Of a DNA stretch of 40,403 bases, positions 1-40,403 are shown one piece after another. A program made the position numbers and the translations under genes. A model generated the notes under the pieces. The model had not been told where the DNA came from. It saw only the letters and a program-made list of their open reading frames with translations, and searched no databases. The number at the start of each line of letters is the position of its first letter. The first letter of the stretch is position 1. Location: assembly GCA_013373375.1 (NCBI GenBank), contig JABXHY010000078.1, positions 1-40,403 of the forward strand, read 5' to 3'. The DNA comes from Gammaproteobacteria bacterium. Its GTDB lineage: Bacteria > Pseudomonadota > Gammaproteobacteria > Enterobacterales > Kangiellaceae.

Positions 1-418
1 CTGTTAGTTTCGCCTCCATGGCGAGTATATTTTTGCCAGCGACCAAAAATATACGAAAAAGTCGCTAGCGCTGCGCTTGGCATTTGTACAGCAGGTACTG
101 AAATAATGGAGTAGTACAGTCAGTTACTTTCCGATTGAAAACTGCTGACGCGCGCAACATAAATAAGATTCAATTATATCTGACTAGATAATTTACTAAC
201 GAAAGAAGATTCAGAAGACCCAATTCTAATCTAAATAGCACAGATATGAGCTTTAAAAACTTTAATAAACGTACAGAAATACTCCTAACTTTATATCAAT
301 GGTGAACAAGTGCTTGCAGGAAAGCGATGCACGCGCGAACTACAGGACGTAGTAAGTGCAGTAAATGCTGGGAACAATTTACTGCCCAGAAACTTCTATT
401 TTAAGTATATAAATTAAA
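1..418. other. Left-edge gene-free stretch
   Basis: No convincing gene. The + strand is open from base 1 to a TAG at 112-114, which could be the tail of a protein or a translated intergenic repeat; there is no way to tell here. A perfect 9-bp inverted repeat (358-366 with 377-385, 10-base loop) lies downstream of the minus-strand regulator gene. It could be its transcription end, but no U-run follows it on either strand. Confidence 0.4.
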
Positions 419-2230
419 TCAGGGCAGCTTCGGTAATGCTGAACTCTTTATCTTCGCCGCTTCAGCATTGGCTCGCTGTTTCATCCGTTGAATAATTTCC
501 TGAAACATCTCTTCATCCCGTAACAATTCAAACGCTACAGAATGTTGTAAATATAAATAATTGATGTAACCCAGTTGCTCGGCGTTATCCAAATAATCCA
601 ATGCAATCTCCGGTTTACTTTGCGCCATCGCATACACCGCTCCAGCCAGCCAAAGATTTGGCCAGTCGGCTTTATTAAGCTTTGGCACGTCTTTTTGAAT
701 ATGTTGTTCTCCCTGCTCAATATAATCGACCCATTCTTTCCAGGCATTCACATACAAAGAATCTGTCGCCTGTTGTGAGGCTATTTCTAAATGTTGTTTC
801 GCATTGGCGAGGTCGTGTTGCTGTAAATAAATTTCCGCCAGCAATGTCTGACTGTCAACACTACCTAAATTTGCCTCGTGCAAGGTATTGAGTAATTCGA
901 CTGCGGCATCGTATTGTTGTTGCGCTAAATAATGACGAGCAAATCCAACACTCACCAAACTATTATTAGGTGCTAACTCTAAAGCTCGTTGATACCATTG
1001 GAGAGCGTCATTGTTGAGTCCAGCCAGACTCAAGCTTTCTGCTATCTGCAATAATTGAAACTCTTGCTGCGATCCTAATGTATCGATATTTAAATGCATG
1101 GCTTCGTGCAGTCGACCTTTTTGTGCATACAAATAGGCGAGGGCACCTTTTATTTCATTCGATCGAAAATTTTTCGCCAGCGCTTGCTCATATAACTCAA
1201 TGGCTTTATTAATATTGCCAACAACATCAAAGTAGAAACCCCGCAACCATAAGTTGTGGGCGTCTTGATCATTCATCAACAGTAACGTTTGGGTGTAGCG
1301 TTCAGCGAGATGAAGTTGAGATTCTGTACCGTCAAACTTCGATACTTTGTGCAACAAACTCAAACTTAACCCACGAATCGCTTCAACATTACTTTTGTCC
1401 ATGCGTAAGGCTTTTAAATATAAGTCGATTGCCAGTTTGTTTGATTGCGCGTTAAATTCTCGAGCGTATTTGTTCGCGCGATCGAGTGTTAACCTCAACA
1501 TATCAGCAGGATCCGCTTGCGTGACCTCTCCTGAGTTTGAAGGTGGTCGTTCTGGCGATTCTTTATTGAAAAAATTAAAAGCGATAAATAGCGCCGGCAA
1601 AAATAATAAAAAAGTAGGGACGGCTATGAGTTTTTTTCGATGCTGAAAGATTTTTTCTCGGTCAAACAGTGTTCGTTTACTGAGACGGTTGCTTTCATAG
1701 TCCAACGAATCACGGGTCTCAAATGAATATTGAATAGTATCACTATCTTCTATAGGTTTCGCTGGAGGATGTTGTAGCGGAATAACGTTTTCATCGTCTG
1801 TCACTTTTTTTACCGGAACTTCGTTTACCGGAACTTCGTTTACCGGGATTTCTTTTACCGTCACTTCTGTCACCGGCATAACCCAACGAAAACCAACACC
1901 ACGTACCGTCTCGAAATACGTGATATCACTAGTATTGCTATCACTGGCAAGTGCTTTGCGCAGCAGGGAAGCTCGTTGCGCCAGGGTATCGTCGCTCACC
2001 ACTTTACCTTGCCAAACTTGCACAATCAGTTCATCGAATTCGATGCATTCGCCAGCGCGTTCAATCAACGCCTTCAGAAACAGAAAACTTAATTTGGGTA
2101 ATTCCAGGGGTTCTCCCGCCAATGTGACCTGTCGTGCTGACAGATCCACAGTGAGTTCACCGGATTGATAAATATGCTTGGCCAAAAACTGGATCCTTTT
2201 TCTTACGGCTGGCGTTGATTTGCGTTTCAT
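419..2230 (-). CDS. CadC-like winged-helix regulator with membrane anchor and TPR repeats
   Basis: Predicted membrane-bound transcription regulator. Residues about 27-117 form an OmpR/CadC-type winged helix (Trans_reg_C), with the usual ending RGVGFRWV. A Val/Glu/Pro-rich linker follows, then one hydrophobic segment near residues 200-222, then a long helical region with TPR-like repeats (for example NKAIELYEQALAKN and NDALQWYQRALELAPNN). Proteins of this build bind DNA in the cytoplasm and sense through the part beyond the membrane; the signal is unknown. The linker is made of repeated VNEVP-type pentapeptides encoded by five 15-bp units at 1804-1878. The ATG at 2230 is preferred over an adjacent GTG at 2233. 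It is divergent from the serine hydrolase at 2496, a plausible but unproven target. Confidence 0.85.
   Translation of the reverse strand: MKRKSTPAVRKRIQFLAKHIYQSGELTVDLSARQVTLAGEPLELPKLSFLFLKALIERAGECIEFDELIVQVWQGKVVSDDTLAQRASLLRKALASDSNTSDITYFETVRGVGFRWVMPVTEVTVKEIPVNEVPVNEVPVKKVTDDENVIPLQHPPAKPIEDSDTIQYSFETRDSLDYESNRLSKRTLFDREKIFQHRKKLIAVPTFLLFLPALFIAFNFFNKESPERPPSNSGEVTQADPADMLRLTLDRANKYAREFNAQSNKLAIDLYLKALRMDKSNVEAIRGLSLSLLHKVSKFDGTESQLHLAERYTQTLLLMNDQDAHNLWLRGFYFDVVGNINKAIELYEQALAKNFRSNEIKGALAYLYAQKGRLHEAMHLNIDTLGSQQEFQLLQIAESLSLAGLNNDALQWYQRALELAPNNSLVSVGFARHYLAQQQYDAAVELLNTLHEANLGSVDSQTLLAEIYLQQHDLANAKQHLEIASQQATDSLYVNAWKEWVDYIEQGEQHIQKDVPKLNKADWPNLWLAGAVYAMAQSKPEIALDYLDNAEQLGYINYLYLQHSVAFELLRDEEMFQEIIQRMKQRANAEAAKIKSSALPKLP
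1804..1878. repeat. 15-bp tandem repeat inside regulator gene (5 units)
   Basis: Five consecutive 15-base units, consensus CTTCGTTTACCGGAA on the + strand, keep the reading frame and encode the pentapeptide linker between winged helix and membrane segment. The two central units differ by one base, which suggests recent slippage or duplication. Confidence 0.85.
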
Positions 2231-2495
2231 CACATTAAGCTGCGCTTAGTATAAACAAGCCATTCGAAAATGTAATCCACGTTAAATCAAAGACAATTCA
2301 ACGAAAATTAACCGAATATTCTTATTGCAGAGCCTATTTCAGTGTTTCTTCAGGCTTTCTTCAGGAAAGCTTCAAGTCTTCGTTTGCTGTATTCCGTATT
2401 CTTTTCATCAAGCTCTGGCGGTGAGCAATGGCTGCTTTTCGCTCGATCAATCTCAGTACCGACAATATTAGTAAACCCAAAAAGGAACAAACTCC

Positions 2496-3635
2496 ATGCA
2501 GTATTTAAGGTTAATGGTTCTCAGGATCAGTGTGTGTTTCAGTGTAACGTTTTTCTCTTCATTTTCGGCTTATGCCAGTGACGCGACCGTGGACAAGTTG
2601 AGCATAAGCTCAAAAATCGAACAGCTCGAGTTAAAGCAAATGTCGTCAGTTTTAGTTCAGCACAAAAATAAATTAGTTTTTGAGCAGTATTACAATGGTA
2701 CCAAGCGTCATGATCTGCACGACATTCGATCCGCCAGTAAATCCATCACCAGTTTAATGCTCGGAATCGCCATCGAACAGGGCAAGATTCCATCGCTCGA
2801 TTCGAAAGTTCGACCTTACTTTAAAGATTATGAGCCAGTATTGTTCGACTCACCAGCCAAGCAAAACATGACCTTTTTCGAGTTGCTCAGTATGACCAAT
2901 CCGCTCGAATGCGACGATTGGAATAACTTTTCTTCGGGACACGAAGAGCGCATGTATCTTCAGGCCGACTGGATTCAGTTTGTACTTAATTTACCGGAAC
3001 GCGGTCCAGCGCCCTGGGAACCTCGAGACGCAGACCAAAAATACGGCCGTGATTTTAGTTACTGTACCGCTGGCATATCGTTAACGGCTGCTGCCATTGA
3101 ACGAGCCGTCGATAAAGGCTTTGACGACTACGCTCATGAACATTTGTTTAATCCTTTAGGCATCAAACAAGTGCAGTGGGCGTATTCTCCGAAAGGCATT
3201 ACTCAGGGTGGTGGTGGACTGCGCATAAAACCGATCGACTTTCTTAAACTGGGCCAATTAATGCTTAACAAGGGGCAATGGAACAATCAATCGATAGTAC
3301 CTAAGCAATGGGTCGATAAAAGTTTGACGCGTTACTCGGTTTCAATGCCAGACATGAACGCCGAATACGGTTTAACTTGGTGGGTTTTTGATTTTGAGGT
3401 TGCTGACTTTGAAATTACTGATTTTGAAAAAGTTGGAAAAAATACCGAGCAAAAGCAAGCAACACCGCAAAAGGTTTCAGCATTTGCTGCTGCGGGCAAT
3501 GGTGGCAACTATTTGTTTTTTGTGCCCGAACAAGAGTTAGCCGTGGTGATCACCAGTACTGCTTACAATACGCCCTATATGCATCAACAAGCGCACCAGA
3601 TATTTTCACAAGTGGTTTTACCGAGTATTTTGTAA
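2496..3635 (+). CDS. Secreted beta-lactamase-family serine hydrolase (class C / esterase-like)
   Basis: Penicillin-binding-protein-like serine hydrolase, probably periplasmic or outer-membrane associated. It has a signal peptide (about residues 1-28, ending SAYASD). The nucleophile motif SxxK is S79-A-S-K82. The second motif is FSYCTAG, the Y-C-T/S variant common in esterase-like members of the family. A GGGLR segment and a late GNGGN stand where the third motif is expected. The substrate cannot be told from sequence; a true beta-lactamase role is not implied. The start is supported by AAGGA nine bases upstream. Oddity: about residues 299-313 consist of three DFExx pentapeptides encoded by 15-bp repeats, likely a surface-loop insertion. 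A strong terminator follows at 3671. Confidence 0.9.
   Translation: MQYLRLMVLRISVCFSVTFFSSFSAYASDATVDKLSISSKIEQLELKQMSSVLVQHKNKLVFEQYYNGTKRHDLHDIRSASKSITSLMLGIAIEQGKIPSLDSKVRPYFKDYEPVLFDSPAKQNMTFFELLSMTNPLECDDWNNFSSGHEERMYLQADWIQFVLNLPERGPAPWEPRDADQKYGRDFSYCTAGISLTAAAIERAVDKGFDDYAHEHLFNPLGIKQVQWAYSPKGITQGGGGLRIKPIDFLKLGQLMLNKGQWNNQSIVPKQWVDKSLTRYSVSMPDMNAEYGLTWWVFDFEVADFEITDFEKVGKNTEQKQATPQKVSAFAAAGNGGNYLFFVPEQELAVVITSTAYNTPYMHQQAHQIFSQVVLPSIL
3390..3434. repeat. 15-bp tandem repeat inside serine hydrolase gene (3 units)
   Basis: Three units starting GATTTTGA or GACTTTGA at 3390, 3405 and 3420 encode DFEVA, DFEIT, DFEKV. They are in frame and lie shortly before the third active-site motif, so they probably lengthen a loop. 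Confidence 0.75.
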
Positions 3636-3670
3636 AGCTCTTCAAGGTATATCAATAGGTCCTCTTGAAC

Positions 3671-3699
3671 ACAAAAAGTCAGTCGCTCTGGCTTTTTGT
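3671..3699 (+). terminator. Rho-independent terminator after serine hydrolase
   Basis: A 12-bp stem (3671-3682 with 3688-3699, one G-U pair, loop TCGCT) has its 3' arm ending in CTTTTTGT. It lies 36 bases after the stop codon of the serine hydrolase. Confidence 0.85.
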
Positions 3700-3853
3700 A
3701 ACCTATTTATGACATTAGATGGTGTTACATTTTCTAGCTCACGTCCTTTCAGTTACGCTAACAAAAACATCGACTTCTGCTATTCTTATAACAAGTAACG
3801 ATTAATACAGAGGTCACTTTCTTATTAATCCTCAACAACTCCTACTCATTTGG

Positions 3854-5740
3854 TTGCTTAACCTGCGCCAGTTTGCCTTCGGTTTGCTGTTTATCGCTCT
3901 GTTATTGAGTCAGTCAATCTATGCGAGCGAGAGCTCAGCTTCTATTGATGATCAACTTGAAAAGGCTTATGAACTCTGGGAAGACAATCAAGTCGAGCAA
4001 GCATTACGGTTGCTCGAACAAGTCGAAAATGAATTAAATCAACAATCAAATCAAAAGCCGAATCAAGAAGCCCGGGCGATTTTGCACAATGTTCGCTGCC
4101 GAGTTTTATTTTCCAAGGGCAGTTACTCTCAGGCCATCACGAGTAATCAAACTGGTTTAGAGCTCCCGTTTATTAATCAGTTTCCGATTATCAAGGCCAA
4201 TTTAATGCTGTGTCATGCGCAAACACTTGAACGTACAGGTGAGATGAATCAAGCCCTGTCGTTATTGGACGAGGTGTTTCTCTTTGCGGAAAACAGCAAA
4301 CTGACTAAAGAGAAGGGAACCGCTCTATATTTCAAAGCGCAGTTTTTATCAGATTTGGGAAATAGCACAGACGCTCTTAAATTGTTAGAACAAGCCAACA
4401 CTATTTTCCGCAGTATTGATGATGCTGAGAATATTGGTAACGTGCTCAACGCTATGGCGAACAATTTGTATTACGAGAAAAACTACGAAAAAGCGAGCGA
4501 GTATTATCGAGAGCTGATGGAGCTGGTGTCGAACGATCCGTTTCAGTTATCGATGATTACTTTTAATCTGGCGAACAGTTATCTTGAGCAAAAAAAATTA
4601 GACCTTGCAACGGAGTATTTTACTCAGTCTCGACAACAAAGTGAGTCGATCGATGACGGGCCAGGCGTTGCTTACGCAATATTTGGGCTGGCGAAAGTCG
4701 CGTTCGCTCAAGAGGACTTTAAAGTGAGTTTAGAGTATCTTGAGAAAGCTAAGTCTATTTTTCAATCTTTTGACATGCAGAATCAAGTGGCTCAAATTCA
4801 CGCTTACTTTGGGCATAACTATCGCAGCGTGGAACAATATTCTGTCGCGCAAAATTATTACGATCTTGCTTTAACTCAGTATAAAAAAGCTAATATTAAA
4901 CCCGGCATACAAGCCATGAATAAAGCATTGTCGGGCATTTACGCCAGTCAAAATAATTTTCGTCAAGCCTATGACTATTTATTTGAATACAATGCTCAGT
5001 TTGAACAACAGGTACTCAATAATAAAGAACAAGCACTTGCCAAAATGCAGGTGCTTTACGATACCGAAAAAAAAGAAGTGGAAAATCAATTTCTAGCGAA
5101 AGAACTGCAGTTTCAAACCGACATTAACGAAAAGGTAAAGCTGCAAGAAAGGTTAAAAACTGGGTTGTTGATTTCATTTGCGATCACCATTGTATTAATG
5201 GGATTTCTCATTCGAAAACACATTCGACATAAAGAAATGTTTCGTCGGCTGTCGCAAACCGACGAACTCACACAGTTGAATAATCGTCGGCAAATTTTAA
5301 ATGTGGCACGCAATTGCTTTGAGTTAAACGAGCGTTACCAGTTACCGGCAACAGTTTTAATATTTGATATTGATTATTTTAAACATTACAACGACCAGCA
5401 CGGTCATGACGCGGGTGATTTAGTTTTGCAAAAAGTGGCGAATACCGCTCTAACGGCACTGCGAAAAACGGATCAGATTGGTCGTATTGGCGGAGAAGAG
5501 TTTTTGGTGCTGCTCACTAACACCAGTCAAAAAGAAGCTGCCGAAGTCGCTGAACGTTTACGTGTGGCGATTGAATCGATGGATATGCAAAAAATTGACA
5601 GCACTAAGCCGGTGACCGTCAGCATAGGTGCTGTCGCGTTTGGCTCAGCGTATGAAACACTGGAGCAAGCATTAAAGGCAGCGGACGAAGCGCTTTATAC
5701 TGCGAAAAACGCTGGTCGTAATTGCGTAAAATTTGCCTGA
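3854..5740 (+). CDS. TPR-repeat diguanylate cyclase (GGDEF), secreted/inner-membrane
   Basis: Predicted cyclic-di-GMP synthase with a periplasmic TPR sensor. It has an N-terminal signal or anchor segment (FAFGLLFIALLLSQSIYA), TPR-like repeats up to about residue 380, a coiled coil, a membrane helix (LLISFAITIVLMGFLI), then a GGDEF domain. The active site is intact as GGEEF. An RKTD five residues before it matches the inhibitory I-site (RxxD), so product feedback inhibition is expected. Start: no in-frame ATG exists before the signal-like segment. TTG at 3854 is the first conventional start and the frame is open upstream only to a TAA at 3803. No strong ribosome binding site is visible, so the start is uncertain. 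Confidence 0.88.
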   Translation: MLNLRQFAFGLLFIALLLSQSIYASESSASIDDQLEKAYELWEDNQVEQALRLLEQVENELNQQSNQKPNQEARAILHNVRCRVLFSKGSYSQAITSNQTGLELPFINQFPIIKANLMLCHAQTLERTGEMNQALSLLDEVFLFAENSKLTKEKGTALYFKAQFLSDLGNSTDALKLLEQANTIFRSIDDAENIGNVLNAMANNLYYEKNYEKASEYYRELMELVSNDPFQLSMITFNLANSYLEQKKLDLATEYFTQSRQQSESIDDGPGVAYAIFGLAKVAFAQEDFKVSLEYLEKAKSIFQSFDMQNQVAQIHAYFGHNYRSVEQYSVAQNYYDLALTQYKKANIKPGIQAMNKALSGIYASQNNFRQAYDYLFEYNAQFEQQVLNNKEQALAKMQVLYDTEKKEVENQFLAKELQFQTDINEKVKLQERLKTGLLISFAITIVLMGFLIRKHIRHKEMFRRLSQTDELTQLNNRRQILNVARNCFELNERYQLPATVLIFDIDYFKHYNDQHGHDAGDLVLQKVANTALTALRKTDQIGRIGGEEFLVLLTNTSQKEAAEVAERLRVAIESMDMQKIDSTKPVTVSIGAVAFGSAYETLEQALKAADEALYTAKNAGRNCVKFA

Positions 5741-5829
5741 ATCATTTTTAGCCCGGATATTTTCTACCTAGGTTTTCTCTCTAAATGTGTTGTCTCTCTA
5801 AGCGTTCTCTTTCTAGGTGGTCTTTGTTC

Positions 5830-5874
5830 AGCGATTCTTCATCAAGCGGTTCTTCATCAAGCGATTCTTCGTCC
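5830..5874. repeat. Intergenic 15-bp tandem repeat (3 units)
   Basis: Three near-identical units, consensus AGCGATTCTTCATCA, start at 5830, 5845 and 5860. They lie between the convergent GGDEF gene and the small membrane-protein gene. Confidence 0.8.
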
Positions 5875-5892
5875 CAGTATTCTTGGTGTTAC

Positions 5893-5959
5893 TAGGCTTT
5901 AATTCGATACTAGTCAGGTCTTAACACGATACTAGTCTAGGTCTTAACTCGTCGCTAGC
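5893..5959. repeat. 22/23-bp tandem repeat (3 units) at the 3' end of the 5955 gene
   Basis: Units at 5893-5914, 5915-5936 and 5937-5959 share the pattern of an AGG-TCTTAA half followed by CGATACTAGT. The third is diverged and runs five bases into the minus-strand membrane-protein gene, including its stop codon. Confidence 0.7.
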
Positions 5960-6419
5960 TATAGCGCTTTATTAACTTATCAATCCGACGTTTATTTTGC
6001 TGCTGCAGTAAAGAAGGGTATAAGTTCATCAATATATTGACCAATAGCATAATCAACGCAAATAGAAACTTACCTTTCAACAGTAACACCAAAGAGAATA
6101 CCGCCATAAATAGAAACGCCAGTAAATGCGACAGTTCTGCCTTCGTCATTTCTTTTCGTAAAATGTGTAAGTCGTCAATATCGGCCGTTGAATTTAAGTT
6201 CAGTTTCATATTAAAAAAGCGAAAAAACGTGTTTTTGACCGTCCATTTAAAATAATCCAGGCCCATCCATTTATTCAGCTTTCTACTTTCGATAAAGTTT
6301 AAGTTGTCAAGCGCTTGATAGAATTTTGCTTTTTGTAATAGGGCGTCGAATATCAGCCCGACCACCCATGAAATAAAGACAATGGAAAAGCTGAAGGTAA
6401 AATAATTAAACGTTGTCAC
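5955..6419 (-). CDS. Small integral membrane protein, function unknown
   Basis: 154 aa. It has an N-terminal hydrophobic helix (about residues 5-26), an amphipathic middle with basic and aromatic residues (NKWMGLDYFKWTVKNTFFRF), and two more hydrophobic helices near the C-terminus. It then ends in a segment NLYPSLLQQQNKRRI. That ending resembles the NxYPxLLQxYN pattern I associate with the glycosyl-diaponeurosporenoate acyltransferase-like (CrtO-type) membrane family. The match is by memory and weak. No operon partner is present; it is convergent with the GGDEF gene. Confidence 0.65.
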   Translation of the reverse strand: MTTFNYFTFSFSIVFISWVVGLIFDALLQKAKFYQALDNLNFIESRKLNKWMGLDYFKWTVKNTFFRFFNMKLNLNSTADIDDLHILRKEMTKAELSHLLAFLFMAVFSLVLLLKGKFLFALIMLLVNILMNLYPSLLQQQNKRRIDKLIKRYS

Positions 6420-7026
6420 GGTATTCTACGTCCGTATGAGCGTGTTGCGCTAAATCTGATATTTCAAACAAGTTTGCAATCCAGCACAAGTAAGTTAGTG
6501 AGCGAGAAAGTATCTTATTTAGCAATAAATGGCAAACCACATTTTTGCTTGGCAGAGCGAACCAGATTTTGGGTTTTGGGTTTGAGTTTAAATGGAATGA
6601 TGCACACGCTTAAATAATACATCTATTTGAATGGTTGCCAGTAACCAGTAATCAATACCTAATAACGGTATATTTTTTAAACCATTATCTTGATTTGGCA
6701 CAATATCTAACGTTTTTGTCACTATTTTAATAACCGATTTACACCAGCACGCATACTCTGTTTACACATGTTGAATGGCCGATGAGTGTCGTCGTGATCA
6801 GTGCTGGAGGACTGTGTTAGTGTCCTTTTATCTGTGGTTTTTCCTACGTGTTCATTATTCCGTATCTTTTCATCTGAATAATGATTGGCTAGTAATCAAT
6901 TGGCTTATACGGCTTATCTCATTCGATTATTCAACATGATTGCAGCAATTGGATTGTTTCGGGTTGTTTGTTGCGACTGAAAGGTTGCGACTGACTGATT
7001 GCAACTTAATTGCTGCGAGCTAATTG
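6420..7026. other. Gene-free stretch with 14-bp-spaced TTGCGACT repeats
   Basis: No coding region is supported. TTGCGACT or a one-base variant occurs at 6971, 6985 and 6999, spaced exactly 14 bases, just upstream of the palindrome and the small secreted-protein gene. The rest is AT-rich with no clear structure. Confidence 0.5.
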
Positions 7027-7044
7027 CGCTTCGATATCGAAGCG
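7027..7044. promoter_or_regulatory. 18-bp perfect palindrome, candidate operator
   Basis: CGCTTCGATATCGAAGCG is its own reverse complement over all 18 bases. It ends 30 bases before the ATG at 7075, inside the likely 5' leader or promoter of that gene. A dimeric repressor site is the simplest reading; the binding protein is unknown. Confidence 0.5.
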
Positions 7045-7074
7045 AATAAAACCATAACAATCATGGAGAATAAA

Positions 7075-7512
7075 ATGAACAAGATACTGTTAACCTTATT
7101 AGTCAGCTTTAGCATGAGTGCAATGGCCGGGTCGACGTTGTTACGAAATACGACCAACTATTATCTCAATCACTATGCTTTTCAAGCGGTGTACACCAAT
7201 CCGATACAAGCCAATCAGCCTGTTTATAGCTGGCGAACTCATACGCGATTCGATGGAACACCCGGTATTCACTCGCAAAATGGTGAGCTCATTGGCTACA
7301 CCGATTCGCAGGGCGTTTTTATCTCGGTAGTACCAAGACTTCCTTTTGATCCGGTTCATTGTGGTTGGATTAATCAGGAGCGGGTTGCGGTTGGTTCACC
7401 TTATGCGCGAAAATCTAATGCCATCAGTTATACCATTAAAGCCGGTCGGGTTGGACCACTTCCACCTTGGTATAACGAATGTGTACCTCAAAGCATCAAC
7501 AACGAAAAGTAA
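7075..7512 (+). CDS. Small secreted protein, function unknown
   Basis: 145 aa with a clear signal peptide (MNKILLTLLVSFSMSAMAG, cleavage after AMA). The mature part is rich in Tyr, Asn and Pro and contains two cysteines (HCGWIN and NECVPQ), which could form one disulfide in the periplasm. The start at 7075 is chosen because GGAG lies six bases upstream and the signal peptide begins there; the frame is open further upstream from a TTG at 7024 but that extension is not signal-like. No family is recognised. Confidence 0.8.
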   Translation: MNKILLTLLVSFSMSAMAGSTLLRNTTNYYLNHYAFQAVYTNPIQANQPVYSWRTHTRFDGTPGIHSQNGELIGYTDSQGVFISVVPRLPFDPVHCGWINQERVAVGSPYARKSNAISYTIKAGRVGPLPPWYNECVPQSINNEK

Positions 7513-7544
7513 TCGATCCTTAGTTTTATCGTAAAATGCAAATA

Positions 7545-7732
7545 CTCGGCGGCAGGCTTGTCCGTAAAGCAAGACCTGTCCGCCGAAACGGTTTTTCAAC
7601 TGAGCAAGGTTTGCCCACTGAGAAAGGCTTGTCCGCCGAGATAGTTTTGTCTACTGAGAAAGGCTAGTCCGCCGAGATAGTTTTGTCTACTGAGAAAGAC
7701 TTGTTCGCAGAGATAGGTTTGTCCGCAAAAAT
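7545..7732. repeat. Minisatellite of 18-bp units (36-bp higher-order period)
   Basis: About ten 18-base units of the type CYGAGAWAGGYTTGTCCG. The clearest part is three 36-base doublets at 7617-7652, 7653-7688 and 7689-7724, each an ACTGAGAAAG half plus a GCCGAGATAG half; the first two doublets differ by one base. Earlier units are more diverged. No spacers separate the units and stops or frame changes break any reading frame, so it is neither a CRISPR nor a protein repeat. Confidence 0.85.
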
Positions 7733-8088
7733 TCTTATGCTCCTAATTGAGTTTTCTATTTGGTCTGACAATTTTATTTGATAAACCGGTTTGAAAGGAC
7801 GGTCTTACTGAAAGGTGAAACTGTCTCGTAGACCAACCTTTGATGTCCTGGCTGCAATGTATCAAGTTATAAAAAGTCAGGTCTTTCTTAATGAGCCGAA
7901 GTTCAAAGCCAGGCTTGGCTGATTTGAATGATTTTGATGAATGAAAAATGACCCTTTGTCTTGGATACTTTCGTTTTAACGTCTAATGACTTTTTCGATC
8001 TCACGGCTCATTACTCTTGCAATCACAAGTTGATATAGCCTTGTTACGTTTAACTCATATTGATTTTACCGACCATTGGAGAGCATCT
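7733..8088. other. Gene-free stretch containing dispersed repeat copy R1
   Basis: Between the minisatellite and the CxC protein gene I see no gene. It holds the 66-bp repeat at 7884-7949 and otherwise unremarkable AT-rich DNA. Confidence 0.5.
7884..7949. repeat. Dispersed repeat R1 (copy of 17695-17760)
   Basis: 66 bases identical to 17695-17760 at all but five positions, same orientation, about 9.8 kb apart. It includes the small inverted repeat AGCCA-GGCT-TGGCT. Both copies lie in intergenic DNA. Confidence 0.9.
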
Positions 8089-8631
8089 ATGAGGTTACCT
8101 ATGAAGCTTTCAATCAAATCATTAGTGACAAGAAGTTTAACCTTAACGTTATTGCTATTTGGGTGTATTAAAGCCATGGCCTGTTCATGTGCACCTCAAC
8201 CGGATGATATTAATAAAGCCGTGACAGATGCTTATCAGCGCGCCGATGCGGTTGTATTGGCTGAAGCCATCGAAGTTACCGAACTTACCGGGAGTGATTT
8301 ATACGGCGATTCGTTAATGGCTGACATGTCCGGTGAGGTTGTAAAAGAAAGAACCTTGTTTTCGGAAATAAAATCCTGGAAGGGGATTCATGGTCGACAG
8401 TTTTATACTGAGATTACGGTTGCTTGTTGTATGTGCGGTATTTCGTTTACCAAAGGACAGCAATATTTACTGTACCTCTATCGAAATGAAGATGGCACTT
8501 TTGCTGCGTCTTCTTGTGGTAGAAGTAAGCCTGTCGTAGTGGCAGGAGCAAATACGGTTGCAGAGAATACGGGCGAAGAAAATTTAGCCGAACAAGAGTT
8601 GGCCATTCTCGACAAGCTTATTTTTGAATAG
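8089..8631 (+). CDS. Secreted CxC-start TIMP/NTR-like protein
   Basis: 180 aa. The signal peptide ends at a new N-terminus CSCAP, as in tissue-inhibitor-of-metalloproteinase/netrin-module proteins whose mature chain begins with a Cys-x-Cys wedge. Later features fit the same fold: ADAVVLAEAIEV (first strand), then CCMCGISFTKGQQYLLYLY and SSCGRS near the end, giving paired disulfides. Known eukaryotic members inhibit metalloproteases; bacterial members are uncharacterised, so the function is open. The start at 8089 is set by GGAG seven bases upstream. It is followed by a decayed gene end (8664-8789) and a second protein of the same kind. Confidence 0.78.
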   Translation: MRLPMKLSIKSLVTRSLTLTLLLFGCIKAMACSCAPQPDDINKAVTDAYQRADAVVLAEAIEVTELTGSDLYGDSLMADMSGEVVKERTLFSEIKSWKGIHGRQFYTEITVACCMCGISFTKGQQYLLYLYRNEDGTFAASSCGRSKPVVVAGANTVAENTGEENLAEQELAILDKLIFE

Positions 8632-8663
8632 GTCTTACAATGTGTATTAATAAATGGTTGTAA

Positions 8664-8789
8664 TTAATAAATCGTCTCTATCGGTAAATCAAACGTAGAC
8701 GTAATAAACGTAGCGTCTTCTTTGAGGTCATTATCGATATTGATGTTTTTTTGATAACCCACCAAGTGATTTTCCAAATCATTCACTCA
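8664..8789 (-). pseudogene. Relic 1: 3' end of a gene homologous to 17900-19444
   Basis: Read on the minus strand this encodes a stop-free tail of about 40 residues including GYQKNINI and DLKEDATFI, ending FDLPIETIY. It aligns without gaps to the C-terminus of the intact protein (GYQEDIRI, GLTEDAYFI, ending FDLPIATIY). Upstream of 8789 the reading frame is lost. It is a decayed copy of which only the 3' end survives. Confidence 0.85.
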
Positions 8790-8913
8790 TGAACTTTTTT
8801 AGATTAAACCCGTCTATCAAACTCTCTCGTTTATAACAACGATTGCTGCCATTATAATTGGCAGCAATTAAAATCTTCGCAAATATCTTGTTAGCATCAT
8901 TAGAAGGCTTGTT

Positions 8914-9768
8914 ATGAAATTAAAAGCTCTGTTTTGTTTTTCTTTATTCCTCGCTTGGCAATCGGCATACGCGTGCACCTGTCAGCCAAAACATACCACG
9001 TTAGAAGGAAAGTTTAATAATAGCCGTCATGTTACGTTAGTTCAGGTAATCGACGGACAGGTTACCGAGGGAGAAAACGAAAGAGAGTTTCAGTATCAAT
9101 TAAAACCGCTCGAGTCTTTTAAAGGCGATTGGAATCAAATGCTGCAAACAAAACCAGTAACTGGAATGGACAGTTGCAGTACATTACTGGTAGTTGGCGA
9201 AATATGGCTGGTGTTTCATGATGGATCGGAACTGATCAGTTTTGGTTCCTGTCGACCGCACGTTAGCCTGAATACTCTGGAGCGTTTTCAGCCTTTATGG
9301 CGCTGGAAACTCAACAACATGGACGATTTAGACGCCAAATTAAAAGCTGAAAACAAAAAGAAAGCGAAGCTTATTGATGACATTATGGCATTAAAAAAAG
9401 TTCAGTATTTAATCGCTGAGTATAATCGAGGCTTGATTTCGAAAATTATTAATTCAGTGGGTACCGTCGCTCAAAAAGATTTGGAATCCGATGTCTCTTA
9501 TAAAAGTTTACGAAAAATTACTGAGATGTACTTGAGTAAAATACCTGGCGACAGGTTGCTGGGCGAACATGTCGCCACACGATATCTTAAACAGCGTTAC
9601 ACCTCCGATGACTTAGCTCAACTGCTTGAACTGGCGAATACGCCAATAGGTGAAAAGATTTTATTGGATCTTGCCGTCATTGTTGCTGAAAATGACCAAT
9701 CGCTCGATCCACACTTGTTGTACGCTAATGTTTTTCGGCCCAAACTAGCGGATACCGAACAGCCGTGA
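8914..9768 (+). CDS. Secreted CxC-start TIMP/NTR-like protein with helical C-terminal extension
   Basis: 284 aa. The signal peptide (MKLKALFCFSLFLAWQSAYA) is followed directly by CTCQPKHTT, the Cys-x-Cys start of the same TIMP/NTR-like family as 8089-8631. Further family-type features are DSCSTLLVVGEIWLVF and FGSCRPH within the first 130 residues. From about residue 140 a charged helical extension follows (DDLDAKLKAENKKKAKL and on), absent from the other paralogue. The start is supported by AAGG upstream. A terminator follows at 9799. The role is unknown; possibly a periplasmic or surface protease inhibitor. Confidence 0.78.
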   Translation: MKLKALFCFSLFLAWQSAYACTCQPKHTTLEGKFNNSRHVTLVQVIDGQVTEGENEREFQYQLKPLESFKGDWNQMLQTKPVTGMDSCSTLLVVGEIWLVFHDGSELISFGSCRPHVSLNTLERFQPLWRWKLNNMDDLDAKLKAENKKKAKLIDDIMALKKVQYLIAEYNRGLISKIINSVGTVAQKDLESDVSYKSLRKITEMYLSKIPGDRLLGEHVATRYLKQRYTSDDLAQLLELANTPIGEKILLDLAVIVAENDQSLDPHLLYANVFRPKLADTEQP

Positions 9769-9798
9769 GCAACTTTACACACTCATACAAATAAAAAG

Positions 9799-9823
9799 AA
9801 AAGCCAGCATTTGCTGGCTTTTT
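9799..9823. terminator. Bidirectional rho-independent terminator
   Basis: A perfect 9-bp stem AAGCCAGCA/TGCTGGCTT (9801-9809 with 9812-9820) with A-run before and T-run after can end transcription from the 8914 gene and also on the minus strand. It is nearly the same hairpin as at 17795-17818, which sits at the same place relative to the intact 17900 gene. Confidence 0.85.
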
Positions 9824-9850
9824 CTGTTGCAGGTATTTCTAATTCTTAAA

Positions 9851-10024
9851 TTAATAAATCGTCGCTATGGGGAGATCAAAAGCAAACGCGATGAAAGCGG
9901 CGTCTTCTTTGAGCCCATTTTCAATTATAATATCTTTTTGATAACTCTCTAATATTGAAAACGGACGACTTGAGGTCGACCAACTGATAAAAACACCAGG
10001 CACTTTAATGCTCAAACCAACTCA
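9851..10024 (-). pseudogene. Relic 2: 3' end of a gene homologous to 17900-19444
   Basis: The minus strand encodes a tail of about 56 residues containing VFISWSTSSRPFS, YQKDIIIENGLKEDAAFI and FDLPIATIY. It matches the intact C-terminus (VFISWSFASKPLS, YQEDIRIENGLTEDAYFI, FDLPIATIY) without gaps. A stop interrupts it at 10022-10024. It keeps the downstream terminator hairpin of the family (9799-9823). It sits directly beyond the 3' end of the ABC exporter gene. Confidence 0.9.
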
Positions 10025-10050
10025 TGAAACTGGTCGTGAAAAAATCTCGT

Positions 10051-12210
10051 CTAACATGCTATGGCCTCGGGGACAGGCACTGATTTTCTAGCCTTTCGCA
10101 ACTCAATAATTTTACCCTGCGTTACTCTAAAAATTCGATCTGCGCTTAATATGGTTTCTTTTCTATGAGCAATAATAACTCGGGTCATATTAAGGTTTTT
10201 AACACACGTGTTGACTTTGTTTTCTAGCTTAATATCCAAGTGCGATGTGGCTTCGTCCAGAAATAATATTTTGGGTTTTTTATAAAGTGCTCGTGCTAAT
10301 ATAATTCTTTGTTTCTGCCCGCCAGATAATGTGCTGCCCATATCACCTATTAATGTGTTGTAGTTCATTGGCATCGCCATAATATCGTCGTGCACTGACG
10401 CCATTCTAGCGCATCGTTCGATTTCTTTTTGATCATACTCTGGCGCGAAAAAGCAAATATTATCGGCAATTGATCCTGACAAGAGTTGATCGTTCTGCAT
10501 TACTGCGGCAATTTGACCTCGATAATTTTGAGAGCCCAATTTATTGATGTTGATGCCGTCAATCATCACTTGTCCATTGTCGGCCTCGATAAGTCCTAGC
10601 ATTATTTTCATCAATGTACTTTTTCCGCAACCTGATGCACCCACGATGGCTACCGATTCGCCAGCATTGATTCGAATTGACGCATTGTTAAACAGCAATG
10701 GTTCATCCGCAGCGTATCGAAAGCTAATATTGTCCAGTCTCAGAGAACCTTTTAAGTTCCCAGTATGAATAAAAGGATTGCTTTCTTGGTCAAAATCTTT
10801 TTCGGTCGGGGTTAACGCAATATCCCCAATGCGCGTCAAGTGTAAACTTAACATTCGAAATTGAATGAACTTGTCGATTAGCGAAATAGCTTTCATTGTG
10901 AACTGTTGCTTATAGGCAATAAAAGCGAACAACATACCAACAGTCATAATTCCTGCGATAATATTGGTAGCTGCCAGGTAAATCACAATGATATTTTCAA
11001 TGCCAAATAATAGTTTATTAGCGGATGTAAAACCAATATTAAGTTTCTCAAGTTTAATGCCGGTATTCATTGTGTCGGCGTATAAATTTTGCCATACAGT
11101 TTGCCGTTCAACTTCTTTTCGATATAGCTTAATGGTTTGACTCGCACGTACCGTTTCCATAAAGTTGGAATCTTCTTTTGCATTGGCGACAATGTTTTCT
11201 TCATTAAAGTTTTTAAACGGCTTAAAAAGAATCATCCTTATTAGACAGTAGATTAACGCGGTTGCAACAACTAGCCAGGCGAGTGTAGGGCTGTAAATAT
11301 ACATCATGACCAATGTACCAATAATCATAACGCCATCGACAAGAGCCTCGATTGTACCAGTGGTTAAAAGCTCTTTTACACTGTCAAGCGATCCAAAACG
11401 GGACACTATGTCACCAATGTGCCGTTTTTCAAACCAGCCTTGTGGTAGTCTTAGCAAATGTCGAAATAAGTTGTTGGCAATTTGAAAGTTCATCTGTGTA
11501 CCCATAATAAGGATCACTAACGAACGCAACGCGGTAACGCAAACCTGGAAAAGCATAATGAGCAAAAATCCAATCGCAAGAATGAGCATTAGGTCTACGT
11601 CTTGGCTAACCACTACGTCGTCTATGGCAAGTTGCACATAAAAAGGGGTTACAATAATGAACACTTGCATTAGCAATGATAATACAAGCACCTGCAGCAA
11701 ACTGCGCTTCAATCCGGTTATTTTATTCCAAAGCTCTGATAGTTTAAGTTTATTCACTTCATCTTTTTTGATGAATTTCTTTGTTGCCGTTAGTTCGAGT
11801 GCGATTCCCGTGAAGTGCTTAGAAAATTCTTGCACACTAAAAACCCTTTCGCCAACCGCTGGGTCAATAATCGTGACTTTGTTGCGAGATACTTTTTTTA
11901 ACACAACAAAGTGATTCATATCCCAATGAAGTACGCACGGAGTCTTGAGATCTTTCAGATGATCCAGGTCGACTTTTAAAGGCCGTGACGCCATATGCAG
12001 TTTGTCGGCGGTTGCGATCAAGCATTGCAAAGTTGCGCCTTTTAACGAAATAGGGTACTGGCGTCGTAAAGTATTAAGATCAATTTTGTGTCCATAGTAA
12101 TTGGCAATCATGGCAATGCAGGCAAGCCCGCACTCCGCTGCTTCAGTTTGCAAAATCGGTTTTACCGAATTAAAACCAGCAAATTCGAGTAAATGAACGG
12201 GATTATTCAT
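10051..12210 (-). CDS. Peptidase-containing ABC exporter (C39 bacteriocin/microcin type)
   Basis: 719 aa, full length for a PCAT/lactococcin-type exporter. It cleaves double-glycine leaders and exports the peptide across the inner membrane. The N-terminal C39 protease has oxyanion Q21, catalytic C27 (TEAAECGLAC), H100 (DMNHFVVL) and D116 (IIDP), so it should be active. Six membrane helices lie between about 165 and 435. The ATPase has Walker A GASGCGKST (524-532), signature LSGGQ (628-632), Walker B ILFLDE (648-653) and H-loop H682. The start overlaps the stop of the HlyD gene by four bases, showing an operon. The likely cargo is the two GA-leader peptides at 16526-16946; an outer-membrane TolC partner is not encoded here. 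Confidence 0.95.
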   Translation of the reverse strand: MNNPVHLLEFAGFNSVKPILQTEAAECGLACIAMIANYYGHKIDLNTLRRQYPISLKGATLQCLIATADKLHMASRPLKVDLDHLKDLKTPCVLHWDMNHFVVLKKVSRNKVTIIDPAVGERVFSVQEFSKHFTGIALELTATKKFIKKDEVNKLKLSELWNKITGLKRSLLQVLVLSLLMQVFIIVTPFYVQLAIDDVVVSQDVDLMLILAIGFLLIMLFQVCVTALRSLVILIMGTQMNFQIANNLFRHLLRLPQGWFEKRHIGDIVSRFGSLDSVKELLTTGTIEALVDGVMIIGTLVMMYIYSPTLAWLVVATALIYCLIRMILFKPFKNFNEENIVANAKEDSNFMETVRASQTIKLYRKEVERQTVWQNLYADTMNTGIKLEKLNIGFTSANKLLFGIENIIVIYLAATNIIAGIMTVGMLFAFIAYKQQFTMKAISLIDKFIQFRMLSLHLTRIGDIALTPTEKDFDQESNPFIHTGNLKGSLRLDNISFRYAADEPLLFNNASIRINAGESVAIVGASGCGKSTLMKIMLGLIEADNGQVMIDGININKLGSQNYRGQIAAVMQNDQLLSGSIADNICFFAPEYDQKEIERCARMASVHDDIMAMPMNYNTLIGDMGSTLSGGQKQRIILARALYKKPKILFLDEATSHLDIKLENKVNTCVKNLNMTRVIIAHRKETILSADRIFRVTQGKIIELRKARKSVPVPEAIAC

Positions 12211-13457
12211 TGGGTAATTCCTTTTAAGCGGTACAGTGGTTCAAATAGCCACTGACTAAGTGAGCGTTCTTCTAGTACGATGTCGGCTTTTAGCAGCATT
12301 CCGGCTTGTAACGAAAATTCTTTTCCAAGTGCGTTAATAAATTGACTTTTTAAATCGACCGTAACTCGATACACCGGTTCATCCAATGGTATGGGAACCG
12401 GAAGTTCGGTGGGCGAAAGTATGACCTGGGTAATGTCGGCAATGCGACCTTCGTGCACGCCGTAGTGTTGGTATGGAAATGCATCGTAGCGCAACAACAC
12501 TTTTTGTCCTTTTGCAACAAATCCAATCGCTCGTGTTGGCAGGAACAGATCCGCTCTTAACACCGAGTCTTCGGGTAATATAGCGGCTAATGGTGTTCGT
12601 GTATCTAGCGTTTGACCTCGAAAAGCTTGTAATGCTGTCAACTGACCGTCTAATGGTGCTTTGATAGTGTATTCACGTCGACCAGAGACCTCGACCAATC
12701 GTTGATCGATTTCTGAAATAGTACGCGACAGATCCAATTTTCGGTTGAGCCATTCGTGCGGAATCTTTTTTATTTGCTCTGAAAGTTCGGCTAACTGATT
12801 TCTGAGTTGAATTTCTCGTTGTAAAGTACTCTCCAAGGTCACTTGTAATGCTAGCTTAGCTCGCTTCCCCTCGGTTAATTTTACATCCGATATATAACCT
12901 TTTTTGCGTAACGTTTGTAAGTTCTTGAGCTCGTCATTGGCCAGCTTCAGTTGGCTCTGCTGCAGCTCGATTCCTTTGGCTAATTGTTTGATTTCAGTAT
13001 TTAGCCGAATGATTTGATTGTTTAAATGAGACTCTTTCAATTGAGTCAGCTGTTCCTCATTGTTGAGTTTTAAGGTTAAGCTTTCCTTTTGCTGCTTTAG
13101 TTCATCAATCAGCAAGGCGTCACTATCGTTACCATCCTTATTACTTTTAAGGGTTTTAACCGAAAATAGCACATCGTCTTTTTTAACCAGTTTTCCTTCT
13201 GCGACATAGTCTTCGTAAAGTTCACCTTGGGTTGGTGCGTATAATTTCACTAATCCTTTGTCGGGTACAATATAGCCATTCACCGACACTCTGCGAGCAT
13301 AAGAGCCATATATTAGAAGAATGATCGCAATCAGAGTAATTAAGAAAATAGAAAAAGTGAGGACATAAAATGACAGCGGCTGAGACAATATAACCTCACC
13401 AAAGCTTTTTTCTTGATTGTGTTCTATTGCTTCTTTGCGAAACAAACCAGTGGTCAT
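12207..13457 (-). CDS. HlyD-family membrane fusion protein
   Basis: 416 aa periplasmic adaptor linking the ABC exporter to an outer-membrane channel. It has a short cytoplasmic N-terminus, one membrane helix (about 31-52), a lipoyl half-motif near VNGYIVPDKGLVKLYAPTQG, a long coiled coil (about 118-245), the returning lipoyl half (YTIKAPLDGQLTAL) and beta-barrel domains. AAGGAAAA lies just before the ATG. It is coupled to the exporter by a four-base overlap and follows the Cys-cluster gene after 64 bases. Confidence 0.93.
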   Translation of the reverse strand: MTTGLFRKEAIEHNQEKSFGEVILSQPLSFYVLTFSIFLITLIAIILLIYGSYARRVSVNGYIVPDKGLVKLYAPTQGELYEDYVAEGKLVKKDDVLFSVKTLKSNKDGNDSDALLIDELKQQKESLTLKLNNEEQLTQLKESHLNNQIIRLNTEIKQLAKGIELQQSQLKLANDELKNLQTLRKKGYISDVKLTEGKRAKLALQVTLESTLQREIQLRNQLAELSEQIKKIPHEWLNRKLDLSRTISEIDQRLVEVSGRREYTIKAPLDGQLTALQAFRGQTLDTRTPLAAILPEDSVLRADLFLPTRAIGFVAKGQKVLLRYDAFPYQHYGVHEGRIADITQVILSPTELPVPIPLDEPVYRVTVDLKSQFINALGKEFSLQAGMLLKADIVLEERSLSQWLFEPLYRLKGITQ

Positions 13458-13521
13458 TTCTATTTTCCTTTGTCTTTATGTCCTAAAGTGAAAAGAGCAG
13501 GTTAGCAGTCGCCCAATAAAA

Positions 13522-14589
13522 TTAACGGGCAGCAACCAATGTTTGATTGCGGTAAAGTGCAACTATTAGCTGCTGGCTTAACACCATTCCTTTCTCAATT
13601 TTAATCCGATTGCAGACGTCTTCGTTTGAGGATTTTCCGTCAAAAAACTGAATAACATCATGTAAAGTGTTACTGAATTCGTAGGTGCCTTGTTGGGTGT
13701 AAGCCTTGCATTTGTTGTCTGCTAACTGAATAAGCTGCATATCAGGGTTTGGCTGTAACACTTGAGGTACTTTTGGCATTGAAAGTAGCGTGAAGTTGTT
13801 AAGCATGGTATTAAATTTTTCATGGAGTTTGTCACTGCGCAGCCTGGTAAAGTCTTCTGCGGTTAATTGCCGAACTAACTCATAACACTTTATATAAAAC
13901 GCTTCTTCGTTACCCTCAAAGTCACCCCATAACGACTGATAAATATCCGTTGGATGAGGTTTGTTATCTAGGTCTAGGCCAGTCAACTGTTTCATCTGAG
14001 TGTCATTTTTGTACTGCTGGTTAATGAAGCTTTTATTCATGTTCAATTGATGAAGCGCATATTGCGAAAGAGTGGTTTCTACTGTGTTCAAATGTTCTTT
14101 AAATGACTTCCAAAAGTTACTACCGTCAATGCCAGCCTCATTGACACAAAAATAGCTAATGCAAGTGGCTTCATTATAGCGCCAACGGCTGCATTCTTGA
14201 GTTTCAGGGTTCAGGTAAGGGCATATCATCGACTCAGAACGGCCAAAAAAACTGTCCGTATGATCGTATAAAAATTTATATTTTCTCGGTGGCATTAAAC
14301 CGACAGGACTAACACCAAGGCGACTTTTTATGGAGTCGCGAATAACTTGTCGGGCAAAGTCAAGTTCTTGTCGTGAGTCTGTTAAGATTGCCCCAACCAA
14401 ATAATTGGGTGTGGTTGGATAATAGGTACAGCATTTACTTTTTGTCGAATAGCGCACTTCTTCGGTCGGTTTGGTTTTAATGCAGTCATGGCAATTGGCC
14501 ACTTTTTCTGACGGTGCGGGTGTCTCAAAAAAGTCCGGTAAAAAATTTTGATATAAGTCGGGAATTAGATTAAATAATGTGCGTTTCAT
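13522..14589 (-). CDS. Eight-cysteine YkgJ-like cluster protein of the peptide-export operon
   Basis: 355 aa, predicted soluble and cytoplasmic (no signal peptide or membrane helix). Cysteines are C33, C36, C53, C54, C123, C133, C143 and C148, arranged CxxC ... CC ... C ... C ... C....C. This resembles YkgJ-type metal or Fe-S cluster proteins. The segment CCTYYPTTPNYLVGAI looks like one I associate with large uncharacterised Cys-cluster proteins. The last 55 residues (IQFFDGKSSNEDVCNRI ...) have the spacing of a PqqD-like or other small winged-helix domain, which might bind a leader peptide; this is only a pattern impression. Its start overlaps the CPBP stop (ATGA). The role is unknown, but its place between precursors and exporter suggests maturation or self-protection. 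Confidence 0.8.
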   Translation of the reverse strand: MKRTLFNLIPDLYQNFLPDFFETPAPSEKVANCHDCIKTKPTEEVRYSTKSKCCTYYPTTPNYLVGAILTDSRQELDFARQVIRDSIKSRLGVSPVGLMPPRKYKFLYDHTDSFFGRSESMICPYLNPETQECSRWRYNEATCISYFCVNEAGIDGSNFWKSFKEHLNTVETTLSQYALHQLNMNKSFINQQYKNDTQMKQLTGLDLDNKPHPTDIYQSLWGDFEGNEEAFYIKCYELVRQLTAEDFTRLRSDKLHEKFNTMLNNFTLLSMPKVPQVLQPNPDMQLIQLADNKCKAYTQQGTYEFSNTLHDVIQFFDGKSSNEDVCNRIKIEKGMVLSQQLIVALYRNQTLVAAR

Positions 14590-15410
14590 GATTGTTCCGT
14601 TTTTATATTTTGCAAGCCAAATAACGATTGCTTATGGTTAAACGTTGTCAGTGCGTAAGCTGCGACGACTGTGGTGAGTATCGCGCATGCACTATTGATG
14701 AATGTAATTATTAAGTCGTGAGTGGTTTGTGTTGAAACGACCAGGGTTTCCAGTACAACACCAGGCGTAAGCAATACAAATAAATTAATAAATGCGTGCA
14801 AACCAATGCATAACCAAATATTTCGAAACTTAATGTAAACGTAAGAGAGGAAAATGCCTCCAACAAACGACATGAAAAATCCGTCGATGCCGTGGAAAAT
14901 GCCGAATATTAGAGCGCTAATAATAATGGCGACGTTCGCTCGATAACGTGTAACCATATAGCCGAGCAGTACCACTCGATAAACAACCTCTTCCACCAAT
15001 GGTGCGATGGTTACTTTGGTGATAAACAACACGTCAAGTTGCTCATTTAAATTTTTTGATGCCAATTGCTTTAATTCATCTATGGCAGGCTGGTTCGATT
15101 GATTCAATAAGTCGTTATAAGCAAAGTAGATAACCGCCGAGCCGTACTTGTACAAGGCGATCAATATCATTAATCCGATAACGGTATTCAGTCTAACCGG
15201 ATCGTTATTGCGAATTAGCAGGTTTTTTAGCGGAACAGTATTGGGGTAGCACAGTAAATTTACTAAGCCCAAAAACAGTACCAGAACACCCAAAAGTGAA
15301 ACGGGGTAGAGCAGGGGGGTATCGTAAACTTCAAACAACAATGACTGCGCCAATTTAGCAATAAGATAAGCAACCATTATTCGTGTGAGTGTTAGTTTTC
15401 CATCAAACAT
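14586..15410 (-). CDS. CPBP-family intramembrane metalloprotease
   Basis: 274 aa, about seven to eight membrane helices. It has the CPBP (Abi/CAAX-like) motifs in order: E140-E141-V-V-Y-R145, F169-x3-H173 and H205-x3-N209. These form the metal site of intramembrane glutamic/metallo proteases. In bacteriocin loci CPBP proteins serve as immunity proteins or trim peptides; here immunity is the leading guess. GGAGAG lies upstream of the ATG, and the stop overlaps the next gene by four bases. The exporter already has a C39 protease for leader removal, so this enzyme is probably not needed for that step. Confidence 0.9.
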   Translation of the reverse strand: MFDGKLTLTRIMVAYLIAKLAQSLLFEVYDTPLLYPVSLLGVLVLFLGLVNLLCYPNTVPLKNLLIRNNDPVRLNTVIGLMILIALYKYGSAVIYFAYNDLLNQSNQPAIDELKQLASKNLNEQLDVLFITKVTIAPLVEEVVYRVVLLGYMVTRYRANVAIIISALIFGIFHGIDGFFMSFVGGIFLSYVYIKFRNIWLCIGLHAFINLFVLLTPGVVLETLVVSTQTTHDLIITFINSACAILTTVVAAYALTTFNHKQSLFGLQNIKTEQS

Positions 15411-15427
15411 GTTGGTTTACTCTCCAA

Positions 15428-16438
15428 TCACTCGGTTGCAATATTAAGAATTAGGGAAAACAGCATTCTAATTTTTGCTGGTCCATACATTAGTGGAGCT
15501 AAGCTGGAATAGCTGTTCTTATTGAATATCAGACCAAAAGGCATGCCTTGAGCGTTGATATTTTTAAAAAGTGTTTTGTTCTCGTCGTGTATAACAATGG
15601 CGGATTTTGACGGCGGTATTGCTTTATTTGAAACGATGGCGACCGTCAATTTGTCTTGAAACGCATCGGCGAAATTCAGTAAATCGGGAACTAAGGCAGC
15701 GCAGTGTTTACAATCGGATGATACGTTGACCAATAACAATGGCTTATCACTTTTTATGACGTTTGCCATGGTCAAGGTTTCATCTTTTGCTTGCCCTAGG
15801 TAAGTTGTTTCTTCTAATGTCGTTAAAGTTTGTGCTGAATTATTCTGGCTCGACGGGTTAGTTTTTGAAGTGTTTGTCGATGCAGAATGCGTCGAGACTT
15901 GTGATCCTGCAGTTGACGCTTCAGTTAAATTCTGTGTTGATTTTGCTTCCGTACGAAGATTTATAAATCGAAAACTAAAGGCGATTGAAATAATAAACGC
16001 CAAAGATAAAACCGTTTTATTCAAAGGCACGCTAGAATTGTTTAATAGCGCAATGAGCATAAATATTGCGCAGAATAGGGTGATGCTCTTTAGTATATTC
16101 GATGAGTGATGTTCCTCGACACCGGCAAATTCAAAGCAGTCACAACGAGTTTTTAAGGCAAACTCTAAGTACAATCCGTACAGTGCTACGACTATCATTG
16201 TACCGACGACAATGACTTTAGTGGGTATCGTTTCCGTAGTAATTAAAAGTATGGCGCCGAGAATTTCAATAATGGCGTAAGGTAAACTTTTCGCGAACCT
16301 CATCAGCCACTTATTCAGCAGGTTTGAGTTAGAAGTATCAATACCTTCAGGTTGACGGATGATCTTATAAGCCCCCGACAGTAAAAAAGTGCAAAATAAA
16401 AACAGTGCGCTTAGGTTGTACAAAAACTCAGTCATCAT
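15428..16438 (-). CDS. MauE/DoxX-like membrane protein fused to thioredoxin-like domain
   Basis: 336 aa. The N-terminal half has about four to five membrane helices and the C99-x-C101-F motif typical of MauE-like quinone/thiol proteins. A Ser/Thr/Asn-rich linker (about 165-215) follows, then a thioredoxin-like domain with active site C243-K-H-C246 in LLLVNVSSDCKHCAALVP. The arrangement suggests electron transfer across the membrane to make or reshuffle disulfides in the periplasm, probably in the C-x5-C ends of the two peptides encoded just upstream. GGGGAG precedes the start; two ATGs (16438, 16435) are adjacent and the second is as good. Confidence 0.85.
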   Translation of the reverse strand: MMTEFLYNLSALFLFCTFLLSGAYKIIRQPEGIDTSNSNLLNKWLMRFAKSLPYAIIEILGAILLITTETIPTKVIVVGTMIVVALYGLYLEFALKTRCDCFEFAGVEEHHSSNILKSITLFCAIFMLIALLNNSSVPLNKTVLSLAFIISIAFSFRFINLRTEAKSTQNLTEASTAGSQVSTHSASTNTSKTNPSSQNNSAQTLTTLEETTYLGQAKDETLTMANVIKSDKPLLLVNVSSDCKHCAALVPDLLNFADAFQDKLTVAIVSNKAIPPSKSAIVIHDENKTLFKNINAQGMPFGLIFNKNSYSSLAPLMYGPAKIRMLFSLILNIATE

Positions 16439-16525
16439 GTCTCTCCCCTGAAAATTTTTTCCTTGTTTGAAAAGCCAGAAAGTCAGGCGATCGTTGGTGA
16501 GTTGCCCGAGCTTCTGTGCAGCGTT

Positions 16526-16702
16526 TTAGCAATTACCCGTTGCCGCACACGCAGCATCGACAATCGCCCCAACGATTTCCTCGTGAAGCTCTCTTATATC
16601 TTTTTCACTAGGCATTTCCCAAATGCTGCCAGCGCCGCTAACGGATGAGATTTCTTCTAAAGCAAGATCTCTAAAGCCGTTTTGATTTAGTTCGTTATTC
16701 AT
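16526..16702 (-). CDS. Precursor peptide B with double-glycine-type (GA) leader
   Basis: 58 aa. Leader MNNELNQNGFRDLALEEISS then VSGA fits the C39-protease consensus: L at -12, E at -8, I at -7, V at -4, G at -2, A at -1. Predicted core of 34 residues starts GSIWEMPSEK and ends EEIVGAIVDAACAATGNC, with a C-x5-C terminus and net charge about -5. AAGGAATA lies upstream of the ATG at 16702; a TTG two codons earlier is ignored. It is a close paralogue of peptide A and the first gene after it. It is probably a bacteriocin or signalling peptide exported by the 10051-13457 machinery. Confidence 0.85.
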   Translation of the reverse strand: MNNELNQNGFRDLALEEISSVSGAGSIWEMPSEKDIRELHEEIVGAIVDAACAATGNC

Positions 16703-16730
16703 AACCAATATTCCTTATTCAATAAAAAGC

Positions 16731-16765
16731 AGAAATCAGGCGGTGGTATGCCCGCCTGAGTTTCT
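16731..16765 (-). terminator. Hairpin between the two precursor genes (attenuator/processing site)
   Basis: TCAGGCGG (16736-16743) pairs perfectly with CCGCCTGA (16752-16759). Flanking AGAAA/TTTCT adds five more pairs across one bulged base. On the minus strand a T-rich stretch follows. It could let more transcript cover peptide A than the rest, or stabilise the 3' end of the first message. A decayed version of the same arrangement follows peptide B near 16468-16508. Confidence 0.7.
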
Positions 16766-16775
16766 GAGTTGGGTC

Positions 16776-16946
16776 TTAGCAGTCGCCAGTTGCGTTACAT
16801 GCAGCGTCAACAACAGCTTCAACGATCTCGCCGTGGATTTTCTTGATATCAACCCATGCGTCCCAGATTACGCCAGCGCCGCTTACAGATGAGATTTCTT
16901 CTACAGAAAGTTCTTGAAGGCCGTTTTGATTTAGTTCGTTATTCAT
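16776..16946 (-). CDS. Precursor peptide A with double-glycine-type (GA) leader
   Basis: 56 aa, a short gene easily missed by length cut-offs. The leader MNNELNQNGLQELSVEEISS followed by VSGA matches the LSxxELxxIxGG consensus. The predicted core (32 residues) starts GVIWDAWVDIKKIHGE and ends EAVVDAACNATGDC: two Trp, net charge about -4, C-x5-C terminus. It is first in the operon, with AAAAGGAATA before the ATG and a good promoter 70-100 bases upstream. It shares most leader residues and the C-terminal third with peptide B; the N-terminal core differs. Acidic cores are unusual for pore-forming class II bacteriocins. Confidence 0.85.
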   Translation of the reverse strand: MNNELNQNGLQELSVEEISSVSGAGVIWDAWVDIKKIHGEIVEAVVDAACNATGDC

Positions 16947-16991
16947 AACAAATATTCCTTTTAAAAAAGTTTAAAATTTAAGTTTAAGTTT

Positions 16992-17007
16992 GCTTTCGTC
17001 TGAAAGC
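16992..17007 (-). promoter_or_regulatory. 5'-terminal stem-loop of the precursor mRNA
   Basis: On the minus strand GCTTTC-AGAC-GAAAGC begins about eight bases after the -10 box, so the transcript is predicted to start with a 6-bp hairpin. Such 5' hairpins are known to protect messages from decay (ompA type); the same role here is inferred. The rest of the leader to the ATG is about 45 bases and AT-rich. Confidence 0.5.
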
Positions 17008-17014
17008 GGAGTGA

Positions 17015-17043
17015 ATGTTATCGACACAATTTTTTTTCGTCAA
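17015..17043 (-). promoter_or_regulatory. Sigma-70-type promoter of the peptide-export operon
   Basis: Minus strand TTGACG (17043-17038), 17-base spacer, TAACAT (17020-17015). Five of six and four of six consensus bases with ideal spacing. The predicted start is near 17008. No other strong promoter was noticed between here and 10051, so the seven genes may form one unit. Confidence 0.65.
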
Positions 17044-17694
17044 ACCACCTCAAAAACGCCAAATATAGGCGGTTCTTTAGACTTTTTTGTCGCAAATTTA
17101 CAATTCGTTTGCCACCCAAAATAGCCGTTTTGCTTTAGTCTCCGGCAACACTCAATAAAAAAGATGTTTTTTTCTTTTCGGCAAATTCGATATTAATTTT
17201 GTTAATTTGAACAACTTTTTTCTCAAGTTTTGCTTCAAATTGGTAATTATTTATATTGAAAATAATTGGGCGCTGTGGTGGAGAAAGCATAGTTTTTAGA
17301 TTGAGTTGTCCCTGTCTCAACACCATTTTTTGCATCATAGAAGACAAAGGTCGATACAGCGACAGATGTCGTTAAATTACAATTCAAATGGATAAATCTG
17401 CTGAAAAATGTCGAGTTTTTGATATTCAATGTCGCAGTAGTGCAATTCAAACCGGCTTTTATTTAAGAAAATAGTTGAGTTGGACGACATTTTGTCTTGA
17501 TCGGCTGGTGTCAGGGCTTCTTTTGTCGATTGATTGCTTCTGGTTTTGGGGTAATAGTAGCTTAAACAGATGTCTAGATGGCTTTATTAGGTATTAAGTG
17601 AGGAGGATAACAAGTGGTTCGCTGTGTTTTCGATGGTCTAAACAAGAGAAAACACCGTTTTTGGGATAATTATGTTCAATTCAACGTGTTGGTT

Positions 17695-17760
17695 TTTCTT
17701 AATGAGCCGAAACTCAAAGGCAGGCTTGGCTGTTTTGAATGATTTTGATGAACGAAAAAT
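17695..17760. repeat. Dispersed repeat R2 (copy of 7884-7949)
   Basis: 66 bases, five mismatches to R1, same orientation. It lies 34 bases beyond the terminator hairpin of the 17900 gene. Confidence 0.9.
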
Positions 17761-17792
17761 AAGCCGTTTGGCGAAAAGAGACCTTCGGGATC

Positions 17793-17818
17793 AAAAAAGC
17801 CAGCATTTACTGGCTTTT
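17793..17818 (-). terminator. Rho-independent terminator of the 17900 gene
   Basis: Minus strand AAAAGCCAG-TAAATG-CTGGCTTTT (17818-17795) followed by further Ts. It lies about 80 bases after the stop codon. The near-identical hairpin at 9799-9823 accompanies relic 2. Confidence 0.85.
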
Positions 17819-17899
17819 GTGGATTGATAAATTGTATAAATATTGTACTAATTGTTCGTGCCATGCAATTTAACTATTCGATCATTCAAATAAACCGAT

Positions 17900-19444
17900 T
17901 TAATAAATCGTGGCGATAGGCAAATCAAACGCGACAGAAATAAAGTATGCATCTTCTGTTAAGCCATTTTCGATTCGAATATCTTCTTGATATCCAGCCA
18001 TAAGCGACAGAGGCTTACTGGCAAATGACCATGAAATAAACACACTCGGTGACAATATGTCTTCAATCTTTGGATCATAGGCATCACCTTTCAGCTCAGC
18101 CGTTATATAGTTACCTAAATCGATAGGTGCATAACCAAGTGTCAATGAACTTCCTCGGTAATTGAGCAATTTAAACTCAACGCCCACAGGTCCGTAGGCG
18201 CGCGTCATAACATCTTTATTATCACCGCCTGTTTCATCAATCTTCATAAATGAAAGGCCATAATAAGAGGTTAAGAAAAGCGTATCTTGGCAAGGCAACA
18301 CGTCATACGCGGTACACATGGTGAAGTAAAACTTGTCTTCGCTCGACTTTGTGTAACTTTCTTTTTTACGAACCCAACCGAAATAAGAGGTATTCAATCG
18401 CTTACTGTTGTAGGTATCGTTTTCATTCACGTACTGATCGAGTATGGCGACAACGGCATCGGCGCTGCCGCGTTCTTTATCGGAGGCATCGGCAAGTTCT
18501 GCCAAAAATAACGAAATACTTTTAAGGCGATTAAGTGCGGATATGTTGTACCCTTCAAAATCGAATAAATCCGCTGAAGCACTGCCTATCAAATCAATTA
18601 TCTGCAGCATTTCGTAGGCTTTAAAAACGTAACTCTCATCGGACTCAACTACGAGGCTCATGCTCAATTCGACTTGTTTAATAAGACTCAATAATTCTTT
18701 GATTAATTGTATGTTCTTAGCAAATTGGTCTTTGGTTTCCTGGCTAAGTGAATCAAGTATGCTTTTGTTATTGTTAATATCGATTGCGCTGACTTTATTT
18801 ATGCTTTTAACCATTCTGTCGGTCATTGCTTTACGAGTGGTCAACGAACGGTTGTTGTCACCATTTGAATTAGTTGTGGAGCCAGCGCTTGAAGACCCAG
18901 AGCCGGTAGAACCGGATTTATTATCCCCACCTGAATAATCATCACATTTACGATCTTCCAAAAATGCAACAGTGGTCATACTTTCATTGTTATCATCAAC
19001 CAACTCCTTAACATCTTTTATAAGTGTATCTAATTGGTCAACACGGCTTTGAGTTAGATCGTCAATGGTTTCAATTCTTATTATTTCTTCGAGCTGAGTT
19101 TTTAAACAGAGTGTCACTTTGTCGAATAACAAAATGTCGGTTTTAAATTGCGACTGTATTAGCGGGATTAAACGTTGACCAGACACCGAGTCGTAAAAAT
19201 CGATAGAGCGAACGGTTTGAGTGAAAAACTTTTGAATATAGGCTTGGCGAGCAATATCGTCTATGGCTTGGTCGACAATCACTCGTTCAATTCGGTTGGC
19301 CTGCCATTGGGTGAAGCCCCGAATTAAATTTGTCGCCGATGTTGGAATACTTTCAATTGCGTCTTGCGAGTGTGCAGAAACAGAAATAAACGAAAGGGTG
19401 AACATTAAAAGGCTGGTCAATACGGCTCCAAGCAATGATTTCAT
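17900..19444 (-). CDS. Secreted protein with probable outer-membrane beta-barrel C-terminus
   Basis: 514 aa. The signal peptide is about residues 1-26 (ends SVSAHSQ). Residues 30-330 are largely helical and charged, with a Gly/Ser/Asn-rich low-complexity patch (SGSTGSGSSSAGS) near 175-190. The last 150 residues show alternating aromatic strands (FYFTMCTAYDVL, SSLTLGYAPIDLG, PSVFISWSFASKPLS, DAYFISVAFDLP) and end in Tyr, as outer-membrane barrel proteins do. Two cysteines in that part (TMCTAYDVLPCQ) may pair. AAGGAAC lies before the ATG. Two relics of the same family (8664-8789, 9851-10024) lie beyond the peptide cluster. The function is unknown; an outer-membrane partner or receptor of the peptide system is possible. 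Confidence 0.82.
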   Translation of the reverse strand: MKSLLGAVLTSLLMFTLSFISVSAHSQDAIESIPTSATNLIRGFTQWQANRIERVIVDQAIDDIARQAYIQKFFTQTVRSIDFYDSVSGQRLIPLIQSQFKTDILLFDKVTLCLKTQLEEIIRIETIDDLTQSRVDQLDTLIKDVKELVDDNNESMTTVAFLEDRKCDDYSGGDNKSGSTGSGSSSAGSTTNSNGDNNRSLTTRKAMTDRMVKSINKVSAIDINNNKSILDSLSQETKDQFAKNIQLIKELLSLIKQVELSMSLVVESDESYVFKAYEMLQIIDLIGSASADLFDFEGYNISALNRLKSISLFLAELADASDKERGSADAVVAILDQYVNENDTYNSKRLNTSYFGWVRKKESYTKSSEDKFYFTMCTAYDVLPCQDTLFLTSYYGLSFMKIDETGGDNKDVMTRAYGPVGVEFKLLNYRGSSLTLGYAPIDLGNYITAELKGDAYDPKIEDILSPSVFISWSFASKPLSLMAGYQEDIRIENGLTEDAYFISVAFDLPIATIY

Positions 19445-20311
19445 AATAAGTTCCTTTATTTGGTATTGATTTAACTTTTCATTTTGAAGTTATTCGAATT
19501 CAGTTTGACGAAGTGGTTGGTAAAGTCCTCAATCTGGTTAATTGAATTAGGCGGGAGAATAGCCAATAAACCGAGAGAGAGGACCGTACCATTCATTTAT
19601 CTCCTAATGGTTTTATTATTTAAAAACACTAACTTAAGAGTACTGCGATTCTTTACGTTTTTATTTAACTTAGCTTCATTAAATTTATGTTTATTGATGG
19701 TTTTATCGTTCATTTATCGTCGTTAATTATGGTTTTTGTCGATTTTTGGTATTAGTTGTCAACTTTTAACGATTGTTCGCGATTTTTGTTTTCGAGTTAT
19801 TGGCCTAGATTATTAATTACCGGTTAAAAAACAATACGTAAGCAGGCGTAATACTGCTGATAAAGGATGGAGTTCATTATTTGTATTTAAAATATCTCAA
19901 ATAAAACGAGGTTGAGATGTGAGCGGTTATGACTTTGGCGTTTGGGCATTGCTTATTGCGTTTCTTTATTTAAAGGTTATCTCAAATGCTTGCTTGGGTT
20001 ATTTTTGTACAAACCAAAATTTAAAGCGCTTTATTTTGGCTATTTGCAGGGTTTTGGTTTAGGTTTATCAAGTGATATTTAGATAATTCGAAAAATAATA
20101 ACGTTATTAGCAATACACCGCTGTAGGGAGAACGGATTAAGGCGGTGAATGCGGTTGTAGCAAAACGGAGCAGGGTAGAGTGACAGTCATATCTTTAACA
20201 GATAGTTTTGTGCCTTTAGCACCTTGTTTTAGGTGTTTATCTCTCCGTACTTCCTTTAGAATCTTTCCTGAAGCAAATCAATTATTTAACGCAGTATCAG
20301 GTTGATAAAAA
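19445..20311. other. Gene-free stretch upstream of the hsd operon
   Basis: About 870 AT-rich bases separate the divergent 17900 and hsdM genes. Several short frames occur but none has a good start signal or protein-like composition. Promoters for both flanking genes must lie here; I could not pick one with confidence. A small stem (CACCT ... AGGTG near 20219-20236) is too short to call. Confidence 0.5.
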
Positions 20312-21991
20312 ATGGCGAAAAAAACAGCAAACAAAAATGCCTCCTCAGTTAATGAGTCTCAAACACCTCAAGAGAATGGTCAAGCGATTAGCGAATCGGT
20401 CAAACAAGATGTAATTAACAAAGCCTTATGGAATGCCTGCGATACCTTTCGCGGGACGATTAGTGCCGATACTTATCGCGATTACATTTTGACCATGTTG
20501 TTTGTTAAGTACATTTCAGATGTTTGGCAAGATCATTACGACGAGTACAAAAAAGAACATGGCGACGAGCCGGAGTTGATTACCGAGTTAATGAAAAGCG
20601 AGCGGTTTGTGTTGCCGCCCAAGTCGAGTTTTTATTATTTGTATGAACGGCGGCATGAGCCGGGTAATGGCGAGCGGATCGATCAAGCACTGCACGCGAT
20701 AGAAGAGGCCAATGGCACCAAGTTAAAAGAAGCCGGTAAAAGTGTGTTCCAGGACATCAGTTTTAATACCGACAAACTCGGTGAAGAAAAACAAAAGAAT
20801 GTCATCTTGCGTCATTTATTGGAAGACTTTGCCAAACCGGAACTGAATTTAAAACCCAGCCGTGTTGGCACTCAAGATGTTATCGGTAACTCTTACGAAT
20901 TCTTAATTGGTATGTTTGCCGCGCAAGGTGGTAAAAAAGCCGGTGAGTTTTATACGCCGCCGGAAGTGTCTGATTTAATCGCTGAACTGCTCGACCCGCA
21001 ACCGGGCGAAAGCATTTGCGACCCAGCCTGTGGTTCTGCGTCGTTATTAATGAAGTGTGGCGCCAAAGTCCGTAAAAATCATAACAGCAAAGAGTACGCG
21101 CTCTACGGGCAAGAGGCGATTGGTTCCACCTGGTCGTTTGCCAAAATGAATATGTTTTTGCACGGCGAAGACAATCATAAAATCGAGTGGGGCGATACCA
21201 TTCGTAATCCTAAGTTGTTGGATAAAAACGGTAACTTACAACATTTCGATATTGTAACGGCGAATCCACCATTCTCGCTCGACAAATGGGGCCACGACGA
21301 AGCCGAGCACGATCCCTTCGGTCGCTTTAAGCGCGGTGTACCGCCGAAAACCAAAGGCGATTATGCGTTTATATTGCATATGATCGAAACGCTCAAAAAC
21401 AAAACCGGGCGAATGGGTGTGGTGGTACCGCACGGTGTGTTATTTCGTGGTTCATCTGAGGGTAAAATTCGCCAGCAGTTAATTGATGAAAATTTATTAG
21501 ATGCCGTTATCGGTCTGCCAGAAAAACTGTTTTACGGCACCGGTATTCCTGCGGCGATTTTATTGTTTAATAAAGCCAAAAAAGACGACACAGTATTATT
21601 CATTGATGCCTCGCGCGAATTTAAATCGGGTAAAAATCAAAATTATTTATTAGCCGATAACATTGCCAAAATTTATTCGACTTATCGGCGAGTGCGTTAT
21701 AAAGCCGAACTAGAAGTCGAAATGACTTCGCCAGTGTGTTACGCGCCAGAGTTTGAAGAGCAGGGTACAGGCGTGGTGGTTGATAAATACGCTTATTTGG
21801 CCGAGCTTAAAGAAATTAAAGAGAACGACTATAACCTCAATATTCCGCGTTATGTTGATACTTTCGAAGAGGAAGAAGAAATCGATTTAATGGCCGTGCG
21901 TGCCGAGCGGATGAAGTTGAAGGCAGAGTTGGATGAATTAGAAGGAGAAATGGCGAAGTATTTGGAGGAGTTGGGTTATGGAGAACAGTAA
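20312..21991 (+). CDS. hsdM: Type I restriction-modification DNA methyltransferase subunit
   Basis: 559 aa, N6-adenine methyltransferase subunit. It has the N-terminal HsdM helical domain (ALWNACDTFRGTISADTYRD), SAM-binding motif DPACGSASLL, and catalytic NPPF (IVTANPPFSLDKWG). A Glu-rich C-terminal coiled coil contacts HsdS. It overlaps hsdS by 14 bases. With HsdS it methylates the recognition site; with HsdR it restricts unmethylated DNA. It starts the operon that continues to the metallopeptidase at 29311. Confidence 0.96.
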   Translation: MAKKTANKNASSVNESQTPQENGQAISESVKQDVINKALWNACDTFRGTISADTYRDYILTMLFVKYISDVWQDHYDEYKKEHGDEPELITELMKSERFVLPPKSSFYYLYERRHEPGNGERIDQALHAIEEANGTKLKEAGKSVFQDISFNTDKLGEEKQKNVILRHLLEDFAKPELNLKPSRVGTQDVIGNSYEFLIGMFAAQGGKKAGEFYTPPEVSDLIAELLDPQPGESICDPACGSASLLMKCGAKVRKNHNSKEYALYGQEAIGSTWSFAKMNMFLHGEDNHKIEWGDTIRNPKLLDKNGNLQHFDIVTANPPFSLDKWGHDEAEHDPFGRFKRGVPPKTKGDYAFILHMIETLKNKTGRMGVVVPHGVLFRGSSEGKIRQQLIDENLLDAVIGLPEKLFYGTGIPAAILLFNKAKKDDTVLFIDASREFKSGKNQNYLLADNIAKIYSTYRRVRYKAELEVEMTSPVCYAPEFEEQGTGVVVDKYAYLAELKEIKENDYNLNIPRYVDTFEEEEEIDLMAVRAERMKLKAELDELEGEMAKYLEELGYGEQ

Positions 21992-23222
21992 GACCTACTC
22001 TGACTTAGATTTAATGCAGGCAAGGGTTAAATTTGTGCCGGATGGCTGGAATTTTTCAACAGTAGAAAATACATTTAATATAAAAAATAATTTAAGAAAG
22101 CCAATCAGTGAGACAGAAAGAAGTAAAATTCCGGGAAAATACCCTTATTACGGCCCAACAAAAGTACAAGGTTATATTGGAACTTATGAGCAAGATGGAG
22201 ATTATGTTCTTATAGGTGAAGATGGAGACCATTTTTTAAAATATAAAAATATGCCCATGACGCAGTTAATTAGTGGTAAATGTACAGTTAACAATCATGC
22301 GCATATCATCGAGGAAACAAAAGAAGCTACGAAAGAATGGTTTTACTACTATTTCATGCACAGGGATATTTTTAGTTTTTTAACGCGGCAAGGAGCAGGA
22401 AGGTTTAAATTAAATAAAGCAGCACTGGAAAAAATTCCTCTGCTAGTTCCCCCTCTCCCCGAGCAAAAGAAAATCGCCAAAATCCTTTCCACCTGGGATA
22501 AAGCCATAGCGACCACCGAAAAACTACTCGCCAATAGCCACCAGCAAAAAAAAGCCCTGATGCAACAACTGCTCACCGGTAAAAAACGATTGTTGGATGA
22601 GAATGGGGAAAGGTTTAGTGGGGAGTGGGAAGAGGTGAAGCTCTCAACTCTATTCGAAAGGATAACCAACAAGAATAAAGGGCAAAGTACAAATGTCGTG
22701 ACCATTTCTGGACAGCGTGGCTTAATTCGACAAGAAGAGTTTTTTAAAAAATCAGTGGCATCTGAGACACTCGATGGCTACTTTCTATTAAAGAAAGGTC
22801 AGTTTGCTTACAATAAAAGTTATTCAAATGGATATCCAATGGGCGCGATCAAGAGATTGAATAGATATGATGATGCAGTGGTAACTACATTATATATTTG
22901 TTTTGAAAATTCCAATGAAAATAAAGCCGACAGCGACTTTTGGGAGCACTATTTCGAATCAGGCCTTCTAAATAAAGGTTTGTCTCAAATTGCGCATGAG
23001 GGTGGACGAGCGCATGGTTTATTGAATGTAAAGCCTTTAGATTTCTTTTCATTGAAAGTACCAGTCCCTAGCTTTGAAGAACAACAAAAAATTGCTGCTG
23101 TGCTTTCCACCGCAGATCATGAAATCAGAGAGATTCAACAAAAAGTTGATTCATTAAAGCAAGAAAAGAAAGCTCTTATGCAACAATTGTTAACAGGCAA
23201 GCGAAGGGTTCAAATTAATTAG
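21978..23222 (+). CDS. hsdS: Type I restriction-modification specificity subunit
   Basis: 414 aa with two target-recognition domains (about 15-155 and 215-355). Each is followed by a conserved helical spacer: PEQKKIAKILSTWDKAI ... KKALMQQLLTGKKRL and EEQQKIAAVLSTADHEI ... KKALMQQLLTGKRRV. The two spacers are near-repeats, including at DNA level. The recognition domains are AT-richer than the spacers, the usual sign of domain swapping. The recognition sequence cannot be predicted. Confidence 0.95.
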   Translation: MENSKTYSDLDLMQARVKFVPDGWNFSTVENTFNIKNNLRKPISETERSKIPGKYPYYGPTKVQGYIGTYEQDGDYVLIGEDGDHFLKYKNMPMTQLISGKCTVNNHAHIIEETKEATKEWFYYYFMHRDIFSFLTRQGAGRFKLNKAALEKIPLLVPPLPEQKKIAKILSTWDKAIATTEKLLANSHQQKKALMQQLLTGKKRLLDENGERFSGEWEEVKLSTLFERITNKNKGQSTNVVTISGQRGLIRQEEFFKKSVASETLDGYFLLKKGQFAYNKSYSNGYPMGAIKRLNRYDDAVVTTLYICFENSNENKADSDFWEHYFESGLLNKGLSQIAHEGGRAHGLLNVKPLDFFSLKVPVPSFEEQQKIAAVLSTADHEIREIQQKVDSLKQEKKALMQQLLTGKRRVQIN

Positions 23223-23235
23223 GGAGAATTCAATA

Positions 23236-23853
23236 GTGGATTTGGCACTGCTTAAAGACCTAAAAGAATTGAAAGATCTAGTAGCGATAGTTGCTACGGT
23301 AACAGGTCTAGTAGTGAGCTTTGTTACTGTATCGAGGTACTTTTTTGATAAAAAAAAGTACAAGATGGAACTGCAAGAAAAGTATTTCTCTAAATTATAT
23401 AATTTATACCAAAAGCATCTTGAGTTTGGTCAACTGGCACTGGCAGAACCTTTATCGAGAGAGCAGTTGTCTGAATTGTTTCGACTTCATCAAGAAGCTT
23501 CTTTCGTGATGCCGCAAGAGTTAGAAGACTACAGTTATCAACTAATCTCTTGGTTTATGCAACAGCGACAGTTTCAAAATATCATTAATTCGCGTCAGAA
23601 AGCCAATCAAGACCCTGCGGACTTTCCTGAGAAGCTAAATGAAGTTTTGAGGTCTCTCGGAGTACATTTAGTGGCAAGGGCCGAAGATGGAGATATGCTT
23701 GTAACAAGTTATTTTAGAAAATACATGAAGCCAACTTTTCCTATTTTCGAATTATCTCGACGGCAAAAGATTAAAAACTGGATTAGTGCTAAAGCTCATA
23801 GTGTAAAGTTGATGCATTTTAAACGGCAAATAAACAAAAAGAAAAAGTCTTGA
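23236..23853 (+). CDS. One-TM protein in the hsd-embedded defence insert
   Basis: 205 aa from a GTG start with GGGAGAA upstream. One hydrophobic helix (about 16-34, VAIVATVTGLVVSFVTVSRY) is followed by a charged helical cytoplasmic region ending in a basic tail (RQINKKKKS). No family is recognised. It is followed four bases later by the SLATT gene. It is AT-rich compared with hsdM and hsdR. It could be a helper or second effector of the nucleotidyltransferase module. Confidence 0.75.
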   Translation: MDLALLKDLKELKDLVAIVATVTGLVVSFVTVSRYFFDKKKYKMELQEKYFSKLYNLYQKHLEFGQLALAEPLSREQLSELFRLHQEASFVMPQELEDYSYQLISWFMQQRQFQNIINSRQKANQDPADFPEKLNEVLRSLGVHLVARAEDGDMLVTSYFRKYMKPTFPIFELSRRQKIKNWISAKAHSVKLMHFKRQINKKKKS

Positions 23854-23860
23854 AAAGGTG

Positions 23861-24373
23861 ATGATATTGGATAGTTCTGTAACTGAAAAGATTATAGCTG
23901 AGTGCAAGAGAATCGAAGAAGATACGGAGTACTCTTTCAAAGCCCATTATAATGCGTCTGTTTTTTGGTCTCGCGTCAATTTAGCTCTCGGTCTTCCTGC
24001 AGCTTTGCTAGCTGCATTTGCTGGCGGATCATCTGCGGCTGATGGCGCTCAAGCTGCAATCACTGGTACTGCATTTCTGTCAACTGCATTTGTCACTTGT
24101 ATGACTTTTCTTAAGCCGTCTCAAAAATCGGATTCACATAAAAATGCTGGTAACTTATACCAAGCTTTAAGGAATCAAGCTCGCATATTTAGAGAAATTG
24201 AAATTAGCGATAACATGTCTGAGATAGAGGCAAAGAAAACTTTCAAAGAATTAGCAAAGCGTCGAGATGAGCTAAACTCAATAATGCCGACTATACCAAG
24301 AAAAGCTTATGAAAAAGCAAAGAACGATATTGATTCTGGAAGGTCTGTATACCTGATCGATAAGGGAAAATGA
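23861..24373 (+). CDS. SLATT-domain 2-TM protein (probable CBASS-type effector)
   Basis: About 170 aa. It has the N-terminal helix, a YNASVFWSR segment, two membrane helices (about 35-53 and 65-84) and a C-terminal helical tail (LAKRRDELNSIMPTIPRKAYE). Together these are the hallmarks of the SLATT family, which is tied to SMODS/SLOG nucleotide signalling and thought to form pores that kill infected cells. The start is uncertain: GTG at 23858 and ATG at 23861 are too close to the AAAAGG, and TTG at 23867 is better spaced. The stop overlaps the nucleotidyltransferase start (ATGA), so the two are co-translated. Confidence 0.85.
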   Translation: MILDSSVTEKIIAECKRIEEDTEYSFKAHYNASVFWSRVNLALGLPAALLAAFAGGSSAADGAQAAITGTAFLSTAFVTCMTFLKPSQKSDSHKNAGNLYQALRNQARIFREIEISDNMSEIEAKKTFKELAKRRDELNSIMPTIPRKAYEKAKNDIDSGRSVYLIDKGK

Positions 24374-25212
24374 TGAACGTAAATGGATATTTAACTCGAC
24401 TAGCAAATAATGCGATTATTCGTGATGCTGAGAAAGATAGTATTACACGATCGATCAACACTATAAGCAGCCGCTTAAACTCATACTTTGATAAAGAAAT
24501 TGGTAGTCATTTTATTTTCGGTTCATATACTCGCGGAACTATTTTACCAAGAAGTATGGATCAAAAATCTGATGTCGATTACTTGATACAATTTAGCGAC
24601 TCTACTTTTAAACCGCAGACATATTTAGATCGGCTAAGAAGATTTGTTAATGCTAATTATCCAAGCTCACAGATTAAGCAATCAAACCCAACTCTTGTGC
24701 TCGAGTTGAATCACATTAAATTCGAACTTGTACCAGCTATAGAGACATTTTTCGATGGGCTCAAAATTCCCGCATCTCAGTCGAGCTTTAACGACTGGAT
24801 GTCAACTAGTCCAAATGATATTAATCAGTCATTAATTAGAGTAAATAAAAACAATAACAATTTGATTAAACCATTGATTAGGTTGATGAAGTACTGGAAT
24901 GCGAAAAATGGTTATCCGTTCGCATCATTTGAATTGGAAAAAAACGTTATTTCTCAATTCGATTATGTATTACCAGGTTTACTTGGTTATCAATCCTTGG
25001 AGAATAAATTATATACGGCAGTGGAAGGGCTTGAATATAGTTTTCTAGATCCAAATTACAAAGTAAATGCCGTTCAAAGATTGCAAAATAATATTAGAAG
25101 TATAAAGGATGAGCGTGCTGCTGGGCTAGATGACCTTGCTCTGATGAAAATCAAAAGGATATTTCCAGAGAATAACTCTTTAATCAGCTCATTATTAAGT
25201 AGGGGATTATGA
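24370..25212 (+). CDS. CD-NTase / SMODS-like nucleotidyltransferase
   Basis: 280 aa. Pol-beta-type nucleotidyltransferase core: G51-S52-Y-T-R-G-T, then D68-V-D70, with a third acidic residue E119 in KFELVPA, the position of the usual Asp in hD(V/L)VPA. The OAS1-like helical C-terminus contains LIRLMKYWNAKNG. Such enzymes make cyclic or linear oligonucleotides on phage infection. The product is not predictable. Partner is the SLATT gene with a four-base overlap. ATG at 24373 is better spaced from AAGGGA than 24370. It lies between hsdS and hsdR. Confidence 0.85.
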   Translation: MMNVNGYLTRLANNAIIRDAEKDSITRSINTISSRLNSYFDKEIGSHFIFGSYTRGTILPRSMDQKSDVDYLIQFSDSTFKPQTYLDRLRRFVNANYPSSQIKQSNPTLVLELNHIKFELVPAIETFFDGLKIPASQSSFNDWMSTSPNDINQSLIRVNKNNNNLIKPLIRLMKYWNAKNGYPFASFELEKNVISQFDYVLPGLLGYQSLENKLYTAVEGLEYSFLDPNYKVNAVQRLQNNIRSIKDERAAGLDDLALMKIKRIFPENNSLISSLLSRGL

Positions 25213-25264
25213 TGCGCAGCGCTCTAGAATTCGATAGCATTTTAAATCCTAAGAGAACACTCTT

Positions 25265-28200
25265 ATGAGTATAAATCCGAGTGTGAAATTCCAAGAAGAA
25301 TACAGTGCTAAACTCCCGGCGTTAGCCTTGCTGTCGAACCTTGGCTGGTCATTTATTTCTCCCGAAGAAGCCATGGCTGCTCGAAGCCAAAAGAAAGATC
25401 AAGTGGTGTTAGAAGCGGAGCTTCGACTTCAGTTAGAAAAACGTACTTTTGAACACGCTGGTAAAGAATATCCTCTATCGAAAAAGTCCATCGATAACTT
25501 GGTCAGCGAGCTATGTTCACCCGCTTTGAATGAAGGCTTATTAAACGCCAATGAAAAGCTTTATAACCATATAACACTGGGTATATCGGTTACTGAATTT
25601 ATCGATGGTAAAAAAGCAAGCCCAACCATCCCGATTATCGACTGGCAAAATATCAAGAACAATTCCTTTTTATTTACCGAAGAGTTTACCGTTACTCGCT
25701 CTGGTGGTTTTGAAAACCGTCGGCCGGATATTGTTTGTTTTGTTAATGGATTGCCATTAGTCGTTATTGAAGCCAAGCGACCGGACAGCAGCAGTAAAAA
25801 AGGCCCAACGGTGGAAGAGGGCATTTCACAAAGTATTCGCAATCAACGCGTTGACGAAATTCCGCAATTATTCGCATACAGCCAACTATTACTGTCCATC
25901 AGTGGCACCGATGGCCGATACGGCACTTGCAAAACACCCAGTAAATTTTGGGCAGCATGGCGAGAAGAAGATATTTCCGATGCTGAGATGTATGCCATTA
26001 AAAACAAAAAGCTCTCTGAAGAACAAGTTAATACAATATTCCACTATCGTAATCCAAGGGATTTAACCTGGTATAAAAACTTAATTGCGGGGGGCGAACT
26101 GGCCGTGACCGGGCAAGATAAGCTATTAATCAGTTTATTATCGCCAGCGCGGCTAATGGAGATGATGCGCTATTTTATTCTGTTCGATAAAAAAATCGGC
26201 AAAATTGTAGCACGCTATCAACAGGCGTTTGGTATTAAACGGTTAATCGAACGTATTACGCATAAAGACAAAGCCGGTAAGCGCAGTGGCGGTGTGGTTT
26301 GGCATACCACCGGTTCGGGTAAATCATTAACAATGGTGTTACTGAGTAAAGCGCTTATTTTGCACCCCGATTTAAAGCAATGTCGTATTGTTGTGGTAAC
26401 TGATCGAGTGGATTTAGAAGATCAGCTGAGTAAAACCTTTGTGTCCACTGGTGAAGTGCAAGGCAAAAAAGACAAAGCCAAGGCCATGGCAACTTCCGGT
26501 AAACGACTGGCAGAGCAGATCGGTAAAGGTACCGAGCGGATAATCTTCTCGCTGGTGCAAAAGTTTAATTCTGCAGTTAAATTTGATGAATGCAAAAACG
26601 ACAGTTCCGATATTATTGTATTGGTCGACGAAGGCCATCGCAGCCAAAGCGGCGAAAACAGTATTCGCATGGAACAAGCCTTACCCAAAGCGGCTTTTGT
26701 TGCTTTTACCGGTACACCATTGTTAAAAGACGATAAAACCACCAATAAATTCGGCTCGATCATTCACGCTTACACCATGCAACGAGCAGTGGAAGATAAA
26801 ACCGTTACGCCATTACTCTATGAAGAACGTATTCCTGATTTAGATGTAAACGATCGCGCGATCGACAGTTGGTTTGACCGAATTACTGAAGGATTGTCGG
26901 ATGATCAAAAAGCCGATTTAAAAAAGAAATTCTCGAAAAAAGGGCAGGTGTACCAAGCGGAAGATCGCATTCGGTTGATAGCACTGGATGTCGCCAATCA
27001 CTTTAATAAGAACATCGTCGAGGGGTTAAAAGGGCAGTTGGCGTGTGACAGTAAAACTTCGGCCATTAAATACAAAGAATACCTCGATGAAGCCGGATTA
27101 TTTGAAAGCGCGGTGGTGATGAGCGCGCCCGATACTCGTGAAGGCAATACCGATGTTGATGAAAGCACTCTGCCAGAAGTGGCTAAATGGTGGAAGGAGA
27201 ACGTTAAAGGCAACGATGAGAAAGCTTATACCAAATCGATTATCGAACGGTTTGATAAAGACGATAAGCTTAAAATGCTGATTGTGGTTGATAAGCTTTT
27301 AACAGGCTTTGATGAACCTAAAAATACCGTGCTCTATATCGACAAGCCCTTAAAAGAGCATAACTTGATTCAGGCCATTGCTCGGGTGAATCGACTGCAC
27401 GAGAAGAAAGAGTTTGGTTACTTAATCGACTATCGCGGGATATTATCGGAACTCGACACAACCATTCAAAAATATCAAGACTTAGCTTCACGTACTCAAG
27501 GTGGTTACGATATTGACGATATCGCAGGTTTGTACAATCAAATGAACACCGAGTATAAGAAACTGCCGCAGCTGTATAAATATCTCTGGGCGATCTTTGA
27601 CGGTGTTAAAAACAAGAATGATCCTGATCAGCTTAGGCAAGTGTTGGTGCCACATATCAAAGAAATCGATGGTGAGCTGGTCGATACCCATTTGAAAATA
27701 CGAGAAGACTTTTACGAGGCTCTTACCGCATTTTCCAGTTGTTTAAAGGTGGCATTACAATCGGCTACTTTTTACGAAGACACGGCCTTTACCGACGCTG
27801 ATCGACGACACTACAAAGAAACCGTTAAACAACTCTCAAGTTTACGGCAAGTGGTTAAGCAAGATGCTGGCGAAACCATCGAATACGACGAATACACCGA
27901 ACAAGTTAAAAAGCTAATGGATAAGCATGTAGTCGGCGTGGACGTTAAAGAACCCGAAGGCGTGTATGAAGTCGGTAAAATGGGCCAACAGAAAAAGCCT
28001 GAAGACTGGAGCGAAGAGAAAACTCGCAACGAAACCGATATAATCAAAACCCGTGTGACGAAAATGATCGAACAAGAGTTACGCGATGATCCTTACGCAC
28101 AAGAGCGGTTTTCAAAGTTACTTCGACAAGCTATCGAAGAAGCAGAACACTTGTTTGATCACCCATTAAAACAATACATGTTATTCCATGACTTTGAGCA

Positions 28201-28552
28201 GCAAGTAAAAGAACGAAAGCTGGATGATATTCCTGATAAATTCGAAGGTAATCAACATGCTCAGGCGTATTTTGGTCTGTTTAAAAAAGAACTGCCCGAA
28301 ACTTTCAATATTATGGACGAAGATGCCATCGACAGCTGGGTTAAACGCGCCTTCGAGATAGATGAGATCGTCGATAAAGCCATTGCTGAAAATTCTATTA
28401 ATCCCGAGAACATAGAAGCTGAAATCCGTAAACAGCTGCTACCGTTCCTTTTTAAAGCTTGTAAATCTGTTGGTAGCGGAATGGACCAAGCAAAAAGAAT
28501 TGTCGAGCATGTGGTTCAGATCACTCGCAAAGGATTGAGCGGGAGCCACTAA
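25265..28552 (+). CDS. hsdR: Type I restriction enzyme translocase/endonuclease subunit
   Basis: 1095 aa, full length. The N-terminal PD-(D/E)xK nuclease has D155 (RRPDIVCF), E169 and K171 (VVIEAK). Helicase motor: Walker A HTTGSGKS (347-354), DEGH box (455-458), FTGTP motif III, and a late RVNRLHEKK motif VI. The long helical C-terminus binds the methyltransferase core. All catalytic residues are present, so it should be active. It is separated from its usual hsdMS neighbours by the three-gene insert. Confidence 0.96.
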   Translation: MSINPSVKFQEEYSAKLPALALLSNLGWSFISPEEAMAARSQKKDQVVLEAELRLQLEKRTFEHAGKEYPLSKKSIDNLVSELCSPALNEGLLNANEKLYNHITLGISVTEFIDGKKASPTIPIIDWQNIKNNSFLFTEEFTVTRSGGFENRRPDIVCFVNGLPLVVIEAKRPDSSSKKGPTVEEGISQSIRNQRVDEIPQLFAYSQLLLSISGTDGRYGTCKTPSKFWAAWREEDISDAEMYAIKNKKLSEEQVNTIFHYRNPRDLTWYKNLIAGGELAVTGQDKLLISLLSPARLMEMMRYFILFDKKIGKIVARYQQAFGIKRLIERITHKDKAGKRSGGVVWHTTGSGKSLTMVLLSKALILHPDLKQCRIVVVTDRVDLEDQLSKTFVSTGEVQGKKDKAKAMATSGKRLAEQIGKGTERIIFSLVQKFNSAVKFDECKNDSSDIIVLVDEGHRSQSGENSIRMEQALPKAAFVAFTGTPLLKDDKTTNKFGSIIHAYTMQRAVEDKTVTPLLYEERIPDLDVNDRAIDSWFDRITEGLSDDQKADLKKKFSKKGQVYQAEDRIRLIALDVANHFNKNIVEGLKGQLACDSKTSAIKYKEYLDEAGLFESAVVMSAPDTREGNTDVDESTLPEVAKWWKENVKGNDEKAYTKSIIERFDKDDKLKMLIVVDKLLTGFDEPKNTVLYIDKPLKEHNLIQAIARVNRLHEKKEFGYLIDYRGILSELDTTIQKYQDLASRTQGGYDIDDIAGLYNQMNTEYKKLPQLYKYLWAIFDGVKNKNDPDQLRQVLVPHIKEIDGELVDTHLKIREDFYEALTAFSSCLKVALQSATFYEDTAFTDADRRHYKETVKQLSSLRQVVKQDAGETIEYDEYTEQVKKLMDKHVVGVDVKEPEGVYEVGKMGQQKKPEDWSEEKTRNETDIIKTRVTKMIEQELRDDPYAQERFSKLLRQAIEEAEHLFDHPLKQYMLFHDFEQQVKERKLDDIPDKFEGNQHAQAYFGLFKKELPETFNIMDEDAIDSWVKRAFEIDEIVDKAIAENSINPENIEAEIRKQLLPFLFKACKSVGSGMDQAKRIVEHVVQITRKGLSGSH

Positions 28553-28555
28553 CAG

Positions 28556-29311
28556 ATGGGATTAGATATTGAACACTTAAACACCAGTAAAACGGAACAA
28601 ATTCCGTTCCGCTATGGTGATGAGAAATTTGTCGCCACTCGACGACATCGAAAGTCCGACGTTAATCGAGTATTAATTAAAGTGCACCCGGACTGCCGAA
28701 TTGTCGCCAGTGCACCGGAGTCTGCTTCGAATAAAGATGTTACTGATGCATTAAAAAAACGATCTCGCTGGATCTACCAGCAAGTGCGAGAATTTCGAAA
28801 GCAAAGTGAATACGCATTACCCAGACAATATATCAGCGGCGAGTCTCACTTTTATCTAGGTAAACGTTATGTGCTAAAGGTAGATAAAGACAACACAGAG
28901 ACAAGTGTTAAACTGCTACGTGGCAAACTACAAGTTAATATCCGTAAAGGTAGAAGTAAGTCTGTTAAAGAGCTACTAAATGATTGGTACAAATTGAAAG
29001 CGAAAGAAGTATTTCACCAACGCCTCGACCAACTTATCGATCAAGCACTATGGGTAGAGTCAAAACCCAACATTCGAGTGCTGAGCATGAAAACCCAATG
29101 GGGCAGTTGCTCACCTAATGGACTGATTACTTTGAATCCTCATTTGGTAAAAGCTCCCAGACAATGCATAGATTACGTTATATTTCATGAACTTTGCCAC
29201 ATCGCAGAGCATAACCATAGCGAAAGGTTTTATCGACTACTTGGACAAGTAATGCCAGGCTGGGAGAAGGTAAAGGATAAGTTAGATAGTATGGCGAATT
29301 TTTATTTGTGA
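28556..29311 (+). CDS. YgjP-like zinc metallopeptidase (DUF45/M48-type)
   Basis: 251 aa. It has the zinc motif H211-E-L-C-H215 followed by HNHSERF, and the preceding family signature KTQWGSCSPNG (around 179-189). It is soluble with no signal peptide. It starts three bases after the hsdR stop, so it is translationally coupled. Such YgjP-like genes often travel with hsdR; whether they regulate or turn over the restriction enzyme is not known. Confidence 0.9.
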   Translation: MGLDIEHLNTSKTEQIPFRYGDEKFVATRRHRKSDVNRVLIKVHPDCRIVASAPESASNKDVTDALKKRSRWIYQQVREFRKQSEYALPRQYISGESHFYLGKRYVLKVDKDNTETSVKLLRGKLQVNIRKGRSKSVKELLNDWYKLKAKEVFHQRLDQLIDQALWVESKPNIRVLSMKTQWGSCSPNGLITLNPHLVKAPRQCIDYVIFHELCHIAEHNHSERFYRLLGQVMPGWEKVKDKLDSMANFYL

Positions 29312-29608
29312 AGAGAGTTAAATGTTGAGACAGTGTTATGAGGTATAAAAGGATAACTTCAGTTTATTTCCTTAGTCTATAATTAATAATAAATGCACCC
29401 GTTGGTATTAGATTAAAGAAACAAAGATTAAATCAAACGTCTATTTTATTTTGCTTTTGGGAAAACTTAGCGATCCAACAGTGAGTCTCTGCGAGTTATA
29501 TAAAAAGACTTTTGACCAAGCAGAGAATTTTAAAAAGAATAAATACAGGGATTCCTAGTAATTCTGGCGTCAATAAAATTTCGTAAGTACCTGGGAGAAT
29601 TTCTCAAG
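29312..29608. other. Spacer with a possible short reading frame
   Basis: AT-rich. A 35-codon frame from a TTG at 29451 to a TAG at 29556-29558 encodes a protein-like string (ELYKKTFDQAENFKKNKYR), but it has no good ribosome binding site. It may be a gene fragment. No terminator was seen after the metallopeptidase. Confidence 0.35.
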
Positions 29609-30202
29609 ATGAAAAAAATGATATTGTCCATATGCACAACCTTCAGCATTATTCATTATGCTGAGGTAAATGGAAATGAAACTACGGAATGGGAAAGCTA
29701 CAAATACAATACTGAGTTTTCATTGCGATGCTCTAAAGGTCCGGTGAAAATGAGTTATGGTAATTTGGAGGCTAGCATTTTTGACCAGTTGTACTTGAAG
29801 TGGGATGGTAAAAGTTTACAAAGAATTAGCTACTCAACACCTGTAAATAATCCTCATGACTGGGGAGCTGGTGATAGTGGTTATGTCTTCAAAACAAAGG
29901 AATCCGGAGGTCATAGCGTTATTAAAGTTGAGAGTTTAGTAAGGAAGTTGAATGGAAATAGATTAAGATTAATTAAAATAGAGTTGGATGCATCTGCAGA
30001 ATCTGAGGAATCAGAACTAGTTTTACTTAATGTTAATTTTTTTACCAATGGTTCGTGGAAAATATCAATTGAGAACTCAACCATTAATAGTATTTCAGAA
30101 TCTGTGGTAACTTTACTTGATGGGAAGGTCTCTGGAGCTCAGTCAAGCAGCTGGAGTAAATGTCGTTTAATGGACATCAATGGCAATGATTCATTTCTTT
30201 GA
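29609..30202 (+). CDS. Hypothetical secreted protein in defence island
   Basis: 197 aa with a weak signal peptide (MKKMILSICTTFSIIHYAEV). The mature part is rich in Ser, Asn and Glu with predicted beta strands, and two cysteines (LRCSKG and SKCRLM) at opposite ends. No family is recognised. GGGAG lies 11 bases upstream of the ATG, and a later ATG at 29618 is possible. Confidence 0.65.
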   Translation: MKKMILSICTTFSIIHYAEVNGNETTEWESYKYNTEFSLRCSKGPVKMSYGNLEASIFDQLYLKWDGKSLQRISYSTPVNNPHDWGAGDSGYVFKTKESGGHSVIKVESLVRKLNGNRLRLIKIELDASAESEESELVLLNVNFFTNGSWKISIENSTINSISESVVTLLDGKVSGAQSSSWSKCRLMDINGNDSFL

Positions 30203-30327
30203 TTTTTTTTGCGATCGAATATCAATAGGGCAAGTCTTGCATTATATAGTTTCTTCTCCAATGCTAGGTCAAATATCGGTTAAAACTTCTATAATTATAG
30301 TGGTTTTTAATAGTTACTGATGAACGT

Positions 30328-31227
30328 ATGACGATTGTTTCAGGAAAAATTGAGCCGCTTAAAGCCCTTAGAAAGATATTTTCTGAGAATGGAGTTTCCA
30401 GATTTGACTCAATCGGTGATATCAATAAATTTTTGTCAAGCTACCAATCTGAGTTTGACGACTTACCTCGAATAGGTATGAATCAGTTAGACTCTAGAAT
30501 AGCTGTCCTAGAAAGAGCGCTCAAAGAAACGGAAGAAAAGAGAGCCAAAAGTTTTCTAAGCAGAGTTATTTACTATTTTCGATCGAGAAGTTTCTCAAAA
30601 CAACTTTCCGACTATCAACTTAATTATCAGACAAAATTAGAGCAAACAATCTCAAGGCTAAAAAAAGAACTAGATGCCACAAAATCCCTAGTTGATAGCT
30701 TATACAGTACAATAGCAGGAGCTATAGGTGAAACCAAAGTTGTCAAAGAAATTGAAAAGCTACCCGATACATTCTATTTGATTAACGATTTTTATATTCA
30801 TTTTAACCCTCCTATTTACAATAAATTACAAGAGCAGCGTATTTATTCCATTCAGGTGGACCACGTTGTAGTTTCTAGAGCGGGTGTTTTTCTGCTAGAA
30901 ACTAAAAACTGGAGTCAGAAATCAATTGCAGATTACGATCTTAGGTCTCCAGTCGAGCAAGTAAAGCGAACAAGCTTTGGATTGTTTGTGTTATTAAACG
31001 GCGATTCAAATGTTGAGCTTGCTGATCATCATTGGGGTGATAAAAAAGTGCCATTACGGAATATTATAGTAATGACTAATGCCAAACCTAAAGAAGAATT
31101 CAAGTATGTAAAAGTTTCATCGCTCAGTGACTTAATTGGCTATATTACTTATTTTGATGAAATATTCAGTGATGAAGAGGTAAAAAGCATCTTTAATTAC
31201 TTAAACACAATTAATGAGGCCGCCTGA
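30328..31227 (+). CDS. NERD-domain nuclease-related protein
   Basis: 299 aa. It has an N-terminal helical/coiled-coil region (about 50-128), then a NERD domain: GAIGETKVV (E135), D178 in VDHVVVS and E191/K193 in GVFLLETKNW. These form a PD-(D/E)xK-like nuclease site with all key residues present. NERD proteins often sit in defence islands and on plasmids; the target is unknown. Its end overlaps the next gene's longest frame by 14 bases. Confidence 0.88.
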   Translation: MTIVSGKIEPLKALRKIFSENGVSRFDSIGDINKFLSSYQSEFDDLPRIGMNQLDSRIAVLERALKETEEKRAKSFLSRVIYYFRSRSFSKQLSDYQLNYQTKLEQTISRLKKELDATKSLVDSLYSTIAGAIGETKVVKEIEKLPDTFYLINDFYIHFNPPIYNKLQEQRIYSIQVDHVVVSRAGVFLLETKNWSQKSIADYDLRSPVEQVKRTSFGLFVLLNGDSNVELADHHWGDKKVPLRNIIVMTNAKPKEEFKYVKVSSLSDLIGYITYFDEIFSDEEVKSIFNYLNTINEAA

Positions 31228-31588
31228 AATGAACTCAAAGAGATTAGATAGGATACTCAACCCGGTCGTTATTACATTCCTTACTTTATATGTAATATGT
31301 ATTAGCATTGGCTTTTTTATATTTAATGAAAAGTATTGGAACAAACAATGGATAATTTACTGGTTGCCAATGGATTATACGGATCTTTTTACTTTTAAAC
31401 TTAATGGCAATTTTTTCGATGGTCTTTTTGTTTTAACATGTCAAGCTTCAATAATAGCTTGTGCAATTATTAGTTCTAGCAGTTTATCGGACAGAAAGGT
31501 CAAGATCGCTAATCGCGTAGGCATCACCTTAGTCGTATTATGGTTTGTTCTATCAACTCTAGCTCTTGTTCTCAGCGGATTTCGTTAA
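31214..31588 (+). CDS. Small 3-TM membrane protein coupled to NERD gene
   Basis: 124 aa, or 119 if started at the ATG at 31229 just after the NERD stop. It has three hydrophobic segments (about 18-37, 68-87, 101-120). No family is recognised. Overlap or tight spacing with the NERD gene suggests the two work together, perhaps as a membrane anchor or effector. Confidence 0.7.
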   Translation: MRPPEMNSKRLDRILNPVVITFLTLYVICISIGFFIFNEKYWNKQWIIYWLPMDYTDLFTFKLNGNFFDGLFVLTCQASIIACAIISSSSLSDRKVKIANRVGITLVVLWFVLSTLALVLSGFR

Positions 31589-31590
31589 GG

Positions 31591-31622
31591 GTCACGTGCG
31601 GTTGAGGGGGCAGGTCACGTGA
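31591..31622. repeat. Inverted CACGTG pair after the NERD operon
   Basis: TCACGTG (31592-31598) and CACGTGA (31616-31622) form a 7-bp stem with a 17-base G-rich loop. No U-run follows; it may be a weak transcription end or a protein site. Confidence 0.35.
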
Positions 31623-31700
31623 TAAATAATTAAGTGCTCCAGGATGACTAGTTTCGAATCAACACTTTCTAAACACATCGAATAGCAGGCTTCGATAACG

Positions 31701-31755
31701 GTTAATATTTCTCTTACTTTTAAGCCATTAGCCTCTTAAATACGCGCCGTTAAGG
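31701..31755. repeat. 55-bp repeat copy A (matches 35289-35343)
   Basis: Same orientation as copy B with about nine mismatches over 55 bases. It lies between the NERD operon and the 3' end of the 1057-aa gene. Copy B lies immediately upstream of the Rhs gene, so copy A may be the leftover front of a lost gene of the same kind. Confidence 0.75.
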
Positions 31756-31776
31756 CTCAGACAAAGCATGATGAAA

Positions 31777-34700
31777 TCAGGTAGTTGAACGCAATTGGTC
31801 AAAACTACCCAATTTTCTTAAAAGAAAAATTCCATTTTTCCTAAAGACGATAACTATAAGCAAGAAGAGCCAAAAACTGTTAACCGTGCCGCCTGAACCA
31901 TTGGAGGTAGAAGGACCATTGTTATCATTATCCGAATCACCACCAGAACCATCGTCGTCTGAGCCACCTCCATCAGATCCATCATCGTCTGAACCATTGT
32001 CCTGGCTAACGAATAGCGGTGTCTGGTGAGTTAGCGCAATATCCGGATTATTTGTGATAATCGAACTCGCAGAAGTCATTTCTATTCCATCAAATACTGT
32101 TAGGTCGAATTCTAGCTCTCCAGTAAAGTCTGATGGAACCACACCAGTCAATGTGCCAGTTGATGTATCGATATTTAACCATGATGGTAGAAAATCACTG
32201 CTGAACGACCACTCTTGATAGTCTAAGTCGTACAGTTGAGGTTGAATGGACAAGTACATTTCGGGCACAACCTCATACTTTTCATTCAAAGTTAACTCAG
32301 GTGAAAAATTCTCTAGAGGGACATCGCAATGGATTGAAACAGTTTTATTGTCACCTAAGCAGTCCAGTTTTATCGCAAAAGCTTCAGCGCCAAGATGCAT
32401 GTTTGGATGAACCGCAATTAGATATTCATCATTAATGTAATAGCTACTTACGTACGGGTTTTGTTGTTTTCCAGGGTGGGTATCAATCTCATAGAAACTG
32501 TTAGATGTCGGATTGTAATAAACGATATTTATTTCTTGGCCGTGTACACTCTGAGCTTCATAAATGTTGCCATTAGGGTCCTGTTTTGAATAATGATTCG
32601 GAAGAAACCGCCCGGAATACTCAGTAAGGTATTCAAGTTGCCCGTTGGTAAGAGAGTACACTCGAGTTTTAGGTCCTGTTTCATCGTGATAAAGAGCGTC
32701 AAAAATGAATGTACCAAATTGATTTGTAATATATCGTCTAGTTAACTGAGAATCTTGTTCAACCAAGAAACCCGTTATTTCATTACTTTCACCCGTTGGT
32801 AAGTGAAAATAAATTAATTTACTTTCTGTAGAGTCTTCATACTCAAAAATAACTTCCTCATTGTCATTCGCATATTGAATCGCGCTTATGCCATTTAAGT
32901 CTGTAAAAAGTAGCTCTAACTCAAAGCTATTGCAGTTAAAAATATAATAGTCTTGTTTAAAATCCTGCTCGCTATCTTTGCTGAAAATAGCTTTAGTATC
33001 TGCAACAATCATTATTTCGCCGATATGAGCTCTTCTTTCACTCACTTCGTTTACCGTGTTATCACTATCAATATAGACAAAGTGGTCTCCACTTTGGCCG
33101 ACCAGACCAGTCCCGCAAGCTTTCATTTCTCCAAGATTTAATGGGTGTAATGATTTTGTTTCTTTATTTACCAAATGATATTCGGCAGCAGAATCTTCTG
33201 AGTCAGCATATATAACTAAGATTTCCGAAGTTTCCAATACTATATCCCTGATATAGGTTAATTCGGTATTCGTTGTCGATAGAAATTCTGATTCTAAGTC
33301 TTGATTTAAACTGTAATAATCAACTGCGGTTGCTTCAGAATCCCCTGAAATATAATAAACGCCATTATCAATATCGGAAGCAAAATAATTTCTACCTTCC
33401 GTGCTCATAGATATATTATGAATATTTAGTCGTTCATCGGTTCTAAACCACTGTTTATTTTGAGCTGGGAATCCTTCATATTTATTAAAAAGAAACAAGT
33501 CATCAAAAGCTAAAACATCGGAGACTCCATAGTTAGCATAAAGTCCTGTTTCAATATTTAATACTTGTTGAACTGTTTTGAGTGAAGGATCGAATACAAC
33601 TAGTTTATTATCAAAATGCGATTCACCTTTTTTAATATCAAAAAATAATCGATCTCGATGAAAAAAGCTTTCTCTAAAGATCATCTCTGGGGTTCTAGAA
33701 TATGCATCAACGGCGAGACTGGTTTTGTCGACAAACATGAGGTAATCACCTGCTAATGCAACTTTTTCAACAGAGCTGTCCAATAAAAATAAAGATCCTT
33801 GTATTAAGTTAGAATTGGCTTCAGTTTTAAGAATCTCAGCGACATTACTAGCAGGGCGTAAAGCAAATAATGTCTTGTCAGAACTTATGGAGCTGATATT
33901 GGCCCCAATCAATAATACCTCATCAGACGCGTATAAAATATCCATGTAGTGATAGGCGAACAAAAACTCTCGGTCGTCACCTACAACGGCATTAGAGAAC
34001 AACTCTCCACTTTGTCTATTTAATATTGAGAATCTTACTGTAATGTTATTGATATGAAATTCAGAAAAGAAAACCTTTTGTGAGGTTACAAAAATATTAT
34101 TTAAATCAGGAATATAACTGTTGTTATTTATAACAGTCGTAAGTAGAAGTTCAGCTTCAGCTGTCGTGGGGTTTATATAATGGGTGATAAGATCCGAGGA
34201 CGAACTAATTGTTTGAAAAAACAAAGTGTTTTTGGCATTGAATTTCTGACTACTTTCAGAAGAGGTGTTTTTGTAAACATAAGCCCTTTCTGGAACAAGA
34301 TGTCGAGTAAGAATGCTATTATTTTCTATATCAGTTTTTAATATTTCTGTAGTGTCAAAGTTTTCTCGGATTAGATAAATACTGCTTCCGATTTCATAGG
34401 CGAAGTCGATATCGTAAAAATCAGTGCTGGTTATTTCTTTTGTTAATTCGTCGTATATAAGAACTTGATTAGATTCAAGAATAAGTAATTTATTATTGGG
34501 TAGAGTTAAGATGTCGTTTATAACCGGACGATTAGTGCCTGTATTAGAGTTATTTCTGAAGTCTGCAATATCGTTGACGAGTTCAGAAATAACTATTTGA
34601 TTGTTGCCAAGCGAAAACTCCATCCAAGGGATATTTCTGTCTAATGGCTCAAATAAAATCCCATTTTTGTAAGATATACTCGTTAGTACGGTGCCGCCTT

Positions 34701-34950
34701 TGCCAAGTCCAGGTACTATATCACCAATCAGCGTGGGTGTTTGTTGGTCACCAAGTAGAAATAACATATCACCCGATGCATCATCGTTTATAAGGATATA
34801 TTTCTTTGTGCCGTAGTCATAAAGTTCAAAGGTCTCGTTGTGGGTGTAAGATTTTACTTGGTTTAAGTCAAGATGCTTAAAATACTCAACACGTAAATCA
34901 CTTGCGTAAGCGACGTTGATAAAAGCTAGCAATGCGAGAAATCTATTCAT
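31777..34950 (-). CDS. Large surface protein with Ig/cadherin-like domain and GlyGly-CTERM-like tail
   Basis: 1057 aa. It has a signal peptide (MNRFLALLAFINVAYAS). About 850 residues of beta-rich repeats resemble a propeller-like array (phrases such as DLFLFN, YYISGDSEATA). Near 920-1000 is a cadherin-like/putative Ig domain (EWSFSSDFLPSWLNIDTSTG, FDLTVFDGIEM). An acidic Asp/Gly/Ser linker follows, then GSGGTVNSFWLFLLIVIVFR, a GlyGly-CTERM-type sorting tail as used by rhombosortase/type II secreted proteins, here followed by about 20 extra residues. It is probably surface-attached and its ligand is unknown. AAAAGG lies before the ATG. Confidence 0.85.
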   Translation of the reverse strand: MNRFLALLAFINVAYASDLRVEYFKHLDLNQVKSYTHNETFELYDYGTKKYILINDDASGDMLFLLGDQQTPTLIGDIVPGLGKGGTVLTSISYKNGILFEPLDRNIPWMEFSLGNNQIVISELVNDIADFRNNSNTGTNRPVINDILTLPNNKLLILESNQVLIYDELTKEITSTDFYDIDFAYEIGSSIYLIRENFDTTEILKTDIENNSILTRHLVPERAYVYKNTSSESSQKFNAKNTLFFQTISSSSDLITHYINPTTAEAELLLTTVINNNSYIPDLNNIFVTSQKVFFSEFHINNITVRFSILNRQSGELFSNAVVGDDREFLFAYHYMDILYASDEVLLIGANISSISSDKTLFALRPASNVAEILKTEANSNLIQGSLFLLDSSVEKVALAGDYLMFVDKTSLAVDAYSRTPEMIFRESFFHRDRLFFDIKKGESHFDNKLVVFDPSLKTVQQVLNIETGLYANYGVSDVLAFDDLFLFNKYEGFPAQNKQWFRTDERLNIHNISMSTEGRNYFASDIDNGVYYISGDSEATAVDYYSLNQDLESEFLSTTNTELTYIRDIVLETSEILVIYADSEDSAAEYHLVNKETKSLHPLNLGEMKACGTGLVGQSGDHFVYIDSDNTVNEVSERRAHIGEIMIVADTKAIFSKDSEQDFKQDYYIFNCNSFELELLFTDLNGISAIQYANDNEEVIFEYEDSTESKLIYFHLPTGESNEITGFLVEQDSQLTRRYITNQFGTFIFDALYHDETGPKTRVYSLTNGQLEYLTEYSGRFLPNHYSKQDPNGNIYEAQSVHGQEINIVYYNPTSNSFYEIDTHPGKQQNPYVSSYYINDEYLIAVHPNMHLGAEAFAIKLDCLGDNKTVSIHCDVPLENFSPELTLNEKYEVVPEMYLSIQPQLYDLDYQEWSFSSDFLPSWLNIDTSTGTLTGVVPSDFTGELEFDLTVFDGIEMTSASSIITNNPDIALTHQTPLFVSQDNGSDDDGSDGGGSDDDGSGGDSDNDNNGPSTSNGSGGTVNSFWLFLLIVIVFRKNGIFLLRKLGSFDQLRSTT
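31934..31993. repeat. 15-bp tandem repeat in the acidic linker (about 4 units)
   Basis: Units start at 31934, 31949, 31964 and 31979; the 31949 and 31979 units (CCATCGTCGTCTGAG type) differ by two bases. They encode GSDDD/GSDGG steps of the linker before the sorting tail. Confidence 0.7.
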
Positions 34951-35376
34951 AGTGGAACCTTTTGAGAGCCATTCTACAGTTCAATAAACAGTGAGAGTGT
35001 CAGTTGGCGGTGTAAATTAATATCCATATTTTTAATTACTCTAAACCTCAAAATTTCATCCTTAGATACATTTCAAATGTTCACTGACAGGTTGCGAACA
35101 AGAGTGAAATTCTTAAGTTAAGTGTAGAGTTCTTTATCTTTGAGGATTGAGATAATACCTTAATCGCGAAGAAATTTCAGCGCCGAATTAACAAATAATG
35201 CTTAATATATCTACAGTTGCGTCGAAACAGAGGAAGATCTCAATTAAGAAGAGTAGCCCAAGTAAGTCTTTTTCATGTTTTTGCTGCCGTTAATATTTCC
35301 CTTATTTTCAAGTAATTAGCCACTAAAATGCGCGCCATTAAGGAATTTATCATTAATATTTGATTTGGAATCCAGA
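34951..35376. other. Intergenic region between surface protein and Rhs gene
   Basis: Divergent promoter region, AT-rich. Apart from the 55-bp repeat copy B at 35289-35343, which ends 33 bases before the Rhs ATG, I see nothing definite. Confidence 0.5.
35289..35343. repeat. 55-bp repeat copy B, upstream of Rhs gene
   Basis: Direct-repeat partner of 31701-31755, about 84 percent identical by eye. Its place just before the gene suggests it carries the promoter or leader. Confidence 0.75.
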
Positions 35377-36255
35377 ATGCGCTGTATAGAAAGCAGCCAA
35401 TTCACCACAAAGTGGATGTTTTTAAGTCTTATTCTGCTTTTAAGCTCTTCACTCAGCTACGCTGTAAAAGAAACTATCACCTTTATTCATACCGATCATT
35501 TAGGCTCGCCGGTACTGGCAACTAAAGAAGACGGCAGTGTTAAATGGCGCGAAGATTACCAACCCTTCGGTAAAAAGCTTACCAATGAAGCGACAGACAA
35601 TAATATCGGTTTTACCGGACACCGAGACGATAAAGACCTTGGCCTGACCTACATGCAAGCCCGCTGGTATCACCCAGAGGCTGGCCGTTTTATGGGCTTA
35701 GATCCCATCCTGTTCCGTGATGTGCATTCGTTTAATCGCTATGTTTATGGAAATAATAATCCTTATAAATATGTGGATCCAGATGGAAAACTCGCTGTTC
35801 CTATGGGAATTGGGGGATGTACACTTACAGGGCCAGCTTGTCCTATTGGTGGAGCTGTTGGAGCGATAATTGGAAAAGGTTTGACAATTTTAGGGATTGC
35901 AGTTGTATTGAGCAGTGATTCCTCAGATGTTGATGAACCAGATTATGGAGCAGCTGGGGAATTACCTGATTTGACTGATAAAACGCCCGAAGAAGCAGAG
36001 GAAATTTTGAAAGAACTAGGGTTTGAAGATAAAGGTAAAACGGAGGGTGGTAATTCAAAGTTTTATCATCCAGACGGAAGTAGGGTGCAAATCGAACCTG
36101 ATGGCAGCGTGAAGGTAACTGGTAAAAAACAGGACAAGCAAGACGGTACAGGAAAATATCGCCCAAGGCTTGATAAAGAAAGAAATAAGCTCCCACATGG
36201 AGAAGGACTAGACAATCACAGTACAGGCGAGATTTTAAATTTAGGAGATAATTAA
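35377..36255 (+). CDS. Miniature secreted Rhs-core protein with variable C-terminal toxin-like tail
   Basis: 292 aa. It has its own signal peptide (WMFLSLILLLSSSLSYA), then only the last part of an Rhs core: HTDHLGSPVLAT, YQPFGK, ARWYHPEAGRFMGLDPI and NRYVYGNNNPYKYVDPDGK. Full Rhs proteins have over a thousand residues before this. After DPDG comes a hydrophobic Gly-rich stretch and a unique 130-residue tail (FYHPDGSRVQIEPDGSVKV, ending NHSTGEILNLGDN), typical of polymorphic toxin tips. The toxin activity is not recognised. Start ATG 35377 (GGAA seven bases before) is preferred to TTG 35365. DNA becomes AT-richer after the core, marking tip exchange. Confidence 0.85.
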   Translation: MRCIESSQFTTKWMFLSLILLLSSSLSYAVKETITFIHTDHLGSPVLATKEDGSVKWREDYQPFGKKLTNEATDNNIGFTGHRDDKDLGLTYMQARWYHPEAGRFMGLDPILFRDVHSFNRYVYGNNNPYKYVDPDGKLAVPMGIGGCTLTGPACPIGGAVGAIIGKGLTILGIAVVLSSDSSDVDEPDYGAAGELPDLTDKTPEEAEEILKELGFEDKGKTEGGNSKFYHPDGSRVQIEPDGSVKVTGKKQDKQDGTGKYRPRLDKERNKLPHGEGLDNHSTGEILNLGDN

Positions 36256-36257
36256 TC

Positions 36258-36638
36258 GTGTTTTACTATGAGGTAGACTTTGATTTAAAAGAATTTCAAA
36301 TTACTCTTATTGAGGTTAGTCATGAGACATCAACAACTTCAGTAACGCTTGTGCATGAGTCAGGAGATGATACAAAAAAAATCCAATTTGATGGCGTTCG
36401 ACGAGTGGTAATTGAGTATCCTCCATTTTCAGTAGATTCACCTTATTTAATAGCTCATTTTTTATCAGAAAAACTAAGTGGAGATGGAAAAGAGTTTCTT
36501 GAGGAGGTTCGTTATGGGCATAAAGATCGTTTTGGTAACGTGGCTTCTTTCGATAAAGACAGGGGAGAGCTTTATAGGCTAAGGCTAAGTGGAGATATAA
36601 ATCTGGATATAGTTTATGAGCACTTTAGGTATAGATAA
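36258..36638 (+). CDS. Probable cognate immunity protein of the Rhs tip
   Basis: 126 aa from GTG with AGGAG ten bases upstream, two bases after the Rhs stop. It is acidic and cytoplasmic with mixed alpha/beta composition, and no family is recognised. Its place directly after the toxin tip is the standard place for the immunity gene; that is the only basis for the call. Confidence 0.65.
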   Translation: MFYYEVDFDLKEFQITLIEVSHETSTTSVTLVHESGDDTKKIQFDGVRRVVIEYPPFSVDSPYLIAHFLSEKLSGDGKEFLEEVRYGHKDRFGNVASFDKDRGELYRLRLSGDINLDIVYEHFRYR

Positions 36639-36730
36639 ACCGAAATGCCTCACGAAACTGGTGGTTAAACTAAGAAGTAATGGGGTGAACTATACCAGAG
36701 AATAAGCTCGCATATTTTAAAGACAGCCTA

Positions 36731-37069
36731 TTGGAGAGTGTGGACCTAGATATAGATTCAAATTCTTCAAGTCTTATATTTTATTTTCCAAAATCGAAAA
36801 CGGTTGAAGTTAAATTAAAAGGTATACTATCTTTTAATTACAAACCAGACTTTAATGACGAGCCCCCTTGGATTGTTCTCGATATTGATATGGAAGAGAT
36901 AAGTTCAGTGGATGGAATTTTAGAAGAAGAAACTCTATTTACAAAAACATCTGCCTCAATTAAAGATTTAAAATATCCACTTTATCGGGTAACGGCTGGG
37001 TCAGGAGACCTTTCTCTAAAAGTCGTATGTCAAGAAGTTGATGTGGGCAAAGAGAGTAACTTTGCTTAG
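36731..37069 (+). CDS. Small acidic protein, probable second immunity-type gene
   Basis: 112 aa from TTG at 36731. The frame is open and protein-like further upstream (PENKLAYFKDSLLESVDLD) to a TGA at 36686, so the true start may be an ATA near 36692, or the front may be damaged. Beta-rich and acidic (PPWIVLDIDMEEI). No family recognised; likely part of the immunity ladder behind the Rhs tip. Confidence 0.55.
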   Translation: MESVDLDIDSNSSSLIFYFPKSKTVEVKLKGILSFNYKPDFNDEPPWIVLDIDMEEISSVDGILEEETLFTKTSASIKDLKYPLYRVTAGSGDLSLKVVCQEVDVGKESNFA

Positions 37070-37113
37070 GTTGATATAAGTTTAAATATAATGGGATGGT
37101 GCAGCAACTTTAG

Positions 37114-37377
37114 ATGAAACGATTCTGGATAAAGCTTGATTATAGTGACTATGAAAGTATCCCAATTGGAACCAGGATGGGAATTGGTGTAACTGCTACG
37201 AATTTAGATGATGCTAAAAATCAGCTTTTGGAAAAAATATTTAAAAGAAAACAACTGCCAGAAATTAAAAATGTTGTCGAAGATATCGATATAAACGAAC
37301 TTGATAATAATCATGTTAGGCCTAATATGGGAAACCCAGCTGTTTATGGCATTTGGTTTCCGCTAGGATATAACTAA
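37114..37377 (+). CDS. Small protein of a recurring immunity-like family
   Basis: 87 aa with signature stretches GVTATNLDDAKNQLLEKIF, DIDINELDNNHVRPNMG and YGIWFP. I recall this pattern (GVTA ... LD..HV.PNMG ... GIWFP) from small genes scattered near polymorphic toxins, without a proven role. ATG start, no strong ribosome binding site. It is third in the row behind the Rhs gene. Confidence 0.7.
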   Translation: MKRFWIKLDYSDYESIPIGTRMGIGVTATNLDDAKNQLLEKIFKRKQLPEIKNVVEDIDINELDNNHVRPNMGNPAVYGIWFPLGYN

Positions 37378-37452
37378 AGTATAAAGAGGAGCCGGGACAA
37401 GCTGAACCTCCCCCCAATTCTTTCTCATGATTGCTTCTTGTTTCAACCGTTA

Positions 37453-38544
37453 CTAACGGGTGACTCTTGCACCTTCTTTTGGAGGCAAAGAGTAGCGTAT
37501 CAATCGTTTCACCACGGTCGCGTATTGCCTAAAAAACGAACCAGTATTGTAGGGGATATTATACTTTTCTAGAACCTTTTGAACTTTAGGCGACATTTCG
37601 ACGTATCGATGCGCTGGAATATCAGGAAATAGATGATGCTCTATTTGACAGCTTAAATGGCCCGTTAGAATATGAAACCAACGCCTACCGGTTAAATTTG
37701 AAGATCCCAGTATTTGTCGATAATACCAATGACCTTTAGTCTCATTCTCACACTCTTTTTCTGAAAAAGTATGCACGCCTTCAGTAAAGTGCCCACAAAA
37801 TATAATGGTTGATGTCCAAAGATTTCTTAACAAATTAGCCGTAATATTCGCTAAAAGTACCGGTAAAAAAACAGGCCAACATACTAAAGGAAAAAAGATG
37901 TAGTCTTTGAAGACTTGCCTTGCAGCTTTACTAAAAAACATCTTTTTTAATTGATCATCAGACAGTGGCGAAACACGATTTTTTTTCTTCTTTCCAACAA
38001 AAACGCGTTCTGCGGCTAATTCGTGATAGGCGATACCCCATTCAAATAAGAAACTCAAATTAAGGTAGGTTAAAAATTGCCATAAATTCTTTCTCTTCCA
38101 AGGTAAATCATCACTTAATCGTAAAAGACCATAACCAAAATCACGATCTTTTCCAATGATATTGGTATAGGTATGATGCTCATGATTATGGATGCGTTTC
38201 CACGATTTTGCATCGCCTGCCAAGTCCCATTCGTATGTACGAGAATTAATCGTAGGGTCATTCATCCAATCGTATTGTCCATGTAATACATTGTGACCAA
38301 TTTCCATATTATCGAGTATTTTTGATAAGGTTAGACTTAGAACGCCAAAGATGAAGAAAATTGGATGGAGGAGAATCATCACCAGTAAAACTCTGCCTAA
38401 TACTTCGGCGGTTCTTTGTATAAAAATGATTCTACGTATGTAATCAGCGTCGGTCTTGCCAACTTTACTCAGCGCCTCATCACGTATTCGATTGAGATCG
38501 GCTTCTAAATTTAGCAATTGTTGATCGTTTAGTTTATTTTTCAT
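37453..38544 (-). CDS. Membrane fatty-acid desaturase
   Basis: 363 aa di-iron desaturase of the acyl-lipid/acyl-CoA type. It has histidine boxes H84NVLH88, H119NHEHH124 and Q300IEHH304, and hydrophobic hairpins between them. It introduces a double bond into membrane acyl chains, probably for cold or fluidity adaptation. It is downstream of the reductase that supplies electrons, 56 bases apart, in the same order as the Pseudomonas desC-desB pair. Which carbon is desaturated cannot be told from sequence. Confidence 0.93.
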   Translation of the reverse strand: MKNKLNDQQLLNLEADLNRIRDEALSKVGKTDADYIRRIIFIQRTAEVLGRVLLVMILLHPIFFIFGVLSLTLSKILDNMEIGHNVLHGQYDWMNDPTINSRTYEWDLAGDAKSWKRIHNHEHHTYTNIIGKDRDFGYGLLRLSDDLPWKRKNLWQFLTYLNLSFLFEWGIAYHELAAERVFVGKKKKNRVSPLSDDQLKKMFFSKAARQVFKDYIFFPLVCWPVFLPVLLANITANLLRNLWTSTIIFCGHFTEGVHTFSEKECENETKGHWYYRQILGSSNLTGRRWFHILTGHLSCQIEHHLFPDIPAHRYVEMSPKVQKVLEKYNIPYNTGSFFRQYATVVKRLIRYSLPPKEGARVTR

Positions 38545-38600
38545 AGTGTCGTACTTTATTTCTTACAGTCCGAGTTATTTCTTAAAGGTCGAGTTATCTT

Positions 38601-39728
38601 TTAAAGATCGAGAATAACATCACCTACTGGAATGGATACGCATAATTGAATATCTTGAGCCCCGGTATCAGAGAACATCTTAGTTAATGTGTTATAAATG
38701 ACACCTTGCTTTTTCTTGCAAACACATTGGTGACAGACTCCCATTCGACAGCCGCTATTTGGACTCATACCGTTAGATTCTGCAACCTCAAGTAGCGACA
38801 TGTTTTTTATATTGGCCGTGTCAACTTTAATTAATGATTGTTGGAAGGTAACGGCACCGTGTCTTTTATTATCCAGGCCTTCAACATCCAGATTCTCAAT
38901 ATCCAGGTTTTCAATATCGAATCCCTCAAACGGAGCAGAACCAAAGTATTCAAAGTGAACTTTCTCTGGGTTAACGCCTTCATCGAGCAATAGATTTTCA
39001 GTTTCTTTTATCATTGCGGATGGGCCACAAATAAAAGTCTCTGATGATGTTAAGTCGGGACAAAAGGATTTGATTTGCTTCCGATTTATTCTGCTCTCTG
39101 TACTCGTGTTAACGAATTTGATTGTTAAGTTTGAATGCTTACTTTCTAAACTGGATAAGTACTCTTTAAATAGATGTCTGTTGTTTCTTGAGTAGTACAT
39201 AAGTTTGATTTTATTTTCAGAATTACCTACCAGCTCTGTAATAAGACTTTTAATGGGTGTTATGCCTGAGCCACCGGCGATAAAAAGAGTGGTGTTCATA
39301 TTCTCGGTGTTTACAAAATCACCTTTGGCCCGCGATATGGCAATGTATTGATTCTTCTTTAATAGATTTTGAATGACCGGTGTGACTCTACCTTTAGGCT
39401 GTTTTTGTATCGTGACTTCTATCAATCCTTTTTGTTGGTAGAAAGAGGGTGCAGATGAAATGCTAAAGGTTCTTGTGAGTAAACTTCCCTCTATCTCAAC
39501 GGTTAACTGAATAAATTGCCCCGCTTTGAAACCTCCCCATGTAAATGAGGGTTTGAGTACAATCGTAAAGGTATCTTCCGTTTCATTTTTGATGGCTTTT
39601 ATTTTTGCGGAGAAATTATCAACACTCCAACTTGAGTTAATTATTCGGATAAAAGGTTGGAAATAGGCTTTTAAACTCACTGTGTTAGTAAGTGAACTGA
39701 CAAGCCAACGATAGACTTTACTAAACAT
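38601..39728 (-). CDS. Ferredoxin-type NAD(P)H oxidoreductase for the desaturase
   Basis: 375 aa. FAD domain (LTRTFSISSAP), NAD(P) domain (LFIAGGSGITPIKSL) and a C-terminal plant-type [2Fe-2S] domain with C327-x4-C332-x2-C335 and C363. It transfers electrons from NAD(P)H to the desaturase. The link between NAD and iron-sulfur domains contains four pentapeptides (DIENL type) encoded by 15-bp repeats at 38871-38930, unusual for the family. Confidence 0.93.
   Translation of the reverse strand: MFSKVYRWLVSSLTNTVSLKAYFQPFIRIINSSWSVDNFSAKIKAIKNETEDTFTIVLKPSFTWGGFKAGQFIQLTVEIEGSLLTRTFSISSAPSFYQQKGLIEVTIQKQPKGRVTPVIQNLLKKNQYIAISRAKGDFVNTENMNTTLFIAGGSGITPIKSLITELVGNSENKIKLMYYSRNNRHLFKEYLSSLESKHSNLTIKFVNTSTESRINRKQIKSFCPDLTSSETFICGPSAMIKETENLLLDEGVNPEKVHFEYFGSAPFEGFDIENLDIENLDVEGLDNKRHGAVTFQQSLIKVDTANIKNMSLLEVAESNGMSPNSGCRMGVCHQCVCKKKQGVIYNTLTKMFSDTGAQDIQLCVSIPVGDVILDL
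38871..38930. repeat. 15-bp tandem repeat inside reductase gene (4 units)
   Basis: Units ATCCAGRYYYTCAAY start at 38871, 38886, 38901 and 38916 (the last diverged). In frame, lengthening the linker before the iron-sulfur domain. Confidence 0.85.
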
Positions 39729-40377
39729 ACTGCCACTACATCTCTGTTGCTGTTATATATTTCTGTTGCTGCTATCTGTTGCTGCTAAAGGAACTAGTTG
39801 ACCGTCCTATATTTGAGCGAACAAGCGTACTCTGAAAGAGCGCACGAGTGTACACTGAAAATTAGATTCAAACAAGTGTTTTAAAACGCATATAGAGATA
39901 AAAAGAATATTCGCAATAAATACAATGAGTTAGAGTTTATATTTTCCTCAAACGCTCACCATATATTCGCTGTCAGGTAGGTGGAAGAGGTGATTTCTGA
40001 CGGTTTTAAGTCGACCATACGGTGAGGTTGGAGGCTTTTCTTAACTCGAGAAATCCATAGGATTCATATATGTGATTCGTATGATTTTCGTATAGGTCAG
40101 GCCTATTTAAAGAAGGATTGAAGGGGTCAAGCTGGTTGTTTCCAAAATGAGTGGATTTTGTGGTGTGACGTCTTTATTGATACCGTTATATATTTCTATT
40201 AATTAGTAGAAAGGTGGTTACGGCGCTAGCTGAGTTTGTGTGATATCTATGATTCCGTAATATCTAAGCTTACTGGAACCTAAGGGCGTCTGAATAAATT
40301 CATGATAAATTACATGTTAAAATAAAATATAAAAAGCCATCTAGGCGAACTATGAACAAAAACTACGAGCAAAGCGA
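39729..40377. other. Divergent intergenic region
   Basis: No gene supported. CTGTTGCTG occurs three times (39744, 39763, 39776). A 10-bp palindrome AGTGTACACT lies at 39847-39856. A nine-codon open frame (ATG 40352) overlaps the possible gene start at 40378 by ATGA. Confidence 0.5.
39816..39831 (-). promoter_or_regulatory. Possible DesT/FabR-like operator upstream of desaturase operon
   Basis: AGCGAACAAGCGTACT shares the nine-base core ACGCTTGTT (minus strand) with the Pseudomonas DesT site as I remember it. It is about 90 bases before the reductase ATG. The palindrome AGTGTACACT at 39847 is a second candidate. Symmetry is poor, so this is tentative. Confidence 0.25.
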
Positions 40378-40403
40378 ATGAGCAAAACGAAAATTTCAGA
40401 AAA
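40378..40403 (+). CDS. Possible start of a gene cut by the window edge
   Basis: Eight codons (MSKTKISE) run to the edge. It is divergent from the desaturase operon, where a TetR-type regulator would be expected by analogy with desT, but nothing in these residues shows that. Confidence 0.25.

What the first reader, a model, noticed from the sequence alone, without database searches (positions are those of the whole stretch)
10051..17043. Candidate new acidic peptide (bacteriocin or signal) system with dedicated redox, protease and Cys-cluster genes
Two precursors with GA-type leaders head an operon that ends in an active-looking C39 ABC exporter and an HlyD adaptor. The predicted cores are acidic (about -4 and -5) and end in a shared C-x5-C, unlike the cationic class II bacteriocins I know. 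The genes between (MauE-thioredoxin, CPBP, eight-Cys protein) do not match a standard lanthipeptide, lasso or sactipeptide set.
Basis: partly seen in the sequence, partly recalled or inferred. Interest (0 to 1): 0.85.

Follow-up and report, generated by a model that had tools for sequence, protein, structure and literature searches.

The report
Exported-peptide operon with unclassified Cys-cluster protein
A bacterial operon makes two small acidic peptides for export, along with redox and protease genes and a cysteine-rich protein of an unclassified family whose relatives sit inside lasso-peptide and lanthipeptide gene clusters elsewhere, so it may be an unrecognised helper or tailoring factor for such peptides.

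Summary
On the minus strand, 10051-16946, two tandem precursors (68% identical, GA-type leaders, cores of charge -4 and -5, shared C-x5-C end) precede MauE-thioredoxin, CPBP, a Cys-cluster protein (CysP), HlyD and an intact C39 exporter. The precursors and MauE-Trx had no convincing relative in 368 other genomes of the class, so nothing comparative supports the peptides themselves.

The new result is CysP. It reaches no Pfam or NCBIfam cut-off, yet one scan found 30 related loci, 24 of them in Myxococcota, Bacteroidota and Acidobacteriota. Eight cysteines are invariant in 28 of 28 aligned proteins; 11 of 28 (not the window's own) weakly match PF03692 (CxxCxxCC). Its C-terminal domain is predicted as a winged helix whose best solved matches are RiPP leader-recognition (RRE) domains, but with weak E-values and no sequence support. 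Seven of 38 loci checked, window excluded, lie in lasso-type or class I lanthipeptide clusters; the other 31 showed none of the markers.

Best reading: a RiPP-type exported-peptide cluster in which CysP binds the leader and handles or modifies the precursor, MauE-Trx forms the C-x5-C disulfide, and CPBP gives immunity or processing. Leader binding, modification and bioactivity are inferred.

The parts
16776..16946 (-). precursor peptide 1, 56 aa, leader ending SGA, 32-aa core, net -4, C-x5-C
16736..16759 (-). terminator-like hairpin between the two precursor genes (8 pairs, T-rich tail); possible attenuator
   Evidence: 2 overlapping hits here, against a shuffled mean of 0.9 (sd 0.9) for the region; consensus match only
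16526..16702 (-). precursor peptide 2, 58 aa, leader ending SGA, 34-aa core, net -5, C-x5-C
15428..16438 (-). MauE-like membrane part (CDC) fused to a thioredoxin-like domain (CKHC), 336 aa; putative disulfide-forming relay
14586..15410 (-). CPBP (Rce1-like) intramembrane protease with its motifs intact, 274 aa; putative immunity or processing protein
13522..14589 (-). CysP: eight-Cys cluster protein of an unclassified family, 355 aa; its start overlaps the CPBP stop by 4 bases
13525..13788 (-). C-terminal domain of CysP, predicted RRE-like winged helix
   Evidence: not supported by profile-profile comparison
12207..13457 (-). HlyD-type periplasmic adaptor, 416 aa
10051..12210 (-). C39 peptidase-containing ABC exporter, 719 aa, motifs intact

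Best explanation
The operon is a RiPP-type exported-peptide cluster. Two paralogous precursors are recognised through their leader, plausibly by the RRE-like domain of CysP, whose eight-cysteine (probably metal- or Fe-S-binding) N-terminal part either modifies or holds the precursor in the cytoplasm. The C39 domain of the exporter cuts after the SGA of the leader and the peptide leaves through the ABC exporter and HlyD. MauE-Trx then closes the C-x5-C disulfide on the periplasmic side. CPBP provides self-immunity or a further membrane cut. Shown: the genes, their order, intact catalytic motifs, the CysP family with eight invariant Cys, its occurrence inside lasso-type and lanthipeptide clusters, and the predicted fold of the C-terminal domain. 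Inferred: leader binding, the nature of any modification, the disulfide, immunity, and an antimicrobial or competitive role.
For: Gene content, gaps and motifs. CysP family: 30 loci from one scan, eight Cys invariant in 28 of 28, 11 of 28 members weakly match PF03692 with best E 0.0014. AF2 models pLDDT 86.6 for the whole protein and 92.3 for the C-terminal 88 residues. Foldseek of that domain: ranks 1-8, 10 and 12 are RiPP proteins (TruD, other heterocyclases, PbtF RRE, TigE, PqqD); ranks 9 and 11 are a YcfD-like hydroxylase. CysP relatives lie in lasso-type operons L018, L021, L022, L023, probably L060 and L069, and in the class I lanthipeptide cluster L020: 7 of 38 loci. In 4 of 19 genomes scanned a lasso-B2-type gene (PF13471) matches within 0.6 kb of CysP though each of those genomes has only 1 or 2 (distances from the coordinates). 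MauE genes occur in candidate RiPP families of another study (PMC7794033, passages only).
Against: 31 of the 38 CysP loci checked showed none of the RiPP markers used, including all 17 myxobacterial loci, so the family also has a life outside such clusters, or the markers miss its partners. hhalign of the C-terminal domain with lasso PqqD proteins gives probability 1.6%. No Foldseek hit reaches E 0.001, and the RRE paper reports about 75% false positives in its manual check of a Foldseek-collected set (PMC12710340 section 5). The window's own CysP does not match PF03692. No enzyme of a known RiPP class is in the operon. No relative of the precursors was found, so core conservation rests on two paralogues.
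Confidence: 0.5

Rival explanations
1. A two-peptide class II type bacteriocin, unmodified apart from a disulfide. CysP is only a redox, metal-handling or folding accessory and its winged helix does not read the leader.
For: Tandem small peptides, C39 exporter plus HlyD, CPBP (a frequent immunity protein of class II bacteriocins, recalled), MauE-Trx for the disulfide. 31 of 38 CysP loci without RiPP markers.
Against: CysP relatives sit next to lasso and lanthipeptide precursors and enzymes; RRE-like fold prediction.
Confidence: 0.28
2. The peptides are signals (a secreted autoinducer system) rather than antimicrobials.
For: Acidic cores, CPBP proteases process signal peptides in some systems (recalled), small operon without an obvious separate immunity gene.
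Against: I saw no sensor kinase or regulator between 9500 and 17600 in the frames listed; two peptides with differing cores.
Confidence: 0.12
3. The C-terminal winged helix of CysP is a nucleic-acid-binding or generic domain and CysP is a regulator or iron/zinc sensor that is only fortuitously placed in peptide clusters.
For: Winged helices are common; no sequence support for RRE; weak Foldseek E-values; family members away from RiPP markers.
Against: Repeated placement between precursor and maturation genes in lasso-type operons of four Bacteroidota and in a lanthipeptide cluster of another phylum; at least two changes of the RiPP label are forced by starred branches of the tree.
Confidence: 0.1

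Closest known systems
Lasso-peptide operons of Bacteroidota (Runella, Arundinibacter, Rhabdobacter loci L018, L021-L023)
   Same: A CysP relative lies in the operon, beside PqqD and B2 proteins and, in L018 and L023, a lasso-like precursor
   Different: The window has no cyclase, PqqD or B2 gene in the operon; its peptides have GA-type leaders and a C39 exporter
Class I lanthipeptide cluster of Acidobacteria (L020)
   Same: Order C39-ABC, CysP, LANC_like, precursor, LanB, second small peptide, HlyD; C39 exporter plus HlyD plus CysP are shared with the window
   Different: The window has no LanB or LanC
PF03692 CxxCxxCC (putative zinc- or iron-chelating domain, YkgJ type)
   Same: 11 of 28 family members match at E up to 0.1, best 0.0014; CxxC and CC arrangement of cysteines
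   Different: The window's own protein does not match; no cut-off is stated as reached; an extra C-terminal winged-helix domain
RRE domain proteins (PqqD, TruD, PbtF, RRE-Finder set)
   Same: Predicted fold of the C-terminal domain
   Different: No sequence-profile support; leader binding not tested. The main text of PMC12710340 does not contain PF03692, 'chelating' or 'cysteine'; its supplement was not seen
Class II bacteriocins / microcins with double-glycine leaders (recalled)
   Same: GA leader, C39 exporter, HlyD, small peptides, CPBP
   Different: Acidic cores, CysP and MauE-Trx genes; leader matches to Mersacidin (16.8 of 27.6 bits) and type-A lantibiotic (13.6 of 21.7) are below cut-off
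MauE-containing candidate RiPP families of decRiPPter (PMC7794033, passages only)
   Same: MauE next to small precursors; a disulfide role was speculated there for MauE of methylamine dehydrogenase
   Different: Those come from Streptomyces (heading of a section listed there); here MauE is fused to a thioredoxin-like domain

Membership tests
Class II (unmodified) bacteriocin | Small precursor with double-glycine-type leader | tested here: met
   SGA at residues 22-24 in both precursors
Class II (unmodified) bacteriocin | C39 exporter in the same operon | tested here: met
Class II (unmodified) bacteriocin | Match to a known bacteriocin family | tested here: not met
   No family over cut-off in Pfam or NCBIfam; PHROGs gives one family of unknown function for precursor 1 at E 0.00038
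Class II (unmodified) bacteriocin | Antimicrobial activity, no modification beyond disulfide | not testable with these tools
   needs expression and mass spectrometry
Lanthipeptide | LanB/LanC, LanM or other lanthionine synthetase in the cluster | tested here: not met
   none of the seven operon proteins matches; the rest of the genome was not searched for them
Lasso peptide | Asn-synthetase-like cyclase, PqqD/B1 and B2 protease | tested here: not met
   absent from the operon proteins; present beside CysP relatives
RRE-containing protein (CysP) | Three-stranded sheet followed by three helices | tested here: met
   predicted strands 10-13, 18-22, 26-31, 34-39 then helices 40-46, 55-66, 72-80, pLDDT 92.3: an extra strand; top solved matches are RRE proteins
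RRE-containing protein (CysP) | Sequence-profile relation to PqqD | tested here: not met
   hhalign probability 1.6%, E 0.032; no member of 28 matches PF05402 in the list
RRE-containing protein (CysP) | Binds the leader of a neighbouring precursor | not testable with these tools
   needs a binding assay
CxxCxxCC (PF03692) | Match to the family model | tested here: inconclusive
   11 of 28 relatives weakly, best E 0.0014; not the window's protein

The most novel reading that the evidence does not exclude
CysP is a RiPP maturation factor of an undescribed kind: an eight-cysteine metal- or Fe-S-binding domain with its own leader-recognition domain, recruited independently into lasso-type, class I lanthipeptide and this C39-exported two-peptide pathway, where it installs a modification or performs a protective step not known for these peptides; the window is then a founding example of a RiPP class defined by it.
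Probability: 0.3. Interest if true: 0.82.

Novelty: new variant of a known kind. Interest (0 to 1): 0.58.

Why it matters
If CysP is a leader-guided Cys-cluster protein shared across unrelated RiPP classes, it is a new class-independent marker for finding peptide clusters and a candidate for new chemistry. It would also give a first testable role to a branch of the CxxCxxCC-like proteins. The small size of the window's operon, with two short precursors, makes it convenient for testing this by expression and mass spectrometry.

Tried and rejected
Tried without result: CysP and MauE-Trx by tblastn against plasmids, no match; precursor 1 against plasmids, no match at E 1; operon DNA against plasmids, 93 records with matches at 60-80% identity, none covering 80% of the query; the 20 listed lay in the exporter part; CysP, the CysP alignment and the precursor alignment in viral contigs, no relative; CysP against PDB sequences, none, and as a profile only a superantigen fragment (E 0.03) and Sec71 (E 0.4), taken as chance. 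Promoter scan: 2 sites against a shuffled mean of 2.4, so no evidence. The match of precursor 2 to a radical-SAM family (E 0.075), of CysP to LptF_LptG (E 0.04) and the E 0.009 precursor hit inside a 346-aa frame were set aside as chance. The one MauE-Trx hit elsewhere (G371, 27% over residues 179-305 with a stop inside) covers only the thioredoxin side.

Considered and rejected: calling the window a lasso peptide or lanthipeptide cluster (defining enzymes absent from the operon); calling CysP a proven RRE protein (negative, fold evidence only); treating L024, L029 and L030 as full proteins (frames broken or run-on), so they are not in alignment A2. L034 (257 aa, cut) is in A2 and the model alignment but was left out of A3 and of the tree. 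L051 (second copy in G476, 3.3 kb contig) was not checked for context. Small conserved frames near myxobacterial CysP genes: in L015 against L006-L008 hits came only from L007 and I took the strongest as antisense to a longer gene; L008 gave none. The myxobacterial 'stand-alone' label is therefore only a lack of the markers used.

Literature: searched open PMC papers. 'YkgJ family cysteine cluster' with 'bacteriocin', 'YkgJ' with 'RiPP' and 'CxxCxxCC' with 'lasso peptide' gave 0 papers each. Supplements could not be searched. PMC12710340: abstract, sections 5 and 6 and passages; PMC7470986, PMC9576775 and PMC7794033: passages only; all others: listing only.
Full report
Observation. The precursors are 68% identical, have AAGGA ribosome-binding sites, cores of 32 and 34 aa with charges -4 and -5 (His not counted) and C-x5-C ends. 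Between them the codons show 2 synonymous and 5 non-synonymous changes in the leader and 9 and 13 in the core, so the reading frames are kept while the cores diverge; this is two paralogues only. Domain matches are as expected for C39-ABC, HlyD and CPBP; MauE sits exactly at its cut-off and the thioredoxin part is below cut-off but has CKHC.

How unusual it is. The precursor profile found only the window's own pair among 369 genomes of the class, apart from one E 0.009 hit inside a longer frame. MauE-Trx found only itself and one partial thioredoxin-side hit (G371) among 369. CysP was found only in the window's genome among 99 relatives, in it and one other (G310) of 369 in the class, and only in it among 309 of the phylum with the profile. 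So the operon as a whole is rare in what was sampled. This also means that no comparative evidence backs the peptides themselves.

CysP family. A scan of one genome per species with a two-sequence alignment gave 30 loci: 17 Myxococcota, 4 Bacteroidota, 3 Acidobacteria, 3 Pseudomonadota, and one each of an unnamed bacterium, Bdellovibrionales and Gemmatimonadetes by record title. Only close matches to two short motifs are found by that method, so this is a lower bound. In the 28-sequence alignment C33, C36, C53, C54, C123, C133, C143 and C148 are invariant. No family reached a cut-off for the window's protein in Pfam or NCBIfam; across the 28 members 11 match PF03692 weakly, best E 0.0014, the window's not among the listed, and NCBIfam shows nothing credible. 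The profile finds further copies in 4 of 194 genomes of the order of Rhabdobacter, two of these being seeds, and in 5 of 247 genomes of the phylum of the L020 acidobacterium, one being the seed.

Fold. The AF2 model of the whole protein has mean pLDDT 86.6, but 49-72 around the first four cysteines, so the presumed metal site is not resolved. Foldseek with the whole model has no hit at E 0.001 or better; false-looking methyltransferase matches lead the list, but RiPP heterocyclases (probability 0.85-0.99), TigE (0.97) and PqqD (0.41) are present with about 74-85 aligned columns. The last 88 residues modelled alone have pLDDT 92.3 and the order of four strands and three helices. Their best solved matches are TruD, other heterocyclases, the RRE domain of PbtF, TigE and PqqD, with a YcfD-like hydroxylase at ranks 9 and 11 (E 0.006 to 0.2, TM by query 0.48-0.67 over the first 12 rows). 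That heterocyclase and TigE hits fall in their RRE domains is my recollection. The RRE paper mentions RRE-like folds fused to JmjC (PF08007) proteins (PMC12710340 section 6); that YcfD belongs there is recalled. Against this, profile comparison with the lasso PqqD proteins gives 1.6% probability, and that paper found about 75% false positives when 100 proteins from a Foldseek-collected set were inspected (section 5). I therefore call the domain RRE-like by predicted fold.

Genomic context. Marker proteins from L018, L020 and L022 and the window's genes were compared with all 30 loci: 5 of 30 (L018, L020, L021, L022, L023) hold lasso-type or lanthipeptide genes. Among 8 further loci (L056, L060, L061, L067, L068, L069, L070, L071), 2 do (L060, L069). 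Several contigs end close to CysP, so 7 is a minimum. L035 has a HlyD hit and L056 an ABC-ATPase hit that I did not count. In L018 the order is cyclase 5758-7722, lasso-like peptide 7815-7964, CysP 7977-9041, PqqD 9058-9339, B2 9314-9748, then HPr-kinase-like and nucleotidyltransferase genes. B2 proteins are over the NCBIfam cut-off (83.1 and 63.7 against 33); the cyclase (461 of 525), PqqD (60.6 and 71.2 of 80) and precursors (19.8 and 23.8 of 33) match lasso models below theirs. L021 shows no cyclase in the stretch held, and in L022 it lies 6 kb away. In L020 a C39-ABC with cNMP domains is followed by CysP, LANC_like, a peptide over the class I lanthipeptide leader cut-off (23.7 against 22), LanB, a second peptide below cut-off and HlyD. 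In 4 of 19 genomes a PF13471 match lies 42 to 589 bases from the CysP match, and in a fifth (G835) 3.8 kb away; those four genomes hold 1, 2, 1 and 2 such matches, G835 six, one of them below cut-off. By my own rough estimate such closeness has a chance of well under 1% per genome of 6-8 Mb.

Tree. In a 34-row tree the eight RiPP-linked rows need 4 changes of the label; starred branches force 2, and none of 500 shuffles was as low. The window's protein is a long branch with 34% highest identity (to L008) and no supported sister, and the program warns that it meets another long branch, so its place is unsure. The five Bacteroidota lasso-linked rows form a starred group.

Mechanism. The C39 cut after SGA and export by ABC plus HlyD follow from the family (established knowledge). 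A disulfide by MauE-Trx is inferred; PMC7794033 reports MauE in candidate RiPP families and cites a speculated disulfide role (passages). CPBP as immunity or processing is recalled family knowledge. CysP as a leader-bound maturation factor is the weakest and most interesting step. The lasso-like precursors next to CysP in L018 and L023 have no cysteine, so CysP is unlikely to act only on substrate thiols.

Verdict. An ordinary-looking export operon with an unusual helper protein that links it to RiPP clusters of other classes. New variant of a known kind; a new maturation factor is possible and directly testable.

Noticed in passing
L072 (own genome, contig C70:80000-98000), 3999-10586: A second C39 exporter with HlyD lies near a radical-SAM-like gene and two small frames with double-glycine-type leaders, one ending in Cys; a different peptide cluster in the same genome.
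   Followed up: partly
window 20312-28552: Type I restriction-modification genes (hsdM-, hsdS- and hsdR-like by eye) about 3.4 kb beyond the precursor end of the operon, with other small genes between them.
   Followed up: no
window 17900-19444, 9851-10015 and 8664-8786 (minus strand): The end of the 514-aa protein at 17900-19444 (…FDLPIATIY) is echoed by short frames ending FDLPIATIY at 9851-10015 and FDLPIETIY at 8664-8786, on either side of the operon: possible remnants of a duplicated gene.
   Followed up: no
window 8017-8631 and 8914-9768: Two secreted Cys-containing proteins in tandem with similar N-termini (…ACSCAPQ / …ACTCQPK), next to the exporter end of the operon.
   Followed up: no
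L069 9605-10417 (minus strand): Between the cyclase and CysP lie a small frame with a YxxP-type leader and CEC motif and a secreted protein with CFCSCG.
   Followed up: no
G473:C122:5266-6237 (L052, L056): A second CysP copy in that genome lies within a 1256-aa open frame; fusion or chance run-on not resolved.
   Followed up: no
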